Assembly (NCBI GenBank): GCA_002104905.1
Contig: MCFE01000533.1
Coordinates: forward strand, 1-61,650
DNA: 61,650 nucleotides
Source of the DNA: Basidiobolus meristosporus CBS 931.73
Taxonomy: Eukaryota; Basidiobolomycota; Basidiobolomycetes; Basidiobolales; Basidiobolaceae
Direction of reading: 5' to 3'
How positions within the stretch are numbered: position 1 is the first letter of the stretch; each line of letters starts with the position of its first letter. A model generated the notes under the pieces. The model searched no databases and was not told where the DNA came from. It worked only from the letters and a program-made list of their open reading frames with translations. Of the stretch, positions 1 through 61,650 are shown piece by piece. The translations under genes were made by a program, and so were the position numbers.

Positions 1-252
1 GAACGAATACAACCACAGCCTTCTTTCCAGCGCCGATCTCGATCTACGGGGAACACTAGGTCAATACATCACACGGGAATCGACACATAACTGATGAACT
101 ACCTCCTTGGCAGCGGAGATTTGGACGGGGCGAAGCTCCTTCTTCAACTCGGGGACGTTGTTCTCCAAGTCGAAGAGTGCTTGAGCGACCATGAGCTCAG
201 TTTCATCGGGGGCAGCACCAGCTGGTTTCACGATTTTGTTGGAGGCAGACAT
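1..252 (-). CDS. RPS7: 40S ribosomal protein eS7, 5' part (cut by window edge)
   Basis: Structural protein of the small ribosomal subunit, needed for pre-rRNA processing. Exon 1 is 252-103 (50 codons, from MSASNKIVKP to the conserved ISAAKE). A 59-nt GT-AG intron (102-44) follows, and exon 2 (43-1) continues as EIGAGKKAVVVFV, matching the family's AAKEIEVGGGRKAIIIFVP block. The start context is purine-rich and no upstream in-frame ATG is needed. The rest of the gene (about 140 residues) lies outside the window. It is divergent from LSM12, so the 347-bp gap probably serves both promoters. Family assignment is secure from the N-terminal motif and the conserved junction. Confidence 0.93.
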
Positions 253-599
253 GGTTACTACGGTTATCGAAAGGGGGAATTAGAGAACATGTCATTGAGC
301 ATCCATATTGTGCCATCATTCATCCATTCGAGGTGGCGATTCGTGTTGGCGACGGTACATACCCTTGGAACTGGCTGGAATGATGAAAAGGGTGATGCCG
401 AGTACTCCAGCTGCCATTTATTTTCGGGGGTATCATGTGACTCGGGATCGGTTGATTTACCCACTCACTAAGCCAGCATTAAGCAAGCACTAAACCAGCT
501 AAAATTTCAATCGAACCTTACGTAAAAACGTTGATTTGAGGCTGGCGTGAACTTATCTCTTGAATCGGTGTTTGTTTATCCAGAGGCCTGCTGTACATT
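253..599. promoter_or_regulatory. Divergent promoter region between RPS7 and LSM12
   Basis: No ORF with a recognisable product. It separates two divergently transcribed housekeeping genes, so it should hold both promoters. I see no clear TATA box. Confidence 0.5.
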
Positions 600-1521
600 A
601 TGGAAACTGCTCAGAAACCCAAGAATCCCCCCTCCAACGCAGGTAATTAGAACGCTACCCAATGGTATAGAAGCCCTGCTCGCCCTAACGCTGCTCCTTT
701 AGGGCCAGCCCAAAGCCCACAACCTGCTCAGAACTCTTCGGAATGGGTGCTTGGTAAAAGAGTACGGGTCAAGACAGCGACCGACGAGGATTACGAGGGT
801 CAAATATACGCCTACGATCCGATCACCAACTGTGTTGTACTTCATATCCTTTGGAACAAACATCTGGTCGTTTATTAAGCTCATCTTTCGAGTGGTCCGC
901 ATCTTCACCATAAACCCTTAACTTAAGCCTTACAATGTTCAGCCAAACCAGTTGAATCTTCACTTCTGAAGATTTTCCAATCCACCGCCTCTCGTTACGA
1001 CTTTCGTATCCTGAAAATCAGCCACCTCAAAGACATCGTTCAGCTGGATACGAACGAAGACAAAAAGTGCGAGGATACCGAACCCTCGGTTGGCTTTGCC
1101 AACATAGATAAGATCAATACCCGTCAAACACAGGCGTTCCGCGAGACCCAGGCGAACATCGCAAGGATCGGTGTTGGGGTCGGTCAGGAAGGACAAGATA
1201 TATTTGATGCACTTAGCAAGACGTAAGTCCTGCTCCCAATATGGCTGTTGACATGGCTACTAACCACTGCTTCGCACGAAGGTTACCTTGTCGCTGGGTC
1301 AAGAACCAGATTATTGTATTGGAGGAGATATCCATCAGCCCACCGTACGATAGCGAAAGCTGTAAACCACTACGCGATCAATCGAACTCCTTGGCCAGAG
1401 TCAAGAGAGTGGTACGTGTATAGTTTGTTTGAGCTTCAGCAATATCCTTGGATGCTAACCAGATTGCCATTCATTCCTAAAGTTAGAAGGAGAGCGACGC
1501 CGCTTGGGACTTGATAAATGA
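600..1521 (+). CDS. LSM12: LSM12 family RNA-binding protein
   Basis: LSM12 couples an Lsm-like domain to an anticodon-binding (AD) domain and works with ataxin-2/Pbp1 in mRNA and stress-granule regulation. Five-exon model: 600-642, 703-836, 972-1222, 1282-1411, 1483-1521, giving 198 aa (human about 195). The N-terminal domain reads WVLGKRVRVKTATDEDYEGQ; the AD domain contains TRQTQAFRETQANIARIGVG and ends with WVKNQIIVLEEISISPPY, very close to the human IVVMEEVVITPPY block; the C-terminus is VLEGERRRLGLDK. Phases agree at all junctions. The second intron (837-971) is the least certain: its donor could lie about 30 nt downstream, or it could hide a small exon. The other introns are 59-71 nt. 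Confidence 0.88.
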
Positions 1522-1971
1522 TAATAAATTGAAATTCAATCAACCCACATTTCCTGGAATTGCCAATTTTCTCGTGAGGTATATTTGGAGCAACTCGTGG
1601 TGCATCTAAAACCCCACATAATGTTGGGAGGTTGAATGCTCATGTTTGAGGGTGTTTCACTCCAGCTCATCCCTCGCATCTACACCTGCATCCGCCCCCC
1701 GCCCTCGAAACAAAACTTTGCCTTATTTACCTCGGCAGACTTGCGACAAATGGGGAATTCATTTTGTCTGATCTCCACCGACATTCATATCTACTAAAGG
1801 AGCTCCAGTAATGATGAGTCAAGCCATTCACGAGCCAATGGTAGCAGATGGCGCATCAACAACCCATTCATCTAGAATCAACAAATTGATGCTTCCAGCC
1901 CGGCATCTGCATATAAGAAGCGCATTGCTCGGAAGCCCCCATTCCCCAAATCCACTCGATCTCCACCAGGA
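1522..1971. promoter_or_regulatory. LSM12 3' region and ALDC promoter with TATA-like box
   Basis: No coding potential I trust; reading frames here are interrupted. A TATAAG element at 1912-1917 sits about 60 nt upstream of the chosen ALDC start at 1972, the same spacing as TATA elements before several other genes in this window, which supports that start. Confidence 0.5.
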
Positions 1972-2780
1972 ATGTCCGAAGGCGTGGCTTTTCAAGCGGG
2001 AGCGATTTGGTCGCTCTTTATGGGTGATTACGACGGCGAAACGAAGATTCAAGAGTTATTGCAACACGGGGATTTCGGCATAGGGACCTTTCAGGTATTC
2101 AAGCTAGGCTTTTGAGAAATGCCCCGTTCTCCTCGCGCTTACCCCGCAATTCATAGGGTTTGGATGGAGAGCTAGTAGCCCTGGATTCCAAGATATATCA
2201 AGTTCCCATCAGTGGCTGCGCAATTGACGTTACTGAGGCAAAAAATACAGTACCGTTTGCGGTATTCACGAAGTTTGACTCCTCGATCGAACCTACTGAA
2301 CATACCTCAGACGTCGCTAGCTTCGAGGAGTTTGAGACAGCCATGGATGAGCTGCTTTTGAAGGAGTACGGCACCTTGAACTTCTACTACTTCATCAGAG
2401 TAGACGGCACGTTCCCAACTATGAAAGTGCGCTCGCTGTGCAAGCAAGCACGTCCGTACGAGCGTCTTTCCAAGGTGCAGAAGGAGGCCCAGGTAGAATT
2501 CACTTACGAGAATACCAAGGGCACTCTCGTGATCACCCGTTTTCCAGGGTACATGAAAACGTTGACCGTACCTGGTTATCACGTTCACTACATTAACGAT
2601 GAAAGAAGCATTGGTGGCCATGTACTTGGCTTCTCGATGGCACAGTCAGCTCAGGTGCGCACCGTTCAATGCAAAAAGTTCAATTTGGATCTCAGCCAGT
2701 CGGTTGATTTCGGAAATCTTGCCACAGATGATACTTCATTAGACAATGATTTAGTTACCATCGAGAAAAGTCGCCAATAA
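1972..2780 (+). CDS. Alpha-acetolactate decarboxylase (ALDC)
   Basis: Converts 2-acetolactate to acetoin and CO2, diverting an intermediate of branched-chain amino-acid synthesis to acetoin and avoiding diacetyl. Two exons: 1972-2094 and 2157-2780, with a 62-nt GT-AG intron; 248 aa, the usual family length. The N-terminal block (GAIWSLFMGDYDGETKIQELL, then HGDFGIGTF) matches the family's YDGDMTIGELLKHGDFGLGTF. The metal site is visible as GYHVHYINDERSIGGHVLGF, holding the three zinc-ligand histidines (HxH then GGH). The start follows a TATA-like element by 60 nt. No signal peptide or mitochondrial presequence is obvious. ALDC is mainly bacterial and patchy in fungi, so an old horizontal transfer with later intron gain is plausible but is inference. 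Confidence 0.9.
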
Positions 2781-3147
2781 ACCTAAATGTAGATTTACGT
2801 GTAACATTCCATTTAGCCATTGGCGCTAATGTGTACCTGAGGATCATTGCGGGTGCCTGAAAGTTAAGCTGTCAAATGTTGATTTATTTGCTGTATGGAT
2901 GCCGATGACATGAAGTCTAAGTGTTATCTATGCTCTAGTTTAACCTACTCTCTAGCCTAGTGTATCAACTTGCATACCAATATTATAGTTTACAGTTTTA
3001 GGTGTATAGCTAGTACCTTAAGCGAAGGCGAGGGGATATTCAACGATTATGAGTGCAGCGACACGTCAAAAGCTCATAAGGAGTGTCCGAAAGACACGAT
3101 GTTGGAAAGAACTATGGAATCGGAGATTTGGTCCAAACGTCCATCAT
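2781..3147. other. Convergent intergenic 3' region
   Basis: A 367-bp AT-rich stretch between the stop codons of ALDC and the minus-strand 7TM-RGS gene. It should hold both polyadenylation signals. No gene seen. Confidence 0.5.
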
Positions 3148-4581
3148 TTATACGTATAAGTCATTCTTGCCCTCCCAGTCAACACGCTTGGTCTTGACAT
3201 GTGCAAGGTAACGCAGATAGGTGTTCCGAAACATTAGCATCTTGATCTCCTCCGCAGCTTGGTCATACATGTCTACAGTAAACTGGTTCTTCTTTGCTTT
3301 ATCGACCAAGGCTCTACGCGTATTCGCTTCCAAGTTTACTTGAAACTCTGCGGAGTTTTTGATGAAGGTGTTGTAGATCTCTTGTAGCTCTGGGACCAGA
3401 TTTATTCTGTTCCCATTCAACTCTGCCTCACGCGTGTTCAAGGTGACATTTCGACAACGTTCATAGAATAGGACGTTCTCAACGGTGAAGTCAGATACGG
3501 TGAACAATTTGAAGTTTTCAAAATAAATTGGATTGCTAAGAAGGGACTCGAAGGCCTCCATGCTGAATTCGGTTTCTGCGGAGGTGCGCCGAGAGAAGGA
3601 GAACGTATGACGTAATGCGTTGATCAACGGATAGGTGACAGCAAAGAAGCTAGTCACCATCAGGGGAAGGCCCCACCACAGACTATTGGGAACATACTGG
3701 TTTAGCGTGCCGTTTTTGTCAATGTTGAGGGAAATGAGGAAGATGCAGAACCCAACGCACGACACAAGTGAAGTGACTATGAGTTCTATACGAATTCCGT
3801 AAGCGTCCTTGACCGTCCACAGCTGATAAACAAGGTATGGGAAGCATATCAAGATATAGATACAGGCAAACACATCATGCGGGTAATATTCCCAACCTTT
3901 CATGCAGTCTTCCGAGACCGCGGCAAAATTCATCACGAAGCGGGTGCTTAAAAGCTGGACGACAAACGCCACCCCTAGATGAAACATCAGGATAATAGAA
4001 ATAACGGTGCTAATGTATTGGCCAGAGAGCATGTAGCGACGGCGGTAGTACCAATTTTGGGTCAAATCGTTTCCTTTGAATCCCCACAGTTGTGGACGGG
4101 CATCCTGAAGAACTGAACCAGGATCGGAGGGGGCGCTCTGGGAGTGGGAATCCGTAAGGCCGTGCAATTCGTATGACGATCCATTGCTCTTCCTTCGGCT
4201 CCCAGTGAACAGCTTAATCAGGGATTTTGGTCGGTAGTCGGATTTCTCGGTTTGATTCAAAGCCACCGCTAACCTTGCTTCGCTAAATTTGTAATAGAAC
4301 AGTAGCCGTAGAGCTCGCGCCAAAATCGACAGGTACAGCAAGGGTTGTGCCAGAGAAGCAATCCACAGGTTTAAGAAGCAGGGAAGCTTCTCAGATGGTA
4401 GCAGTGCGACATAATTGATTATAAGGATAATGGAGGAGATGGCGCTAACGATGGTCAGACCTGGAGAACGATATCTGATGGTGTCTAAGTATCTCTTTCG
4501 CCACAGCAAAATCAGCGCGATGATGATGTGCACACTCCATACGATGGATACAGTGAGAAGAATTACCTCTCGAGTCTCCAT
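3148..4581 (-). CDS. Seven-transmembrane protein with C-terminal RGS domain
   Basis: Putative plasma-membrane receptor-type regulator that speeds GTP hydrolysis on a G-alpha subunit, an architecture known from fungi and from plant RGS1. Intronless, 477 aa from the ATG at 4581. The longer upstream frame begins only with GTG, and a TATTAAAA element about 60 nt upstream (4640-4647) supports 4581. Residues ~1-130 hold three hydrophobic spans. A polar loop of about 90 residues rich in Ser/Lys (RKSNGSSYELHG) follows, then four more spans (YISTVISIILMFHLGVAF; VFACIYILICFPYLVY; LIVTSLVSCVGFCIFLIS; LMVTSFFAVTYPLI). Residues ~365-470 form the RGS box, starting SMEAFESLLSNPIYFENF and running to MLMFRNTYLRYL. 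The ligand is unknown. Confidence 0.82.
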   Translation of the reverse strand: METREVILLTVSIVWSVHIIIALILLWRKRYLDTIRYRSPGLTIVSAISSIILIINYVALLPSEKLPCFLNLWIASLAQPLLYLSILARALRLLFYYKFSEARLAVALNQTEKSDYRPKSLIKLFTGSRRKSNGSSYELHGLTDSHSQSAPSDPGSVLQDARPQLWGFKGNDLTQNWYYRRRYMLSGQYISTVISIILMFHLGVAFVVQLLSTRFVMNFAAVSEDCMKGWEYYPHDVFACIYILICFPYLVYQLWTVKDAYGIRIELIVTSLVSCVGFCIFLISLNIDKNGTLNQYVPNSLWWGLPLMVTSFFAVTYPLINALRHTFSFSRRTSAETEFSMEAFESLLSNPIYFENFKLFTVSDFTVENVLFYERCRNVTLNTREAELNGNRINLVPELQEIYNTFIKNSAEFQVNLEANTRRALVDKAKKNQFTVDMYDQAAEEIKMLMFRNTYLRYLAHVKTKRVDWEGKNDLYV

Positions 4582-5545
4582 AACGTAGCAACGACTATTC
4601 CAGAGGAATAATCCAGCTATTTTCCTCTCATCACCGCCTTTTAATATTAATTCACGTAGTACGGTGACTGCAAAAAAGCTCACCTGAGGGTAGATCTTGA
4701 TTCCATCGGATCAAAGATAATTCCTTATCTCCTCTTTACTAGAACTTGTACGGCATGTAGGACACCTCAGCATCTCGAGCAAGGGCAGAGGCTATCGATG
4801 GAATCACTAGTCTATACGGAACATACTAATCCTGTTCGCCGCACTTGTCAAACGGGTTTTTTCTCAAGCTTTAGAGTTCAGCAAGGGTGGAGAGGGTAAC
4901 CAAATTTTTAGCCTAGAGCGACACTACCAAATACTGGGGATTGGCATGAAACAAACGATATGCTAACGGGTTGGCAGGAAGCAGATATAACACTGATTTT
5001 CCTTGTGCCACGACCCCATCTTTGCACCCGTAGATTATCAAATGACTACCAGATATGGAAGCTATATCTGTACGGGCGATTGACGAGTAGCACTGCAATA
5101 CATCCAGTCGACCATTTGAGCTGTGATTATCAACGATTCGAGATCTTCTCACCGGATATTGGCGAGGTCCCTCACACAATTGCCACATCTTTCTCCACTT
5201 TCTAATGGATGTGCTCGGAAATTAACCTTCTCCGGTTGTGGATGGCATAGCGTGCGGTGTACTTAATCGACAATATCCTTCAGGTATTTATGAGGGGCTC
5301 AGCCATTTTCATATCTATGGTTACGGTGTGGTCACATTCATATCGATAGTTGCCACAGAGACCATTTGTAACCGCCTTCACATTGATGAGGCCAAGAAAG
5401 GTAAATGGCAAATCATATGGGCTGATTTATATATTAAGTTCTAGTCAGGCGGGTAGCTTAGGAATTATACAAAAGAGAAATAGGGGATATTTGGGTGGTT
5501 CCTAGGGCGGTTCCTAGGGCGGTTCCTAATTTTACAGATGCTTTC
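4582..5545. other. Intergenic region with three 12-bp tandem repeats
   Basis: 964 bp without a convincing gene. It holds the promoter of the 7TM-RGS gene (TATTAAAA at 4640-4647, minus strand). Near its right end a 12-bp unit, GGGCGGTTCCTA, occurs three times at 5493-5528 (first copy GGGTGGTTCCTA). The short ORFs at 4913-5205 and 5238-5444 look random. Confidence 0.5.
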
Positions 5546-5818
5546 TCAATTGCGAAGCATAGTTGGGGTTAACGTGAACCGTAACGTAACAACATGGTGG
5601 TTGAGGTTCTCCAGGGGAAACCCATCTTCGATAACTTGCTCGAAGTCTGGCGATTTCCTCATCACATCCAGCGCCTCGTCGAGGGGGAACTGGTATTCCT
5701 TCTCCTTCGATAAGAAGGATTTCCGGGATTTTCGCGCGAGGATTTGGAGGTGCTTACGAAGAAGTAGTTTTATGGTGACACCCTTGGAGCTTGTGCTGCC
5801 TTCGCTAAACCGATTCAT
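5546..5818 (-). CDS. Small hypothetical protein (90 aa), TATA-driven
   Basis: Not recognised. A single ATG-initiated frame of 90 codons with coding-like codon choice (C/G-rich third positions). A GATATAAAAG element lies about 50-60 nt upstream (near 5868-5877), the spacing seen for other genes here. The protein is basic near the N-terminus (LLLRKHLQILARKSRKSF), then acidic (EALDVMRKSPDFEQVIEDGF); no signal peptide or membrane span. It may be a complete small gene or an exon of a longer one; a potential GT donor lies near its end. Confidence 0.5.
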   Translation of the reverse strand: MNRFSEGSTSSKGVTIKLLLRKHLQILARKSRKSFLSKEKEYQFPLDEALDVMRKSPDFEQVIEDGFPLENLNHHVVTLRFTLTPTMLRN

Positions 5819-6501
5819 TGATGTGAGTGGATGGTGTGCGATGTCAACTCATCACCGTGCGAATCGCTTTTATATCCGAGGTTGTTGCGGTGGTGCTGCA
5901 TGGGCTTGGAGCACACCTGTCGCCCAAGAGATTGTTTAGGGAACAGGAACCGGATCTTCCCTGGCCACCAATAGGGAGATGCGACCAAGCCAACTTGCTC
6001 AGGCCTATTGCAGACCGATCTGTTGATCAGTCAAGCGGATGGGCATTTCCATTACAATGCTAGTGATAGGTAATCGACAAACACAAAGTTGGATGGTATA
6101 TGGCTAAACAGGGAGTGGCCTCACCCATACGATGGAGATGCCACGCATGTCAGTTACTGATGGTCCATCCGGAACCCCCATGCTGTTAGTCCCTTTTGTC
6201 TCAGTCATGTAGTGGGATTCCGTTGGTCCACTGCAGAATGTTCTCGTCAATGAGGGTAATATTCGGCCAATGCATCGGTGGGCTACCATCGACAACCCTC
6301 AGAATATCCACTGATTAGCCGTGAAACAACCCTGAACTCACACTCTTGGCAGGTCGGCTTCTTTAGAACCCCTCCCCAAGACAATGTTTTAAACTCGTGA
6401 TACATCAGCCAATCCACCATATCCACCCTCCCACCACACTGACCAGAGTCGCCTCGCGTAAATCGGGAAATTTATTTCTATCAAACCAAGCCAAAGACCA
6501 A
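5819..6501. other. Intergenic region
   Basis: Holds the TATA element of the 90-aa gene. The remaining short frames show no conserved motif, and I see no other gene. Confidence 0.4.
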
Positions 6502-6723
6502 TCAATTCTTCAGGTAGTTCCGGTTCCGGTCTTCCAGCTTGGGTTCGCTCACGGATGGATTCTGAGCGCGTCCAGCGGACCCGCCCTCTTTAGGGTTCCC
6601 ATGCTCGTTGAGATTCGAGAGCCGTTGTGCTTCACGTTCGGCCACTTCTTGTTGGGTGGGTGGCTGAACGTTGCGGATCTCCTCATTGCTAGCCAGGTTG
6701 TCTCCGATGAAGTTACGTTCCAT
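6502..6723 (-). CDS. Small hydrophilic hypothetical protein (73 aa)
   Basis: Not recognised. ATG at 6723, preceded by a CA-rich leader and a TTATAAAAGC element about 90-100 nt upstream (around 6815-6824), so probably a real gene. The product is very hydrophilic and probably disordered (NVQPPTQQEVAEREAQRL, GNPKEGGSAGRAQNPS), with no hydrophobic segment. Such composition is common in small fungal stress or conidiation proteins, but no specific family motif is visible. Confidence 0.5.
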   Translation of the reverse strand: MERNFIGDNLASNEEIRNVQPPTQQEVAEREAQRLSNLNEHGNPKEGGSAGRAQNPSVSEPKLEDRNRNYLKN

Positions 6724-6907
6724 GGTGGTTTGTTTCTATTGGATCAGGTGTTGTTGTGAAGTTGGGGTGAATGCAGTGAGACACTTGCTCAGATGGTTGA
6801 AACCGCAGGCTTGCGTTCGCTTTTATAATGCGTGGATGTCAGTGCCGCACCAAGTAGGCAGTAATAGCCAAGGACCAGATAAGGAAATGAAGATCGTAAT
6901 GGTGATT

Positions 6908-7141
6908 TCAGGTTGACGACAATCCCACTGTGACGATGACATACACCACCATGATCCCAATCCTACAGCTGTTCCTCCGCTCGACGCGCGGTTGGCCGAA
7001 ATTCATGTCATTGTGCTCCGCCATGAAATCAATCATGGAGATTAGAAATGCTCGCTCCCACATCCCCATTAAATCCCACGCCCAATCCTGTACCTTCCCC
7101 AACCGGTTCGAGTCAAGAATAGGGAGCCGTTCCAGATTCAT
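6908..7141 (-). CDS. Doubtful short ORF (77 aa) with hydrophobic C-terminus
   Basis: ATG at 7141. Third positions look coding-like, and the frame ends with a hydrophobic stretch (CRIGIMVVYVIVTVGL) that could be a tail anchor. The middle contains WDLMGMWERAFLISMIDFM. No family recognised. The frame upstream of the ATG stays open for about 12 codons, so this could be the last exon or a relic of a larger membrane protein. Confidence 0.3.
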   Translation of the reverse strand: MNLERLPILDSNRLGKVQDWAWDLMGMWERAFLISMIDFMAEHNDMNFGQPRVERRNSCRIGIMVVYVIVTVGLSST

Positions 7142-7491
7142 CAGTGCCAACGTCCTCAAGAGAAAAGGATTCGATTCCGGCGGTCAGGCTAAAATCTGAT
7201 TGGGATTCGACTTGATTTATTTCTCTATACCTTGGCCATGACCGTTGGTATTCACATATTAGATTGGCTTACTAGGTGATGGATTTCATTAAGTTCATGT
7301 CTGTTGGGGAAATATACTATTATGGCTTATGTACATTGCTTCTAATGGATGCTCTACTGAATCCCTCTATCTTGACTTCCCGGCTTGTTCCATGCTCACC
7401 TTAGTCAGCACTCTGGAGAGAAGAAAAGAGGGGCATGGTGACGCCTTTCTTCTATCGCTTGGACTGAGCCCCTTCACTTCCTGGGACTCGC

Positions 7492-7647
7492 TCAGAACGT
7501 CAGATCCTCCATCGAGTTGATCAGGTACATGGATACCTCTCTCTCCGAGAGAAACTCGTTGCTCGGCTCGATCGGTAGTGCTGTGACACTGCCGAGAATG
7601 AGCACGGCCACAGTGAATGCAACTTGGACAGAGATGGTGACTTTCAT
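7492..7647 (-). CDS. Small secreted peptide precursor (51 aa), left copy
   Basis: Identical to the copy at 11249-11404. The N-terminus is a strong signal peptide (MKVTISVQVAFTVAVLILG, then SVTALP with a likely cleavage after TA), followed by about 28 mostly acidic residues (IEPSNEFLSEREVSMYLINS). The leader is CA-rich and contains the AAGCAAGCAAGC type of tract typical of fungal 5' UTRs. A good 56-nt intron (7536-7481, GTATCC...CCCAG) would replace the last 14 residues and continue into EVEGLSPSDRRK, ending at 7367 (74 aa). In this copy the spliced C-terminus differs from the right copy because the repeat boundary lies inside that exon. Family unknown; cysteine-free before splicing. Confidence 0.55.
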   Translation of the reverse strand: MKVTISVQVAFTVAVLILGSVTALPIEPSNEFLSEREVSMYLINSMEDLTF

Positions 7648-7732
7648 GTTGGATGTGGTGGTTGATGGAAGCTAGAACACCCGGATATAGTGGCTAGTGC
7701 TTGGTTGTTTGCTTGCTTGCTTGCTTAGTTGA

Positions 7733-7962
7733 TTTACGTAGGTGTAGGTGTAGGTGTGTGAGTATGCGTTCGCGAGTGTGAGTGTGAGTGTGAGTGCGAG
7801 TGCGAGTAGGTGGATGAATGGGTAGATAGGTGGGTGTGTACGGATGAGATGTGCTGGAGTTGGCCCACAGTAAGTAACCGGTTGTGGCAATGGTGGTGGC
7901 AACGGTGGTGCTCTGAAATCACAAGCAGTGTGGATGATGATGACGGTGGTGGTGGTGGTGGA
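7733..7962. repeat. Microsatellite cluster (GTGTGA and GGT units)
   Basis: Tandem GTAGGT, GTGAGT/GCGAGT units (7735-7808) and a GGT run (about 7944-7960) lie in the leader of the peptide gene. The mirrored right arm has the same units in different copy number. The His/Thr/Ser-repeat reading frames across this tract are artefacts of the repeat. Confidence 0.8.
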
Positions 7963-8434
7963 TCACTTGGTCTTGCTCAAGTCTACTCTATACGATGAGC
8001 AATCCTTTCGACTGATGGCGGCGTCAGTGACAGGTGCGGTTGTTGTTGGGATGTACTCAACTGGCTTGTCTGGCCACACCAACCTCGAGGGCGCATTTAT
8101 ATCCACACTCAACATCAGGATTCCAGGTAGGTCGGCCGTTTCAGGAGCCGAGTATATCCATATTAGCTAATTTCCTGTCTCATCAACATTGTCGAGCATA
8201 AGTGGAATGTCATTAGTGTTCTATTCGCTATTCGCCGTTTTCCATTCACCATTCACCGTCACCACCAGCCTCTCCCCTTATCCGCTTGCTTCTTTCCCCA
8301 TCCAGTTCATCTATCGTTTACCATCTCCCCTCCCCCCTCCCTTCAGCACCCCCTTTTTTTGCTTAGAGTTGCATTGATACGAGTACGAATCCAGGCACCC
8401 TACGGATCTCTCTATATGGTAATCAACATGTAAC

Positions 8435-8836
8435 TCTATAGAGCGATCAAGGAGCGCTTTTCTAGCTTCTTGCATACGCTTATATATGCCGGAGCTGACC
8501 GATATTTATCAAGATTTGATCAGAGTTTTTGGTTTGTATTCTCGTGTTGCTTGCCCTCAGATTCTCATCGAAACAAGCGGGCACATAAGCTATGTTGCGG
8601 TTACGCAAAATTGTATAGCATTCACAACATTGCCAGACACTCATGAGAAATTGAAGAAATGAAACCCATTTTTAGCATTGCATTCAAGTAGTGGATGCTG
8701 AATGCTCATCGCGGTCCAATCAGCAATCTCACGCAAGGATCATTTTTGATTCATCCTTTACCAAGCATATACAACGCAACACCACGACTTCACAGTAGTA
8801 AACGAGTAGAGGTGATCGCGACGAGCTTACACAACC
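8435..8836. promoter_or_regulatory. BET2 upstream region
   Basis: 402 bp of unique sequence between the left inverted-repeat arm and the BET2 start. AT-rich with a weak TATA-like ATATAC near 8768. No gene seen. Confidence 0.4.
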
Positions 8837-10272
8837 ATGGCACCACTCGACAACAAAACTTTACAGACCAAACTCCATATCGACTACATCAAAAGCCTTG
8901 ATACGGTGCGTATTGGGATTTACCCCTTTTGAACTGGCGCAGAAGTTGGTGTCTAGGCAACAACCCACCCACCACTCGCCCGTAACTAGTGTACAGCGAT
9001 AGTAATATTTGTTCGTTAATATGATATAGAGAAAGGATGATCTTGAGTACTGGATGACGGAACATCTCCGGGTGAACGGCATCTACTGGGGTCTGACCGC
9101 TCTGTCGCTCTTGGATTCTATCGAGACCCTTGATAGAGAAGAGGTGATAAAATTGCTTCAACAATGTCAACATGAAAATGGTAACCAAAACTGGCCCGCC
9201 CTTCCACCCACTTTCTTCGGACTAAACCCCATTCTCAACGTACAAGGTGGCTTTGGTGGATATCTTGGCCACGATCCTCACTTGATATACACTCTGAGCG
9301 CAGTTCAGGTGCTGGTGATCTATGGAGCACTGGATTCGGTGAACGTTGACAAGATTGTGGAATGTACGTGGACATGTTGCGTTCCCTCGCGGGGCCTACG
9401 GACTCAACTTTCTTCTAGACGTCTCCGGTTTACAGAACGAAGACGGCTCTTTTTGCGGAGACCAGTGGGGCGAAATCGATAGCCGGTTTTCCTACTGCGC
9501 GATCTCCTGCCTGTCTCTCCTAGGAAGACTGGATGTCATCGACGTGGAGAAAGCGGCGGATTTTGTCAACCAGTGTAAAAACTTCGATGGTGGCTATGGC
9601 AGTGTCCCTGGAGCCGAGTCCCACGCCGCCCAAGGTAAATCCAGTTTCGTTTGCTCTCATCGCACCCAGGGCTGATCTAATATGTTGTTTTGCAGTGTTT
9701 TGTTGTGTCGGTGCTTTATCCATCACTAAGAGGCTGGATTTGGTCGATTCGGAGCTGCTTGGATGGTGGCTAAGCGAACGTCAACTTAAAAACGGTGGAT
9801 TAAATGGCAGACCACAGAAACTGGAAGATGTAAGAGCACTGATTCCTAGCCCAGCTTACTCGATGAGACCCACTAACCCCGCCAATAGGTGTGCTACTCC
9901 TGGTGGGTTCTATCCTCCATGAGTATGATCGGGCGCTTGCATTGGATTGACAAAGACTCTCTGATAGCCTTCATTCTGGGAACACAGGTATTTGTATAAC
10001 CGTATTCGTTTCGATCTTCCAGCTAATCTCCATTCGGGCAGGATTTGGAGACGGGAGGGTTTGCTGATCGTTCAGGGAATATGCCTGACGTTTATCATAC
10101 AGTATTTGGCCTTTGCGGTAATTTCATCAATCCCCTGAACCTTGTGTTGCTTTCTTATAATCTAACTCGTAATCCCATGTCAGGCCTCTCGCTTCTGGGT
10201 TATCCTGGGCTTCAGGAAGTGGATCCAGTATATTGCATGCCAAAGCGGGTCATGGACAAACTATTAAACTAA
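8837..10272 (+). CDS. BET2: Rab geranylgeranyltransferase beta subunit
   Basis: Catalytic beta subunit of geranylgeranyltransferase II, which with the alpha subunit and Rab escort protein attaches geranylgeranyl groups to Rab GTPases. Eight exons: 8837-8905, 9030-9180, 9247-9363, 9419-9634, 9696-9829, 9889-9987, 10042-10117, 10184-10272; phases agree and give 316 aa (human 331). Prenyltransferase repeats are plain: [117 protein letters not shown]. Zinc ligands match the family: D and C in [20 protein letters not shown] and the H of DVYHT. Single-copy gene lying between two inverted-repeat arms. Only the first intron is longer (124 nt). Confidence 0.95.
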
Positions 10273-10456
10273 GCAGCCATTGCTTGTTTAATAAACTATG
10301 CAGTTGGAAACAACAGTATTACTCGTCATGGATAAGTTAAAAGACAGCAATATCTATCATTTATTGTAGCATGGCACATATATGAAGACAGCCAGCAAAT
10401 AGAAGCAACTACATTAAAAGGGCTGTTAGTCGGAATGTCCTCACTGATGATTCTTT

Positions 10457-11507
10457 AGTTACATGTTGATTACCATATAGAGAGATCCGTAGGGTGCCTG
10501 GATTCGTACTCGTATCAATGCAACTCTAAGCAAAAAAAAGGGGGTACTGAAGGGAGGGGGGAGGGGAGATGGTAAACGATAGATGAACTGGATGGGGAAA
10601 GAAGCAAGCGGATAAGGGGAGAGGCTGGTGGTGACGGTGAATGGTGAATGGCAAATGACGAATAGCGAATAGAACACTAATGACATTCCACTTATGCTCG
10701 ACAATGTTGATGAGACAGGAAATTAGCTAATATGGATATACTCGGCTCCTGAAACGGCCGACCTACCTGGAATCCTGATGTTGAGTGTGGATATAAATGC
10801 GCCCTCGAGGTTGGTGTGGCCAGACAAGCCAGCTGAGTACATCCCAACAACAACCGCACCTGTCACTGACACCGCCATCAGTCGGAAAGGATTGCTCATC
10901 AAATAGAGTAGACTTGAGCAAGACCAAGTGATCCACCACCACCACCACCACCACCACCACCGTCATCATCGTCCACACTGCTTGTGATTTCAGAGCACCA
11001 CCGTTGCCACCACCATTGCCACAACCGGTTACTTACTGTGGGCCAACTCCAGCACATCTCATCCGTACACACCCACCTATCTACCCATTCATCCACCTAC
11101 TCGCACTCACACTCACACTCACACTTGCGAACGCATACTCACACACATACACCTACACCTACGTAAATCAACTAAGCAAGCAAGCAAACAACCAAGCACT
11201 AGCCACTATATCCGGGTGTTCTAGCTTCCATCAACCACCACATCCAACATGAAAGTCACCATCTCTGTCCAAGTTGCATTCACTGTGGCCGTGCTCATTC
11301 TCGGCAGTGTCACAGCACTACCGATCGAGCCGAGCAACGAGTTTCTCTCGGAGAGAGAGGTATCCATGTACCTGATCAACTCGATGGAGGATCTGACGTT
11401 CTGAGCGAGTCCCAGGAAGTGGAGGGGCTCAGTCCAAGCGATAGAAGAAAGGTGACACCATGCCCCTCTTTTCTTCTCTCCAGAGTGCTGACTAAGGTGA
11501 GCATGGA
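10457..11507 (-). repeat. Right arm of ~1.05 kb inverted repeat flanking BET2
   Basis: Reverse complement of 7389-8434. The GGT/CCA tract (about 10932-10960) is roughly twice as long as in the left arm, while the CTCACA tract (11100-11130) is shorter; elsewhere differences are few. Such a pattern fits a recent duplication or ongoing gene conversion, with slippage at the microsatellites. Confidence 0.92.
11249..11404 (+). CDS. Small secreted peptide precursor (51 aa), right copy
   Basis: Same 51-residue precursor as the left copy, transcribed outward in the opposite direction. It shows a signal peptide and an alanine/proline cleavage region. If the 56-nt intron 11360-11415 (GTATCC donor, CCCAG acceptor) is removed, the product becomes 104 aa: exon 1 11249-11359, exon 2 11416-11619, continuing EVEGLSPSDRRKVTPC and ending GNVDKQTIL. 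The intron size matches the rest of the window, so splicing is credible. The last 40 residues lie outside the inverted repeat and are therefore specific to this copy. Whether it is an effector, a signalling peptide or a wall peptide cannot be told. Confidence 0.55.
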   Translation: MKVTISVQVAFTVAVLILGSVTALPIEPSNEFLSEREVSMYLINSMEDLTF

Positions 11508-12145
11508 GTACGATAACCCAAAAGGTAGTGAACTGAGGCCAAAGTGGCGACTAGCAAGCATCGGGATGAAGGAAGCAAGCAAGCCAGATGGCAATGTAGA
11601 TAAGCAAACGATATTATAAATCCCCACCAGAAATCCGGACGATGTAATGTAACAATACCCAACAGCCTAGAATACTTAGCAAAATTAAAAATAAAAAGGG
11701 GATCAGGATTGGAATGCGATTGATTGGTATGACCGGTATATCTTTTCCTCAGTTGCGCCTACAACCAAAGGAGAATCCCCAAGTAACATGGGCTGATGGA
11801 AATCAATCTACATGACCGTGCCAACGGAGGATGATTTCATCCCGGCGAAAATCGAATGGATGGCTGCTATTTTAAATGAGCGGTGTACCAATCACGAAGG
11901 GAATCCCAAATGAATTTAAAACATACCAAGTGTGCCATCCATGTGACCTGTTGATCGGCATTTGCTGGAGCATTTCCCAAGCAATGGCAGGGACTTATTT
12001 TTAATCCCACCTCGACGCCGCCTCGCCAATCTCGGCCAGACCCATTTCCCCCTTCCCCATATATAGATGGCCACTCTCTAGCCGGCGGGGTTTTCGAATC
12101 TGATTTTTCCAAATAAACCCCGGCAGCACCCATTCTCTTCTAGCC
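11508..12145. other. Intergenic region with TATA box for next gene
   Basis: Contains the possible 3' exon of the spliced peptide gene (to 11619). Otherwise no gene. An ATATATAG element near 12058-12065 lies about 85 nt before the next start codon. Confidence 0.45.
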
Positions 12146-13412
12146 ATGCGCTATGACACGGACAAGTTCATCAAGGAGATCAACTTCCCACGGCCCAAAG
12201 GTAAGCAAGCGCAAAGACACGTATCGTCCACCACCCCGCACCCTAACCTTTCCCAGTCACCTATGTGACGTTCGACCGAGCCCAGAAACAGGTGTCCGAA
12301 TTCGGGGATTGTGGAATAACCGAGGAGACGGTGATCGAGCTGAACGATTTTCTGGATGAGGTGCTGGAGCAATTGGTCCATATCGCGGGGCCTGAGCTCT
12401 TGAAGATGGATCGGCTGTGCACCTACGTCGCATTTCTGTTCGCCTTCAACCCTCTGGGGCGGCGATGCGTCGAGGAAGGGAAGAGGTCGGTGAAATGGCA
12501 TCGGTTAAATGAGCGCACCAATCAACAAAGCCCAAGACCCTTGGACTGTGAAGATCAGCTGTTCGAGGTTATGAGAAGTATCTGCGCAGTGGAGTCGGTG
12601 ACAATCCCACCAGTGGAAGCCTCATATTTGAGCGACTCTATTCAATGCTTTGTCAAGGTGGTGATCACAACGCTTGGCCAGTACGTCATCCACTCCATGA
12701 TCCTGATGGCCGGGAAACAATCCGACGAAACACTGGATCTGATTGACTTGTACCGAGCCTTGTCCGAAGATGACCAGGTGAAAGGGGTGTTTGTAAGGAT
12801 GAAGATGAAACGACATCTCGAGGTATTGCGATGTTCGCCATGGTTGCACTGAAACAGCCCCACTGAGCTCTTGATAAAACCAGGTGCAGTTTGAGTATGA
12901 AAAGCTGGCCCAGTTGAATGAGAGAGCCCTTCTACTGGCCACCTCAATACCATCTAGAAGTAAGTTGACCGTTCAAGATCATGGTTTCATTCTAATATTT
13001 ACTCGGATTGGTAGAGCCCAGAGTACACTTCATTCAAGATCCACCTAGCCGACGCAAAGGATTGGGGAAGGTACTTCGAGCCGTACGAGATAATGTTCAA
13101 CTTGTATATGTGAATTGTACCAAGATTGTATGTTTAGATCCAACTTCAAATCATTAATATGTTTCTTAACTGTCTATATATATATGTATGTATGTATGTA
13201 TCCGAAAATAAATGTAAAGATGGTTGAATATTTGCGAATATATCTAACGCCAGGTTACAGGCTTCTTCATCAAGGAGCAGAAGTATAATGCGTTTGTGAA
13301 CGAGCCATTGAGCCATCTACATTTAGGGGAGAACGGCTGGTATCTGTATCAGCTATTGTATGTGGTGCAACCACCTGCAACCACCTCTATCCAGAAAGGA
13401 GAATTCCGATGA
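12146..13412 (+). CDS. Unrecognised multi-exon protein (about 322 aa)
   Basis: Not recognised. Five-exon model with consistent phases: 12146-12200, 12257-12822, 12884-12959, 13015-13127, 13254-13412. The long second exon is clearly coding (195 open codons). Two predicted helical blocks, ETVIELNDFLDEVLEQLVH and CFVKVVITTLGQYVIHSM followed by DLYRALSEDDQVKGVF, resemble in pattern a pair of histone-fold-like units, but this is only a visual impression. The C-terminal exon reads GFFIKEQKYNAFVNEPLSHL. The last intron (13128-13253) carries a CTAAC branch site and AT repeats. The C-terminus is uncertain: a 37-nt micro-intron after 13357 would give a different tail, but it would be shorter than any other intron here and would overlap the next gene's TATA box. 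Confidence 0.6.
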
Positions 13413-13546
13413 TTCAAGCTACAAGCTGGTAAGTGACAATGCTATTCTTTCATCGATAATGGTCATTGTAGGTCAGAACTATAAAAATGAGGATTTAAAG
13501 TAGGACGTGCTTCGTAACCGTAACCCATCCTAACCTTCTAAGTAGC

Positions 13547-13942
13547 ATGCGATTCACTCATATTCTTGGAGCCGGCGTTTGCATGGCCTTAGTGCAGACA
13601 GCCCCTTTACCTAACGAGTGTCAAGGCTGGCGATTGACCGCACCGCCCAATGTTCCCGGACTCACGTGGAACACCGGTACCGAGCAAAGTATCTCCTGGG
13701 ATACTGGGAATTCTAGAGTAACCAGGATTGACTCCGTGGCGATATTCGGAGAGGATAATTCAGCACATCAGGTTGTCCATCCTAACAAGGAACCAGCGGA
13801 AACCTGGGGATCTATAGAGTTCCAAATACCTCATGGATTGACCTCTGGGATATATAGGTTCCATGTCATGGCCACCTCACTGAATGGCAGAAAATGCGCG
13901 CTCAACTCCAACATGGTGAATATTGTAAATGTCGACGAGTAA
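13547..13942 (+). CDS. Secreted Kre9/Knh1-type (Ser-Thr-rich GPI family) domain protein
   Basis: Small secreted protein of 131 aa. Signal peptide MRFTHILGAGVCMALVQTAPLP, then one N-terminal-type Kre9/Knh1 domain: WRLTAPPNVPGLTWNTGTEQ, SISWDTGNSRV, then WGSIEFQIPHGLTSGIYRFHVMA. Proteins with this beta-sandwich fold act in or bind the fungal cell wall (beta-1,6-glucan assembly in yeast). There is no Ser/Thr-rich tail or GPI signal, so it is probably soluble. Intronless; TATAAAAA at about 13480-13487, 60-65 nt before the ATG. Two cysteines (in NECQGW and RKCALN) could pair. Confidence 0.78.
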   Translation: MRFTHILGAGVCMALVQTAPLPNECQGWRLTAPPNVPGLTWNTGTEQSISWDTGNSRVTRIDSVAIFGEDNSAHQVVHPNKEPAETWGSIEFQIPHGLTSGIYRFHVMATSLNGRKCALNSNMVNIVNVDE

Positions 13943-14081
13943 CCCCCGACAGTCAACACTAACTTGTACATAGCAACGTAAACCGCCATTTAATAAAATA
14001 AACACTTGATGTACAGATGATGCATAGCATTTCAAAGAGAATGGAGCAGGCTGAGGCGGCGTCTACAGAGGCCTTTGAGAA

Positions 14082-15008
14082 TTATTTGAAGGTTACTATA
14101 CCAGCCAATATGCCACATATCAGGAAGAGTAGGGACACCAAAAACCAAATGAACCCACACAACTGTGCAGGGAAACACTTGCTCAGCTTGGCGAATTTGG
14201 TGGCATCGCTCTCGTTGACTTTTCTCAACACCAGATCCTCCACAATATCCCACAGGCTATAAAGACAGCTCATCACACTGTAAACAAAGAGATTAGCAAC
14301 GGTCCGGGGATGCCGGTGTGATGGCTGAACGTACCCCATAAATAGGACAAAGTATCTTAGGCCCGCCCCATTCTGGAACCACCAGAGTAGCGCAATCAGT
14401 CCGATAAAGAGCACCGTGATTCCTCGGGTGAGCCAGTTCTTGGCCCAAAACAAAGTGACCAGCAAGCACACGCCAATAATGACTGACACCACTTTGGAGG
14501 CAGTTACATCAAACCCGGCAAACACCATAAGCGCACCAATAAGTGAGGAGCCCAGATACCCTAAGAAGAAGGTCAGGATAGCCCAAACCAGGCTGAGCTC
14601 CTTTCAAACTTACCTGCTGGTAGAGTACAGCATTGGTTTCCGCCTCTCTGGAGAACAAGACTGTTAATTTGGGCAGATACATACGCAGGAACCTGCCCTG
14701 AGTACTCACCATGTGTGTAACACCTCCCTCTTCGGGATCAACCTGTATGCTAATAATTTTGGCTCCAGTGCAAACACCAGCCAGTGCGTGTCCGAACTCA
14801 TGGAAAGCAACTGTGACAAGCTAAAGAACTGTTTAGAAAGAAATCCCGCTACCGAGGCGAAGTGAAATGGAACCTTGAATGGGTAGAGAATGGTGCGCAA
14901 CACCGGGGCATTCCAAAGGATTAAGATGCCGATACTATATGCGCCGATTATCCAGAGCGTCGTTTTCTGGGAATCGGTTGGTTCCAAGTCTTTAAGGGTT
15001 GGAGCCAT
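14082..15008 (-). CDS. M50B-like integral membrane metalloprotease
   Basis: Intramembrane zinc protease-like protein, 233 aa, five exons: 15008-14874, 14820-14710, 14647-14614, 14560-14335, 14277-14082 (all phases agree; introns 53-62 nt). The HEXXH metal motif is intact as VAFHEFGHALAG and is followed by the family block ISIQVDPEEGGVTHM, then RGG...LPAGYLGSSLIGAL. The C-terminal half has four to five hydrophobic spans (VSVIIGVCLLVTLFW; GITVLFIGLIALLWW; YFVLFMG; IWFLVSLLFLICGILAGIV) with the conserved SCLYSLWDIVEDLV segment. The upstream extension of the first frame starts only with TTG, so 15008 is the start. The substrate is unknown. Confidence 0.85.
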
Positions 15009-15375
15009 TCTAAGGTAGGAGTGAGAAGTAAGGGTATAGAGGAATAGAGTTGCGGTGGGGAGGGTATTCAAGAATAACGTTAGGGTGGACGCTTGTATGA
15101 GTGAACCAAAAGCGGACTGGGTTAGATACTAGGTTACCAGCTGGGAATTGCCAAGCCGGCTGTTGAGAGGGCTAAGCACTTCACTGCATAGCCTAAACCT
15201 TAGTTGTTTTGGTCACATTCCATATTTGGTAGTAATGAACATATTAAGGGAGGCCGGATCTCCTTGGCAATCAGTTTAATTAATCTTGCATTTATTGAGT
15301 TTTGGATGGGAACAATCCGTATATCTCTATTGGTTGGCATCTGTTTAGGAATAAATAACTTGGAATCGCCGCTGC
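15009..15375. other. Intergenic region between M50B-like gene and ERD2
   Basis: 367 bp lying 5' of the M50B-like gene and 3' of ERD2 (both minus strand). No gene or strong motif seen. Confidence 0.45.
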
Positions 15376-16080
15376 TCACACCTCAACCTGGAACTTCTTC
15401 CCCTGCAGGACCTTGGTGAAATAGATGTAGAAGAAGTCCAGGTACAGAAGGGTTTGAACTGTGCCGGCAATCCATGCGATTGGGCTGACGTAGCCCTCGT
15501 AATAGTATCTGTACACCCAGTTTAGTAGGTAGAAGCCTCTGTAGGCGCCCAATGCGAACAGATAGTGCGTGGTGATGGTCTCTGCCTCCCCGGATTTGCT
15601 GAGCTGATATAGTTGGGGCAAAATGGCAACGGCCTCCAAGTAAATCGAGAAAGTCCACAAAACCTCCAGCACGGTGAACTCCTTGTTGAACACCAGGGCA
15701 AGCACTCCTGCGGAGACCAATAGGATTTCGATGCGGAAGGTATCTTGTGAAGAATCATAGGTGGCTTGGAGCTTCACCTTCATCAAATAGAGCACGTACA
15801 GAGCGGATCCAATGAAGAACACTTTCATGACAGTATTATATACAGAGATGAAGGAGACGAAGAGGTCCAGGTAGCGGGTAACAAACACAATGGCGTAAAG
15901 AAGTTGCGTTTTGAACGAGATACCTACAAACATCCACTTCCGGTTACGTTTCTGGTCGGTTCACCAGCGTCAAGAAATAGCCAACTTACCAGAGACCGAA
16001 TTCGAGGTCGTCATCTTCAACACCAAGATTAGAATAGACGCCAGATGCATCAGGTCTCCAAAAAATCTGAAAAGATTCAT
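15376..16080 (-). CDS. ERD2: ER lumen protein-retaining (HDEL/KDEL) receptor
   Basis: Recycles HDEL/KDEL-bearing ER proteins from the Golgi. Two exons, 16080-15990 and 15923-15376, with a 66-nt intron; 212 aa, exactly the usual length. Exon 1 reads [17 protein letters not shown] and exon 2 continues [22 protein letters not shown], the classic Erd2 start. Conserved later blocks: [76 protein letters not shown]. Seven membrane spans as expected. Confidence 0.96.
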
Positions 16081-16646
16081 CGTTCTATTTTCTACGGACA
16101 AGGACTGAGACGGAGGCAAATAGGTAGTTCGGATGGTGGTGTGTGGCCAACACCGTCAGCAAGGATTTAAATATCCCCAGGCACCAGTGCAAGCATGCTA
16201 TCTGGCTGTAGAGTTGATTGCATTTACATGTCTTATGCATATCCGTATTTACCCCCGTCAAATTTCCCATCAACAACCCTTCTGCAAGTCAGGTTTTGAC
16301 AGTCGTGAACACGTTGCCACCTTTTACTCCCCGGCTAGCATCTAGCGAGTGAGCAATATTAAACTAGCATGAATCTGCAAAAGCCCGGTTTCATGCATAC
16401 TTCATGTCTTGGTGGCTTGTATGGTTAAATCAGATTTATTGATTATGAGAATGATGCCAAGTAGCAGGATAAAAGATGCTGGTAGATGAGAGCTAGCTGC
16501 AAGCTGCTTGATTATTAGTTGGTTATATACAGTGTGCTGGTTAAATACGTATCAAACCACCAAGCAAAGGGATATAGGCTTACGTTCGACGAAGCAAGGG
16601 AATTCGGGGTAATATAAGGGACTGAGATCCGGAACTCTGGGTCGAT
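16081..16646. other. Intergenic region
   Basis: 566 bp upstream of ERD2 and downstream of the next minus-strand gene. AT-rich, no gene recognised. Confidence 0.4.
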
Positions 16647-17484
16647 CTACCAAACGTTCAGACTGGCATCAAAGAACCCTTCTTCCATGCGAAGCTGTGA
16701 GCGGTTGGGTGTATATCTTCTCTTAGCATTCGATTTCAAGTCAGTGAGCAGCTGCGAGCCAAACAGATCTGGCTCTCCCCCAGAGACATCAACGGAATGT
16801 CGACGCATGGCTTTTAGAAGGCGTCGACGCTCGGCATTTTTCTCCAGCAACGAGCTTTGGCGCGTTTGAATCATACGGGAAAGCAACGACACTTGCGAAA
16901 CTTCGACTGGTTTGACTTTCACGAACAACGAGTCGACTGGGGAGTACATGGCAGTGGTTGGGTTAGGTTCTAGGCTACTTATAGGGCGATATTTGGATTT
17001 ATTCGGATTAAGCGATATGCTGGAGCTATATAGATAGTCGGGGCGGTCTTGAGGAGTTTGGAGTGAGCCTGAAGCAAAGAGCGTAAGAACATCATCCATG
17101 TAGGCTTGGTTGGGGAGGGAGATGGGGCCTTACCTGCTTGGGACTCGACAAGAACTTTTAGGTTTGAACGAATGGCACGTTTACTGAATTTCTCAAGCGA
17201 ATACAAGAGCAACTCGGAGCTGAACCGACGTTTCCGGGTCTGCTTTAAAGGCAATCTACTAGCTCGAGACTTTAAGTATTCAGGAGACTTTGTACGGGAG
17301 ATGATGGCTTTGCGTATGAACGCAACTCTATATCGGGTGTTGCGTGAACAGCGTCTTTCCTGTGAAATACCCCAACTACAGAAAACCTGGTCAATACTGG
17401 TCGAGCATGCTGGGGAAGAACATTGAGGACGGTCTACCTTTCTTTATCTTGGTAACGAAAAGGATCAGCCAAGCGAGCTTCCAT
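16647..17484 (-). CDS. Basic hypothetical protein (236 aa)
   Basis: Not recognised. Three exons, 17484-17438, 17375-17134 and 17068-16647, with 62- and 65-nt introns and consistent phase. The first exon gives MEARLADPFRYQDKES and joins WGISQERR. The product is rich in Arg and Lys (LPLKQTRKRRFSSELLLY; EKNAERRRLLKAMRRHS), has no signal peptide or membrane span, and ends MEEGFFDASLNVW. The basic clusters would suit a nuclear or nucleic-acid-binding protein. Intron 1 has an unusual GTAGAC donor, so the first exon is less certain than the rest. Confidence 0.62.
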
Positions 17485-18201
17485 GGTGCTCGATAAAGTA
17501 GGTATGTGTGCTGTTTGCATGATTATGTAGTCTATATTGATGGAAAGAGGAAAGGAAAATCTATATTATTTGGGGATGCCAAAGATTATGCCAAGTCGGG
17601 TTTCAGCCTTTATATACCATGGATGTTTCCATACTTCCCACTCCCAATGCACAAATCATGGTCTTGAATAAGATATTCCCGATTGTGTTAGGCCTAGTAA
17701 AAGGGGCAGGAGACATATTGATGCATACAACAATTTGCCCAAACGACCATTAATTGTGGTGGGTCATGTGGCTTGGCTTGAATCTGTGCCACTGGCAAAA
17801 CAATCACAATACTGTTAGTATCACACAATAGGCCATGTACGATGGGTTAGGTGATGTTCTGTTCTAGAACTCCCATCACGTGATAGATGGGAATACATTC
17901 ATGATGGTTTCAGGGACTGCATTTCCCATGAATGCTCTAGGGACAAATGAGATGATTAATGAGGACTGCGCATCTCATTCTAGACTGATCTAGTCACAAA
18001 TCGCTTAGGCGACCAGGGTGGCCCTCTAGGACAACATGCAAGACAACAGAGATTTCTGGGCAACATTGAGCGCAGTAAGAAATATACAAATTTATTGAGT
18101 ACGTACGTGAGGCTCTGCTTGGATGGAATAAGATATTGAGTCTATATACATGAGAAGAAAAAAACTGGCCCGTCTGCAGGTGGCAAAACGAACAAGTTTG
18201 A
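17485..18201. other. Intergenic region
   Basis: 717 bp upstream of the basic hypothetical gene and downstream of the 78-aa gene. No gene, RNA or clear repeat seen. Confidence 0.4.
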
Positions 18202-18438
18202 TCATTCCCCAGGGTCCTCCGAGATTGGCTCCAGCTTGCTGATACTCAATCGGTGGGAGTTACGTCGCGGACGTGTAACAAATAGATCGGGCTTCTCTGG
18301 AGGAAACTGAGCATCCACGTTAAATGTTGCTGCTTCATTCTTCGGGAACTGGGGGGAATCGGGGCACTCGGGGAAAGCTTCTGTGATGAAGCGATGGTTA
18401 GGGAAATCTTCTAGGCAGGTGTTGTAGAATTGCTCCAT
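18202..18438 (-). CDS. Small acidic hypothetical protein (78 aa), TATA-driven
   Basis: Not recognised. ATG at 18438, with a TATATAAAG element 47-54 nt upstream (18485-18492), the best-placed TATA box in this part of the window. The product has a Pro/Glu-rich middle (EAFPECPDSPQFPKNE), a basic patch (VTRPRRNSHRLSISK) resembling a kinase target site (RRNSH), and an acidic end. It has no signal peptide or membrane span. Confidence 0.55.
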   Translation of the reverse strand: MEQFYNTCLEDFPNHRFITEAFPECPDSPQFPKNEAATFNVDAQFPPEKPDLFVTRPRRNSHRLSISKLEPISEDPGE

Positions 18439-19153
18439 GTCGGGTGTAGAAATGCGATTTGAGCAAAGGACAGCTTCGCCCCACTTTATATAGGACTCTG
18501 TGTTAGCCTGACAAGTGAAACAGTATTCTCGGTGAAGTCAGGTGTTCTCTCACCCTATCCGCTGCATTACTCGATACAGTCGAAATATCATCTCTGAATC
18601 TTCGATAAGTCCCAAAAAGGCATTCGTTTGCTGGAAGATGTTTGCATCAATTTACATTAGCCTATCCTCCGCTCTTTACCGGAGCCATAGCTAGATTTGC
18701 GATGAAATGATCAGCTCACCACTTGCTAATGTAAATCCCCACAAATCAGATTCAGGCATCCTCAAACATACCCAATTGGTCTAGGAATCTCTACAGCTTA
18801 TTAAATGGTGTAGTAGTGTTGATTCGATCTTTCATCCATAAAGCTTGGTACAAAGAGCCAGCGTATATTGCAGTGAGCCGCTTTACTTGCCAAAGCTTTG
18901 GTTAGTTTAGTGATATTAGCTGATGCTTGGTAGAAACAGCGCAGTCATCCTGCTGCATATAGTCGCCCTCAAACCCGTTCACTTTTACAGGCGAATCATC
19001 CATAATAGGTAGTGGGCGTACTGTTCCGTACACGCAGTCTCTAATGCAGGCATATATACAGTTCACTCGAATTTATTTATACAATGAGCTGTAGTACACC
19101 CATTTTACAGATACATCAACTATGTACAAATGTTAGTGGGAAACGGCAACGGA
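18439..19153. other. Intergenic region
   Basis: Promoter of the 78-aa gene on the left and the 3' end of the subtilase gene on the right. No further gene seen. Confidence 0.4.
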
Positions 19154-20778
19154 TCAGGAGGTCAGTCGGATGCAGTAGAAGATCAGGAGTACACTCGTGA
19201 GACGCGGCATCAAACTACTGCCATCACTGGTATCCGCCTCCCCGGTCACTCCAGGGTGGATATATAGCAAAGGTAGCGCTGGAGAGAGAGCGGCAGCAAC
19301 GGCATTGCGATTTCCTTTTGGTGTCGCTCGGATTGCTAGACTTTGGATCATCTGGCTCATACCGAATGGGTCTAGATTTTGCTCACTAAGGATCAGAGCA
19401 ATTACCCCAGCAACCTTGTGCGAATGGAATATGGGTTTAGCTTGGATGTTCAGACAGCACTTCATTTATGGTTGGAAATTACATGCGGTGACGCCATCGA
19501 TGTACCAGATCGCACATGTGTGGAGGATGGTCCATCTTTCCAGGTTGATTTGATGTTCACACCTGGGGCATATCTATCGTAAAAGTGTGATTAGCTTCAT
19601 ACTAGTCATGAGATAGAGTGTTCACACCAACATTGATACGCAAGAGCCAAAGTTTGAGAACGGCGCGACTTCGTCCTTATCTGAAATGGCTCCGACCACC
19701 ATTGCCGATGCTACGGACGCTGGCGAATATTTGCAGGCGTCATCCTTGGCGTTTCCGGCTGGTTGGTTGAACAATGTCTCGATTAATAAACTCGCAGCTG
19801 ATCTTCATCGAAAATCAATTACCAGCAACCGCAAAGTGGATACCCAGCTTGATTGCTTCCTCAACAGCGTCATTTGCAACTTGGCTATACACCGCACCTA
19901 GCGATAGGCTAACCAAACAGGCGGCGTTAATCTTTGCTGCCAAATCAAACCTTCGGATGAACACCTACTTGACCACTGATTTGCGCGTGGGAGATTTCTT
20001 GTGTTGCTGTACTATCCAGTCCAACGCATTTAAAACATTACTCAACGAGCCGTATCCGTCGTCATCCAATGCTTTCAGCGAGACCAGACGAGCTCTTTTG
20101 GCCACACCGAACTCCCTACCTATCGCGATTCCCGCAACAAATGTCCCATGGCCATTGATATCTGCTGGGGTGCTATCTCCATTGAAGACTGGCCCGTTTG
20201 TTGCACGGCCTTCGAAATCTTCATGATCGATATTGACTCCGCTGCGGAAATTGCTTAACAAAAACGATCTCCGTGAGGTTAATGAGCATCTACTTACGTG
20301 TCAATGGAGTATATGATGACCCCCTCGCCAGCAGAGCTGGGATAATGATACTTTCCATCAGCCCCTTGGCGTTGGTCGATGCGATCAATCCCCTGTGCGT
20401 TGAAGCATTAGGATTGTATCCATTGGTATGGACTATAGTGAAATGGCCTACCCAGCTTGGTGGACTCATCTGTACGTCATATGCGGTGACCTGAGCATCG
20501 GGCTCGATGTAAGCAATTTCTGAGAGATTCTGTAGTGCCTCCAGCTCAGGGTCCTTGAAATCCCCGACCGACCACTGTAAACTCCCAATCGAGTAGACAG
20601 CAATCTCGTCTCGTTTGCTGTCCAGTTCTGAAGCCTCGAGAGTGGCATTTATAAATCTTCTTAGCAATACTTTACTCTTCGGCATTGATGTGCCCGCTTT
20701 GTATACAATAAGATGTTTTCCGTCAGCAAGTGTGATGAACACCCAGAGTAGCATTAGGGTGTGGAGGAGTCGTGTCAT
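19154..20778 (-). CDS. Proteinase K-type subtilisin-like serine protease
   Basis: Secreted S8 protease of 423 aa, seven exons: 20778-20452, 20392-20298, 20253-19969, 19908-19823, 19758-19632, 19573-19483, 19414-19154 (phases agree). Signal peptide MTRLLHTLMLLWVFITLADG; I9 propeptide (KHLIVYKAGTSM...LQNLSEIAYIEPDAQVTA). The catalytic domain starts after PPSWGIDRI. Triad: Asp in IIYSIDTNF (DTN instead of the usual DTG), His in NGHGTFVAG, Ser in SGTSMASPHVAG. The oxyanion Asn is in FAVAAGN. The C-terminus ends with a hydrophobic stretch (RLTSVLLIFYCIRLTS) after a Ser/Asp linker (GEADTSDGSS), which looks like a GPI-anchor signal and suggests a wall- or membrane-bound form. TATAAAA lies about 95 nt before the ATG. 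Confidence 0.9.
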
Positions 20779-21467
20779 GATTAAACGGAGGGTGAAATCG
20801 GATGGTAAAAGCCCTAACGATTACGATATTAGGATAACTGACAACATAGAGCGGCGGTTAGCCTCGAGCTTGGCATTTTATAAGACAGCACGGGGTTGGC
20901 GAGATACCTGAATGGAACCATGTTACTAGATGGATGGGTGGAGAAGCTAGATGAGTGTATGATGTCAAGCTCGTAGGCAATGGTAAAGTATCTGTCTATT
21001 CAGGCTTACCATTTGTGGGATGTCTGGTAAGAATCACAACCCACATTTAGATTGCCAGGCCAATGGTCAAGAATACGCTTATTAAATTGTGAGCAGTATG
21101 GTCTGTATTACAGCGAACACTGCCTGATCTGTACTATTCGAAACCCCCAATCCTCAAGTGTTGCGTGTAAAATAAAGTTTCCCTCCGGTCGAATGCGTTA
21201 CAACCATGACATCTACGTTAGCTGGATATGTAGCAAAGTCCGTTATTGGATGTGCCACTAAAACCTCGATACCATATCCACTAACACTCGTACTCATGCG
21301 ATATATCGAGAGTTCGATTGGTTTTCTGGTTGGAAATCAGCTACCATTTAGAATCGTTGCGCATGCTTTCGGGTGAATTTTATTGTGGCTGAAAGTCATT
21401 TGGATGAGATTGATACAATGCTAGATTGGTGTTGGGAAAATCCATAGGCTAGGACAACGAGTAAGAA
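20779..21467. other. Intergenic region
   Basis: 689 bp: subtilase promoter (TATAAAA near 20875-20881, minus strand) on the left and the 3' end of MIX23 on the right. No other gene seen. Confidence 0.4.
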
Positions 21468-22079
21468 TTAAGCCTCCCTCTTCAGGAATTTTTTGAACTC
21501 CTTTGGAATTCGATGAGCCCTGCACTTTTCACGGAACACCTTTAGACTACGCTCACGGACGATGTCCTCGACGACAAGCTCGTTGTGGATCATACGCCGC
21601 TAGAATGGCTTAGTGTGTGCCGCTCGATTGGATGATTTAAATGGTGTTTACCTTGGATTCGTCTGTAAAGATACTATCACGGATATCGTAGTCGTCGGGA
21701 TCTTCTTGCAGCTCTTTCTGCTTTTCAGTCAACTCTTCATCCAATACCTTCACGTATGGTGAGTTACGCGTCAGATATATTCGGTGTATTCTTCGCGGAA
21801 CAAACTCACCTTTAAACAATATTGTATGGTATTCTCACGTTTCCTGTACGCTTCAGAAAGCTGCCCAAAAATGGTGGCGCATGCATCTTCGGAATGGATG
21901 TTGGTGGAGTTCATTTGAAGCATGATGTTATCGTCGATTTTACGAAGTCCCTTCATCAGGTCTGCCCAAGTTGCACACAGTTAACACCCATTTTGGTCAG
22001 GAGAACTCAAAGCAACTCTACCTTTGAAGTAGGAAAGGTTGTAACACACATTTGGGTTGAGAGTTTGTTCTTCAGCCAT
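21468..22079 (-). CDS. MIX23: MIX23/CCDC58 mitochondrial intermembrane-space protein
   Basis: Twin-cysteine protein of the mitochondrial intermembrane space (caffeine-induced death protein 2 / CCDC58 family), reported to support protein import. Four exons: 22079-22022, 21961-21810, 21747-21652, 21599-21468; 145 aa (human 144). The N-terminal Cys in NPNVCYNLSYFKDLMKGLRK and the following LRKIDDNIMLQMNST match the family's C-x-x-F-x-x-F...RTIDDRIVHELNT. The C-terminal exon reads NELVVEDIVRERSLKVFREKCRAHRIPKEF, nearly superimposable on the human [26 protein letters not shown]. Confidence 0.88.
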
Positions 22080-22523
22080 GTTGGTTTTGTTGAGATAACA
22101 ATGCAAAGAGTTAAGCAAAGGTGCCACGACGAGTACCACTTGAATGAAGATCACTTATAACAAATTTTTCTCCATTCTCGGAGCGGAGTTTACTCGTTTC
22201 ATTCACTATTTTGATTGATGCGCCAATTCCATAATTTACGGGGAAATCAAAAATAAAGCATCAAGTAGCCTTAAATTCCAATGACGCACTGTGTTGACAT
22301 GATAATGCTACTCTCAATGCTCAGAAAATGCCGTGAAAATTCTGCAAATATGAACTGTAGAAGACCGGTGTCAAGATGCTGTTCAATTTGATTGTTTTTA
22401 CATTTACACGTTATGTTTATTTACCAAATATAGTAGGAATATAGATTAACGAGAAATACATCGACAGTAGTTAAGATGACGGTTTAGGTGATGAATAGAA
22501 TATACAGGTACATAACTTAATGA
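22080..22523. other. Intergenic region
   Basis: 444 AT-rich bp between the MIX23 start and the stop of the first pyruvate kinase. No gene seen. Confidence 0.4.
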
Positions 22524-24050
22524 TTATACATGCACAATTTGTAACGCATTGGTATGGCCAATTCCCGGCTTGAAGCCTTGGAGAACGATGACAGCATCCC
22601 CGTGATTTAAAATATCCGATTCAATAGCTTGTTCTATAGTCCATCGGATACGCTCGTCCACATCTTGTTGCCATAAATTTCCATTCAGCTTTTCTTCCCG
22701 CGTCAATGCTCGCTTTGGATAGACAAAGGGATAGCAACCGCGATAGAGGTGGATTTGACGGGCAGTCTGCGCTTCTCTTGTGATCGTTAGGATTGGACAG
22801 TGTGGCCTATACTTAGCGACAAGTCTTGCCGAATTTCCAGAAGTCGACAAAACTACAATTGCCTTGGCACCAGACTCATAGGCGGCATTCACTGCCGAAC
22901 TGGCGATTGTCTCACTGGTGTCAATGGGGACTTCCTGGAGTGCTCTCATCTCGTTGAAAAGTGCTTGGTAGGAGATAACCGACTCGGCCAGTGCTGCAAC
23001 ATGTGCTTGCATCTCAACGGCTTGAATAGGGAATGCTCCCTTCGCCGTCTCTCCTGACAGCATCACGCAATCCGCGCCATCAAGAATCGCATTCGCCACA
23101 TCGGATACCTCTGCTCTGGTAGGTCTTGGGTTGTAGGTCATCGACTCGAGCATCTGGGTTGCACAGATCACCGGTTTACCCACCAGGTTGCACTTGGCAA
23201 TCATCGCCTTCTGTGCGATGAACACTCGTGAAACGGGAATCTCAATCCCCAAGTCTCCTCGAGCAATCATCACCCCGTCCGTCTCTGATAGGATCTCATC
23301 GAAATTGTTCACCCCCTGGAACGACTCAATCTTCGAGATAATCTTGATGTTCTTGCCCGCCTCTCCAAGCACTTTGCGGATCTGGCGCACATCCTCTCCT
23401 GACCGGATGAATGATGCAAAGATCATGTCCACCCCTTGCTCAACACCAAACTTCAAGTCACTGATGTCCTTCTCGGACAGTGCTGGTAGATCGACATCGG
23501 TCTTGGGAAGGTTCACTCCCTTGCGTGAAGCGAGCTTGCCTGCGTTCAAGGCGCGCACTCTGACTCCATCCGAAAGAATCTCAGTCACCTCAAAGGACAT
23601 GATTCCATCGTCCACGAATATCGCCTTGCCTACTTCTATCACCTTTGGCAGGTTCTTGTAGTCAACGTATATCACCTCGCCTGAGCCTGCTTCCTTGTAC
23701 TGTTCGTCGGTAGAGAAGGTCATCTCGTGACCCGCCTCAAACGCCACCTCTTGGTCACCCTTCATAAGACCTGTGCGAATCTCCGGGCCTTTGGTGTCCA
23801 GGGCAATAGCCACGGGTCTGCCAGGCATCTCCTCCATGGATTTGCGAATATTGGAGATAACCGAAGCGTGATATTCGTAAGAGCCGTGTGAGAAGTTCAT
23901 ACGAGCGATGTTCATACCCGCCTTTCTGAGGGCGTTCATCATAGGAACGTTGTTGGTCTTAGGGCCGATGGTACATATGATAGATGATTTGCGAAGACCA
24001 GGCTCGACGTCAACATCAAAACTTGCAAGCCAACTAAGTCCGTTGTTCAT
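22524..24050 (-). CDS. PYK: Pyruvate kinase, copy A
   Basis: Last glycolytic step, phosphoenolpyruvate plus ADP to pyruvate plus ATP, in the cytosol. Intronless, 508 aa from the ATG at 24050 ([14 protein letters not shown]); the longer open frame upstream has no better start. Key family blocks intact: [129 protein letters not shown] lies about 80 nt upstream. The middle 1157 bp (22807-23963) is 99.7% identical to copy B; the 5' 80 bp and 3' 280 bp are diverged. Confidence 0.97.
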
Positions 24051-24937
24051 ATTAGAGAAAGAGAAATAATAAAGATTTAATGTGAAGGTACTCTGAAATG
24101 TCAAAAATATTACTCAGTCAAGACTAGCGATTTTATAATGAAGTCTCAATAAAAGCAAAATCACAAATCACGTTTTGAAATACCAAGTCACAATTGGAAA
24201 TATATCGAAGCATGTAAACTAATCCCATAGGGAGGTCATAGTATAATACAATTAGACCTATTATAGATGACAGATAGTACTAACATCACCAATGTCACCC
24301 CACACAGAAAAATATACTCCCCCCATGGTTAAACCACGCACCACTCACCTTTCACGCTCACCAGCATCATCAGCATTGCCATCATCCACTAGTGAAATAA
24401 TTTCAACTATTGGGGACTTAATAAGATACAAAAGATAGGACATTATGGCCATAAACTGACCTAAGCATCAATCAGAACCATATTGGTTTGCTATCACATT
24501 CTATTCTACCGATAACCATCACATTGTGACGCAATCGTTCAGTCAGGGTCAAGTGGATTGGGGGAGATCCGATAAGTCGATTCCTAATCAGTAGATCTGA
24601 TGTAACCTTGGCTTTCCAAATTGGCAGTAACCAAGGATCGGCTTGTGGCAAAGATTCCTAGGGATATTGGTGGAAAGTGGCTAAACGAAGAGTCGAATTA
24701 ATCAAGGTGGCGCATGCTTATCAAGATGGTGATCACATGCACGCGTTTCTCCTTAATTTACACTTGACCTCATGTATTCACACACTGGTTTGTAAAGGAG
24801 TTTCATTAGAATCCTCGGGAAAATGCCGCTTTAGAACGATGAGAATATGTTATTAAGATGTCTATATTTTATTTGGGTAGAGTATCGATAAATATTACAA
24901 GCTAGCATAGATATTTACTTGCATCAAGCTACTGAAA
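24051..24937. other. Intergenic region between the pyruvate kinase genes
   Basis: 887 bp. Holds the promoter of copy A (TATAAAA near 24130, minus strand) and the 3' flank of copy B. Not similar to the flanks of the other copy, so the conversion tract is confined to coding sequence. Confidence 0.45.
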
Positions 24938-26476
24938 TCAAGCAGCAATAACATGCATGGAGTTGGTATGACCAACACCGGGTTTGGCGCCTTGAACAAC
25001 AACAAGAGTATCGCCACGTTGGAGGATGTTCATGTCAATGGCTTGCTCAATACTCCATTGGATGCGCTCATCCACGTCTTGTTGCCATTTATCAGAGTCG
25101 GTTAATTCTTCAGGACTCAATGAAGCCTTGGTATATATGAATGGATAGCAACCACGATAGAGGTGGATTTGACGGGCTGTTTGTGCTTCTCTTGTAACAG
25201 TTACAATAGGACAATGAGGTCTATACTTAGCGACAAGTCTTGCCGAATTTCCAGAAGTCGACAAAACTACAATTGCCTTGGCACCAGACTCATAGGCGGC
25301 ATTCACTGCCGAACTGGCGATTGTCTCACTGGTGTCAATGGGGACTTCCTGGAGTGCTCTCATCTCGTTGAAAAGTGCTTGGTAGGAGATAACCGACTCG
25401 GCCAGTGCTGCAACATGTGCTTGCATCTCAACGGCTTGAATAGGGAATGCTCCCTTCGCCGTCTCTCCTGACAGCATCACGCAATCCGCGCCATCAAGAA
25501 TCGCATTCGCCACATCGGATACCTCTGCTCTGGTAGGTCTTGGGTTGTAGGTCATCGACTCGAGCATCTGGGTTGCACAGATCACCGGTTTACCCACCAG
25601 GTTGCACTTGGCAATCATCGCCTTCTGTGCGATGAACACTCGTGAAACGGGAATCTCAATCCCCAAGTCTCCTCGAGCAATCATCACCCCGTCCGTCTCT
25701 GATAGGATCTCATCGAAATTGTTCACCCCTTGGAACGACTCAATCTTCGAGATAATCTTGATGTTCTTGCCCGCCTCTCCAAGCACCTTGCGGATCTGGC
25801 GCACATCCTCTCCTGACCGGATGAATGATGCAAAGATCATGTCCACCCCTTGCTCAACACCAAACTTCAAGTCACTGATGTCCTTCTCGGACAGTGCTGG
25901 TAGATCGACATCGGTCTTGGGAAGGTTCACTCCCTTGCGTGAAGCGAGCTTGCCTGCGTTCAAGGCGCGCACTCTGACTCCATCCGAAAGAATCTCAGTC
26001 ACCTCAAAGGACATGATTCCATCGTCCACAAATATCGCCTTGCCTACTTCTATCACCTTTGGCAGGTTCTTGTAGTCAACGTATATCACCTCGCCTGAGC
26101 CTGCTTCCTTGTACTGTTCGTCGGTAGAGAAGGTCATCTCGTGACCCGCCTCAAACGCCACCTCTTGGTCACCCTTCATAAGACCTGTGCGAATCTCCGG
26201 GCCTTTGGTGTCCAGGGCAATAGCCACGGGTCTGCCAGGCATCTCCTCCATGGATTTGCGAATATTGGAGATAACCGAAGCGTGATATTCGTAAGAGCCG
26301 TGTGAGAAGTTCATACGAGCGATGTTCATACCCGCCTTTCTGAGGGCGTTCATCATAGGAACGTTGTTGGTCTTAGGACCGATGGTGCAGATGATGGAGG
26401 ATTTTCGGATTGAAGGACTAACATCGACGTTAAAGCTAGCCATCCAGCCAAGACTTGTGGAGTTGATATCGTTCAT
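24938..26476 (-). CDS. PYK: Pyruvate kinase, copy B
   Basis: Tandem paralogue of copy A in the same orientation, intronless, 512 aa from the ATG at 26476 ([18 protein letters not shown]). All catalytic blocks are present and identical to copy A within 25221-26377. The C-terminal domain differs (for example [16 protein letters not shown] versus [16 protein letters not shown], and the end [10 protein letters not shown] versus [10 protein letters not shown]), so effector binding or stability could differ. A TATATAAA box lies about 60 nt upstream (26535-26542). Divergent promoters suggest different expression. Confidence 0.97.
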
Positions 26477-28535
26477 ACTAAAATCGACTAGTGGGTAAGA
26501 GATAAAATATTTTGCTGTTAGCGACCATTACCAATCTTTATATAAACATTTACTCCAGCCTACTCAACAGGATTCTGTAGGTCATTGGTTGGTATCTTTC
26601 GCTTTGAAAAATGGAAACAAGCACCCCAATCATCCAGAGCTCAATCTGATAGGAGTGCCAAAACTGGTATCTGCACCATGAAGTTATTAGTTTAATCGAT
26701 TTATTTACTGTGGCGGAGCGTACTTGTATTTACTGAACCTTTGTTAGGGGTTTCGATGAAATGAACGCTCACGAACTGGCGTGGTTGGATCAGGTTTCCA
26801 TTTTGGAAATGCGGGTCGGATTCCTTTATCAACAGGGTGAAAATACGAATCTAGTGATGAAATGTGCTACCTTCGTTGCAGCCTGTCCACATGGCATGCC
26901 GAGTCCTCAATCACCAGTTTAAGTTTGGTTGTAGAGCCTCGTTCTGATGGGAAATACTGGTGTGCGTCGCACCTTCCAAGGCCAGCGAGGGTGGGAGACA
27001 GGGAGTTACATAAGATCGCGGTGATAAGGGTATCTTGTACCGTAAACCTCATCTTCCAATTCCTGCAGCTATTTGTTCATATCAAGCGGATATAGTAAGG
27101 GGCATACTAACTAAGATTCTCGTCGTTTCAAGTGTAACTCCAACAAGAATGCGAGCAGCCAAAATTTTCCATGGTATTGGCAGCATTCTTTTGACCATTC
27201 TGCTAAATGCGCCATTATCGATCGAATGAGTTCATCTTGCTTCCCTAATCATCTGTGCAACCCTGAACGCGCTGAGGCTGGCCAATACTTCTCTGGTTCA
27301 ATGCTATCAAATCGAGCAAGGATATGTCAGATTCCGGATAGCAATGTAGAAAATAGCAGTCCTATGGGCTTGCTGATTTCCAGCTTCAACTAGGGAAAAC
27401 ACACTTCATCGATTCAGAACACATCATTCTACGTCATTCCTTGAGAGAAATGTCCCCTGACTGGCCACAGGCGCTAATTATGTACGGCGTTGGGATGCAA
27501 CACGGCCATTATATAAGCAAATAGTGCTCAACATGTAAGGACTTGGAATATGTTGCATAGCGATGCCAAGCTCGGTGATTGGAAGGAACACACATCTACA
27601 TAAATGGGAATGGAAATGCCTAAATCCGGGGACTTCCTAATTGGAAGCAAGCAAATGAGTATTTGAGCACAAACTGAGCGGCCTCCAGCGCAAAGGTAAC
27701 CATTGCCTTGATCCCATTGAATGACATTGATGAATGCTGTACCATGTTATTAATGAGTGGATCGTAGCATCTACATCTATTTACTTGATAAATCTTGAAT
27801 TGTAATTAATGAGCACAATCCCCAGATTTGGCTGGAGGAGTTAAAATGATTAAGTTAATTAGACTTTCGAACAGCTTGATTTCGCTTATTTATAGTTCCT
27901 GGAAAGAGGCTATTTTCGTTGAGTGCACAATTTGCATTGGCAGTTGACGACCAACCGAATGGGATTTGAAGGAGATTTCTTTGCTCCTTGAATGCACAGG
28001 CTGTACCCAGGACACATACACAGCATACCCTTCAGCTCGATAATTAGCCATATTCCTAAAAATACCCTCAAATTCGGAAGTTTTGAATGGAATCGACCAG
28101 TTTTATTCGTTTCAATTTCATTTAGGAGTGACTAGTGGTTACATGCGGAAAAAATTGTTAAAAATAACTGTCATCCAATAGGAAGGTTACTCTTATTGCG
28201 TTGCTTTAAAAGAATGTTTACTAAATTGCTTATCCCAGTGTTTCATCTCTGCATCCTTTCCCTTCCCTTAATCACCACCATTTTTCATTTTTGGTTCTTT
28301 TGACGCCTTCACCCGAGTTTCCTGCTAGCCGAAGCTAACAACCCTCTTTGTTCCTTGTCAGCAGCCAGCTAAGACTTTGCACGCCTTTTCGCAAGCTTTT
28401 TATTTTCGTGCTGCCTTTAGAACTTGCTTTGTGGTGTGAGAACAATTCACTATAGACAATTATCTTGATAGACATACAGTCCTTTGAAACAGTGCCGTCT
28501 AAGTATTTTATCTTGCCAGACACAATATAATACAC
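26477..28535. other. Long intergenic region (2.06 kb)
   Basis: Promoter of pyruvate kinase copy B at the left end; the rest is AT-rich without a supported gene. Minus-strand frames around 26867-27230 are open for 60 or so codons but show no family motif, conserved junctions or signal peptide. The last 200 bp is pyrimidine-rich, as expected for a fungal promoter before the TBC gene. Confidence 0.4.
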
Positions 28536-31150
28536 ATGATGGCCGCTTCTGTTCCTATAAATCACCCTAATTTCGAAGAGCATTTTAAAACCACTTTACC
28601 CAATTCCCCTCCCCAAGAGCTACCAGCAAGCATGATGACAGACACACAAGTGGATGACCAAGCGAAAGAGAAGCAAAGACGGGATTCCAAATGCGATGCT
28701 GATATGTCAAGTGATGCATCTTTAGGCCCCGAGCTGAGTAAAGAAGACCAGGCTGCAGTTGTCAAACCAGTCTCGGTTGGTCAAGGTACTGATGAGTCCA
28801 AAAATTCTTTGGAGAAGGAAGCCATAGTTGCCCAGTCTGTGGGAGCTACAGAGACTGAGCTTAATGTAACTGAGGAGAAAACAGAGCCAGTTGCCGAGCA
28901 CGCTGAGTCGCTGTTGGCTGTAGACGAAATAGACAGCTCCTCTCAAGTTAGCGTCAATACCTTTGCAACTGCAGATGGAGACATATCAGACAACATTGAG
29001 GGAGATATCAATACTAAAACTGCCCCTGAGAATAATACCCAGCAAATGTCCATTGAAGAGGACGAAACTAAACATGCTGATATTAATGGTGAAGTTGTGG
29101 ATACAGAGAAGCCGCAACAAATTTCAATCGAAGAATCAAAAATCGAAGATAAAACCAAGGGGATTCCTGATGATGAACACGACAACGGTGATACTCATGT
29201 AGATGTAGCAAAAAGTGAATCAGAAGTGGCTGAGGTGATGTCGACTACGGTACTCGAGGTCGAGAACCTAACGTCGAGCCCCCCTAGAATTCCCGAGCGC
29301 AACTATGTTAACAGCCAAGTCAACCAGGTTGCGACTGAAGACAATTCCGCGGTTGGGATGTTCAGACGGTTTACCTCCACATTCAGCCTTCGTAATGCCC
29401 GCGGGACTTTTGGATCTCGCGAGTCGCTTAGAAATGTCGCCACTCAACCAACAGTCGGAAATCGGGACTCTACTAAAAGTAGCTTGAGCGACGATTCCAA
29501 TAATTCTGATCAATCAGTTGTCACTCCTAATGGGCTTTATGCTCGAGATATCCCCGATTCGTTCTCTATGCTCGACGATACTTCATCTATTAGGTCGTCT
29601 ATTACCGTGGACCTTCTTGTATCCAGAGTGGAGGCGCAAAACAAGGTATTCGACCCAAAGGCCACCGTTGCGCATCTCCGTTCTGGCTCCATCTCCCGAC
29701 TCAAAGGGCTGATCGACGAAGAGGCTGAGGCTAACATTGATTGGGGTATGATTCATATTGGGTGTGATTTTCTTTGACGGATTACTTACGAACACTTTTT
29801 TGCAGAATTCTGGGGCAACCTTATCAGTGACTATCCTGGGATGGTTCGTAAGAACAGTCGCCTAGTCTCGAAGAATATTCAGAACGGGATACCAGCTTCT
29901 TTGAGAGGCTCGATCTGGCAGCTGATCAGTAAGAGCAAAGACCCTCCTCTGGAGATCCTCTACACTCAATTGCTCGAACAAACATCCTCATTCGACAAGA
30001 TGATAACCCGGGATTTGTCTCGCACTTTCCCTAATCACGAATTTTTCCAAAACAACGGTGTTGGACAGGAGAGTCTATACAATGTGGTAAAAGGGTTCTC
30101 GTTATACGATACCGATGTTGGCTATTGTCAGGGTATCCCATTTATTGTCGGCCCCCTCCTCCTGCACGTAAGTATCTGGATAGAGCACGGTTGCAAAGGA
30201 CTTTCTCTAATGAACACGCAATCTAGATGCCGGAAGAAGAGGCGTTCTGCGTTCTTGTCAGATTGATGAGAGCTTATGGTCTTCGAGGCCATTTCACACC
30301 CCAAATGGAGACACTGCATCTTCGTCTATACCAATTTGACCACCTGCTAGAGGAGTATCTTCCGGCCCTTAACAAACACATGGTTGCTGAGACCATCACC
30401 TCCTCCATGTACGCCTCGCAATGGTTCATGACGTTGTTCGCATATCGATTCCCCCTTCCGCTTGTGTTCCGAATCTTTGACATCATCTTTGCGGAAGGTG
30501 TGGAGAGCCTTCTTCGATTTGCGATCGCCCTGTTGAAGGCCAATCAGGAGAAATTGCTGGAGATGCCATTTGAAACCCTGCTGGATTTCCTCAAGCATCA
30601 CCTCTACGAGATATACGAAGGGAGAATCAATCAACTGATTAGCGACGCCTACGACGTGAAGATTACCACCAAGCGCCTAGATCGCCTGTCTCGGGATTAC
30701 TATGCGGATTTGAAGAAGCAACAGGCGGAGGTGAACCTTGTCGAATCATTGAAGGGCAACAACAAACGGCTTGAGGAGGATGTGAAACGACTGGAAAACA
30801 ACGTTCAAACGCTGAACGAGGAGCATTGTGAATTGGCCAACGAGTTTGTTCAATGCAAATTGGATATTGCCCACCTCCAAGACGAGAACGAGACCCTCAA
30901 ATTCGAGGTTACCCAGCTCAAAGAGCAATTGGAGCAATCTCGTAGAGAGGCGGAGCAAGCGGTGAAGGAAGAGATGGAGCTGTTGGCCCACAAGAACTTC
31001 GAGTTGGCCGATAGAAATACCAGGTTGGAGGACCAGCTGTCGGAACTCGAGGCCCAGCTTATCGAGACCAAAATGCGGTACGCGGAGAGCGAGAATGAAA
31101 GAGTCCAGCTGCAAAAGAAGTGGGACGATCTTAGAAGAGCGTTCCACTAA
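28536..31150 (+). CDS. Gyp5/EVI5-type TBC-domain Rab GTPase-activating protein
   Basis: Stimulates GTP hydrolysis on Rab GTPases in the secretory pathway. Three exons: 28536-29745, 29806-30167, 30227-31150; 831 aa. Residues ~1-400 are acidic and disordered (many Glu/Asp/Ser), with a short basic element GMFRRFTSTFSLRNARGTFG. The TBC domain begins DWEFWGNLISDYPGMV and holds GIPASLRGSIWQLIS, the arginine finger in ITRDLSRTFPNHEFF and the glutamine finger in DVGYCQGIPFIVGPLLLH, then LHLRLYQFDHLLEEYLP and ASQWFMTLFAYRFPLPLVFRIFD. From about residue 660 to the end is a long coiled coil. This order (acidic N-terminus, TBC, coiled coil) is that of yeast Gyp5/Gyl1 and animal EVI5. Confidence 0.9.
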
Positions 31151-31816
31151 GGAGCACCCCTCAGCATCTGAATGAAGCCAACCTTTGAATGAGAGAACGC
31201 CAACCACGCATTGCTCGCCAGGGATTGGGGGAAGCCGGATGCAATGGAGAGAGATTCATTTAACTCAGCACTTTTGAAATCATTGATCAACATCAGCCAT
31301 CATTTCTATTGTATCCTGTATATAGGCCATGTATAGCTCACACAATGCCCTTGCAATAATCACTTCATTGAGTTCGAGCGTTCTTCTACCACCACGGTCA
31401 CGGTCATGCTTATCATCTACCACATCTAATTATTCTATCCTAATTGTACACTCGCTTCTTTTCGAATTCACATCTTTATAAAACTCTCCAAATCGAATCC
31501 ACTCGCGTCTCCTGCTATATGATGTGTTGTCTAGTCTAGGCCTCGTATTCACCGCTTTTTCAATAACCTTGGTCGTTTACCGCTGGTCCATACAAGCAGT
31601 GTCCAGTTCCTTGCCATCCATGCTGGATATAGAATGTAACCTATTTACGGCATGCTTTGGTAAGCGTAGTCAAGGTTGGTGGATCCTAGAAATCAATCAC
31701 CATCACAGAAATACTCAGCTACATGACAATTGGTTATAAGCAGCCGGGTATTTTATTTTGGACATGCTTAATTAGATGGATACGGATATGGGTGATGCGT
31801 GATGGGTGATGGGTGA
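31151..31816. other. Convergent intergenic region
   Basis: 666 bp between the 3' ends of the TBC gene (plus) and the ankyrin gene (minus). Holds GGTGAT tandem units (31790-31816). No gene seen. Confidence 0.4.
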
Positions 31817-32407
31817 TTATTGTGGGCTTAACAAGCTCAGGATTTCGGCATCATTCGATAGGTCTATGGAGGTGAGCCCCTTGCCGTTCTTGTAGGAACG
31901 GTCTGCTCCACGCTCAAGTAGGCTTTTGACCAACTCCTTGGAGTTGTAAAAGGTTGCCAGGTGGAGGGCGGTGTTGTTATCCTGTCGGAAGGTAGAGGTT
32001 GGCACAAGGATGGCTATTTCGTACATACAACTGTGGACCAACTTACCCCAAACGTGATGTCGACCTCTGTTCGTGGGTCGAGATGGAGTCAAGTGGCTGG
32101 TGAGAATACTTGGCAAGAAGCTTCAGTCCAGTTGAAACTAACCTTCGGCGAAAGTGGCATCCAGGATGTCCCGTGCGATGGATTCCTGGCCATTCAGTAT
32201 GGCCAGGTGGAGTCCCGTCATCTGGCCAATATAGGCGCCTAGGAACTTGTATGCGTCGAGCTCAAACTCGGGGTCGTACTTGTATTTTCCCCGCTTCTTC
32301 TTGGAGGTGAGCGAGCGGTCTACTGCCAGTAAGGTCCGAACCGCCTCAGCGTCACCGTTCTGAATGGCAACGAAGTATGCGTCCAGTGTCTCGCTAGGGT
32401 CCCGCAT
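31817..32407 (-). CDS. Small ankyrin-repeat protein (149 aa)
   Basis: Three exons, 32407-32143, 32066-32047 (a 20-nt micro-exon) and 31981-31817, with consistent phases. It contains ankyrin repeats: DAYFVAIQNGDAEAVRTLLA, TGLHLAILNGQESIARDIL and NTALHLATFYNSKELVKSLLERGADRSYKNGKGLTSIDL. The short central exon supplies EEVDITFG and restores the phase between repeats two and three. No other domain; a free-standing adaptor is likely. The start is the first ATG in frame; the nearest TATA-like element is about 140 nt upstream, so an unseen 5' exon is possible. Confidence 0.78.
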
Positions 32408-32670
32408 TCCTGTGTGGTTGAACAGCAAGGAGCCGAGCTCTCTCTAAAATAGCTCGACCATCCTGGAATTCGATTGGATGGTGGAGAGATGATGATGGCT
32501 TCATGCATATGATTTGGAACCCTTTGGATGCTATTAAATTAACTCTTTATATTGGGAAAGAGGATTGTGTGACCAGGCTCCCCGCCTGGGATGATGAACT
32601 TTACAATGAAAGGGGTATACTATAATGAACTTCTAGTGCCAACTTTAAATAAATAATACATCTATGCGGC

Positions 32671-34295
32671 TTAATTGCCTTGGACAATCTGCGCGATGGT
32701 TCCACCGGTACCTGCGGCAAGAGCGACAATTCCGAACACAAGAAGGAACGCAATACCCAAATCCTCGAGCCAGTTGGTCTTCGCCTTGGTGAAGCAGAAT
32801 CTCTCCGATGCCAGATCGGGTGCGTTCTTTCTGAACACCCTGGTGGCCCGAAGCCAGATTCCCTTCAAGTCCCAGAACACGCTCATGTAGATAAGTGCGG
32901 GGATGATGTACGAGATGCCAGATGCACACAATGCTACAAATCCAAAGGCTTGGTTAAGGTCCTGTTGCTACTGGACACTGAGAAATGCTCCCTGCTTACC
33001 TCCAATCAATTGATAGACGGTTCCCAGATTCTTCACCGGCAATCCAATCGCAAGCGTGACGAGGAAGAGACCGACGTTCACCAGAATGTGTTGCATCTTG
33101 GTGGGAGTCTTTGTCTCGGTCTCGAAGCGAAGCATGATGTTGGTTACCATACGAGCTGAATAGAACTGAAATAAAAGTTAGAATCAGGTGTTGGGTCTTT
33201 GCACTGCTGAGTACTTACCACGCAGGGATAGGTGAGGAACATGGTAATGATCAGGCACAGACGTGCGACATTGATGGCGATGTCGTCTCTGGGGAAGTTG
33301 GTGAACACGTTCGAGTCCAAGCTATTACCGAAGGATGCGAATCCGATGGCAGAGAAAGCGAGGTAAATCACGGCGGAACCACCAACCGCAGCCATGGAGG
33401 CAATGGACCACCTCTTTTGGGTGGGGTTCTTCAAGGTGCAGTAGTTCAAGAAGGTGGAGTGGCTGACGACATAGGCGAAGCTCATCACACCGATGGCAGG
33501 GAATATGTTATCTCCGAAGACGGTGTACTTGATCTCGTAGTCCTTGGCGTAGGAGGGGGCGCGGATGGCGACGATGATGCAGATGACTGGCAAGCACCCG
33601 ATAGAAATCGCCGAGAACTTGGCCAAGGGAGCCAAAGTCCTGAAGAAGAGCAGCGGGAAGATGAAGATGATTGAGCACATGACAATGCCGAAAATTCGGT
33701 TCTGCAACACTCCGAATCCTGGAACGTATTGTGCAGCGAGCAGTGGAAGAGTATCCCCGATAACTACAATGCGGTCGACTGTTAGCCACGGACACTTGAC
33801 AATCAACCCATCAAGAAACACTTACTGATCAAATAACTGATGGCGATACCGAGTCCGTTGAAGAGGATGAATATATTCAGGAAGAACGATCCAACCTTTC
33901 CCAAGGTACTGTTGGCCAGCATGGAGTAATGGTAGATCCCGGCCTGTCTGCCGCTCTTCACCAGCATTCTCAAGGAGAAGTCGGTCAATACACCGACGAA
34001 CGCTAGAACGATCAGTCCAGTCACAAATCCTGCTTGCTTGACAGCGTACGGCAGTCCAAGAATTCCGGAGCCAATGATCGTATTCAGAACATTGAAAGCA
34101 ACTGGTTCGCTGGCGTTAGTAATGGTTCAACCGTTGGATCTGCTCCCAATGCAACCCACCTCCTGATATGCTGGTGCTTCCTTCGGTCGGAGATTCCACT
34201 TCGACTTCGAGATCGGTTTTGGCGTCCTTCATCGCAGGTTCAGGACAAGTCTCCTGCAAGGCTTTGTCTTTGTCGTTGTTTGTGAGAGGCAACAT
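32671..34295 (-). CDS. AAAP-family amino-acid transporter (AVT/SLC38-like)
   Basis: Amino acid/auxin permease, probably vacuolar or plasma-membrane amino-acid transport. Five exons: 34295-34160, 34101-33826, 33763-33219, 33165-33000, 32933-32671; 461 aa, phases agree. The N-terminus is hydrophilic (TNNDKDKALQETCPEP). The core starts VAFNVLNTIIGSGILGLPYAVKQAGF, the family's first-helix signature. About eleven spans follow, including FFLNIFILFNGLGIAISYLI, NIFPAIGVMSFAYVVSHSTF, WSIASMAAVGGSAVIYLAF, VNVGLFLVTLAIGLPVKNLG and LGIAFLLVFGIVALAAGTGG. A TATAAAAG element lies about 37-43 nt before the ATG (34332-34338). Confidence 0.9.
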
Positions 34296-34921
34296 CTGAT
34301 GGGTGAGGAAGACGGACGGCGCTCGGCCGCCTTTTATACTTGACCCTCTAATGGTAATTCGCACCTAGAACGAAACGACTATTGTGGATACGGCCAAATC
34401 GGGAGGAAACAATTTAGGCATTGAAAATTTCTTTAGGTTGGCCAATCGGCTTTGCAATCAGTCACCTCGCTTCTCAGTTGAGAATGACGCTGCCAATGGA
34501 TTTGAAATGGCTTTTCTGCTTTCGAATATGGCTGTAAAGGGCTCGCGCTACAGAATATAGACCAATCTGTACCACCAGATCCTATAGAACAATGCTGAAG
34601 TGATTCTAATTTTGTTTGTGTAAGAATGGCCATCTATTACGACAATTCCTAGAGCGGCAATGGACTTTAGCTGAAATCACGATGCTTATCATTACCATCA
34701 GAGTACTTGCAAGGGTGAGCGATTTCCCCATTGAGGTGGCCTATCGTATTTACATATCATGTTGGCGACTATGACTCATGTCCCTTGGCCACAGTGTCGC
34801 GGTGTCAAGCTTCACTTTGCTCAACCAAAGGATTACTAAAAGAAGATTTAAACAACTGTGGAGGTGTCACTCTTCGCAGGAACCGACGATCAGACTATAA
34901 GCATGCTGGAAGAACTACTCA
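34296..34921. other. Intergenic region upstream of the transporter
   Basis: 626 bp; transporter promoter at the left edge, then no recognised gene up to the first CCTCTTATAG motif. Confidence 0.4.
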
Positions 34922-35073
34922 CCTCTTATAGTAAGAGACTTAAAGATGCGCACTTCTTATAGTAAGACACTGTGTGATGTGATATTCGCCCCTCTTTTAG
35001 TAATCAAAGAGAAACCCACACCGCTGCCTCTTATAGTAGCAGCGGTTTCCCACATTCCCCAACCCTCTTTTAG
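34922..35073 (+). repeat. CCTCTTATAG motif array 1
   Basis: Five near-identical copies of CCTCTTWTAGTAR (W = A or T, R = A or G) in 150 bp: starts near 34922, 34953 (CTTCTTATAG), 34990 (CTCTTTTAG form), 35027 and 35063. Spacing 31-37 bp. On the other strand each reads TACTATAAGAGG. The intervening sequences are unrelated. Function unknown. Confidence 0.7.
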
Positions 35074-35795
35074 AGAGGAGTACCGTCCGTAAACTCGGAA
35101 CTGGACACTTCAGCCAGAACCTTTGGAGGAGCTCAACCACTGGAAAGCGCTCCCTTCCGTCGCACCCCTGTTGATAATCAGGCGAGGTTGGACGTGAAGA
35201 ATAGAACGAAGCTGGCCCACAATCGACAGCGACATACGAATTTAGGAGTTGCCAGCAACCTGTCTCCCATTGATTGTGTAAAAAGTGGCGGTGTTACTTA
35301 CCAAATAGGCGATAGTATCGATAAACGAATGCGGCGGCTATTTCCATTGGCCTGTCTGACTGGTAAGAGCATTAATAATAGATTGCACCATTGGATTTGT
35401 TAGGGACCATTACTATAAGGAGATTTATACAGCCCAGACAAACTTAAACCGTTTTGTGGGCAAATTTGGCTGGACTTCTCCGTGGATGGTCGAATAGCCG
35501 GCATCCCTCTACAGCTTTAGAGGGGCTGATAAGACTTGGACTGGACATGCGTGGCATCCATATTCGGATGTTATCGCGATAACGAGAGCTGCAGGTCATT
35601 GGTTAGGACCATTGAACAACATCCACCTTTCGTATTTCCAGTAGGTGCCCATGCCCCCTCGACAGAAGCAGCATCTCATTTTTGTCGTGAATATGAAAAA
35701 AATTTCTCCCGTCTCTTGAGCCACAAGATATACGACGAAAAATCGCTGAACTACGAGCTTCAAGTCCAAATGCTCGTGTATCTGAACTTTCATCG
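35074..35795. other. Unassigned subtelomeric sequence
   Basis: 722 bp between motif arrays 1 and 2. The open frame over 35536-35823 lacks an ATG start and has no family resemblance. Nothing else seen. Confidence 0.35.
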
Positions 35796-35984
35796 CAAAT
35801 CTTGTCCCTCTCACCTCTTATAGTTAGACATCTTGCAAGCGCGCCTCTTATAGACAGTAATCTTGACAGCGCCTCTTATAGTAAAAGAATAACGTTCAAG
35901 CTCATCGCCCCTCTTTTAGTAAGCTGTATTATAGAGATTTCAGATGCCTCTTATAGTAGTGAAGGCCAAGAGACGAGCTGGTGG
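35796..35984 (+). repeat. CCTCTTATAG motif array 2 (first copy of a 189-bp duplication)
   Basis: Five motif copies start near 35814, 35844, 35872, 35910 and 35947 (spacings 30, 28, 38, 37), four of form CCTCTTATAG and one CCTCTTTTAG. The whole block recurs at 36682-36871 with about 90% identity. The frame through it gives similar ~60-aa peptides in both copies only because of the duplication. Confidence 0.8.
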
Positions 35985-36681
35985 ATTTGTGTATCAGCCT
36001 GGATTTCATCATGATTTCAGATGTGGCCGAAGGGATTCGGCGAATCGAACCGGGTATGATCGATACGACGCGCTGAATCGCTTTAGCTGATTACAATACG
36101 TTGCTGAGTCTAGGGCGGGCCTGCCGCAAAAAATTCAATAACGTGTAATGCTCGTGTTTGACTTGATACTCTTTGTTGTCTAGAGAGCTGTAGGCTTTTA
36201 AGAATTTTGCGCTTGTAGTATGTTTTCGCAGCTCCTCGAGAGAACTGCTATGGATATTACCTCATTCGAGAGCATATACTATGAACATTATGACAGATAC
36301 TCCCGAAAACAAGTGCTCGCACTTGTTTACAGGGAAGAAGCGGATGCATTTATTGGCTAATTGATCAACAATGAGAGTTTCAGTATCACTACACCAACAG
36401 AACAGCAAGAATAAGTCAAATCTGCTGTTTGTCCGAATTGTGTTGATTTGGAGAAGGCTCGAAGTCCAAGATAATATCCGCTACTTCGTCAACTGAATAT
36501 GTGTCGAAATACTAATTCGTTATACGGCCCGATAAGTCACAGTCAACTTGATGTATTTATGTACAGCATCTCGTATCTACAGAGATTATCGTAAATTGAT
36601 CTCGTGTTCCTAAAGTCTCAAAGTGTGCGACAGTATAGCATTGTGAGAAAACCAAAGTTTTTGTGAATCTTAACTTTAACT
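35985..36681. other. Unassigned subtelomeric sequence
   Basis: 697 AT-rich bp between the duplicated arrays. No gene, tRNA or transposon recognised. Confidence 0.35.
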
Positions 36682-36871
36682 GCAAATCGTGTCGCTCTCG
36701 CCTCTTATAGTTAGACATTTTGCAAGCGCACCTCTTATAGACAGTATTCTTGACAGCACCTCTTATAGTAAAAGAGTAACGTTCAAGCCCATCGCCCCTC
36801 TTTTAGTAAGCTGTATTATAGAGATTTCAGATGCCTCTTATAGTAGTGAAGGGCAAGAGATGAGCTGGTGG
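36682..36871 (+). repeat. CCTCTTATAG motif array 3 (second copy of the duplication)
   Basis: Direct duplicate of 35796-35984. Motif starts near 36701, 36731, 36759, 36797 and 36833; the spacings 30, 28, 38 and 36-37 are conserved, and the motif cores are unchanged although substitutions have accumulated between them. Confidence 0.8.
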
Positions 36872-37220
36872 TCTCATGGCAGAATTCAGGGATGGCCGAA
36901 ATCATTGGACCAACTGACCATCCAAATTAGCCGACCATGATCGAATGATTCGGCTCAGCACGATTCTGATGGATTTAGCTGATTGCAATTCCCTTTGGAA
37001 ACTAACGTTGATTACGTTGAGTGTGGGTCGTTGATAAGCAATGCAATCATTTATATGTCTATATAATAACTGTAAAAATACTTGTATGGGGTGTTGAGCT
37101 ACAGCAAAGACAAACGCTGAGGATCAATCCAGTCTCTTTTGACATGCTGAAGCTAATTAACAGTTAAGAGCATATATGTCGGACACGAATCAAAATATCC
37201 ATCGGGTAAATGTACTATTG
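36872..37220. other. Unassigned intergenic sequence
   Basis: 349 bp between array 3 and the 3' end of acetyltransferase copy 1. No gene seen. Confidence 0.35.
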
Positions 37221-37912
37221 CTAGTCTCGGGGAATCGCTTTGATGATCTTGGCCGGCACTCCTCCTACCAAGACATAAGGTGGGACATCCTTGGTAACCA
37301 CACTTCCAGCAGCCACGGTAACCCCGTCCCCAATGGTGACCCCTGGGCAAATGATGGCACCACCGCCGATCCACACATCATTTCCAATCTACATTCGTGA
37401 GAAATGATTAATTCAATGCATATATTGAGCCCAAAGTTAGGTGGGTTGTACCTTGATTGGATAAGCGAGCTCTGGCCCTCCGTTGGCTCTAAGCTTAGGC
37501 TCCAAGGGATGAGTGGCAGGGTAAATCTGAACATTAGGACCCATTAGCACGTTCTCACCAATATCAACTCGGTTACAGTCGAGAATGGTGCAATTGAAAT
37601 TCATGAAGCTGTTCTTTCCTATGTGAATGTTGTATCCCTACAGCAAAGTACCGTCAACAAAAGGAGAGAATAAGTTCTCAACAAGCTTCTTACATAATCG
37701 AAAAAGAACGGGGGCTCTATGAATACTCCCTCTGCGTAGGTTCCAAGTATTTTCTGTAGAAGATGTCGGCGTTCCTCAGGTTTATCAGGATCGGAGGCAT
37801 TGTACGAACGGATCAACCTGCGAGCCTCTGATCGGTCATTGGAAAGTTCTGGGTCAGAAACATAGTAAAGCTCTCCAGCTAGAGACTTCTCTCTCTCGGA
37901 TCTGACAGTCAT
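37221..37912 (-). CDS. Maltose/galactoside-type O-acetyltransferase, copy 1
   Basis: Transfers acetyl from acetyl-CoA to a sugar hydroxyl; left-handed beta-helix (hexapeptide repeat) family of bacterial LacA/Maa. Three exons: 37912-37694, 37637-37452, 37388-37221; 190 aa, the usual length. The N-terminal Mac domain reads [20 protein letters not shown]. The catalytic His is in [26 protein letters not shown], and the hexapeptide coils run [36 protein letters not shown], ending with [17 protein letters not shown]. Its close relative lies 3.1 kb away in the same orientation. The family is mainly bacterial but also found in fungi; three-exon structure shows it is settled in this genome. Confidence 0.92.
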
Positions 37913-38622
37913 TGTTATGAATAGGAGAGAAAGATGGGATGTGACCAGGTATTAATAGTCCATTCCTGAGTAACTTGTTGGCAAATGTAGTCGTATTATG
38001 AACTTTCGTATCAATTGCTAGCCATGAATGTCCGCAGCCTTAAGTGACACTAATCCTGGCCGCAGTTTATTGTATTTAGTCGGAGTTCAGCCTATCCTGT
38101 TTGCGCTGATCTGATGCTAGTTCGGGATTTTCTCGAAAATCAACCTTTCGCAGCGTGAGAACCCTTTCGGGATTGCTTTATGATCAAAGGCCTGGAGTAA
38201 GATATAGAGCCAACAATCAAGGGGTAAAATCATGCGTGAGGCAGTGGGGAGTTATTTTGATCCAATACGCCAACATAGATATGGATGAATCATAAGAAGT
38301 GTAATAGAAAGTTGAGGGCTAGGTTTGGTTGATGCTGAGCAGTTTTAAGAATTCAACCGAATCAACATACTGTTGTTAGTAAATTAACTGACTCAACACT
38401 TCTCTGTTAGCATCAAAATTAGCTCCTAGATATTTTGCTAGTCTACCTACCCTTATACTATGGGCTCATAATGGTATTCCATTCACTTGCAACCATATAT
38501 CCTCCACTGCCAGTATTGAGTAAGAATGATAGACCAGGTTTCATAACTCGCAAATGGAAATAGCATTATCTTTGATATATTGTTCCAAAGTATAATCCCC
38601 AAGAGCTTCAAGCTCAATCTGT
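37913..38622. other. Promoter and upstream region of acetyltransferase copy 1
   Basis: Upstream sequence (GGTATTAATAG near 37947, and about 200 bp beyond) resembles the matching region upstream of copy 2 (41050-41560), so the duplication included promoter DNA. The right part is AT-rich without a gene. Confidence 0.5.
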
Positions 38623-38902
38623 TGTAAGAATTTTGGAGATATTGAAGAACAAGTAGGTTATGTGGTTTTCACTAGACAATTTAGTGAATGGAAAGTGGTA
38701 TTTATACTTTTATATGGTCTTGGCAAACTAAACACATAGAGTATGCTTAAGAAGGTTGCAAGAGCATGTGTATAGAGTTTGGGGACCTTTGGACAACTTT
38801 AACAATTTTCATGTCCTTGGTACCTGAGAATTTGGTCAAATATTCCAAGTAAATCCCAACAAATAATATGGGCAGTTGATGGAATATTTCAGTGTAAGTT
38901 CT
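38623..38902 (-). mobile_element. Truncated, decayed copia LTR
   Basis: About 280 bp similar to the copia LTR at 53373-53700 (shared TGTAAGA..TTGGAGATATTG, TGGTTTTCACT, TATTTATACTTTTA, GAGCATGTGT, ACAATTTTCATG blocks). It breaks off near 38902 directly against the acetyltransferase pseudogene. Confidence 0.7.
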
Positions 38903-39202
38903 GCTCCTCCGTTGGCTCTAAGCTTGGGTTCCAAGGGATGAGTGGCAGGGTAAATCTGAACATTAGGACCCATTCACACGTTTTCGCCAATACCAACTCG
39001 GTTACAGTCGAGAATGGTACAGTTGAAATTCATGTAGCTATTCTTTCCTATGTGAATGTTGTATCCCCACAGCAAAGTACCGCCAATAAAAGGGAGCCTT
39101 GAGCAAATAAATTTCCAACAAGCTTCTTACATAATCGAAAAAGAACGGGGGCTCAATGTATACTCCCAGCTAGAGCTTCTCTTTGTAGAATTTTACGGTC
39201 AT
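38903..39202 (-). pseudogene. Truncated acetyltransferase relic (third copy)
   Basis: Matches exon 2, intron 1 and parts of exon 1 of the flanking acetyltransferase genes. Exon 3 (hexapeptide core) is absent, exon 1 has lost roughly 50 codons (the frame jumps from the region before FDYG to near the start), and a TAG appears at codon 11 after the retained ATG at 39202. Closest to copy 2 by shared substitutions. Upstream promoter-like sequence (GGTATTAATGA and a second TATTAATAG) is kept. Confidence 0.85.
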
Positions 39203-40312
39203 AATTATGAATCATTTAATAGTGAAAGATGGGATGTGACCAGGTATTAATGAACCCATTCCTGAGTAACCAAGTATTAATAGCCCAGCTGCCGAGTTGC
39301 TGGATATTAATAGATCTACGAACAAGTATCCACATGGTGTACTTTACTCTACAATATAACCAAATCTAAGGAAGACAACTTTGTGGGTTGTGGATAATTC
39401 CAAGCACGCCCAGCCATGCAATAATTCCTATACCTAGGTTAGCAATAGCCTGTGCATTCCCCAACGAATACTAATTACGAATACTAATTGCAGGTTGGAC
39501 TACAATAAATGTGAAAATCTCTGAGTACTCATCATATTCATATAATTCCGCTGATATAGCTATATGGATATCAAATACGATCTCAATGACACCAAAGAAT
39601 ACGTCAATGTGGAAATAGCCGAAATCATATGCAACTCATAGATTGAACCGAACCTCACGGTGGTAACTCTAGGACGCCAATTTTATGATTACTTCCACCA
39701 AACATCCAACTAACGGTGATAAATATGAATTCACCAAGAAGCTATGGATAGAGTTGAGAGCTTTGTAATGGGTTAAGGATTTCAGCTGGGGTTGATTATC
39801 TACTGTTGCGTAATGAGGATTTCATTTGTCATGGGAGATTTGGGTGAAACACACAGATTTGCACATTGATTTGGGTTTCGTTTGGAAGAAATCGGTGTTC
39901 ATTGAATGGCTTTGGAACTCTTGCTAGTTGCACAAACCATTTTTATCTTGGATGTGGTTTTGCGAAGTGGCCGCTAAATGAGCCAATCATCACGAAATAC
40001 GCCAATGATATCATGTCCCCTGATGTAACTAATGAAACACCATTGCGAATCTTGCTGCCTCAATCACGCCCCAAATGTTAATCGGGAATATACATCTCTG
40101 TCGCACAGCTGGTTGAATCGAGGAAAACTATACGTAATTTGCATCGATGTGTATCGCGATATGCGCCTAGTACTTAGGTAATCGTTCTACAATCCATGTT
40201 TGGCTTGGTTATCCCGTTTATTATTATGTTTTGTATTGTGTGAATGTGTGTGCGTGTATATGACTGGGTGTGTTCAATGGGTCGAAATATTCATTAGATA
40301 GGCGAGTCATTG
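39203..40312. other. Unassigned sequence between acetyltransferase copies
   Basis: 1.1 kb. The first 100 bp is promoter-like sequence shared with the acetyltransferase genes; the rest is AT-rich without a recognised gene or repeat. Confidence 0.35.
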
Positions 40313-41012
40313 CTAGTCTCGGGGAATCTCTTTGATGATCTTGGCTGGCACTCCTCCTACCAGGACATAGGGTGGGACATCCTTGGTAACCACACTTCCA
40401 GCAGCCACAGTAACTCCGTCCCCAATGGTGACCCCTGGGCAAATGGTGGCACCACCGCCGATCCACACGTCGTTTCCAATCTACATTCGTGAGATATGGT
40501 TAACTCAATGCATATATTGAGCCTAAAGTTAGGTGGGTTGTACCTTGATTGGATAAGCGAGTTCTGGTCCTCCGTTGGCTCTAAGCTTGGGTTCCAAGGG
40601 ATGAGTGGCAGGGTAAATCTGGACATTAGGACCCATTAGCACGTTTTCGCCAATATCAACTCGGTTACAGTCGAGAATGGTACAGTTGAAATTCATGTAG
40701 CTATTCTTTCCTATGTGAATGTTGTATCCCTACAACAAAGTGCTGTCAATAAAAGGGAGCCTTGAACAAATAAGTTCTCAACAAGCTTCTTACATAATCG
40801 AAAAAGAACGGGGGCTCAATGTAAACTCCCTCGGAGCAAGTCCCGAGGATTTTTTTAAGGAGTTGCTGGCGTTCCTCGGAGTTTTCGGGGTCGGAGGTAT
40901 TGTACAAGCGGGCTATTTTGCGAGCTTCCAAACGGTCCTTGACTAGCTCTGGATCCGAGGCGACGTAAAGCTCTCCAGCTAGGGCCTTCTCTTTCTCGGA
41001 CTTGACGGTCAT
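40313..41012 (-). CDS. Maltose/galactoside-type O-acetyltransferase, copy 2
   Basis: Same three-exon structure and lengths as copy 1: 41012-40794 (219 nt), 40729-40544 (186 nt), 40480-40313 (168 nt); 190 aa. Catalytic His retained in the [16 protein letters not shown] block; hexapeptide region [22 protein letters not shown]. Differences from copy 1 cluster in exon 1 ([21 protein letters not shown]). Introns are also alike, including the sequence 5' of each acceptor, so the duplication is fairly recent. Substrate unknown; a sugar or glycoside is likely from the family. Confidence 0.92.
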
Positions 41013-42137
41013 GGTGATGAATAGGAAATTTAGTGGTGAGAGATGGGTTGTGGCTAGGTATTAATAGTCCCATTCCTGAGTAACTTGTTACGTAAGAAAG
41101 TAAATTGTCTATAATTTGAGTAGATTTGGTTATATTGTCAAGGAAAATTCACCTAGTAAATATATATTGGTTAACCTAATAATAGGTTAATGTCCATACT
41201 TATAGCAACAAAACAGCGACAAGTTCAAGGTAAATCGAACCTTCTGTATACATGACATGATATCCAGCACTGTTGGCTGCGTGGGTTCATCTTATTAGTG
41301 GATAATATAATACTTGGAGAGATCTTAGCTACCTACTTCACTAATCATGATTCGTTAACCACTAACTACTAATCATTAGCGATTGATTGCTACACCCAGG
41401 TTAACGGAAATCCATTGCAACTGATAGTAATCCTAGCCGTAGCGTATCATTTTGGGATTGGGTCCAGCCTGCCGATTTGACGCTGGTTCGAGATGATTTT
41501 CACCAACTAAACAGAGGCTGTTATTGGCGAGGTGGTCAGGACGATCGTTTGGCTTGAAGCCCGGTTGTCTGGAGAGGGAACAATTTTGGGCGCTGGATAA
41601 GGGGCCGATAATCAACGAAAAAGACCATGCTACACGTGAATGCTCGGTATTGCATTGGGAACTAATCGGTACAGTGCTCATGGTACGCTGTCCATGATGG
41701 TAGTGTTCGGGACATCGTGAACGGGTTTATTCTTTTTCTATATTAAAATTCGGTTAGCATCACGGGGTGCCGTGTCATATAAGGCAACGGGGACGGTTGC
41801 GGTTCGAGGGTGGGAAAGCCAAGGATGTCGGGAATCATCGTGTTTCGCGGAGAAAAATACCGGGAAATCCAACGAAAACTGAAAGATTCATCCCATATAT
41901 GACATGGTGTACTCCATGGGTCAATATTGTCAAATTAGAATAAGTCATGGCCCGAAAAAGAAGTTTCTTAAATTCCAAATACCATCACAGAAGATTTCCT
42001 TGGTCGAAGTGATCGGCTTTTTTATATAGTACTCATTAAATATATCTATGTCAAACACTATTTACATAACGAAAGTAGATAAGCCAAGGAAAACAATGGA
42101 TTGTTATTCAACGCGCTAGCTAAAGTCCTCTATAAAA
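41013..42137. other. Intergenic region upstream of acetyltransferase copy 2
   Basis: 1.1 kb. The left 550 bp resembles the upstream of copy 1 in part; the right part is the 3' flank of the Zn2Cys6 gene. No gene seen. Confidence 0.4.
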
Positions 42138-44613
42138 TCATCTGGTGGTATTCTGGTGTCCCCATGTGCCACTGCATACTCCTTGGGTGATGGCGGATGG
42201 TTCCTCGACATCTCGGATACTGCCGGACTGGATCAGTTGCTGATTGTACACCTGGGTGATGAGATTGTTGGCTTGATTTGAATCCACCATGATGTTTCCA
42301 AAGAGGGTGTCGAAGAAGGTGTTTCCCTCGGCTATGGGTAAATCCAGCAGATTCTGAAAGCCTGTGGAGAAATCGGTGGTGCCATCTGCAATTCGAATGT
42401 TTGGGCTGTTGAGATCAGGAATCATCTGGAAGCCATTGGGAATAAAGTTGGGCGTTAGAGTCTCATTCTCCCTGTCCTTGCTCCGACCAATTCTGCCTTC
42501 TTGAGTGGGTCGGTAGAGCGGCTGTTCAAAAGCAAACCCTACTTGAACCGCGTTTTGGTTCATCTCTTGAACAAGTGAGTTGGTGTTGGGGGAGACCGCA
42601 GCTGGCTTTTGGCCGAGTGCTACGATTCCTTTAAGGATGGCGCAATACTTCTCAGCCATGATCCACACCGACTTAAGCCGTTGAAGAACTTGATAGTGGA
42701 TTTCAAGCTTAGCCTTCGCGTCCGCTATCACCTCAGCGTTCTTGCTGGAGAACAGAGTGTGAACATGGATGGTGCCCCCGTTGAAAATGCAAAAGCAAAT
42801 GTGAGGGTAGTTGTAGCACGCCGGGAACTTGTCAAAGTCCTGAATAATCGCGCTAATGGCGTTTGCGGATGAGATGCATCTTTCTAGAGACTCTGAAGCG
42901 AAGCTAGTGGCGGCGGAATAAATGGGTTGATTCTCAACTCGATCTAGGCTTGAACGATGCAATAAGATGATGGACGTGTGGTACATTATGTGAAGTGTAC
43001 AGATAAATGCCGCTTGGGCATATCCTGTCGAGGACTTGTCTGTTAGCATGTTCGTAGTGTATTGCAGGTTTTGTGGTAACGACATCGACCATGAGGTCAG
43101 CGCTGAGTCCAAAAATGCAAATTTCGAGTCACTCTCTGCCGAGTTTTCGCGGCAATCCTTAGGGCTGTTGACAAACTGGGAGGTTTTCCCCATTAATGCT
43201 GCTAAGCGAATAAAGATCGACCAAGGGCTAGCCATGTTGTTCGAAAGGGAGGATGAAGAATAGGCGGTGTTTGTTTGATCAGCTATTTCCAGTAGCTGGC
43301 CCGGTACTGGTCTCCCATTCTCCCAGTCAGAATCAAAGCTTGGGAGGAGGACCCGGCTATCATGCTCATCGATAGCCATCGGGCGGCCGGTACCTGTGCT
43401 ACCAATTCGATCTCTAATAAAGCAAGACCACCACAATCGCCGCTGGGTTTCCACCTCCACCCAGTCGGCTGAAGACTGGCCAGGTATGTTCCCGTTCTCA
43501 TCGATGCGATTGATACCTAGCTCCTGGGCCATTCTACAGCACAATAACGTAAGTCGGGATCCCGGATGCAAAAGATCGCAAGCTCGCTTACCTGATTGCC
43601 ATTCCTAGATACATCCATGCTCTCGGGTAACGTGCGTTCATGTATTCGTAATACGACACAATCAGCAACGCTTCGGTGGTGAATACACTGGGGCCATCGA
43701 GACACTTCAGGAGGATATTTCGGAAGCGGTTCGAGAATATCTCGCCACTTCGAATAATGGGATCGGCCAGGATGCCTGGATGGTTTGAGAAGCGGGAGAC
43801 GCAGGCGCATATACTCAGGATCAGGATGGGTGGAATCTCGCCGTTCTTGAATTTGGTAAAAAACGTGGGTTTGTGGATAAAGGGCATGTGTGGATGGATC
43901 GTGCTAAAGTAAACCGTCAGTAAATGCTCGGTAATTTCGGTCGGAGGGAGGGAGGTTGCTCCCAAGATGTGATTGTCACTTGAGTGTTGCTTTGGTGAAG
44001 GGGTTCCTTCATTTCCATTGTTAGGTGCAAGGGCGCTAAGACCAGATGTGTTTCCTAGATAAGAGTGTGACCAAACTTGCTCAACCTTCTCCCGTATTGT
44101 TTCCTCCTCGCCTTGTGAGCTACCACTTAAGGAACGACTAGTCGGCTTGCTTGCTTGACAAGGTGGAGTTGCTGTACTTTCTCTGGCCTTGCCGCCTTGG
44201 GACGTGTTGTTATGTGATATAAACAAATTTTCTGGGTTGTTTGAGACTCTTGGGAGATTTCTTAAATAACTGGACGAGTGTCTTGCTGTAGCCACGGGTC
44301 TTAGACTAACTGACTGTATAGTTCCATTCATCTTCAGAGGATTCGAGAAGCCAGCATTGACAGCTCCTCGGTAGCCTGGGTGTCCGCTTGACTTAACTTT
44401 GGCTTCATCAGATTGCCCTTGTCTAGGTCCACGTTTTTTTAGGCTGGGTAAATATGTACAATCAACTTTGAGTCGTGCACAGTTCGAACAGCCTGTACGA
44501 TCTCCGTCACATTTAATCTTCTTCTTTCGACAAGTGTCACAGGCCTGTGTAAGACGCTTTCTTTTGGTGGGTTTTGAAAGCTCGGGTGCCTCAGTGGAGT
44601 TAATCGCACTCAT
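42138..44613 (-). CDS. Zn(II)2Cys6 transcription factor with fungal-specific TF domain
   Basis: Nuclear DNA-binding regulator, 805 aa, two exons (44613-43592 and 43533-42138; 58-nt intron). The zinc cluster at residues ~25-53 is complete: CDTCRKKKIKCDGDRTGCSNC followed by ARLKVDC, preceded by a basic KPTKRKR and followed by LPSLKKRGPRQGQ (linker). The middle (~215-560) is the fungal-specific regulatory domain (LLTVYFSTIHPHMPFIHKPTF; YEYMNARYPRAWMYLGMAIRMAQELGINR; ETQRRLWWSCFIRDR). The C-terminal 150 residues are Asn/Gln/Thr-rich and could be an activation region. Nearest neighbours are the acetyltransferase cluster and a DUF3533 gene; a regulatory link is possible but unproven. Confidence 0.93.
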
Positions 44614-45814
44614 ACTTATAGTAGTGGTAGGTTAGATAGATAGATAGTTCTACCAAACTGAGGACCAAGGAACAAATGACAAGTCACAGAACGGAGAAGC
44701 TCCGAAATAGAAGCACTGAAGAGTTAAAGAAGCAAAAGACCTATTGTCCAAAATAAAGCACCGATCCCATGATCAGTGACAGTTTAATTTAATGACCACT
44801 TTGAGGTAACCTCGGGATTTGGGGGCATACTTCCTCTCAGCTTCCTTTCAGCTATACACATCAACACAAATAAAAAACCATGTAGTAAATTAGAATCGTA
44901 TTGGTAAAGATGGTATTGATTTTCGATGATGGTAGGCCCGATTTGAGACATCGCTATCGACTTACCTAATTAGGACTAGTCAATTTATCCGGAACAACAA
45001 TCCATGAGAACCTTGAAAACTATAGTGTTTCTCATGGTATGATACATCAGTCCATATTCCGTAACAATGCATTCCAGATCATAATTGCAATTCAATCAGT
45101 AGGCATAAGGCTAGCTTGCATCATCGGATCTCTTATAAAGCTGATTATATTTTCCACATCCGAGGTTATTATTAGATGTAGGAAACTCCATCATTTATGC
45201 AACTAGAAATAACTGTGTGGCACAAGCCAACATGCGAATATTTCTTCATGCTTCAAGGAGCTGACCACCAAACACATGAACCCTGTGTAAATTAAACATC
45301 TACGTAGCTGTTACACGCGGTGCATAGTGACCTTTGTAGCTCAAATCGGGGTGTATCTTATTTGCTACATACGTGGTGGAAATTGGAGAAAAATGCGTTT
45401 TTCCTTTTGAAACTTCTGATGGATACCATTCTTTGAAGAAGACCTGCAAAAATCCAACTCTGCTATAGCCTGCAGCTCTCAAAAAATCAGATTAGAGATC
45501 GTGATGATATATAGCAGTTGGCCCCTGCTAGCCCTCTGTAAATTCTTCTATAAGAATATCCCAAATGCTAATTTCCTGTAACAACAGTTGTAGACATTCT
45601 GTTGTAACTATTTAGTTTACACCTAAACCACTCATATAACATAAGAGTCTACTTTGCTTATTGCTAAGTTTTGAATTATTTACCCAAGATTTAGATCGTT
45701 AGATATTAGCTAATTCTTAGAATTAGTGAAGGTCTGGAGGTTATAGATATTTTCTGACTTGTCCAAAAGCCCTCAAGCTTTAATCACAGCTTCCTATGAT
45801 TTTCTCTAAAGTGT
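44614..45814. other. Intergenic subtelomeric sequence
   Basis: 1.2 kb. Promoter of the Zn2Cys6 gene near 44614-44800 (GATA repeats at 44635-44646), then AT-rich sequence without a supported gene. Confidence 0.4.
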
Positions 45815-46157
45815 TGTAAGAGTCGTGGAGATATTGGAAGTGATTTGGAGAGCAAGTAGATTATTTGGTTTTTACTTAATGATTTATTGAATGTAAATGT
45901 AGTACTTATACTTTTACATGGTTTTAGCAAATAGCGCGTAGAATATGCTTAGAAGGATCTCAAGAACATGTGTGCAAAGCTTGGGGCAGTTTGGACAGCT
46001 TTGAGAATTTTCATGTTCTGGATACTTGATGTTTTGTTGAACATATTCTAAGTAAGTCCGGGCAAGGAGTTTGGTCAGTATTCTCTAAGACTTGTAGGTA
46101 ATGCTCCAAGTGACTAATCTAGGCCAACATTTAAGTGTAATTACAGATTTTTACAAA
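45815..46157 (-). mobile_element. Solo copia LTR, decayed
   Basis: About 340 bp matching the LTR at 53373-53700 along its whole length, from TGTAAGAGTC at the left to TTTTTACA at the right, with TGGAGATATTGGAAGTGAT, TGATTTATTGAATGTAAA and GAGAATTTTCATGTT shared. No internal domain next to it, so a solo LTR left by recombination. Many substitutions show it is old. Confidence 0.78.
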
Positions 46158-47510
46158 ATAAAGCACTACTGTCATTAGCACTACAAAGCTCCCTTAAAAG
46201 TATAAATACTTTATTTGAGCTCAATTTAAAAACAAGTAAATATCATGCAACTTTTCTAGTTCACCAAATCCCTCCCAATAGTCCCCATAATCTTGCAACA
46301 CATTACAGAGTCATAACTCAGGGCTCATAACTTATTGTAAGTATTTGGCAGAAATGGGGAGAAATAAGAGGTTTTCTGGCTTCAGTCTAATGGTATGTTG
46401 AATATAAACAGAGTATTTACTTACCTAACTTAAGAAGGGTCCGAAGTATGTGTAATGAGGTCTTAAAAGCGTGTATGCAAAGCTACATTGCCTTTGGATG
46501 GCCTTATGGTATATAATAATTTGGAGATAAGTATACCCGGTAGACCCAGACAGCCTATGAGCGGCTTACCATCTGAATTACAATTTCTGGGCAGTTCAGA
46601 ACTTCAATAGTAAGTTAGGCACAATATAACCAAGGATCCATTGCAAAAGGGTAGGCCAACAAGCAAATAATCCATTATAGCTATTTGTCTGTTGGCAGGA
46701 ATCTGATTACATGTCATATAGCTTGAAACCCATCTGCACTAGAGAAATATCCAATAGATAAAAGCCTCTGCAGGCCATTTCTCATGTACATTGTTCTAAG
46801 ATTATTAGTTATATTATGTAATAAGTTTATAAATTTACGGAGTTCCTTTACTCAGCTAATAAACGTGTTGCTGAAAGGCGTGTGCTAAGTTTGGTGGCTA
46901 TAATAATTTTCAGCACTTTGTGTGCTTGCACAGCACTTCGGAATTAAGCTAATTCCAGAGGTTAACTTGTTGCATATTTGTACAGAATAATGCCGAGGGA
47001 TTTTCACCATTCTCAAAACGCCACCGAATACGAAACAGCATGTGATAATCCCACTTCTAGATTGTGATTATGGAGAGCTTCCACCTGATGACTTTGAAAT
47101 CATGATCATCCCGATACCAGGTACCAAATACAAACAAAAAAAAGAAAATCGCCTGTTATTTACCACTCATAATTACCTAATCTGAAGATTTTTACCATTT
47201 ACAAGGCAGGCAATCGGGTTGATGCCGGGCTACCTTAAATTAGGGTTTATTGTATTGGCATTGTTATGATATAAATACCATATTTATATATATGACGAAT
47301 GGAAGCCCGATTTTTGATAGAACGATGGCCGTTTCCTTCCCAACTATGGAGAAAAAATGATACTGTTTCCAGTTTATGGGTTTGGTTTAATTGGAATTCC
47401 GGCACGGCTCCGAGCCGACCCTCCGATAGTATATAAATATGGCTCTCGGTAAGACGAATCTTCATAATCCTCCTTAAGTTTTCTAATTAGATAACTTTAA
47501 TTCCAATACC
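46158..47510. promoter_or_regulatory. AT-rich intergenic region with DUF3533 gene promoter
   Basis: 1.35 kb of AT-rich sequence. Around 46300-46560 there is faint similarity to the copia LTR (GAAGGGTCCGAAGTATGTGT-like blocks). A TATATAAATA element at about 47430-47439 is placed roughly 75-80 nt before the next start codon. Confidence 0.45.
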
Positions 47511-48941
47511 ATGACAAACACTACAGTAATGCAAGAAAAAGATCGGGGCCAACAGCTTAACGAATCGTTGCCCCAACTACAACGACAGGAGACTGTCGAA
47601 GAGCTTCAGGAGAGAAGCAGAAGACTCAAGCTGTCATTCAAACAACTGTTTCCGGATTACATTGTATTGCCGCACTTGATCACAAAATCCTTGGTTTTGG
47701 TTGGATTTGTTATCTTCTTGGTTACTCTCTGCTATCAGTGGATATACGCCGGCTTTCTCTGGAACCCATTGGGCCGTATTTCTCATCTAGAAGTGGCATT
47801 AGTAAATCAAGACAAGGGTTTCGATTTGTCCAACACTCCCGCTCAAATGCAGCAACTGGTCGCTGGGCTATTTGGTGGCGCTTCTGCCGGAGCAATGCTG
47901 ACAAGTACCATCATGAACCCTGAGCTTCCCTTGAACCATGTGTTTACCTGGAGCAACTTGCCCGAAGTCGGTTCTAGAGAGGAGGCCATTGATGTGGTAA
48001 ACCATGGCGATTACTGGGCAATGTTGTATATCCCTTCCAACTTCTCTCAAAACTTCCTCTCCGCCACTAGCTCTGCCGATCGTAAACCATGGGAGGTAGA
48101 GTGGATCTTCGACCAAGGAAGAAACTACAACACGCAAAGCTTTCTTCGTCAGGCCAGGACCATTGCCTTCGACACGTTTTCCTCCTCCTTAGCCAAGCAA
48201 TTCCTAACAAGCAAGGCTGGCTCGGTCATGCTCCAGACTTTCGATCCTACTTTCTGGGTGGACTTTTTCCAAATCCACGAGACGATTCTTCACCCAGTTC
48301 ATGCGTACGGGTCCAACTTTGCATCCTACGTGACCTTCATAGTCTCATACATAGGCTGCCTTCTGACCGTCACCATAGTCAGCAAGTTCTTACGTATGCG
48401 TGAGGTTTCAAGATCTTGGAGATTCCCAGCTGTGAGAGTGGTGTTGGCCTGGGGAATGTTGTCGGCTATCTTGACCTTGTTCCAAACCATTTCCATCCTG
48501 ATCCCATCCTTCGCACTGAGGAACCATCAGTTTGATTGGAAAAATGCCGGCTATGCTATCGCCTTTGTCTGGTACACAAGCTTCGCCTTCCTCAATATCC
48601 TGTTCTTGATGGTTCACCTTTTGACCGCGGAAGGCTTCCAGGTCCCCGGAACGCTCTTTTTGGTTCTACAGCTAACTACCAGTGGCGGAATCGTCAGTAA
48701 CACACTCCAACCTGGAATTGCCAAGGTGGGCGTTGCCTTTCCAATGTATTACGGTGTTCGCGGACTCCGCAGTATCTTCTACGGTTCTCTGACACATAAA
48801 ATGTGGATCAACTGGCTAGTCATCACCGGATGGATCGTTGTTCCTGGAGTCATTTCAATGTTCTGGGCTAGATACAAGATCAAGCAAATAAGAAACGAGG
48901 GCAGTGATCAGGGTCGCTCCGATGTGCGTAGCGTTGTTTAG
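47511..48941 (+). CDS. DUF3533 / Sng1-like membrane protein
   Basis: Fungal membrane protein of the DUF3533 family, which includes yeast Sng1 (nitrosoguanidine resistance); related to ABC-2-type permease folds. Intronless, 476 aa. Residues 1-55 are hydrophilic; one span at ~62-82 (LVLVGFVIFLVTLCYQWIYAG); then a long extracytoplasmic segment starting LGRISHLEVALVNQDKGFDL with NHGDYWAMLYIPSNFS and VEWIFDQGRNYNTQSFL; then five more spans (YVTFIVSYIGCLLTVTIVS; VVLAWGMLSAILTLFQTISILI; YAIAFVWYTSFAFLNILFLMV; LFLVLQLTTSGGI; WLVITGWIVVPGVISMFW). A clear TATA box stands about 75 nt upstream. Possible role in drug or stress tolerance. Confidence 0.85.
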   Translation: MTNTTVMQEKDRGQQLNESLPQLQRQETVEELQERSRRLKLSFKQLFPDYIVLPHLITKSLVLVGFVIFLVTLCYQWIYAGFLWNPLGRISHLEVALVNQDKGFDLSNTPAQMQQLVAGLFGGASAGAMLTSTIMNPELPLNHVFTWSNLPEVGSREEAIDVVNHGDYWAMLYIPSNFSQNFLSATSSADRKPWEVEWIFDQGRNYNTQSFLRQARTIAFDTFSSSLAKQFLTSKAGSVMLQTFDPTFWVDFFQIHETILHPVHAYGSNFASYVTFIVSYIGCLLTVTIVSKFLRMREVSRSWRFPAVRVVLAWGMLSAILTLFQTISILIPSFALRNHQFDWKNAGYAIAFVWYTSFAFLNILFLMVHLLTAEGFQVPGTLFLVLQLTTSGGIVSNTLQPGIAKVGVAFPMYYGVRGLRSIFYGSLTHKMWINWLVITGWIVVPGVISMFWARYKIKQIRNEGSDQGRSDVRSVV

Positions 48942-49384
48942 ATGATTCCCCGCCATTACTTGTAATAATAATCTCCATTGTAAAATTTCTCACCATAATA
49001 AATCTTCACATGATTTTCACAAATTAAACTAAATGCGGTAGCTATCACGGTATGTGCGGATTGGGTAAATTTGCCCCAAACGTTGGATCGGATCTTACCT
49101 CCAGTATGCATCCCAATTAATAGTTGTATGGTTACGCATATGCCCAAATTAAGATTCAATCTCAGTCGCTCAATAAACGTTGTTTACTCGAGAGGGATAT
49201 AATTGGGTAGATGGGGTCATCCGAGGCGAATATAAAGAAAGCATGTACGTTGTCCTTGCATATACTGAGCGGTGACAAGTGGCCATATTAGGTTCGCACA
49301 TAGTGAGTTCTCTAAAATTTGTACACTATGATTTAAATAGCTAAGCTATGAGAATACCACGTGTAACTATGAAATTTACGATAT
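48942..49384. other. Intergenic, last unique sequence before the retroelement array
   Basis: 443 bp after the DUF3533 stop. AT-rich, no gene. Its right end meets a copia fragment that lacks its LTR. Confidence 0.4.
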
Positions 49385-49625
49385 ACCCACTCAACTAATA
49401 ATTCATATTAACTAGGCCTAATTCTGGTCTAAGATATTCAAGTTTATCTCTAGCTAATGGTTTTATGTACATATCCGCAATCATTTCATCTTCAGCACAG
49501 TGAGCTAGGTTAACCAAGTAGTCTTCTATGGATGAAACAATGCATAATACCTATGTGCTTAGCTCTAACTTAGAAAGCTGGATTTCTACCAAATTGAACA
49601 TATTCTTGCCTATCCTGAAACACAG
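49385..49625 (-). mobile_element. Fragment of a copia element (end of RNase H region)
   Basis: Matches 53701-53945 of the larger copia element: the polypurine tract complement CCCACTCA and then the end of the RNase H coding region, with many substitutions and small deletions. Its distal (5' coding) side is cut exactly where TAGGGG begins at 49626. Confidence 0.82.
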
Positions 49626-49631
49626 TAGGGG
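49626..49631 (+). repeat. Telomeric junction 1 (TAGGGG)
   Basis: Partial TTAGGG unit between the truncated copia fragment and the 3' end of LINE-1. Same composition as the longer junctions further out. Confidence 0.55.
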
Positions 49632-49712
49632 AGGGAAAGTCACCAAGTTGGTGAAATCTTTATTTGAGTTAAGAACTAATCCAAGTACAAATAAAGAAGC
49701 CAATTAAGAGGT

Positions 49713-52562
49713 CTAGAACCTCTCTAATAAGTAGTCTAATTTATGTTTTGTTTCATCTCTAATGTTTGTTTCAATAAAGTAGAGCTCATCAGGGGTAAAT
49801 ATAAAATTCAAGGGTTTTGGGGGAAGTACAAATTGTAGATGTTTCTGATCAATATAATCTAAGACTGGAACCCAGCCTAGGATTAGGTGTAGTAGGAAAG
49901 GTGTGTGGACTTGTAAGTAGTGCTGCCACATAGATCTTAGATGGTCCTGAGCCAGTAGTCTTGGTTTCTCAGCTTTTTGAAGTTTTGAAGCAAGCTCTGT
50001 TACTACAGCAGAGCCTACCAGGGCATGCCAGCAAGAAGATTTTAGGGAGGAGTTAGATTTAAGCCATTGTTTGATGGAGGGGTTATGTGATTTCTGAAGT
50101 TTCACTAGGAAGGAAGCACAGAGATAGACCATTTGGATTTGGTATGGGTAGAACCCAAAGGCTCCATTAGTTGCATGGATATAGGGAGATACTGGAAGAT
50201 ACGGTACCAAGGATCTGATACACTGATGGATAAATTTATCCAGGTGGTGAAGTTCTCTGGAGGTTAGGGGTATAATGTGGAGACCAAATTCAAGTACTGG
50301 TAGTACATACTGCTTCAGAAGTATAGGGATCTTTTGAATTGGAGTTTCCGGAGTGACTACTACCAGAAGCTTTTTAAGAGCCTGTTGGGCAAGACAGATC
50401 CTATTATTCAGGTGGAGCTTTGAGTCAATCCCATATTGACAAAATGGCAGACCCAGATATATTGCTGTTTGCTGTGGCAGAATGCTAGTGTTCTGTATAG
50501 TTGTAGTGCACCCAATTGGGACTGTCTTGGAAATTGAGAGTGAGAGGTTGTTGGCAGCCAAGTACTTCTCAATAATGGCAGTGTCTGTTATGGGATTAGG
50601 AGTTGCAATCTTGATATCATCTGCATAGAGAGTTAGTAGTGGATAGGGAGAGTCTGGTGAGGGGCCTTTTGGAAATAAAGGAAAGTCATGCAGAAATATC
50701 ACAAATAGTAAGGGACCTAGTACAGATCCTTGGACTACACCATTTGGAACCTCATAAGTCTCTGATGTGCCACTTAGATGCAAAATTTTGGCTGAGTTCT
50801 TACAAAATAGAGAACGTACAAGAAGGGTCATTGGCAGTGTGGTAACTGCTAACAGCTTTCTCCAAAGCAGGGCTCTGTCAACAGAGTCAAAGGCTTTAGT
50901 AATGGCAAACAGAATGGTTGGCAATGAGAATTGAAGTGAATGATCATGGCTTAGCACTACAGCCATATCCAAGGAGAGTTTGGGCAAGAAACCAAACTGA
51001 GAAGGATGGAATGGATATAGTGGAGATTGCAAGGATCTTGCTATTATAAGCTCAAAGATTTTCTGGCATGTTGGTAGGAGTGAAACTGGCTGGTAACAAC
51101 CTGGGAGTGAGTGTTTCCCCTTCCCTTTGTATAAGGGTATTACATTTGCCTGTGACCAGGGCTTTGGGGTAGTCAATTGTTGGGCACGGATAGAGTGGAA
51201 TGGGAGAAGTAAGTGACTCATTTTGGAGTAGCACACCCAGAGTAGATCATAGGTAATCAAGTCATGTCCAGGTGCAGTATGTGCAGGAAGCTTCTTTAAA
51301 GTTTTCTCCAGAAGCTTGGCTGAAATCAGAATTGGAGATGTTGGACTGCTGGATATGTTACCAGTATGATAGAAAGGAGGAGTGGGATGCATGGATGAAT
51401 CAAAGAAAATAGGGGCCAGTTTGTCTGGTGATGGTATACTCCTTACTTGGGGTCTCATGGCTTTGTATACTCTTGATATGGACCTTGTGGTGGCATTCAT
51501 ATTTACCAAGGGCAAGGTATCCATGATATGAGCCCATAATCTAGTATGCTTAGGGATCTGTAGTGACTTGGAGTAGGAGATTGTGCTTTCCAGGAGGTTC
51601 TGTGTTTTTGGGTTAGGGAAACATAGGTAGCTGGAATTTAAGGCAGAAATGATGGATTTCCATTTAAGCTGGTTTGCACATGGCTTTTGGTAGGACTTGG
51701 TGGGTAGGGCCAGACAGCCAGTGATTATGATGAAATGCTGGTAAAATAGCCATAATGCATTTATACCAATACAAATCCATGCAGGTAAGCTGGGAAATGC
51801 ATATTCTGTAAGCAAGGATAGGTAGTTGGCAAAGTCCTGCATCTGTGATACTGAAGCTTTGGCAGGCAGGATTGTCAATGGCTGAAGAAGGGTGCCAATT
51901 GGTAGGGTTTTTCTAGCAGAAATGATAATATGTATTGGCTTGTGATCAGATTTCTCTAGTGAACCACCGCTGATATCCTCTGGAATGCTTGTAACCTGGT
52001 GGATGTACTGTAAGGCAGCTGGAGTAGCTGTTACCCAGTCAACACAACAATGGGCTTGCTGAGTGTTTAGAGTTACCAGATGGTTTTGTTGGAGAAACTT
52101 TTTAAAGTGCTGCTCTTGGGTTCTAAGTCTGGATGAAATAGTGGTGATATTTTCAGGATGGGGAATATTTATATCTCCCACTAACATACAAGGGATTGAT
52201 GAGCTGTTAGTGAACTCTGATATGGCCAAGAAAATTGCCAGTGTTATGGAGTTAGACAGAGATGGAGGGAGATAGACAGTAATGGCTACTATAGTTGGAA
52301 GTGTTAGAGCATAACAGTAATACTCATAGATGATGGATACATTTGTTGAGGGTGCAAGCTTAGAAGATGAAAGAGCAATGAGTGCCATTGAGTGAGCTGG
52401 AAATTTTGGGTGAGCAGCTGAATATGCATTCAGTCTAGAGGGAAGTTTTGGCAACTTAACATCAATTAGTAGGAGCAAGGAATATTCCTTTTTCAGTAAG
52501 TTTTCTAATTCAGCTACTGTTGGAGTGATGGAGTTGCAATTAAGTAAGAGTATGTTCTGTAG
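49713..52562 (-). CDS. LINE-1 ORF2: endonuclease / reverse transcriptase
   Basis: About 950 codons open from directly after the ORF1 UGA. The N-terminal apurinic-type endonuclease shows LLNCNSI, LIDVKLP, LVGDINIPHPEN and SDHKPIHI. Reverse transcriptase motifs: VIPLYKGKGKHS, CYQPVSLLPTCQKIFE, FGFLPKLS, ITKAFDSVDRALLWRKL, NGVVQGSVLGPLLFVIFLHD, and the catalytic LTLYADDIKI (YADD at 50616-50627). An in-frame ATG occurs only at about codon 37, within the LIDVKLP stretch of the endonuclease domain, so initiation there would remove the first endonuclease block; this favours translation continuous with ORF1. No RNase H domain seen. Confidence 0.9.
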   Translation of the reverse strand, partial: LQNILLLNCNSITPTVAELENLLKKEYSLLLLIDVKLPKLPSRLNAYSAAHPKFPAHSMALIALSSSKLAPSTNVSIIYEYYCYALTLPTIVAITVYLPPSLSNSITLAIFLAISEFTNSSSIPCMLVGDINIPHPENITTISSRLRTQEQHFKKFLQQNHLVTLNTQQAHCCVDWVTATPAALQYIHQVTSIPEDISGGSLEKSDHKPIHIIISARKTLPIGTLLQPLTILPAKASVSQMQDFANYLSLLTEYAFPSLPAWICIGINALWLFYQHFIIITGCLALPTKSYQKPCANQLKWKSIISALNSSYLCFPNPKTQNLLESTISYSKSLQIPKHTRLWAHIMDTLPLVNMNATTRSISRVYKAMRPQVRSIPSPDKLAPIFFDSSMHPTPPFYHTGNISSSPTSPILISAKLLEKTLKKLPAHTAPGHDLITYDLLWVCYSKMSHLLLPFHSIRAQQLTTPKPWSQANVIPLYKGKGKHSLPGCYQPVSLLPTCQKIFELIIARSLQSPLYPFHPSQFGFLPKLSLDMAVVLSHDHSLQFSLPTILFAITKAFDSVDRALLWRKLLAVTTLPMTLLVRSLFCKNSAKILHLSGTSETYEVPNGVVQGSVLGPLLFVIFLHDFPLFPKGPSPDSPYPLLTLYADDIKIATPNPITDTAIIEKYLAANNLSLSISKTVPIGCTTTIQNTSILPQQTAIYLGLPFCQYGIDSKLHLNNRICLAQQALKKLLVVVTPETPIQKIPILLKQYVLPVLEFGLHIIPLTSRELHHLDKFIHQCIRSLVPYLPVSPYIHATNGAFGFYPYQIQMVYLCASFLVKLQKSHNPSIKQWLKSNSSLKSSCWHALVGSAVVTELASKLQKAEKPRLLAQDHLRSMWQHYLQVHTPFLLHLILGWVPVLDYIDQKHLQFVLPPKPLNFIFTPDELYFIETNIRDETKHKLDYLLERF

Positions 52563-53372
52563 TCAGGCAGACTCTGAGGTTGCCTGTTCCTGCTGAAACT
52601 CTTGCACTGCCCTTTGTAAGTTTCCAGAGTTATTCCACAACTCTTCAAATGGAGCTTGTGTAATGTCTTTCAGGATTCTAATTGCTTCCTCTTTCAAGAA
52701 GTAAGCCACATCATAGGTTGGAGCCTGTTTCTTAATGGTAGCAAAGAAAGCCATAATTGCCATGTGAGCTGGGGGCTGGTTGATTATTCCTGGCTCAGTA
52801 TCCATTGCCTCTGGTGGAATGATTGTGAATTTGGTAGGCACCCAGTTTAGATTTTTTGCCAGATACTTAGTTAGTGCAGTGGTGAAGTTTCTGTCTACAA
52901 TCATTTCTAGGATCTTTCCTCTTCTCCAAGCTAGGTTAACAATTTTTGAAGTGTCAATATTTAGAGAGCGGAATGTACGCCTGATGTTTGCTATAGTAGT
53001 CCATGGAACATTGGCAAAGTATAGCAAGGACCAATTCTGGAGCTGAGGTAGGTTTGCTGGAGGCTTATAGGTAGACTTCCTGGCAGGTTGTGTGGTAGGC
53101 TTTGGTGTTTCCAAGGTAGCAAGTTGTGGTTGAGACATTTTAGAATTACATATGACTTTGGAAAAAATTCTGCCAGCAACTGTGTCAGGAATGTTAGTAC
53201 TCATTGATGGTGCAGGGCCTGGCTCCTGGTACTCCTTTTCTAGAATACTTGAGTGTGTCTCTTTTTGTTTTCCTTTATCCAATGTGCTATGCCTTGGAGT
53301 GGGATTTTGAAGAATAGTGACTTCAGGTATCAACTCTGGGGTTTGGTGATTGTCAAACATTGTTGCTTGCAT
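52563..53372 (-). CDS. LINE-1 ORF1: RNA-binding protein
   Basis: 269 codons from the ATG at 53372 (a second ATG follows five codons later). The N-terminal ~95 residues are hydrophilic; then an RRM-like core: TYKPPANLPQLQNWSLLYFA, NVPWTTIANIRRTFRSLNID, IVNLAWRRGKILEMIVDR, NLNWVPTKFTII. The same core occurs in LINE-2 ORF1 and the ORF1-only element. The frame ends ATSESA then UGA, followed in frame by CUA and ORF2. The 5' end abuts the copia LTR, so the native start may be missing. Confidence 0.82.
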   Translation of the reverse strand: MQATMFDNHQTPELIPEVTILQNPTPRHSTLDKGKQKETHSSILEKEYQEPGPAPSMSTNIPDTVAGRIFSKVICNSKMSQPQLATLETPKPTTQPARKSTYKPPANLPQLQNWSLLYFANVPWTTIANIRRTFRSLNIDTSKIVNLAWRRGKILEMIVDRNFTTALTKYLAKNLNWVPTKFTIIPPEAMDTEPGIINQPPAHMAIMAFFATIKKQAPTYDVAYFLKEEAIRILKDITQAPFEELWNNSGNLQRAVQEFQQEQATSESA

Positions 53373-53700
53373 TGTAAGAGTCTTGGAGATATTGGAAGTG
53401 ATTGGGAGAACAAGTATATTATGTGGTTTTCACTTAATGATTTATTCAATGTAAAAGTAGTATTTATACTTTTACCTGGTCTTGGCATTACAAACACATA
53501 GGATAGGCTAAGGAAGGTCCCAAGAGCATGTGTGAAAAGCTTGGGGCTGTTTGGACAACTTTGAGAATTTTCATGTTTTGGGTAAATATTCTAAGTAAAT
53601 CCCTACAAGGAATTTGGTCAGTATTCTCTAGGATTTAGGGTAATGATCTAAGTGACTAAGTTAGGTGAATATTTAGGTGGAATTACAAGTTTTTACAACA
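53373..53700 (-). mobile_element. 3' LTR of copia element (328 bp)
   Basis: On the minus strand it begins TGTTGTAAAAACTTG at 53700, directly after a purine tract (GAGTGGGAG, 53701-53709), and ends ...CTCTTACA at 53373. The TG...CA ends and adjacent polypurine tract define it as a 3' LTR. Two older relatives lie at 45815-46157 and 38623-38902. Confidence 0.9.
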
Positions 53701-55254
53701 CTCCCACTCAGCTAAATATTTATACTGACTAGTCCTAATTCTGACCTAAGATATTCAAACTTGTCTCTAGCTAATTGTTTGGTAAATATGTCTGCAATCA
53801 TTTCATCTGTAGGACAGTAAACTAAGCTAACTAAGTTATTCCCTATAGCTTCACGTATGAAATGATGTCTAATATCTATGTGCTTGGTTCTAGCATGAAA
53901 AGTTGGATATCTACCTAATTGTATACATCCTTGATTATCCTGAAATAAAGTAATAGGCGTTTTTTGACATAGGCCTAAATCTGTAAAAAGTTTTCTTAAC
54001 CACATTGCTTCTCTTGTAGCTTCACAGGCTTCCATATACTCTGCCTCTGTAGTAGAAAGTGCTACGGTTGGTTGCTTTCTTGAATTCCATGAAATTGCTC
54101 CTTTACAGTAGAGAAAGGTGTATCCTGTGGTGGATCTTCTGTCTTCCAAATTTTGTCCCCAATCAGCATCAGAGTATCCCACAAGATCCTGTTCTGAATC
54201 CTTATAAGTGTATCTTAAGCAGATATCAGCAGTTCCTTTTAGGTATCTAAAAATTTGCTTAACTGCTGCAATATGATCAAATCCATAGTTCTGATTATGT
54301 TGGCTGACAGCTCCCACTGAATATGAGATATCTGGACGTGTTCCAAGCATGATATACATCAGACTGCCAACCATAGATTGATAAGGAAAGTCTGCTTTCA
54401 GATGGCACCAAGCTCTCTTGATTTGGTTGAGTTTTGACCAAGTTAAGGTTTGTCTCCATTGGGGTAGCTGCCGGTTTACAGTCTTCCATTTTGTACTTCT
54501 TTAGTATATCTTGAATATACTTGGATTGACTTAGGGCAATAGTCTGGGTACTTCTGTCTATGGAGAACTTAATCCCTAAGTAGTAACTAAGTTCTCCTAG
54601 ATTGGACATCTTGAACTCCTTAGATAGGCTGGATTTAGTCTCTTCCAATGTTTCTTGGTTATTGGTGGCTATAATAAGATCATCCACATATAGAGCTAAT
54701 AGAACTGGATTTGCTCTATCTGGCTTATAGTATATACTATAGTCAGCATTACTCCTTCTGAAACTCAAAGATTCCAAATAAGAATCTATCTTGCAATACC
54801 AGGCTCTTGGTGATTGTTTGAGACCATATAGTGACTTTTTAAGCTTGCAGACCAAATGAGGGTTATCTTGGTCAACAAACCTATCAGGCTGGTCCATATA
54901 CACATCCGCATCAAGTTCTCCATTCAAAAAATGCAGTTTTTACATCCATTTGATGAATAAAAAACTTATATTTGGCTGCAATAGCCAATGGTAATCTGAT
55001 GGAATTAAACTTGGTTACCGGTGCAAAGGTCTCAGTATAGTCAAGTCCTTTTGTTTGAGAGTATCCTTTGGCTACAAGTCTTGCTTTGTATCTTTCAATT
55101 GTACCATCAGCCTTGTATTTTGTCTTGAAGACCCATCTGTATCCAATTGATTTTTGGTTGATTGGAAATTTGACCAAGTCCCAAGTTTGATTTTCCATCA
55201 GGGCCTGATATTCCTCAGTCATTGCAGATCTCCAAAACTTTGTCTGAGGGCTAT
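53701..55254 (-). pseudogene. Broken Ty1/copia pol (reverse transcriptase and RNase H)
   Basis: Three overlapping frames make up the C-terminal half of a copia polyprotein: RT start (WDLVKFPINQKSIGYRWVFK, FAPVTKFNSIRL, QMDVKTAFF), RT catalytic block (KSLYGLKQSPRAWY, LLALYVDDLIIATNN) and RNase H (MVGSLMYIMLGTRPDISYSV, VGYSDADWGQ, ISWNSRKQPTVALSTTEAEYMEACEA, KHIDIRHHFIREAI). Frameshifts occur at an A-run near 54925 and near 54420, so it is inactive. The coding sequence stops at 55254 in the run SPQTKFWRSAMTEEYQ, where TTAGGG repeats begin; gag, protease and integrase are missing. It was inserted next to the LINE-1 5' end. Confidence 0.9.
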
Positions 55255-55273
55255 TTAGGGTTAGGGTTAGGGG
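55255..55273 (+). repeat. Telomeric junction 2 (TTAGGG x3)
   Basis: Three perfect units ending in an extra G (TTAGGGTTAGGGTTAGGGG), in the same orientation as the terminal telomere, set directly at the break in copia pol. Reads as a healed old chromosome end. Confidence 0.9.
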
Positions 55274-56264
55274 TCTAAATTCTCTTATTGAATCTGATCA
55301 AGTGTAGTAATACTATATCAACTTGATTCAAGTTGAAAAGTGCATATTGTATAAAGAAGATATATCTATAGTAATGTTAAGGTAAAATACTGCTCAAGTT
55401 GAGTTGAGTTCTGAAAAGAAATTTGTCAACAAATCAGGCTAGAAAGTGAAGTAAAGCTGGGAGTTATTTGAAAGCAAAGCACTAAGGGAAAGTGTAGAGC
55501 TATACTACCACTTCCTGAAAGGCAGGGATCTCACAGGAAGGCAGAAGCTCAGGTCTAATTGCAGATATGATAGCAGTGTTGTATCCAAGAGAAAGTGTGA
55601 TAAACTCTTGAATGGTTTAACTGAACCAAAGGGACAATTAAGTGCAGAATCTTAGAATTGTCAGAGAGTGGCGGGAATATTAGCAAAAAGATTCTGATCT
55701 AAAATTGGTCTTGGATATAGCTGGGTTGGCTGTAAAGACAATGATATTTGTTTGCTAGGCAGGCTAGGCTTGGTGTTCTTTGGAGTGCTAGATGTACTAG
55801 GCTTGGATAGAAACTAGAACGGAATTGTTGGATTCTTATTTTTGCTGAGACAGAATCTTAATTTTGTTGAGACACACACTAAACCAAAAGGTTCAGTAAA
55901 CTTTATTTATACTTTTCTGATCAAGTTGAATTAGTAAGCGCCAAGGGACTGGATTGATTGAAATCAATTTGGGTGTTCATAGGTGCATAAGATAAATGAA
56001 AATTACATCATCAATCAACTGATGTCTTGGCAACTGCACAGTGGTTGGATAGATCTCAGATGACTAATCACCTGGGAAGGCTTGGCAGATAGGGTGATAA
56101 CGTAATGATCATTTGAAAATAGATCAGGTGTGATAGCTAAAAATAGATTCTGAGGTGGGATAAAATAAACTGTAACTGGGATTTGTTATGTTTGGGTTAG
56201 GGAAAATCAGTTAGGGTACTAGATTTTCAAACAGAGTAAAATTGGCTAAGTTTTAAATGTTGAT
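55274..56264 (-). mobile_element. Probable LTR / 3' flank of the gypsy fragment
   Basis: About 990 bp without coding capacity. On the minus strand it starts TGTTGTGCATCAAC right after the chromodomain stop codon and a purine-rich GGAAGGAAG, as expected for a 3' LTR behind a polypurine tract. It contains GGGTTAGGG and AGTTAGGG at 56192-56215. The far end runs into TTAGGG repeats, so its 3' terminus cannot be fixed. Confidence 0.55.
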
Positions 56265-56564
56265 GCACAACATCACTTCCTTCCGGAAGAGGAGTTTTTT
56301 GATACCTTCTGGGTTCCTCTGCGGCTACAATACTGATCAATAATGGCAACATCATCAAAGTTGGTGTAAGGTTCCCAGGTGTTGTGTTTGGCATCATAGC
56401 CTTTCCACTTGACTAAATTAAGGCAATTTGGTTCTTCTCCATCATGGTCCACAATAGCTTCAACTTCATAGGATTCCAAAGTTACTGGGTCTTGAGAAAT
56501 GAGTTTGAGTGAAGAAGGTGGAAAGTTTTTGGGTAGCAGTGCTCCAGTGTTATCCTGAAGTACG
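56265..56564 (-). pseudogene. Gypsy (chromovirus) integrase C-terminus with chromodomain, truncated
   Basis: The frame is open from 56562 down to the stop near 56273. It starts inside the integrase tail (VLQDNTGALLPKNF), then the linker KLISQDPVTLESYEVEAIVD and a chromodomain: EEPNCLNLVKWKGYDAKHNTWEP, with the aromatic residues (W, Y, W) that grip methyl-lysine. This defines a Ty3/gypsy chromovirus. Everything upstream (gag to integrase core) is missing; the break at 56564 is capped by TAAGGGTTAGGGG. Confidence 0.85.
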
Positions 56565-56577
56565 TAAGGGTTAGGGG
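56565..56577 (+). repeat. Telomeric junction 3 (TAAGGGTTAGGGG)
   Basis: Two units (one degenerate) at the broken gypsy end and directly before the 3' end of the ORF1-only element. Confidence 0.8.
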
Positions 56578-57604
56578 ATGATCATCACCAAAGGGTGAAA
56601 TCTTTATTTAAATAATAAATAAAGAAGCCAAGTTTGAATATGAATATCTGAGATGCAGGAAGCCTACAAGATAAACTTGGACTTTGCTGTATCCCAAATA
56701 TCCTCAATATCAAAGTCTAGAGGAGAGTGTAGCAAGACTGCTTGTTCACTGTAGTATTTCTTGAGGAAGTTTGTGACTTGAAGGGAAGGAGAGTTTTTCA
56801 ACAAGCTGGTAAATCTTTTGAGGAGTTCTTTTTCCAGAGAGAATGGCACAAAGAGTGGAATGTCCAAATGATATCTGAATATATGCTCTGAGAGCTCCCA
56901 ATCCAGCATATTTTTGACTTCTTCTGTAAAATCTTCAACAATATCTTTGTCAAGAATAACTTCCAAGAGATCCCTGGCAATGTACTGAATGTTAATAATC
57001 TTAGGCATATGAATTCCTAGGTCCTTGAGGTAGTTTCTTTGTTCTGATATTGGGAGATATCCTGCATTTCTGAAATAGCAAACAGTCCAGTTGGCAGTAG
57101 GAGGAGTATCAGGGCTGACAGGGAATCTTCTTCTGGCTTTAGAGTGCACTGGCTTAGGAGACTGTCTTGATGGAAGGGCAGCTGGTTTTGGATGAGCTTG
57201 AAGTGCTTGGGAGTAGGTTTGAGTACAAGTAGTAGAAGTTCCTGGTTGCTGAGAATTTTCAGATTGACTGGATGAAGAGCTAATTGATGGGCTGCAAGGT
57301 AAGGAAGAAGCCGAAAGAGAAGTGGAGAGGGCTGGGTGAAGTTCAGAAAGAGTTTTGAAAAGAATTTGGATCTGAGATTTCAACATTGAGTTTTCAGCTT
57401 CAAGAAGTGAAACTCTTTGTTCAAGGTAAGAAGTCTGTAAAGAGTGAAAGTTGGGTAAAGACATGGAAGTAGTAAATAAGAAGAAAGGAGTAGTTGGGGT
57501 GGGAGGGTGGGAAAATAGGTAAGAAGAAAAGAGAGGAAAGATCTGAAATTGAAAATCTCAGAATTTATAGATGGATGGACAAGGGTAGAGGATTGATTAA
57601 TCCA
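56578..57604 (-). mobile_element. ORF1-only non-autonomous retroelement, complete
   Basis: About 1.03 kb, bounded on both sides by telomeric units. It holds one ORF (57464-56664) homologous to the LINE ORF1 core, no ORF2, and the same 3' tail as the LINEs (TGGCTTCTTT, AAATAAAGATTTCACC, hairpin 56585-56598). A 5' UTR of about 140 bp precedes the ORF. Read as a non-autonomous partner that borrows LINE ORF2 in trans. Confidence 0.75.
56664..57464 (-). CDS. ORF1-like coiled-coil RNA-binding protein of the non-autonomous element
   Basis: 266 aa from the ATG at 57464. Residues ~5-45 form a heptad-like coiled coil (LEQRVSLLEAENSMLKSQIQ), which would drive oligomerisation. A Ser/Pro/Gln-rich linker with a basic patch (HSKARRRFPVSP) follows, then the RRM-like core NWTVCYFRNAGYLPISEQRN...KIINIQYIARDLLEVILDKD. 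The core aligns with LINE-1 ORF1 (NWSLLYFANVPWTTIANIRR) and LINE-2 ORF1 (TWTVVYLKQVPWTPISNIRK) at low but clear identity. It ends with TAG, not the UGA-CUA of the LINEs. The frame is fully open, suggesting it was under selection when inserted. Confidence 0.78.
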   Translation of the reverse strand: MSLPNFHSLQTSYLEQRVSLLEAENSMLKSQIQILFKTLSELHPALSTSLSASSLPCSPSISSSSSQSENSQQPGTSTTCTQTYSQALQAHPKPAALPSRQSPKPVHSKARRRFPVSPDTPPTANWTVCYFRNAGYLPISEQRNYLKDLGIHMPKIINIQYIARDLLEVILDKDIVEDFTEEVKNMLDWELSEHIFRYHLDIPLFVPFSLEKELLKRFTSLLKNSPSLQVTNFLKKYYSEQAVLLHSPLDFDIEDIWDTAKSKFIL

Positions 57605-57630
57605 GGGTTAGGGAAAAATAGGGTTAGGGG
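57605..57630 (+). repeat. Telomeric junction 4 (GGGTTAGGG, A-rich spacer, GGGTTAGGGG)
   Basis: Two telomeric blocks separated by AAAAATA, between the 5' end of the ORF1-only element and the 3' end of LINE-2. Confidence 0.82.
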
Positions 57631-57686
57631 GGAGACAGTCACCAACAGGTGAAATCTTTATTTCAGTTGAAACAAAGAAGCCAGCG

Positions 57687-60455
57687 CTACTGTTGTAGCT
57701 TTGATACAAGTGTGTGTAGCTGAGGGGAATTTGTAGGTAAGTTAATAAGAAGTGATGATAGTTCTTCAGTGCTCAAGACACTGTTCAGTGGGAAGGGGGG
57801 TAGCAAGAGAGGTAAGAATGACTTGTGAACAACATTAATGAGGGGAATGTGATAAGGATTGATATTCATCATAAAGGGAGTGTGCTGCTGCAGATATTGC
57901 TGCCAAAGGTCTGTCAAGTACTTCAGGTAGGCCAGCTTGGGTTTTTCTGACTGCAGAATATAGTGAGCAAACTTCTTGACTTCAGGATCTCCAAGTATAG
58001 TTCTCCAGCAGGAGTCAGGTGTAGTGTGGTGTGTTCTCTTCCAGGCCTTAATCAGTGGGTTGTTGCAGTTGTGAAGTCTGAGGTATAATCTGGTTCTAAG
58101 GTAGAGAAGTCTGATCTTATAGGGCATAAGCCCAAAAGCACCAAGAATAGCATGTCTGTAGGGGCATTCAGGCAAATGAGGCACCAAGGAGGTAATGCAC
58201 CATACTGCAAACTTGTCAAGCTTAGTGCAGTCTCTAGAAGTAAGAGAGAGAAGTGGTAAGCCAAATTCCAGGACAGGGAAGACAAACTGCTTGAGTAGAA
58301 GGAGGCAGCTGGGAGCTGAAGTTGTAGGAGGAGTAACAGCCAGTAGCTTGTGGAGTGCCTGTCTTGCTAGGATAATTCTCTTCTTCAGGTGTGCTCCAGA
58401 GTCTAGTCCAGTAGGAAGGAAAGGAAAGCCAAGATATGTAGCAGAAACCTGAGCAGGTAGAGTGGAGTTCTCCAAGTTGATGGGAGAGCCCAAAGGTACT
58501 GTCTTTGCAATGGAAAGCTGGAGATTATTCTTCTGCAGATACTGGTGGATGGTCTGAGAGTCTTGTTGCACATTGGAGGAGGATATTCTGATGTCATCAG
58601 CAAAGAGAGTAACCAGGCAGTCAGCTGAGAGTCTTGGGAAATCATTCAGGAAGATGGCAAACAGTATAGGACCAAGCACAGAGCCTTGAACCACTCCATT
58701 AGGAACTGAGAACACAGCTGATTGCTCACTTGGGTGCAGAATTCTTGCTTGTGGATCCAGAAACAGAGACCTGACAAGGAGGGTGAGAGAGGTACTGGAG
58801 AAGCATTGCAACTTGGACCAAAGCAGATTTCTGTCAACTGAATCAAAGGCCTTAGTAATATCAAACAGAACAGAGGGATACTTGCACTGGAGAGAGTGAT
58901 CTTGGCTAAGTATGACTGCATATTCCAAGGAGAGGCCAGGAACAAAGCCAAACTGTGCAGGATGAAACTTGAGGGAGTCAGAGTAGAGCTCCTGAGCAAG
59001 CAGAAGCTCAAACACCTTTCTGCAGGTGGGCAGCAGAGATATTGGCCTGTAGGAGCTAGGATCCAGGTGCTTTCCTTTACCCTTGTACAGTGGCAGAACA
59101 TTTGCAAAGGACCATTCCTCAGGAGTAGAAAGCTGGGCTGAGCATTGCTGAAACAGTGGAAGCAGAAGTGCAGACATGGCCTTGGTACTAGTCTTCAGAA
59201 GCTCATAGGAGATTGTGTCCACACCTGGAGCAGTAGAGTTGGGAAGCCTCTTGAGCACATTATGGATTCTCCTTTGATCAAGTGCAAGTGGGATGGGCAG
59301 AGTCTTGAAGTCAGGATGAAAGCCAGGAGTTGAGTACTGCTTTGTAGAGAAGAAGATGTTAGCCAGCTGTTCTGTTGAAGGTAACTTCCTGGAAGAGGGC
59401 CTCATTGCCCTGTAGAGTCTTAACACTGTTCTTGTTATAGAGTTGGAAGATTGCAGAGGCAAAGAACTCATAATATGATCCCAGAGCTGAGTATGCAGAG
59501 TGTGGTGAATTGCCTTGGAGTGGTGTATTGCTGTCAGGAGGAGTTTCTCTGTTTTTGGGTTAGGGAAACTCAGGTAGCTTTGTTGCAGGGCTGAAACAAT
59601 GGATTCCCATTTTCTTGAGGTAACAGCAGTAGTCTTGCATGGCAGTGAGAGGGAGGCAGACACTAGAATCAGATGCTTTACAAGGAGCCAGGCATAGTTG
59701 AGATCATCTGGCAGAGAAAGTAGCAAACTGGCAAGCTTCAAGTAGTTCCCAAAGTCTTTCTTCTGATTCTTGGTAGCTTTGTGGGTGAGCACAGTAAGTT
59801 TTGGCAGCTTCTTCTTCACAACTGGTTGCATAGAAAGGGACCAGGCTGGGTGGTCAGAGGCTCTCAAGGATCCTAGCTCAGCTCCAGAGAATTGCTTAAC
59901 TTCATTCACAAAGTAGAGGGCAGCAGCAGAAGGGCAGATCCAGTCAACACATCTTTTCTCAGATTGAGCACCTAGTGCTAGCAGGTGGCTTTCTCTCAGG
60001 AAGTTCAGTAGGAATGTAGACCTTGGCTTCATTCTTGCAGTCAGAGTAGTCTTGTTCTCAGGATGGGGAATGTTGAGATCTCCAAGCAAGATAACAGGTG
60101 TTGATATAGATTGTTGGTATTGCTGAACCTTCTGGCATATAACTTGAACTTCCTGAAGGGCAAGACTTGGAGGCAGATAGCAGAGCACCAGACTGATAGT
60201 TGGCAACTGAAGAGCAGCACAGTAAGGGGAGTAAAGAGGAACACAGAGCTGAGGAGTATTGATGGTAGAAGAGATGAAGCAGATAGAGGAGGTATTCTTT
60301 GTTCTAGGAGTAGAAAAGCAATATAGATTAGTCAAAAGTATAGAGGGTAGCTGAACATCAATCAAACACAGGAGGGAAAATCTTGAAAGAAGTCTCTCTA
60401 GAGTTGGTCTTGATGGCTGTATGCTGTTGCAGTTAAGCAACAGAACTTCAGGTAG
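57687..60455 (-). CDS. LINE-2 ORF2: endonuclease / reverse transcriptase
   Basis: About 920 codons, uninterrupted. The endonuclease shows LLNCNSIQPS, LIDVQLP, LLGDLNIPHPEN and SDHPAWSL; the RT shows VLPLYKGKGKHLDPSSYRPISLLPTCRKVFE, FGFVPGLSLEYAV, FDITKAFDSVDRNLLWSKL, NGVVQGSVLGPILFAIFLND and VTLFADDIRI. The catalytic motif is FADD (near 58594-58605), one substitution away from the YADD of LINE-1 and a common LINE variant. The frame follows ORF1 directly after UGA CUA, with no ATG close to the junction. Being intact, it is the best candidate for an active enzyme in the array. Confidence 0.92.
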   Translation of the reverse strand, partial: LPEVLLLNCNSIQPSRPTLERLLSRFSLLCLIDVQLPSILLTNLYCFSTPRTKNTSSICFISSTINTPQLCVPLYSPYCAALQLPTISLVLCYLPPSLALQEVQVICQKVQQYQQSISTPVILLGDLNIPHPENKTTLTARMKPRSTFLLNFLRESHLLALGAQSEKRCVDWICPSAAALYFVNEVKQFSGAELGSLRASDHPAWSLSMQPVVKKKLPKLTVLTHKATKNQKKDFGNYLKLASLLLSLPDDLNYAWLLVKHLILVSASLSLPCKTTAVTSRKWESIVSALQQSYLSFPNPKTEKLLLTAIHHSKAIHHTLHTQLWDHIMSSLPLQSSNSITRTVLRLYRAMRPSSRKLPSTEQLANIFFSTKQYSTPGFHPDFKTLPIPLALDQRRIHNVLKRLPNSTAPGVDTISYELLKTSTKAMSALLLPLFQQCSAQLSTPEEWSFANVLPLYKGKGKHLDPSSYRPISLLPTCRKVFELLLAQELYSDSLKFHPAQFGFVPGLSLEYAVILSQDHSLQCKYPSVLFDITKAFDSVDRNLLWSKLQCFSSTSLTLLVRSLFLDPQARILHPSEQSAVFSVPNGVVQGSVLGPILFAIFLNDFPRLSADCLVTLFADDIRISSSNVQQDSQTIHQYLQKNNLQLSIAKTVPLGSPINLENSTLPAQVSATYLGFPFLPTGLDSGAHLKKRIILARQALHKLLAVTPPTTSAPSCLLLLKQFVFPVLEFGLPLLSLTSRDCTKLDKFAVWCITSLVPHLPECPYRHAILGAFGLMPYKIRLLYLRTRLYLRLHNCNNPLIKAWKRTHHTTPDSCWRTILGDPEVKKFAHYILQSEKPKLAYLKYLTDLWQQYLQQHTPFMMNINPYHIPLINVVHKSFLPLLLPPFPLNSVLSTEELSSLLINLPTNSPQLHTLVSKLQQ

Positions 60456-60965
60456 TCAGGCAGAGGTTGTAGCTTCTTCAGAGGCAGCATTGACAATGTG
60501 ACCTGCTGAGTCCCAGAGCTCTTCAAATGGTGCATCACTTAAGTCAGCAAGGAGGGAAATGGCATGATTCTTGAGGAAGTATGCCACATCATAGGAGGGG
60601 GCTTGTCTCTTGATGGCAGCAAAGAAAGACAGAATGGCAACATGGGCTGGAGGCTTGTTGAACAGTAGAGAGTCAGAGGATTCAGATTCTTCAGGCACTA
60701 TCTTGAAGTCAGTTTTCAGCCAGTTAAGGTTCTTCTCCACAAAGGCAACAAATGGGTCAGCAATGTTTTGGTCTAGGATAACCTCCAGAATCTTCCCTTT
60801 TCTCCAGGCCAGGTTGACAATTCTTGAGAGCTGAATATTGCATGCCTTGAGTGCTTTCCTGATGTTGGAAATGGGAGTCCAGGGAACTTGCTTCAAGTAC
60901 ACCACAGTCCAGGTAGAAGCTGGTGGTAGGTTTGCTGGGGGCTTGTAAGTCCTTCTGTGTTGCAA
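60456..60965 (-). CDS. LINE-2 ORF1, N-terminally truncated
   Basis: 169 codons from a fortuitous ATG (MQHRRTYKPPANLPP). Begins at the RRM-like core (STWTVVYLKQVPWTPISNIRKAL, IVNLAWRKGKILEVILDQN, KNLNWLKTDFKIVPEE) and ends EEATTSA then UGA CUA in frame with ORF2. The missing N-terminus results from the truncation that TTAGGGG caps. Confidence 0.82.
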   Translation of the reverse strand: MQHRRTYKPPANLPPASTWTVVYLKQVPWTPISNIRKALKACNIQLSRIVNLAWRKGKILEVILDQNIADPFVAFVEKNLNWLKTDFKIVPEESESSDSLLFNKPPAHVAILSFFAAIKRQAPSYDVAYFLKNHAISLLADLSDAPFEELWDSAGHIVNAASEEATTSA

Positions 60966-60971
60966 TGGAGC

Positions 60972-60984
60972 TTAGGGGGGGGGG
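60972..60984 (+). repeat. Telomeric junction 5 (TTAGGG with extended G-run)
   Basis: One TTAGGG unit extended into a run of ten Gs, between the truncated LINE-2 5' end and the 3' end of the SINE-like element. Confidence 0.7.
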
Positions 60985-61498
60985 AGGAAAGTCACCAAGT
61001 GGTGAAATCTTTATTTACTTATGACAAGTATCTAAAGAAGCCAAGTTAATCTGAAGTTATTCCTAGAAAGCTAGGTCTGAGAGATATCTTCCTGGTAAGC
61101 CAGGTCTGAGAGTTGAGAAGCTGAGTAGTACTATATTTCCTAGTTAGCTAGGTCTGAGAGTGGTTTCCTGGAAAGCCAGGCCTGAGAAGTGAGAATCTGA
61201 ATATATCTGAGCTAAGTTATACTGGTTTGCGGTAGCTGGATTGTGGCCGGAAAGGCCAGTAGACTGGGGGAACTGAGATGAATTTCTGGGCAATCACTGG
61301 CCAAATTTACTAGGCAAATCTGGCCATTAGCATTTCAAGGATTTCAGCCAATCAGAGCCTTTACTTTGCCCGATGGTTGATCAAGCCATCTCCCAATGAG
61401 CACACATCAATTTATTAATCAAATTTTGCTGGATCCAGGATTTGAACCCACAACCATGGGTATGGAAGGGTTAGGGATAACCACAAGGCTAAGTGTTC
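60985..61498 (-). mobile_element. SINE-like element with tRNA-type promoter and LINE-type 3' tail
   Basis: 514 bp. On the minus strand: an A-box-like TTAGCCTTGTGG (61481-61492) and a B box GGTTCAAATCC (61438-61448), the spacing expected of an internal pol III promoter; then a body with four short hairpins (61062-61075, 61091-61104, 61139-61152, 61167-61180); then the LINE-type tail TTGGCTTCTTT...AAATAAAGATTTCACC with hairpin 60992-61005. No ORF. It sits immediately inside the present telomere. A full tRNA cloverleaf does not fold well, so 'tRNA-derived' is likely rather than certain. Confidence 0.62.
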
Positions 61499-61650
61499 TT
61501 AGGGTTAGGGTTAGGGTTAGGGTTAGGGTTAGGGTTAGGGTTAGGGTTAGGGTTAGGGTTAGGGTTAGGGTTAGGGTTAGGGTTAGGGTTAGGGTTAGGG
61601 TTAGGGTTAGGGTTAGGGTTAGGGTTAGGGTTAGGGTTAGGGTTAGGGTT
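61499..61650 (+). repeat. Terminal telomere repeats (TTAGGG)n
   Basis: About 25 uninterrupted TTAGGG units to the end of the window, G-strand running outward. This marks a natural chromosome end and gives the orientation of the whole window (telomere at right). Confidence 0.98.

Follow-up and report, generated by a model that had tools for sequence, protein, structure and literature searches.

The window analysed here, the whole 61,650-nucleotide stretch of contig MCFE01000533.1 of Basidiobolus meristosporus CBS 931.73, ends in a real array of retroelements. Its final 12 kb holds seven retroelement pieces that share the minus strand and face outward with their 5' ends; they are mostly parted by short TTAGGG-like tracts and closed on the outside by a (TTAGGG)25 cap. 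Both the list of open reading frames and the Pfam matches place the retroelement frames at 49.4-61.5 kb on the minus strand, as a preliminary description made from the sequence had stated. Allowing at most one mismatch, the window contains the word TTAGGGTTAGGG 31 times, on the plus strand only, where shuffled sequences give an expectation of 0.14, and this bears out the earlier claim that every tract has its G-strand outward. The array reads as follows, in window coordinates:

49375..49625, minus strand: copia 3' fragment, telomeric side broken (shares 145 nt with 53692-53836 at 78% identity)
49626..49631, plus strand: junction of TAGGGG, short of a full telomeric repeat (from the sequence)
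49632..53371, minus strand: LINE-A, with two-hairpin 3' tail, ORF2 and partial ORF1, 5' side cut by a copia LTR (RVT_1, E 7.4e-16)
49713..52562, minus strand: LINE-A ORF2, APE-type endonuclease and reverse transcriptase
52560..52565, minus strand: LINE-A TGA CTA between ORF1 and ORF2, same frame
53372..55254, minus strand: copia with 3' LTR, without its 5' part (RVT_2, E 3.4e-45)
55255..55273, plus strand: three TTAGGG repeats
55274..56564, minus strand: chromodomain (putatively Ty3/gypsy-like) LTR element, 3' part, telomeric side broken (Chromo, E 4.5e-12 at 56273-56581)
56565..56577, plus strand: telomere-like tract TAAGGGTTAGGGG
56578..57603, minus strand: G1, ORF1-only (gag-only), with the common 3' end; frame 56664-57473
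57604..57632, plus strand: telomere-like tract AGGGTTAGGGAAAAATAGGGTTAGGGGGG
57633..60971, minus strand: LINE-B, 5'-truncated inside ORF1 (RVT_1, E 2.6e-25)
57687..60455, minus strand: LINE-B ORF2, 922 codons
60453..60458, minus strand: LINE-B TGA CTA between ORF1 and ORF2, same frame
60972..60984, plus strand: TTA followed by ten G
60985..61498, minus strand: SINE-like element, exact B box in head, common 3' end
61499..61650, plus strand: (TTAGGG)25, contig end

The preliminary description had named six TTAGGG-like tracts, whose positions stand, those at 49626-49631 and 60972-60984 amounting to about one repeat or less. It had also counted six elements, where we find seven (a copia fragment, LINE-A, a copia element with its 3' LTR, a Ty3/gypsy-like element, G1, LINE-B and the SINE-like element); the piece bearing the chromodomain, at 55274..56564, we take to be probably Ty3/gypsy, on the strength of the chromodomain integrases of that group. 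Its statement that every break is filled by TTAGGG is contradicted at 53371/53372, where the copia LTR abuts LINE-A directly; no telomeric repeat is present at this boundary, and therefore some breaks lack telomeric-repeat filling. An LTR like that of the copia element at 53372..55254 recurs inside the window at 45814-46093. The breakage of the pieces likewise needs qualification, since G1 keeps an open frame of 269 codons and the SINE-like piece is short of only about four bases of its head. Taken together, the earlier observation is partly confirmed.

LINE-A and LINE-B have ORF2 proteins that are 45% identical, and a fuller copy of LINE-B was found at locus L091. In a structure model, residues 1-213, N-terminal to the reverse transcriptase, adopt the fold of an APE-type endonuclease, with the TRAS1 endonuclease as best match, tied with the R1Bm endonuclease and APE1; one catalytic Glu of this enzyme type is replaced by Asp, and Pfam Exo_endo_phos families align with the region at scores below cut-off. 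A purely end-primed element would have no need of an endonuclease, and the retention of the APE-type fold speaks against priming by chromosome ends. The nearest named relatives of the reverse transcriptase are aphid proteins, at 26-32% identity. ORF2 is intact in 45/49 scored places, dN/dS is below 1 in the LINE and ORF1-only frames, and LINE-B copies are mostly 98-100% identical across contigs.

In both LINEs UGA CUA, a context known from stop-codon readthrough in fungi, stands in frame, and the reading frame that follows is conserved, as is expected of programmed readthrough. The stop is TGA in 31 of the 32 LINE-A places genome-wide and in all 100 LINE-B places among the matches listed (154 in all). 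In Ustilago UGA CUA suffices for readthrough (PMC4207609), and in these LINEs ORF2 may be made by the same means as an ORF1-ORF2 fusion. No report of a LINE with readthrough of the stop between ORF1 and ORF2 was found in the literature searched.

The consortium as a whole comprises two APE-type LINEs, two ORF1-only families (G1 and G2) and one SINE-like element, all of which share a 3' end made of two hairpins followed by a telomere-complementary C-run; covariation support for the hairpins was looked for and none was found. G1 and G2 are both under purifying selection, and the G1 protein is 30% identical to LINE-B ORF1 over 154 aa. The SINE-like element is about 520 bp long and non-coding, with a 3' end as in its partner LINEs. 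Its head holds an exact B box, the strict A-box pattern has no match, and neither ARAGORN nor Rfam detected a tRNA. TTTT is absent from its interior (0 versus 3.65 in shuffles), and the sense strands of the LINEs and G1 are also depleted. Its copies are mostly 98-100% identical across contigs, and the start-to-start spacing of neighbouring copies varies inside one contig. A telomeric SINE-like element was not reported in the literature searched.

Genome-wide, the non-LTR families lie at outward-facing contig ends in 26/26, 39/41, 46/46 and 117/119 of the places listed, counted within 15 kb of an end on contigs over 40 kb whose sizes are mostly interpolated. This placement, with 5' ends outward, far exceeds a uniform expectation; a single inverted copy, of LINE-B, was seen on contig C726. 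The search for interior copies that had been proposed earlier, run for placement, thus found the non-LTR members near contig ends and leaves the claim of end-bound elements standing. The copia family, used as a control, is dispersed through the genome on both strands, with mild enrichment near ends (32/116 versus 17.2 expected; 55 versus 34.4 expected within 15 kb of either end), and the earlier counting of the copia pieces as members of the array is not supported.

The genome carries a TERT-like locus and sampled contig ends bear about 204 bp of TTAGGG, and therefore the ends mix telomerase-type repeats with retroelements; together with the confinement of the non-LTR elements, this agrees with the mixed telomerase/retrotransposon end proposed in the preliminary description. 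Telomeric bases occur in 132 of 133 parsed inter-element junctions (136 found), and the inter-element tracts hold a median of 5 telomeric bases ahead of the G-run, where true ends have about 204 bp. The G-run always meets the element side and is 2-10 long, a length to which homopolymer errors may contribute. Junctions vary from copy to copy. In several, less than one repeat stands beside a neighbour broken within its body, and the telomeric seeds in 54 truncated neighbours average 1.56 nt (range 0-4 nt; null 0.39). Four micro-insertions of 7-28 nt lie past the G-run and are followed by telomeric repeat again, one of them leading directly into a terminal telomere. The short tracts may be remnants of broken long interstitial tracts, as in MoTeR arrays according to extracts of that work (PMC7367193), which would weigh against end-priming.

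These data make it probable, in our judgement, that the array belongs to a telomere-confined, end-primed non-LTR consortium in a fungus that also has a TERT-like gene. LINE-A and LINE-B would provide the reverse transcriptase, and G1, G2 and the SINE-like element would ride along through the common two-hairpin and C-run 3' end. The C-run/CCCUAA end of an element RNA might pair with a chromosome 3' end that is broken or almost bare, and this end would then prime reverse transcription, the RNA being copied in part or in whole; priming of this kind would therefore leave the 3' ends of elements inward and their 5' ends outward. Telomerase would cap the new end, and further rounds of loss and re-priming could stack the array, into which ordinary LTR elements would insert, to be cut and capped along with it. 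The preliminary description had proposed cycles of end erosion, telomerase capping and target-primed insertion at the cap. Seeds of 0-4 nt in truncated neighbours fit breakage followed by healing or by re-priming; insertion at the cap is unsupported as written, the inter-element tracts being far below the size of a standing cap. Its interpretation is, on balance, partly supported. Tracts this short agree at least equally well with priming on ends that are nearly bare. Tentatively, and with less confidence than we would need to call it probable, the consortium may constitute a second telomerase-like system of end extension, whose 3' module pairs with bare or broken ends and is copied without DNA cutting, telomerase and the LINE enzyme alternating on the ends of a hundred-plus small chromosomes.

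A possible if somewhat doubtful alternative follows the MoTeR/TRAS model, in which the endonuclease nicks standing repeats near their base for target-primed insertion, and later breakage and telomerase healing trim the tracts and truncate the elements. A random cut in a 204 bp telomere, however, would leave tracts far longer than most of those seen, and the junctions of less than one repeat beside a body-broken neighbour are hard to obtain in this way. The elements could also have moved in long ago, the arrays now spreading from one chromosome end to another chiefly by recombination or break-induced replication and less by fresh retrotransposition. The 98-100% identity across contigs of most SINE-like and LINE-B copies is in keeping with such spread, which extracts of the MoTeR work document as D-loop/BIR events (PMC7367193), but the unequal spacings of SINE-like copies within one contig and the copy-to-copy variation of junctions are not, and dN/dS below 1 with ORF2 intact in most scored places suggests ongoing use of the proteins; we regard this course as unlikely. 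Least credible of all is an assembly artefact, through misjoined arrays or contig ends other than chromosome ends. The assembly is indeed fragmented (1311 contigs), telomere 24-mers are oddly oriented (7428 forward, 81 reverse), and 2/19 loci extending to a contig end lack a telomere; yet the same junction grammar recurs in the 133 parsed junctions on many contigs, end tracts far exceed inter-element tracts, copia lacks this placement, and one contig is telomere-capped at both ends.

Comparable arrays have been described in other fungi. Extracts of the work on MoTeR1 and MoTeR2 of Magnaporthe oryzae set out both the array layout and the healing cycle, and because of this the idea is less new than the preliminary description implied (PMC7367193). 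As far as the extracts of their sources go, MoTeR and FoTeR of Fusarium oxysporum are fungal telomere-bound non-LTR elements in head-to-tail order with 5' ends outward, with short TTAGGG between copies, telomere-capped truncated copies and LTR insertions into the arrays (PMC7367193, PMC12857005); MoTeR2, as here, is a non-autonomous partner with a common 3' end (PMC7367193). Confinement to telomeres, outward 5' ends and TTAGGG at 3' junctions are all found in Basidiobolus. Those elements, on the other hand, have a CRE-clade reverse transcriptase with a restriction-like (REL) endonuclease behind it, where the present LINEs have an APE fold ahead of the reverse transcriptase and two ORFs split by TGA CTA, and the extracts mention no SINE-like partner (PMC7367193, PMC12857005). 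MoTeR2 is given no obvious function, whereas G1 and G2 encode a conserved ORF1-like protein (PMC7367193). New in the present case are a lineage of APE type, its partners of ORF1-only and SINE-like kind, and the ORF1-UGA-CUA-ORF2 arrangement; the array layout and healing cycle were already known from MoTeR.

In insects, TRAS and SART elements have a 3' end of poly(A), in place of which two hairpins and a C-run are found here, together with ORF1-only and SINE-like partners. Like the present LINEs, those of Bombyx and other insects are telomere-bound with an APE-type endonuclease; in the extracts available TRAS and SART lie in opposite orientations in telomeric repeats, whereas here one orientation dominates and tracts are very short (PMC10088271). 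We know of no SINE-like partner in the telomeric arrays of Drosophila. HeT-A, TART and TAHRE resemble the present array, in the extracts of their source, in head-to-tail order, outward 5' ends, attachment to broken ends and the pairing of an element coding for reverse transcriptase with a gag-only element, a part taken here by G1 with its relation to LINE-B ORF1; Drosophila lacks telomerase, whereas Basidiobolus has a TERT-like locus and terminal TTAGGG tracts (PMC4700185). If the proposed consortium is real, telomerase and RT-coding, gag-only and SINE-like elements would build the same chromosome ends in one genome, which would place these ends in between ordinary telomeres and those of the Drosophila kind.

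Array-bearing contigs over 40 kb number at least 227, which agrees with early cytological accounts of a very large number of small chromosomes, and such contigs make the chromosome number of Basidiobolus, an old question, directly countable.

The terminal 12 kb of the window were read directly, with open frames listed and repeats sought. From the centromere side towards the telomere, the array comprises a copia fragment, LINE-A, a copia element with its 3' LTR, a chromodomain (Ty3/gypsy-like) element represented by its 3' part, then G1, LINE-B and finally a SINE-like element, and the contig terminates in (TTAGGG)25. LINE-A and LINE-B are APE-type LINEs with ORF1 and ORF2, G1 and a further family, G2, carry ORF1 only, and the SINE-like element is non-coding and about 520 bp long. 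Pfam detects RVT_2 in the copia piece, Chromo in the Ty3/gypsy-like piece and RVT_1 in both LINEs. The elements lie on the minus strand with their 5' sides facing the telomere, and telomere-like sequence in the window is confined to the plus strand (31 matches versus 0.14 expected; two repeats, at most one mismatch). LINE-A and the copia LTR are in direct contact, with no TTAGGG between them, and further copies of this LTR occur at 45.8-46.1 kb. Within the bodies of the window copies, TTAGGG is found on the array strand four times in LINE-A, once in LINE-B and once in the SINE-like element, where it sits in the promoter-like head; CCCTAA is found in none of the three.

The genome assembly (89.0 Mb, 1311 contigs) was searched for these families, and a copy on a contig longer than 40 kb was scored by whether it lay within 15 kb of the end faced by its 5' side. 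Contig numbers sort the length ranks lexicographically, a relation that is monotone for the 55 lengths known, and the remaining lengths were interpolated (sum 89.4 versus 89.0 Mb), so that distances are approximate save on contigs of known length. Placement near the faced end was found for 77/81 copies of the LINE-A/G2 tail pattern (among 100 of 240 places listed), 46/46 of the SINE-like element (62 matches; 40 of 396 candidates scored), 39/41 of LINE-B ORF2 (49 of 1385 candidates scored) and 79/82 of the LINE-B ORF1/ORF2 junction (among 100 of 154 places listed), where uniform placement predicts 12-16%. The same holds for LINE-A, with 26/26 versus 3.9 expected (32 places), and for G1/G2, with 117/119 versus 18.8 expected (143/144 matches typed). 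A 16-mer of the common tail lay within 15 kb in 27 of 32 cases and within 25 kb in all 32 (59 typed among 100 of 1705 listed). The copia family served as a built-in control (150 of 6350 candidates scored): it is dispersed, though mildly enriched near ends, with 32/116 near the faced end versus 17.2 expected, 55/116 near either end versus 34.4 expected, and 83/150 on the minus strand. The clearest exception to array polarity is a single inverted LINE-B ORF2 (C726:56456), of intact length with one stop, about 13 kb from the right contig end.

All families share a 3' end which, in the sense direction, has two hairpins, the first of 6-10 bp (UCUUUAUUU/AAAUAAAGA type) and the second of 5-6 bp (UCACC/GGUGA); a short pyrimidine-rich segment then leads into a C-run, adjoined by TAA(CCCTAA). 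Both hairpins are predicted in 5/5 families (RNAfold, z -2.3 to -3.8); the stems hardly vary and hence provide no covariation support. Of 136 tail junctions, three were not parsable; in 132 of the other 133, at least one telomeric base precedes the G-run (median 5; at least 9 in 17), exact matching having shortened imperfect longer tracts. A telomere is present in 17 of the 19 loci that reach the right contig end, with a median tract of about 204 bp. From 116 junctions, 54 neighbours whose truncation lies within a known element were used to measure the seed, the short overlap of the break point with telomeric sequence (48 lacked a reference and 14 were 5' complete). Its mean is 1.56 nt versus 0.39 under the null, and seeds of two or more nucleotides account for 50% versus 8.4%; 11 of the 54 have none. 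In four micro-insertions, 7-28 nt were copied beyond the G-run before telomeric sequence resumes, one running directly into a terminal telomere. Start-to-start spacings of neighbouring SINE-like elements vary within single contigs, which speaks against tandem copying of one unit. Together, these observations fit a cycle in which a broken or nearly bare chromosome end would prime reverse transcription of element RNA and telomerase would then cap the new end. Alternatively, the endonuclease may nick near the telomere base, with long tracts lost afterwards. A TERT-like match (PF12009) occurs on one contig as two pieces above cut-off, one containing a stop that is perhaps within an intron.

In both LINEs, ORF1, a single TGA and ORF2 lie in one frame. 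The TGA CTA, at 52560-52565 and 60453-60458 of the window, falls within a 13-nt block, TCTGCCTGACTAC, identical in the two. The stop is TGA in 100/100 LINE-B copies (among 100 of 154 places listed, all with 0 mismatches, the pattern itself fixing the context) and in 31/32 LINE-A places, and one of the 32 has a different base following the stop. The agreement between LINE-A and LINE-B, whose ORF2 products are 45% identical, is a better argument than copies of one family, which are not independent. The first Met of ORF2 is residue 142 in LINE-B and 59 in LINE-A, beyond both the endonuclease's first Asn and its Asp. UGA CUA suffices for readthrough in the fungus Ustilago (PMC4207609), and programmed readthrough is likely in both LINEs.

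The array layout and the erosion/healing cycle are already known from MoTeR arrays (PMC7367193), which share this polarity, have tracts ranging from half a repeat to more than 20, include shortened copies capped by telomere, and have received insertions of MAGGY and copia. FoTeR is of the REL kind, like MoTeR (PMC12857005), and telomere-bound TRAS/SART elements are described in insects (PMC10088271). The literature searched, with most subscription papers outside reach, yielded neither a telomeric SINE nor a LINE with ORF1-ORF2 readthrough, the latter also sought in passages of PMC5009743. In some G2 copies the 5' part consists of tandem units of about 101 bp, with as many as eight in the sequence examined (L074, ~475-1400; L030, ~2397-3019), resembling the VNTRs at FoTeR 5' ends (PMC12857005).

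Array members occur on at least 283 contigs, 227 of them longer than 40 kb, and on 27/48 of contigs above 200 kb. Telomere 24-mers number 7428 forward versus 81 reverse, which at 26.7 per end suggests about 278 right-hand telomeric ends; that the telomere lies nearly always at the right contig end is an odd bias of the assembly. One contig, C424 (312,558 bp), is telomeric at both ends (L065, L100), with a SINE head adjoining each. Redundancy was checked at seven places: of eight sequences fetched 40-53 kb inward on array contigs, six served as probes, and 6/6 matched only themselves, save one 140-base match at 74%, while one window gene had no second copy above 72% in the genome. Together with C424, these counts of contigs and ends support, at the sequence level, a Basidiobolus karyotype of very many small chromosomes, in line with cytology of B. 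ranarum, for which PMC3281927 gives small chromosomes numbering from ~60 to many hundreds.

A protein encoded in the window shares 79% identity with Basidiobolus ranarum and 73% with B. meristosporus, and a B. ranarum protein is 62% identical to the G1 protein. Outside the array, two adjacent minus-strand frames of 529 codons (22524-24113 and 24938-26527), near-identical along most of their length, are a tandem duplication of what we take to be a pyruvate kinase-like gene.
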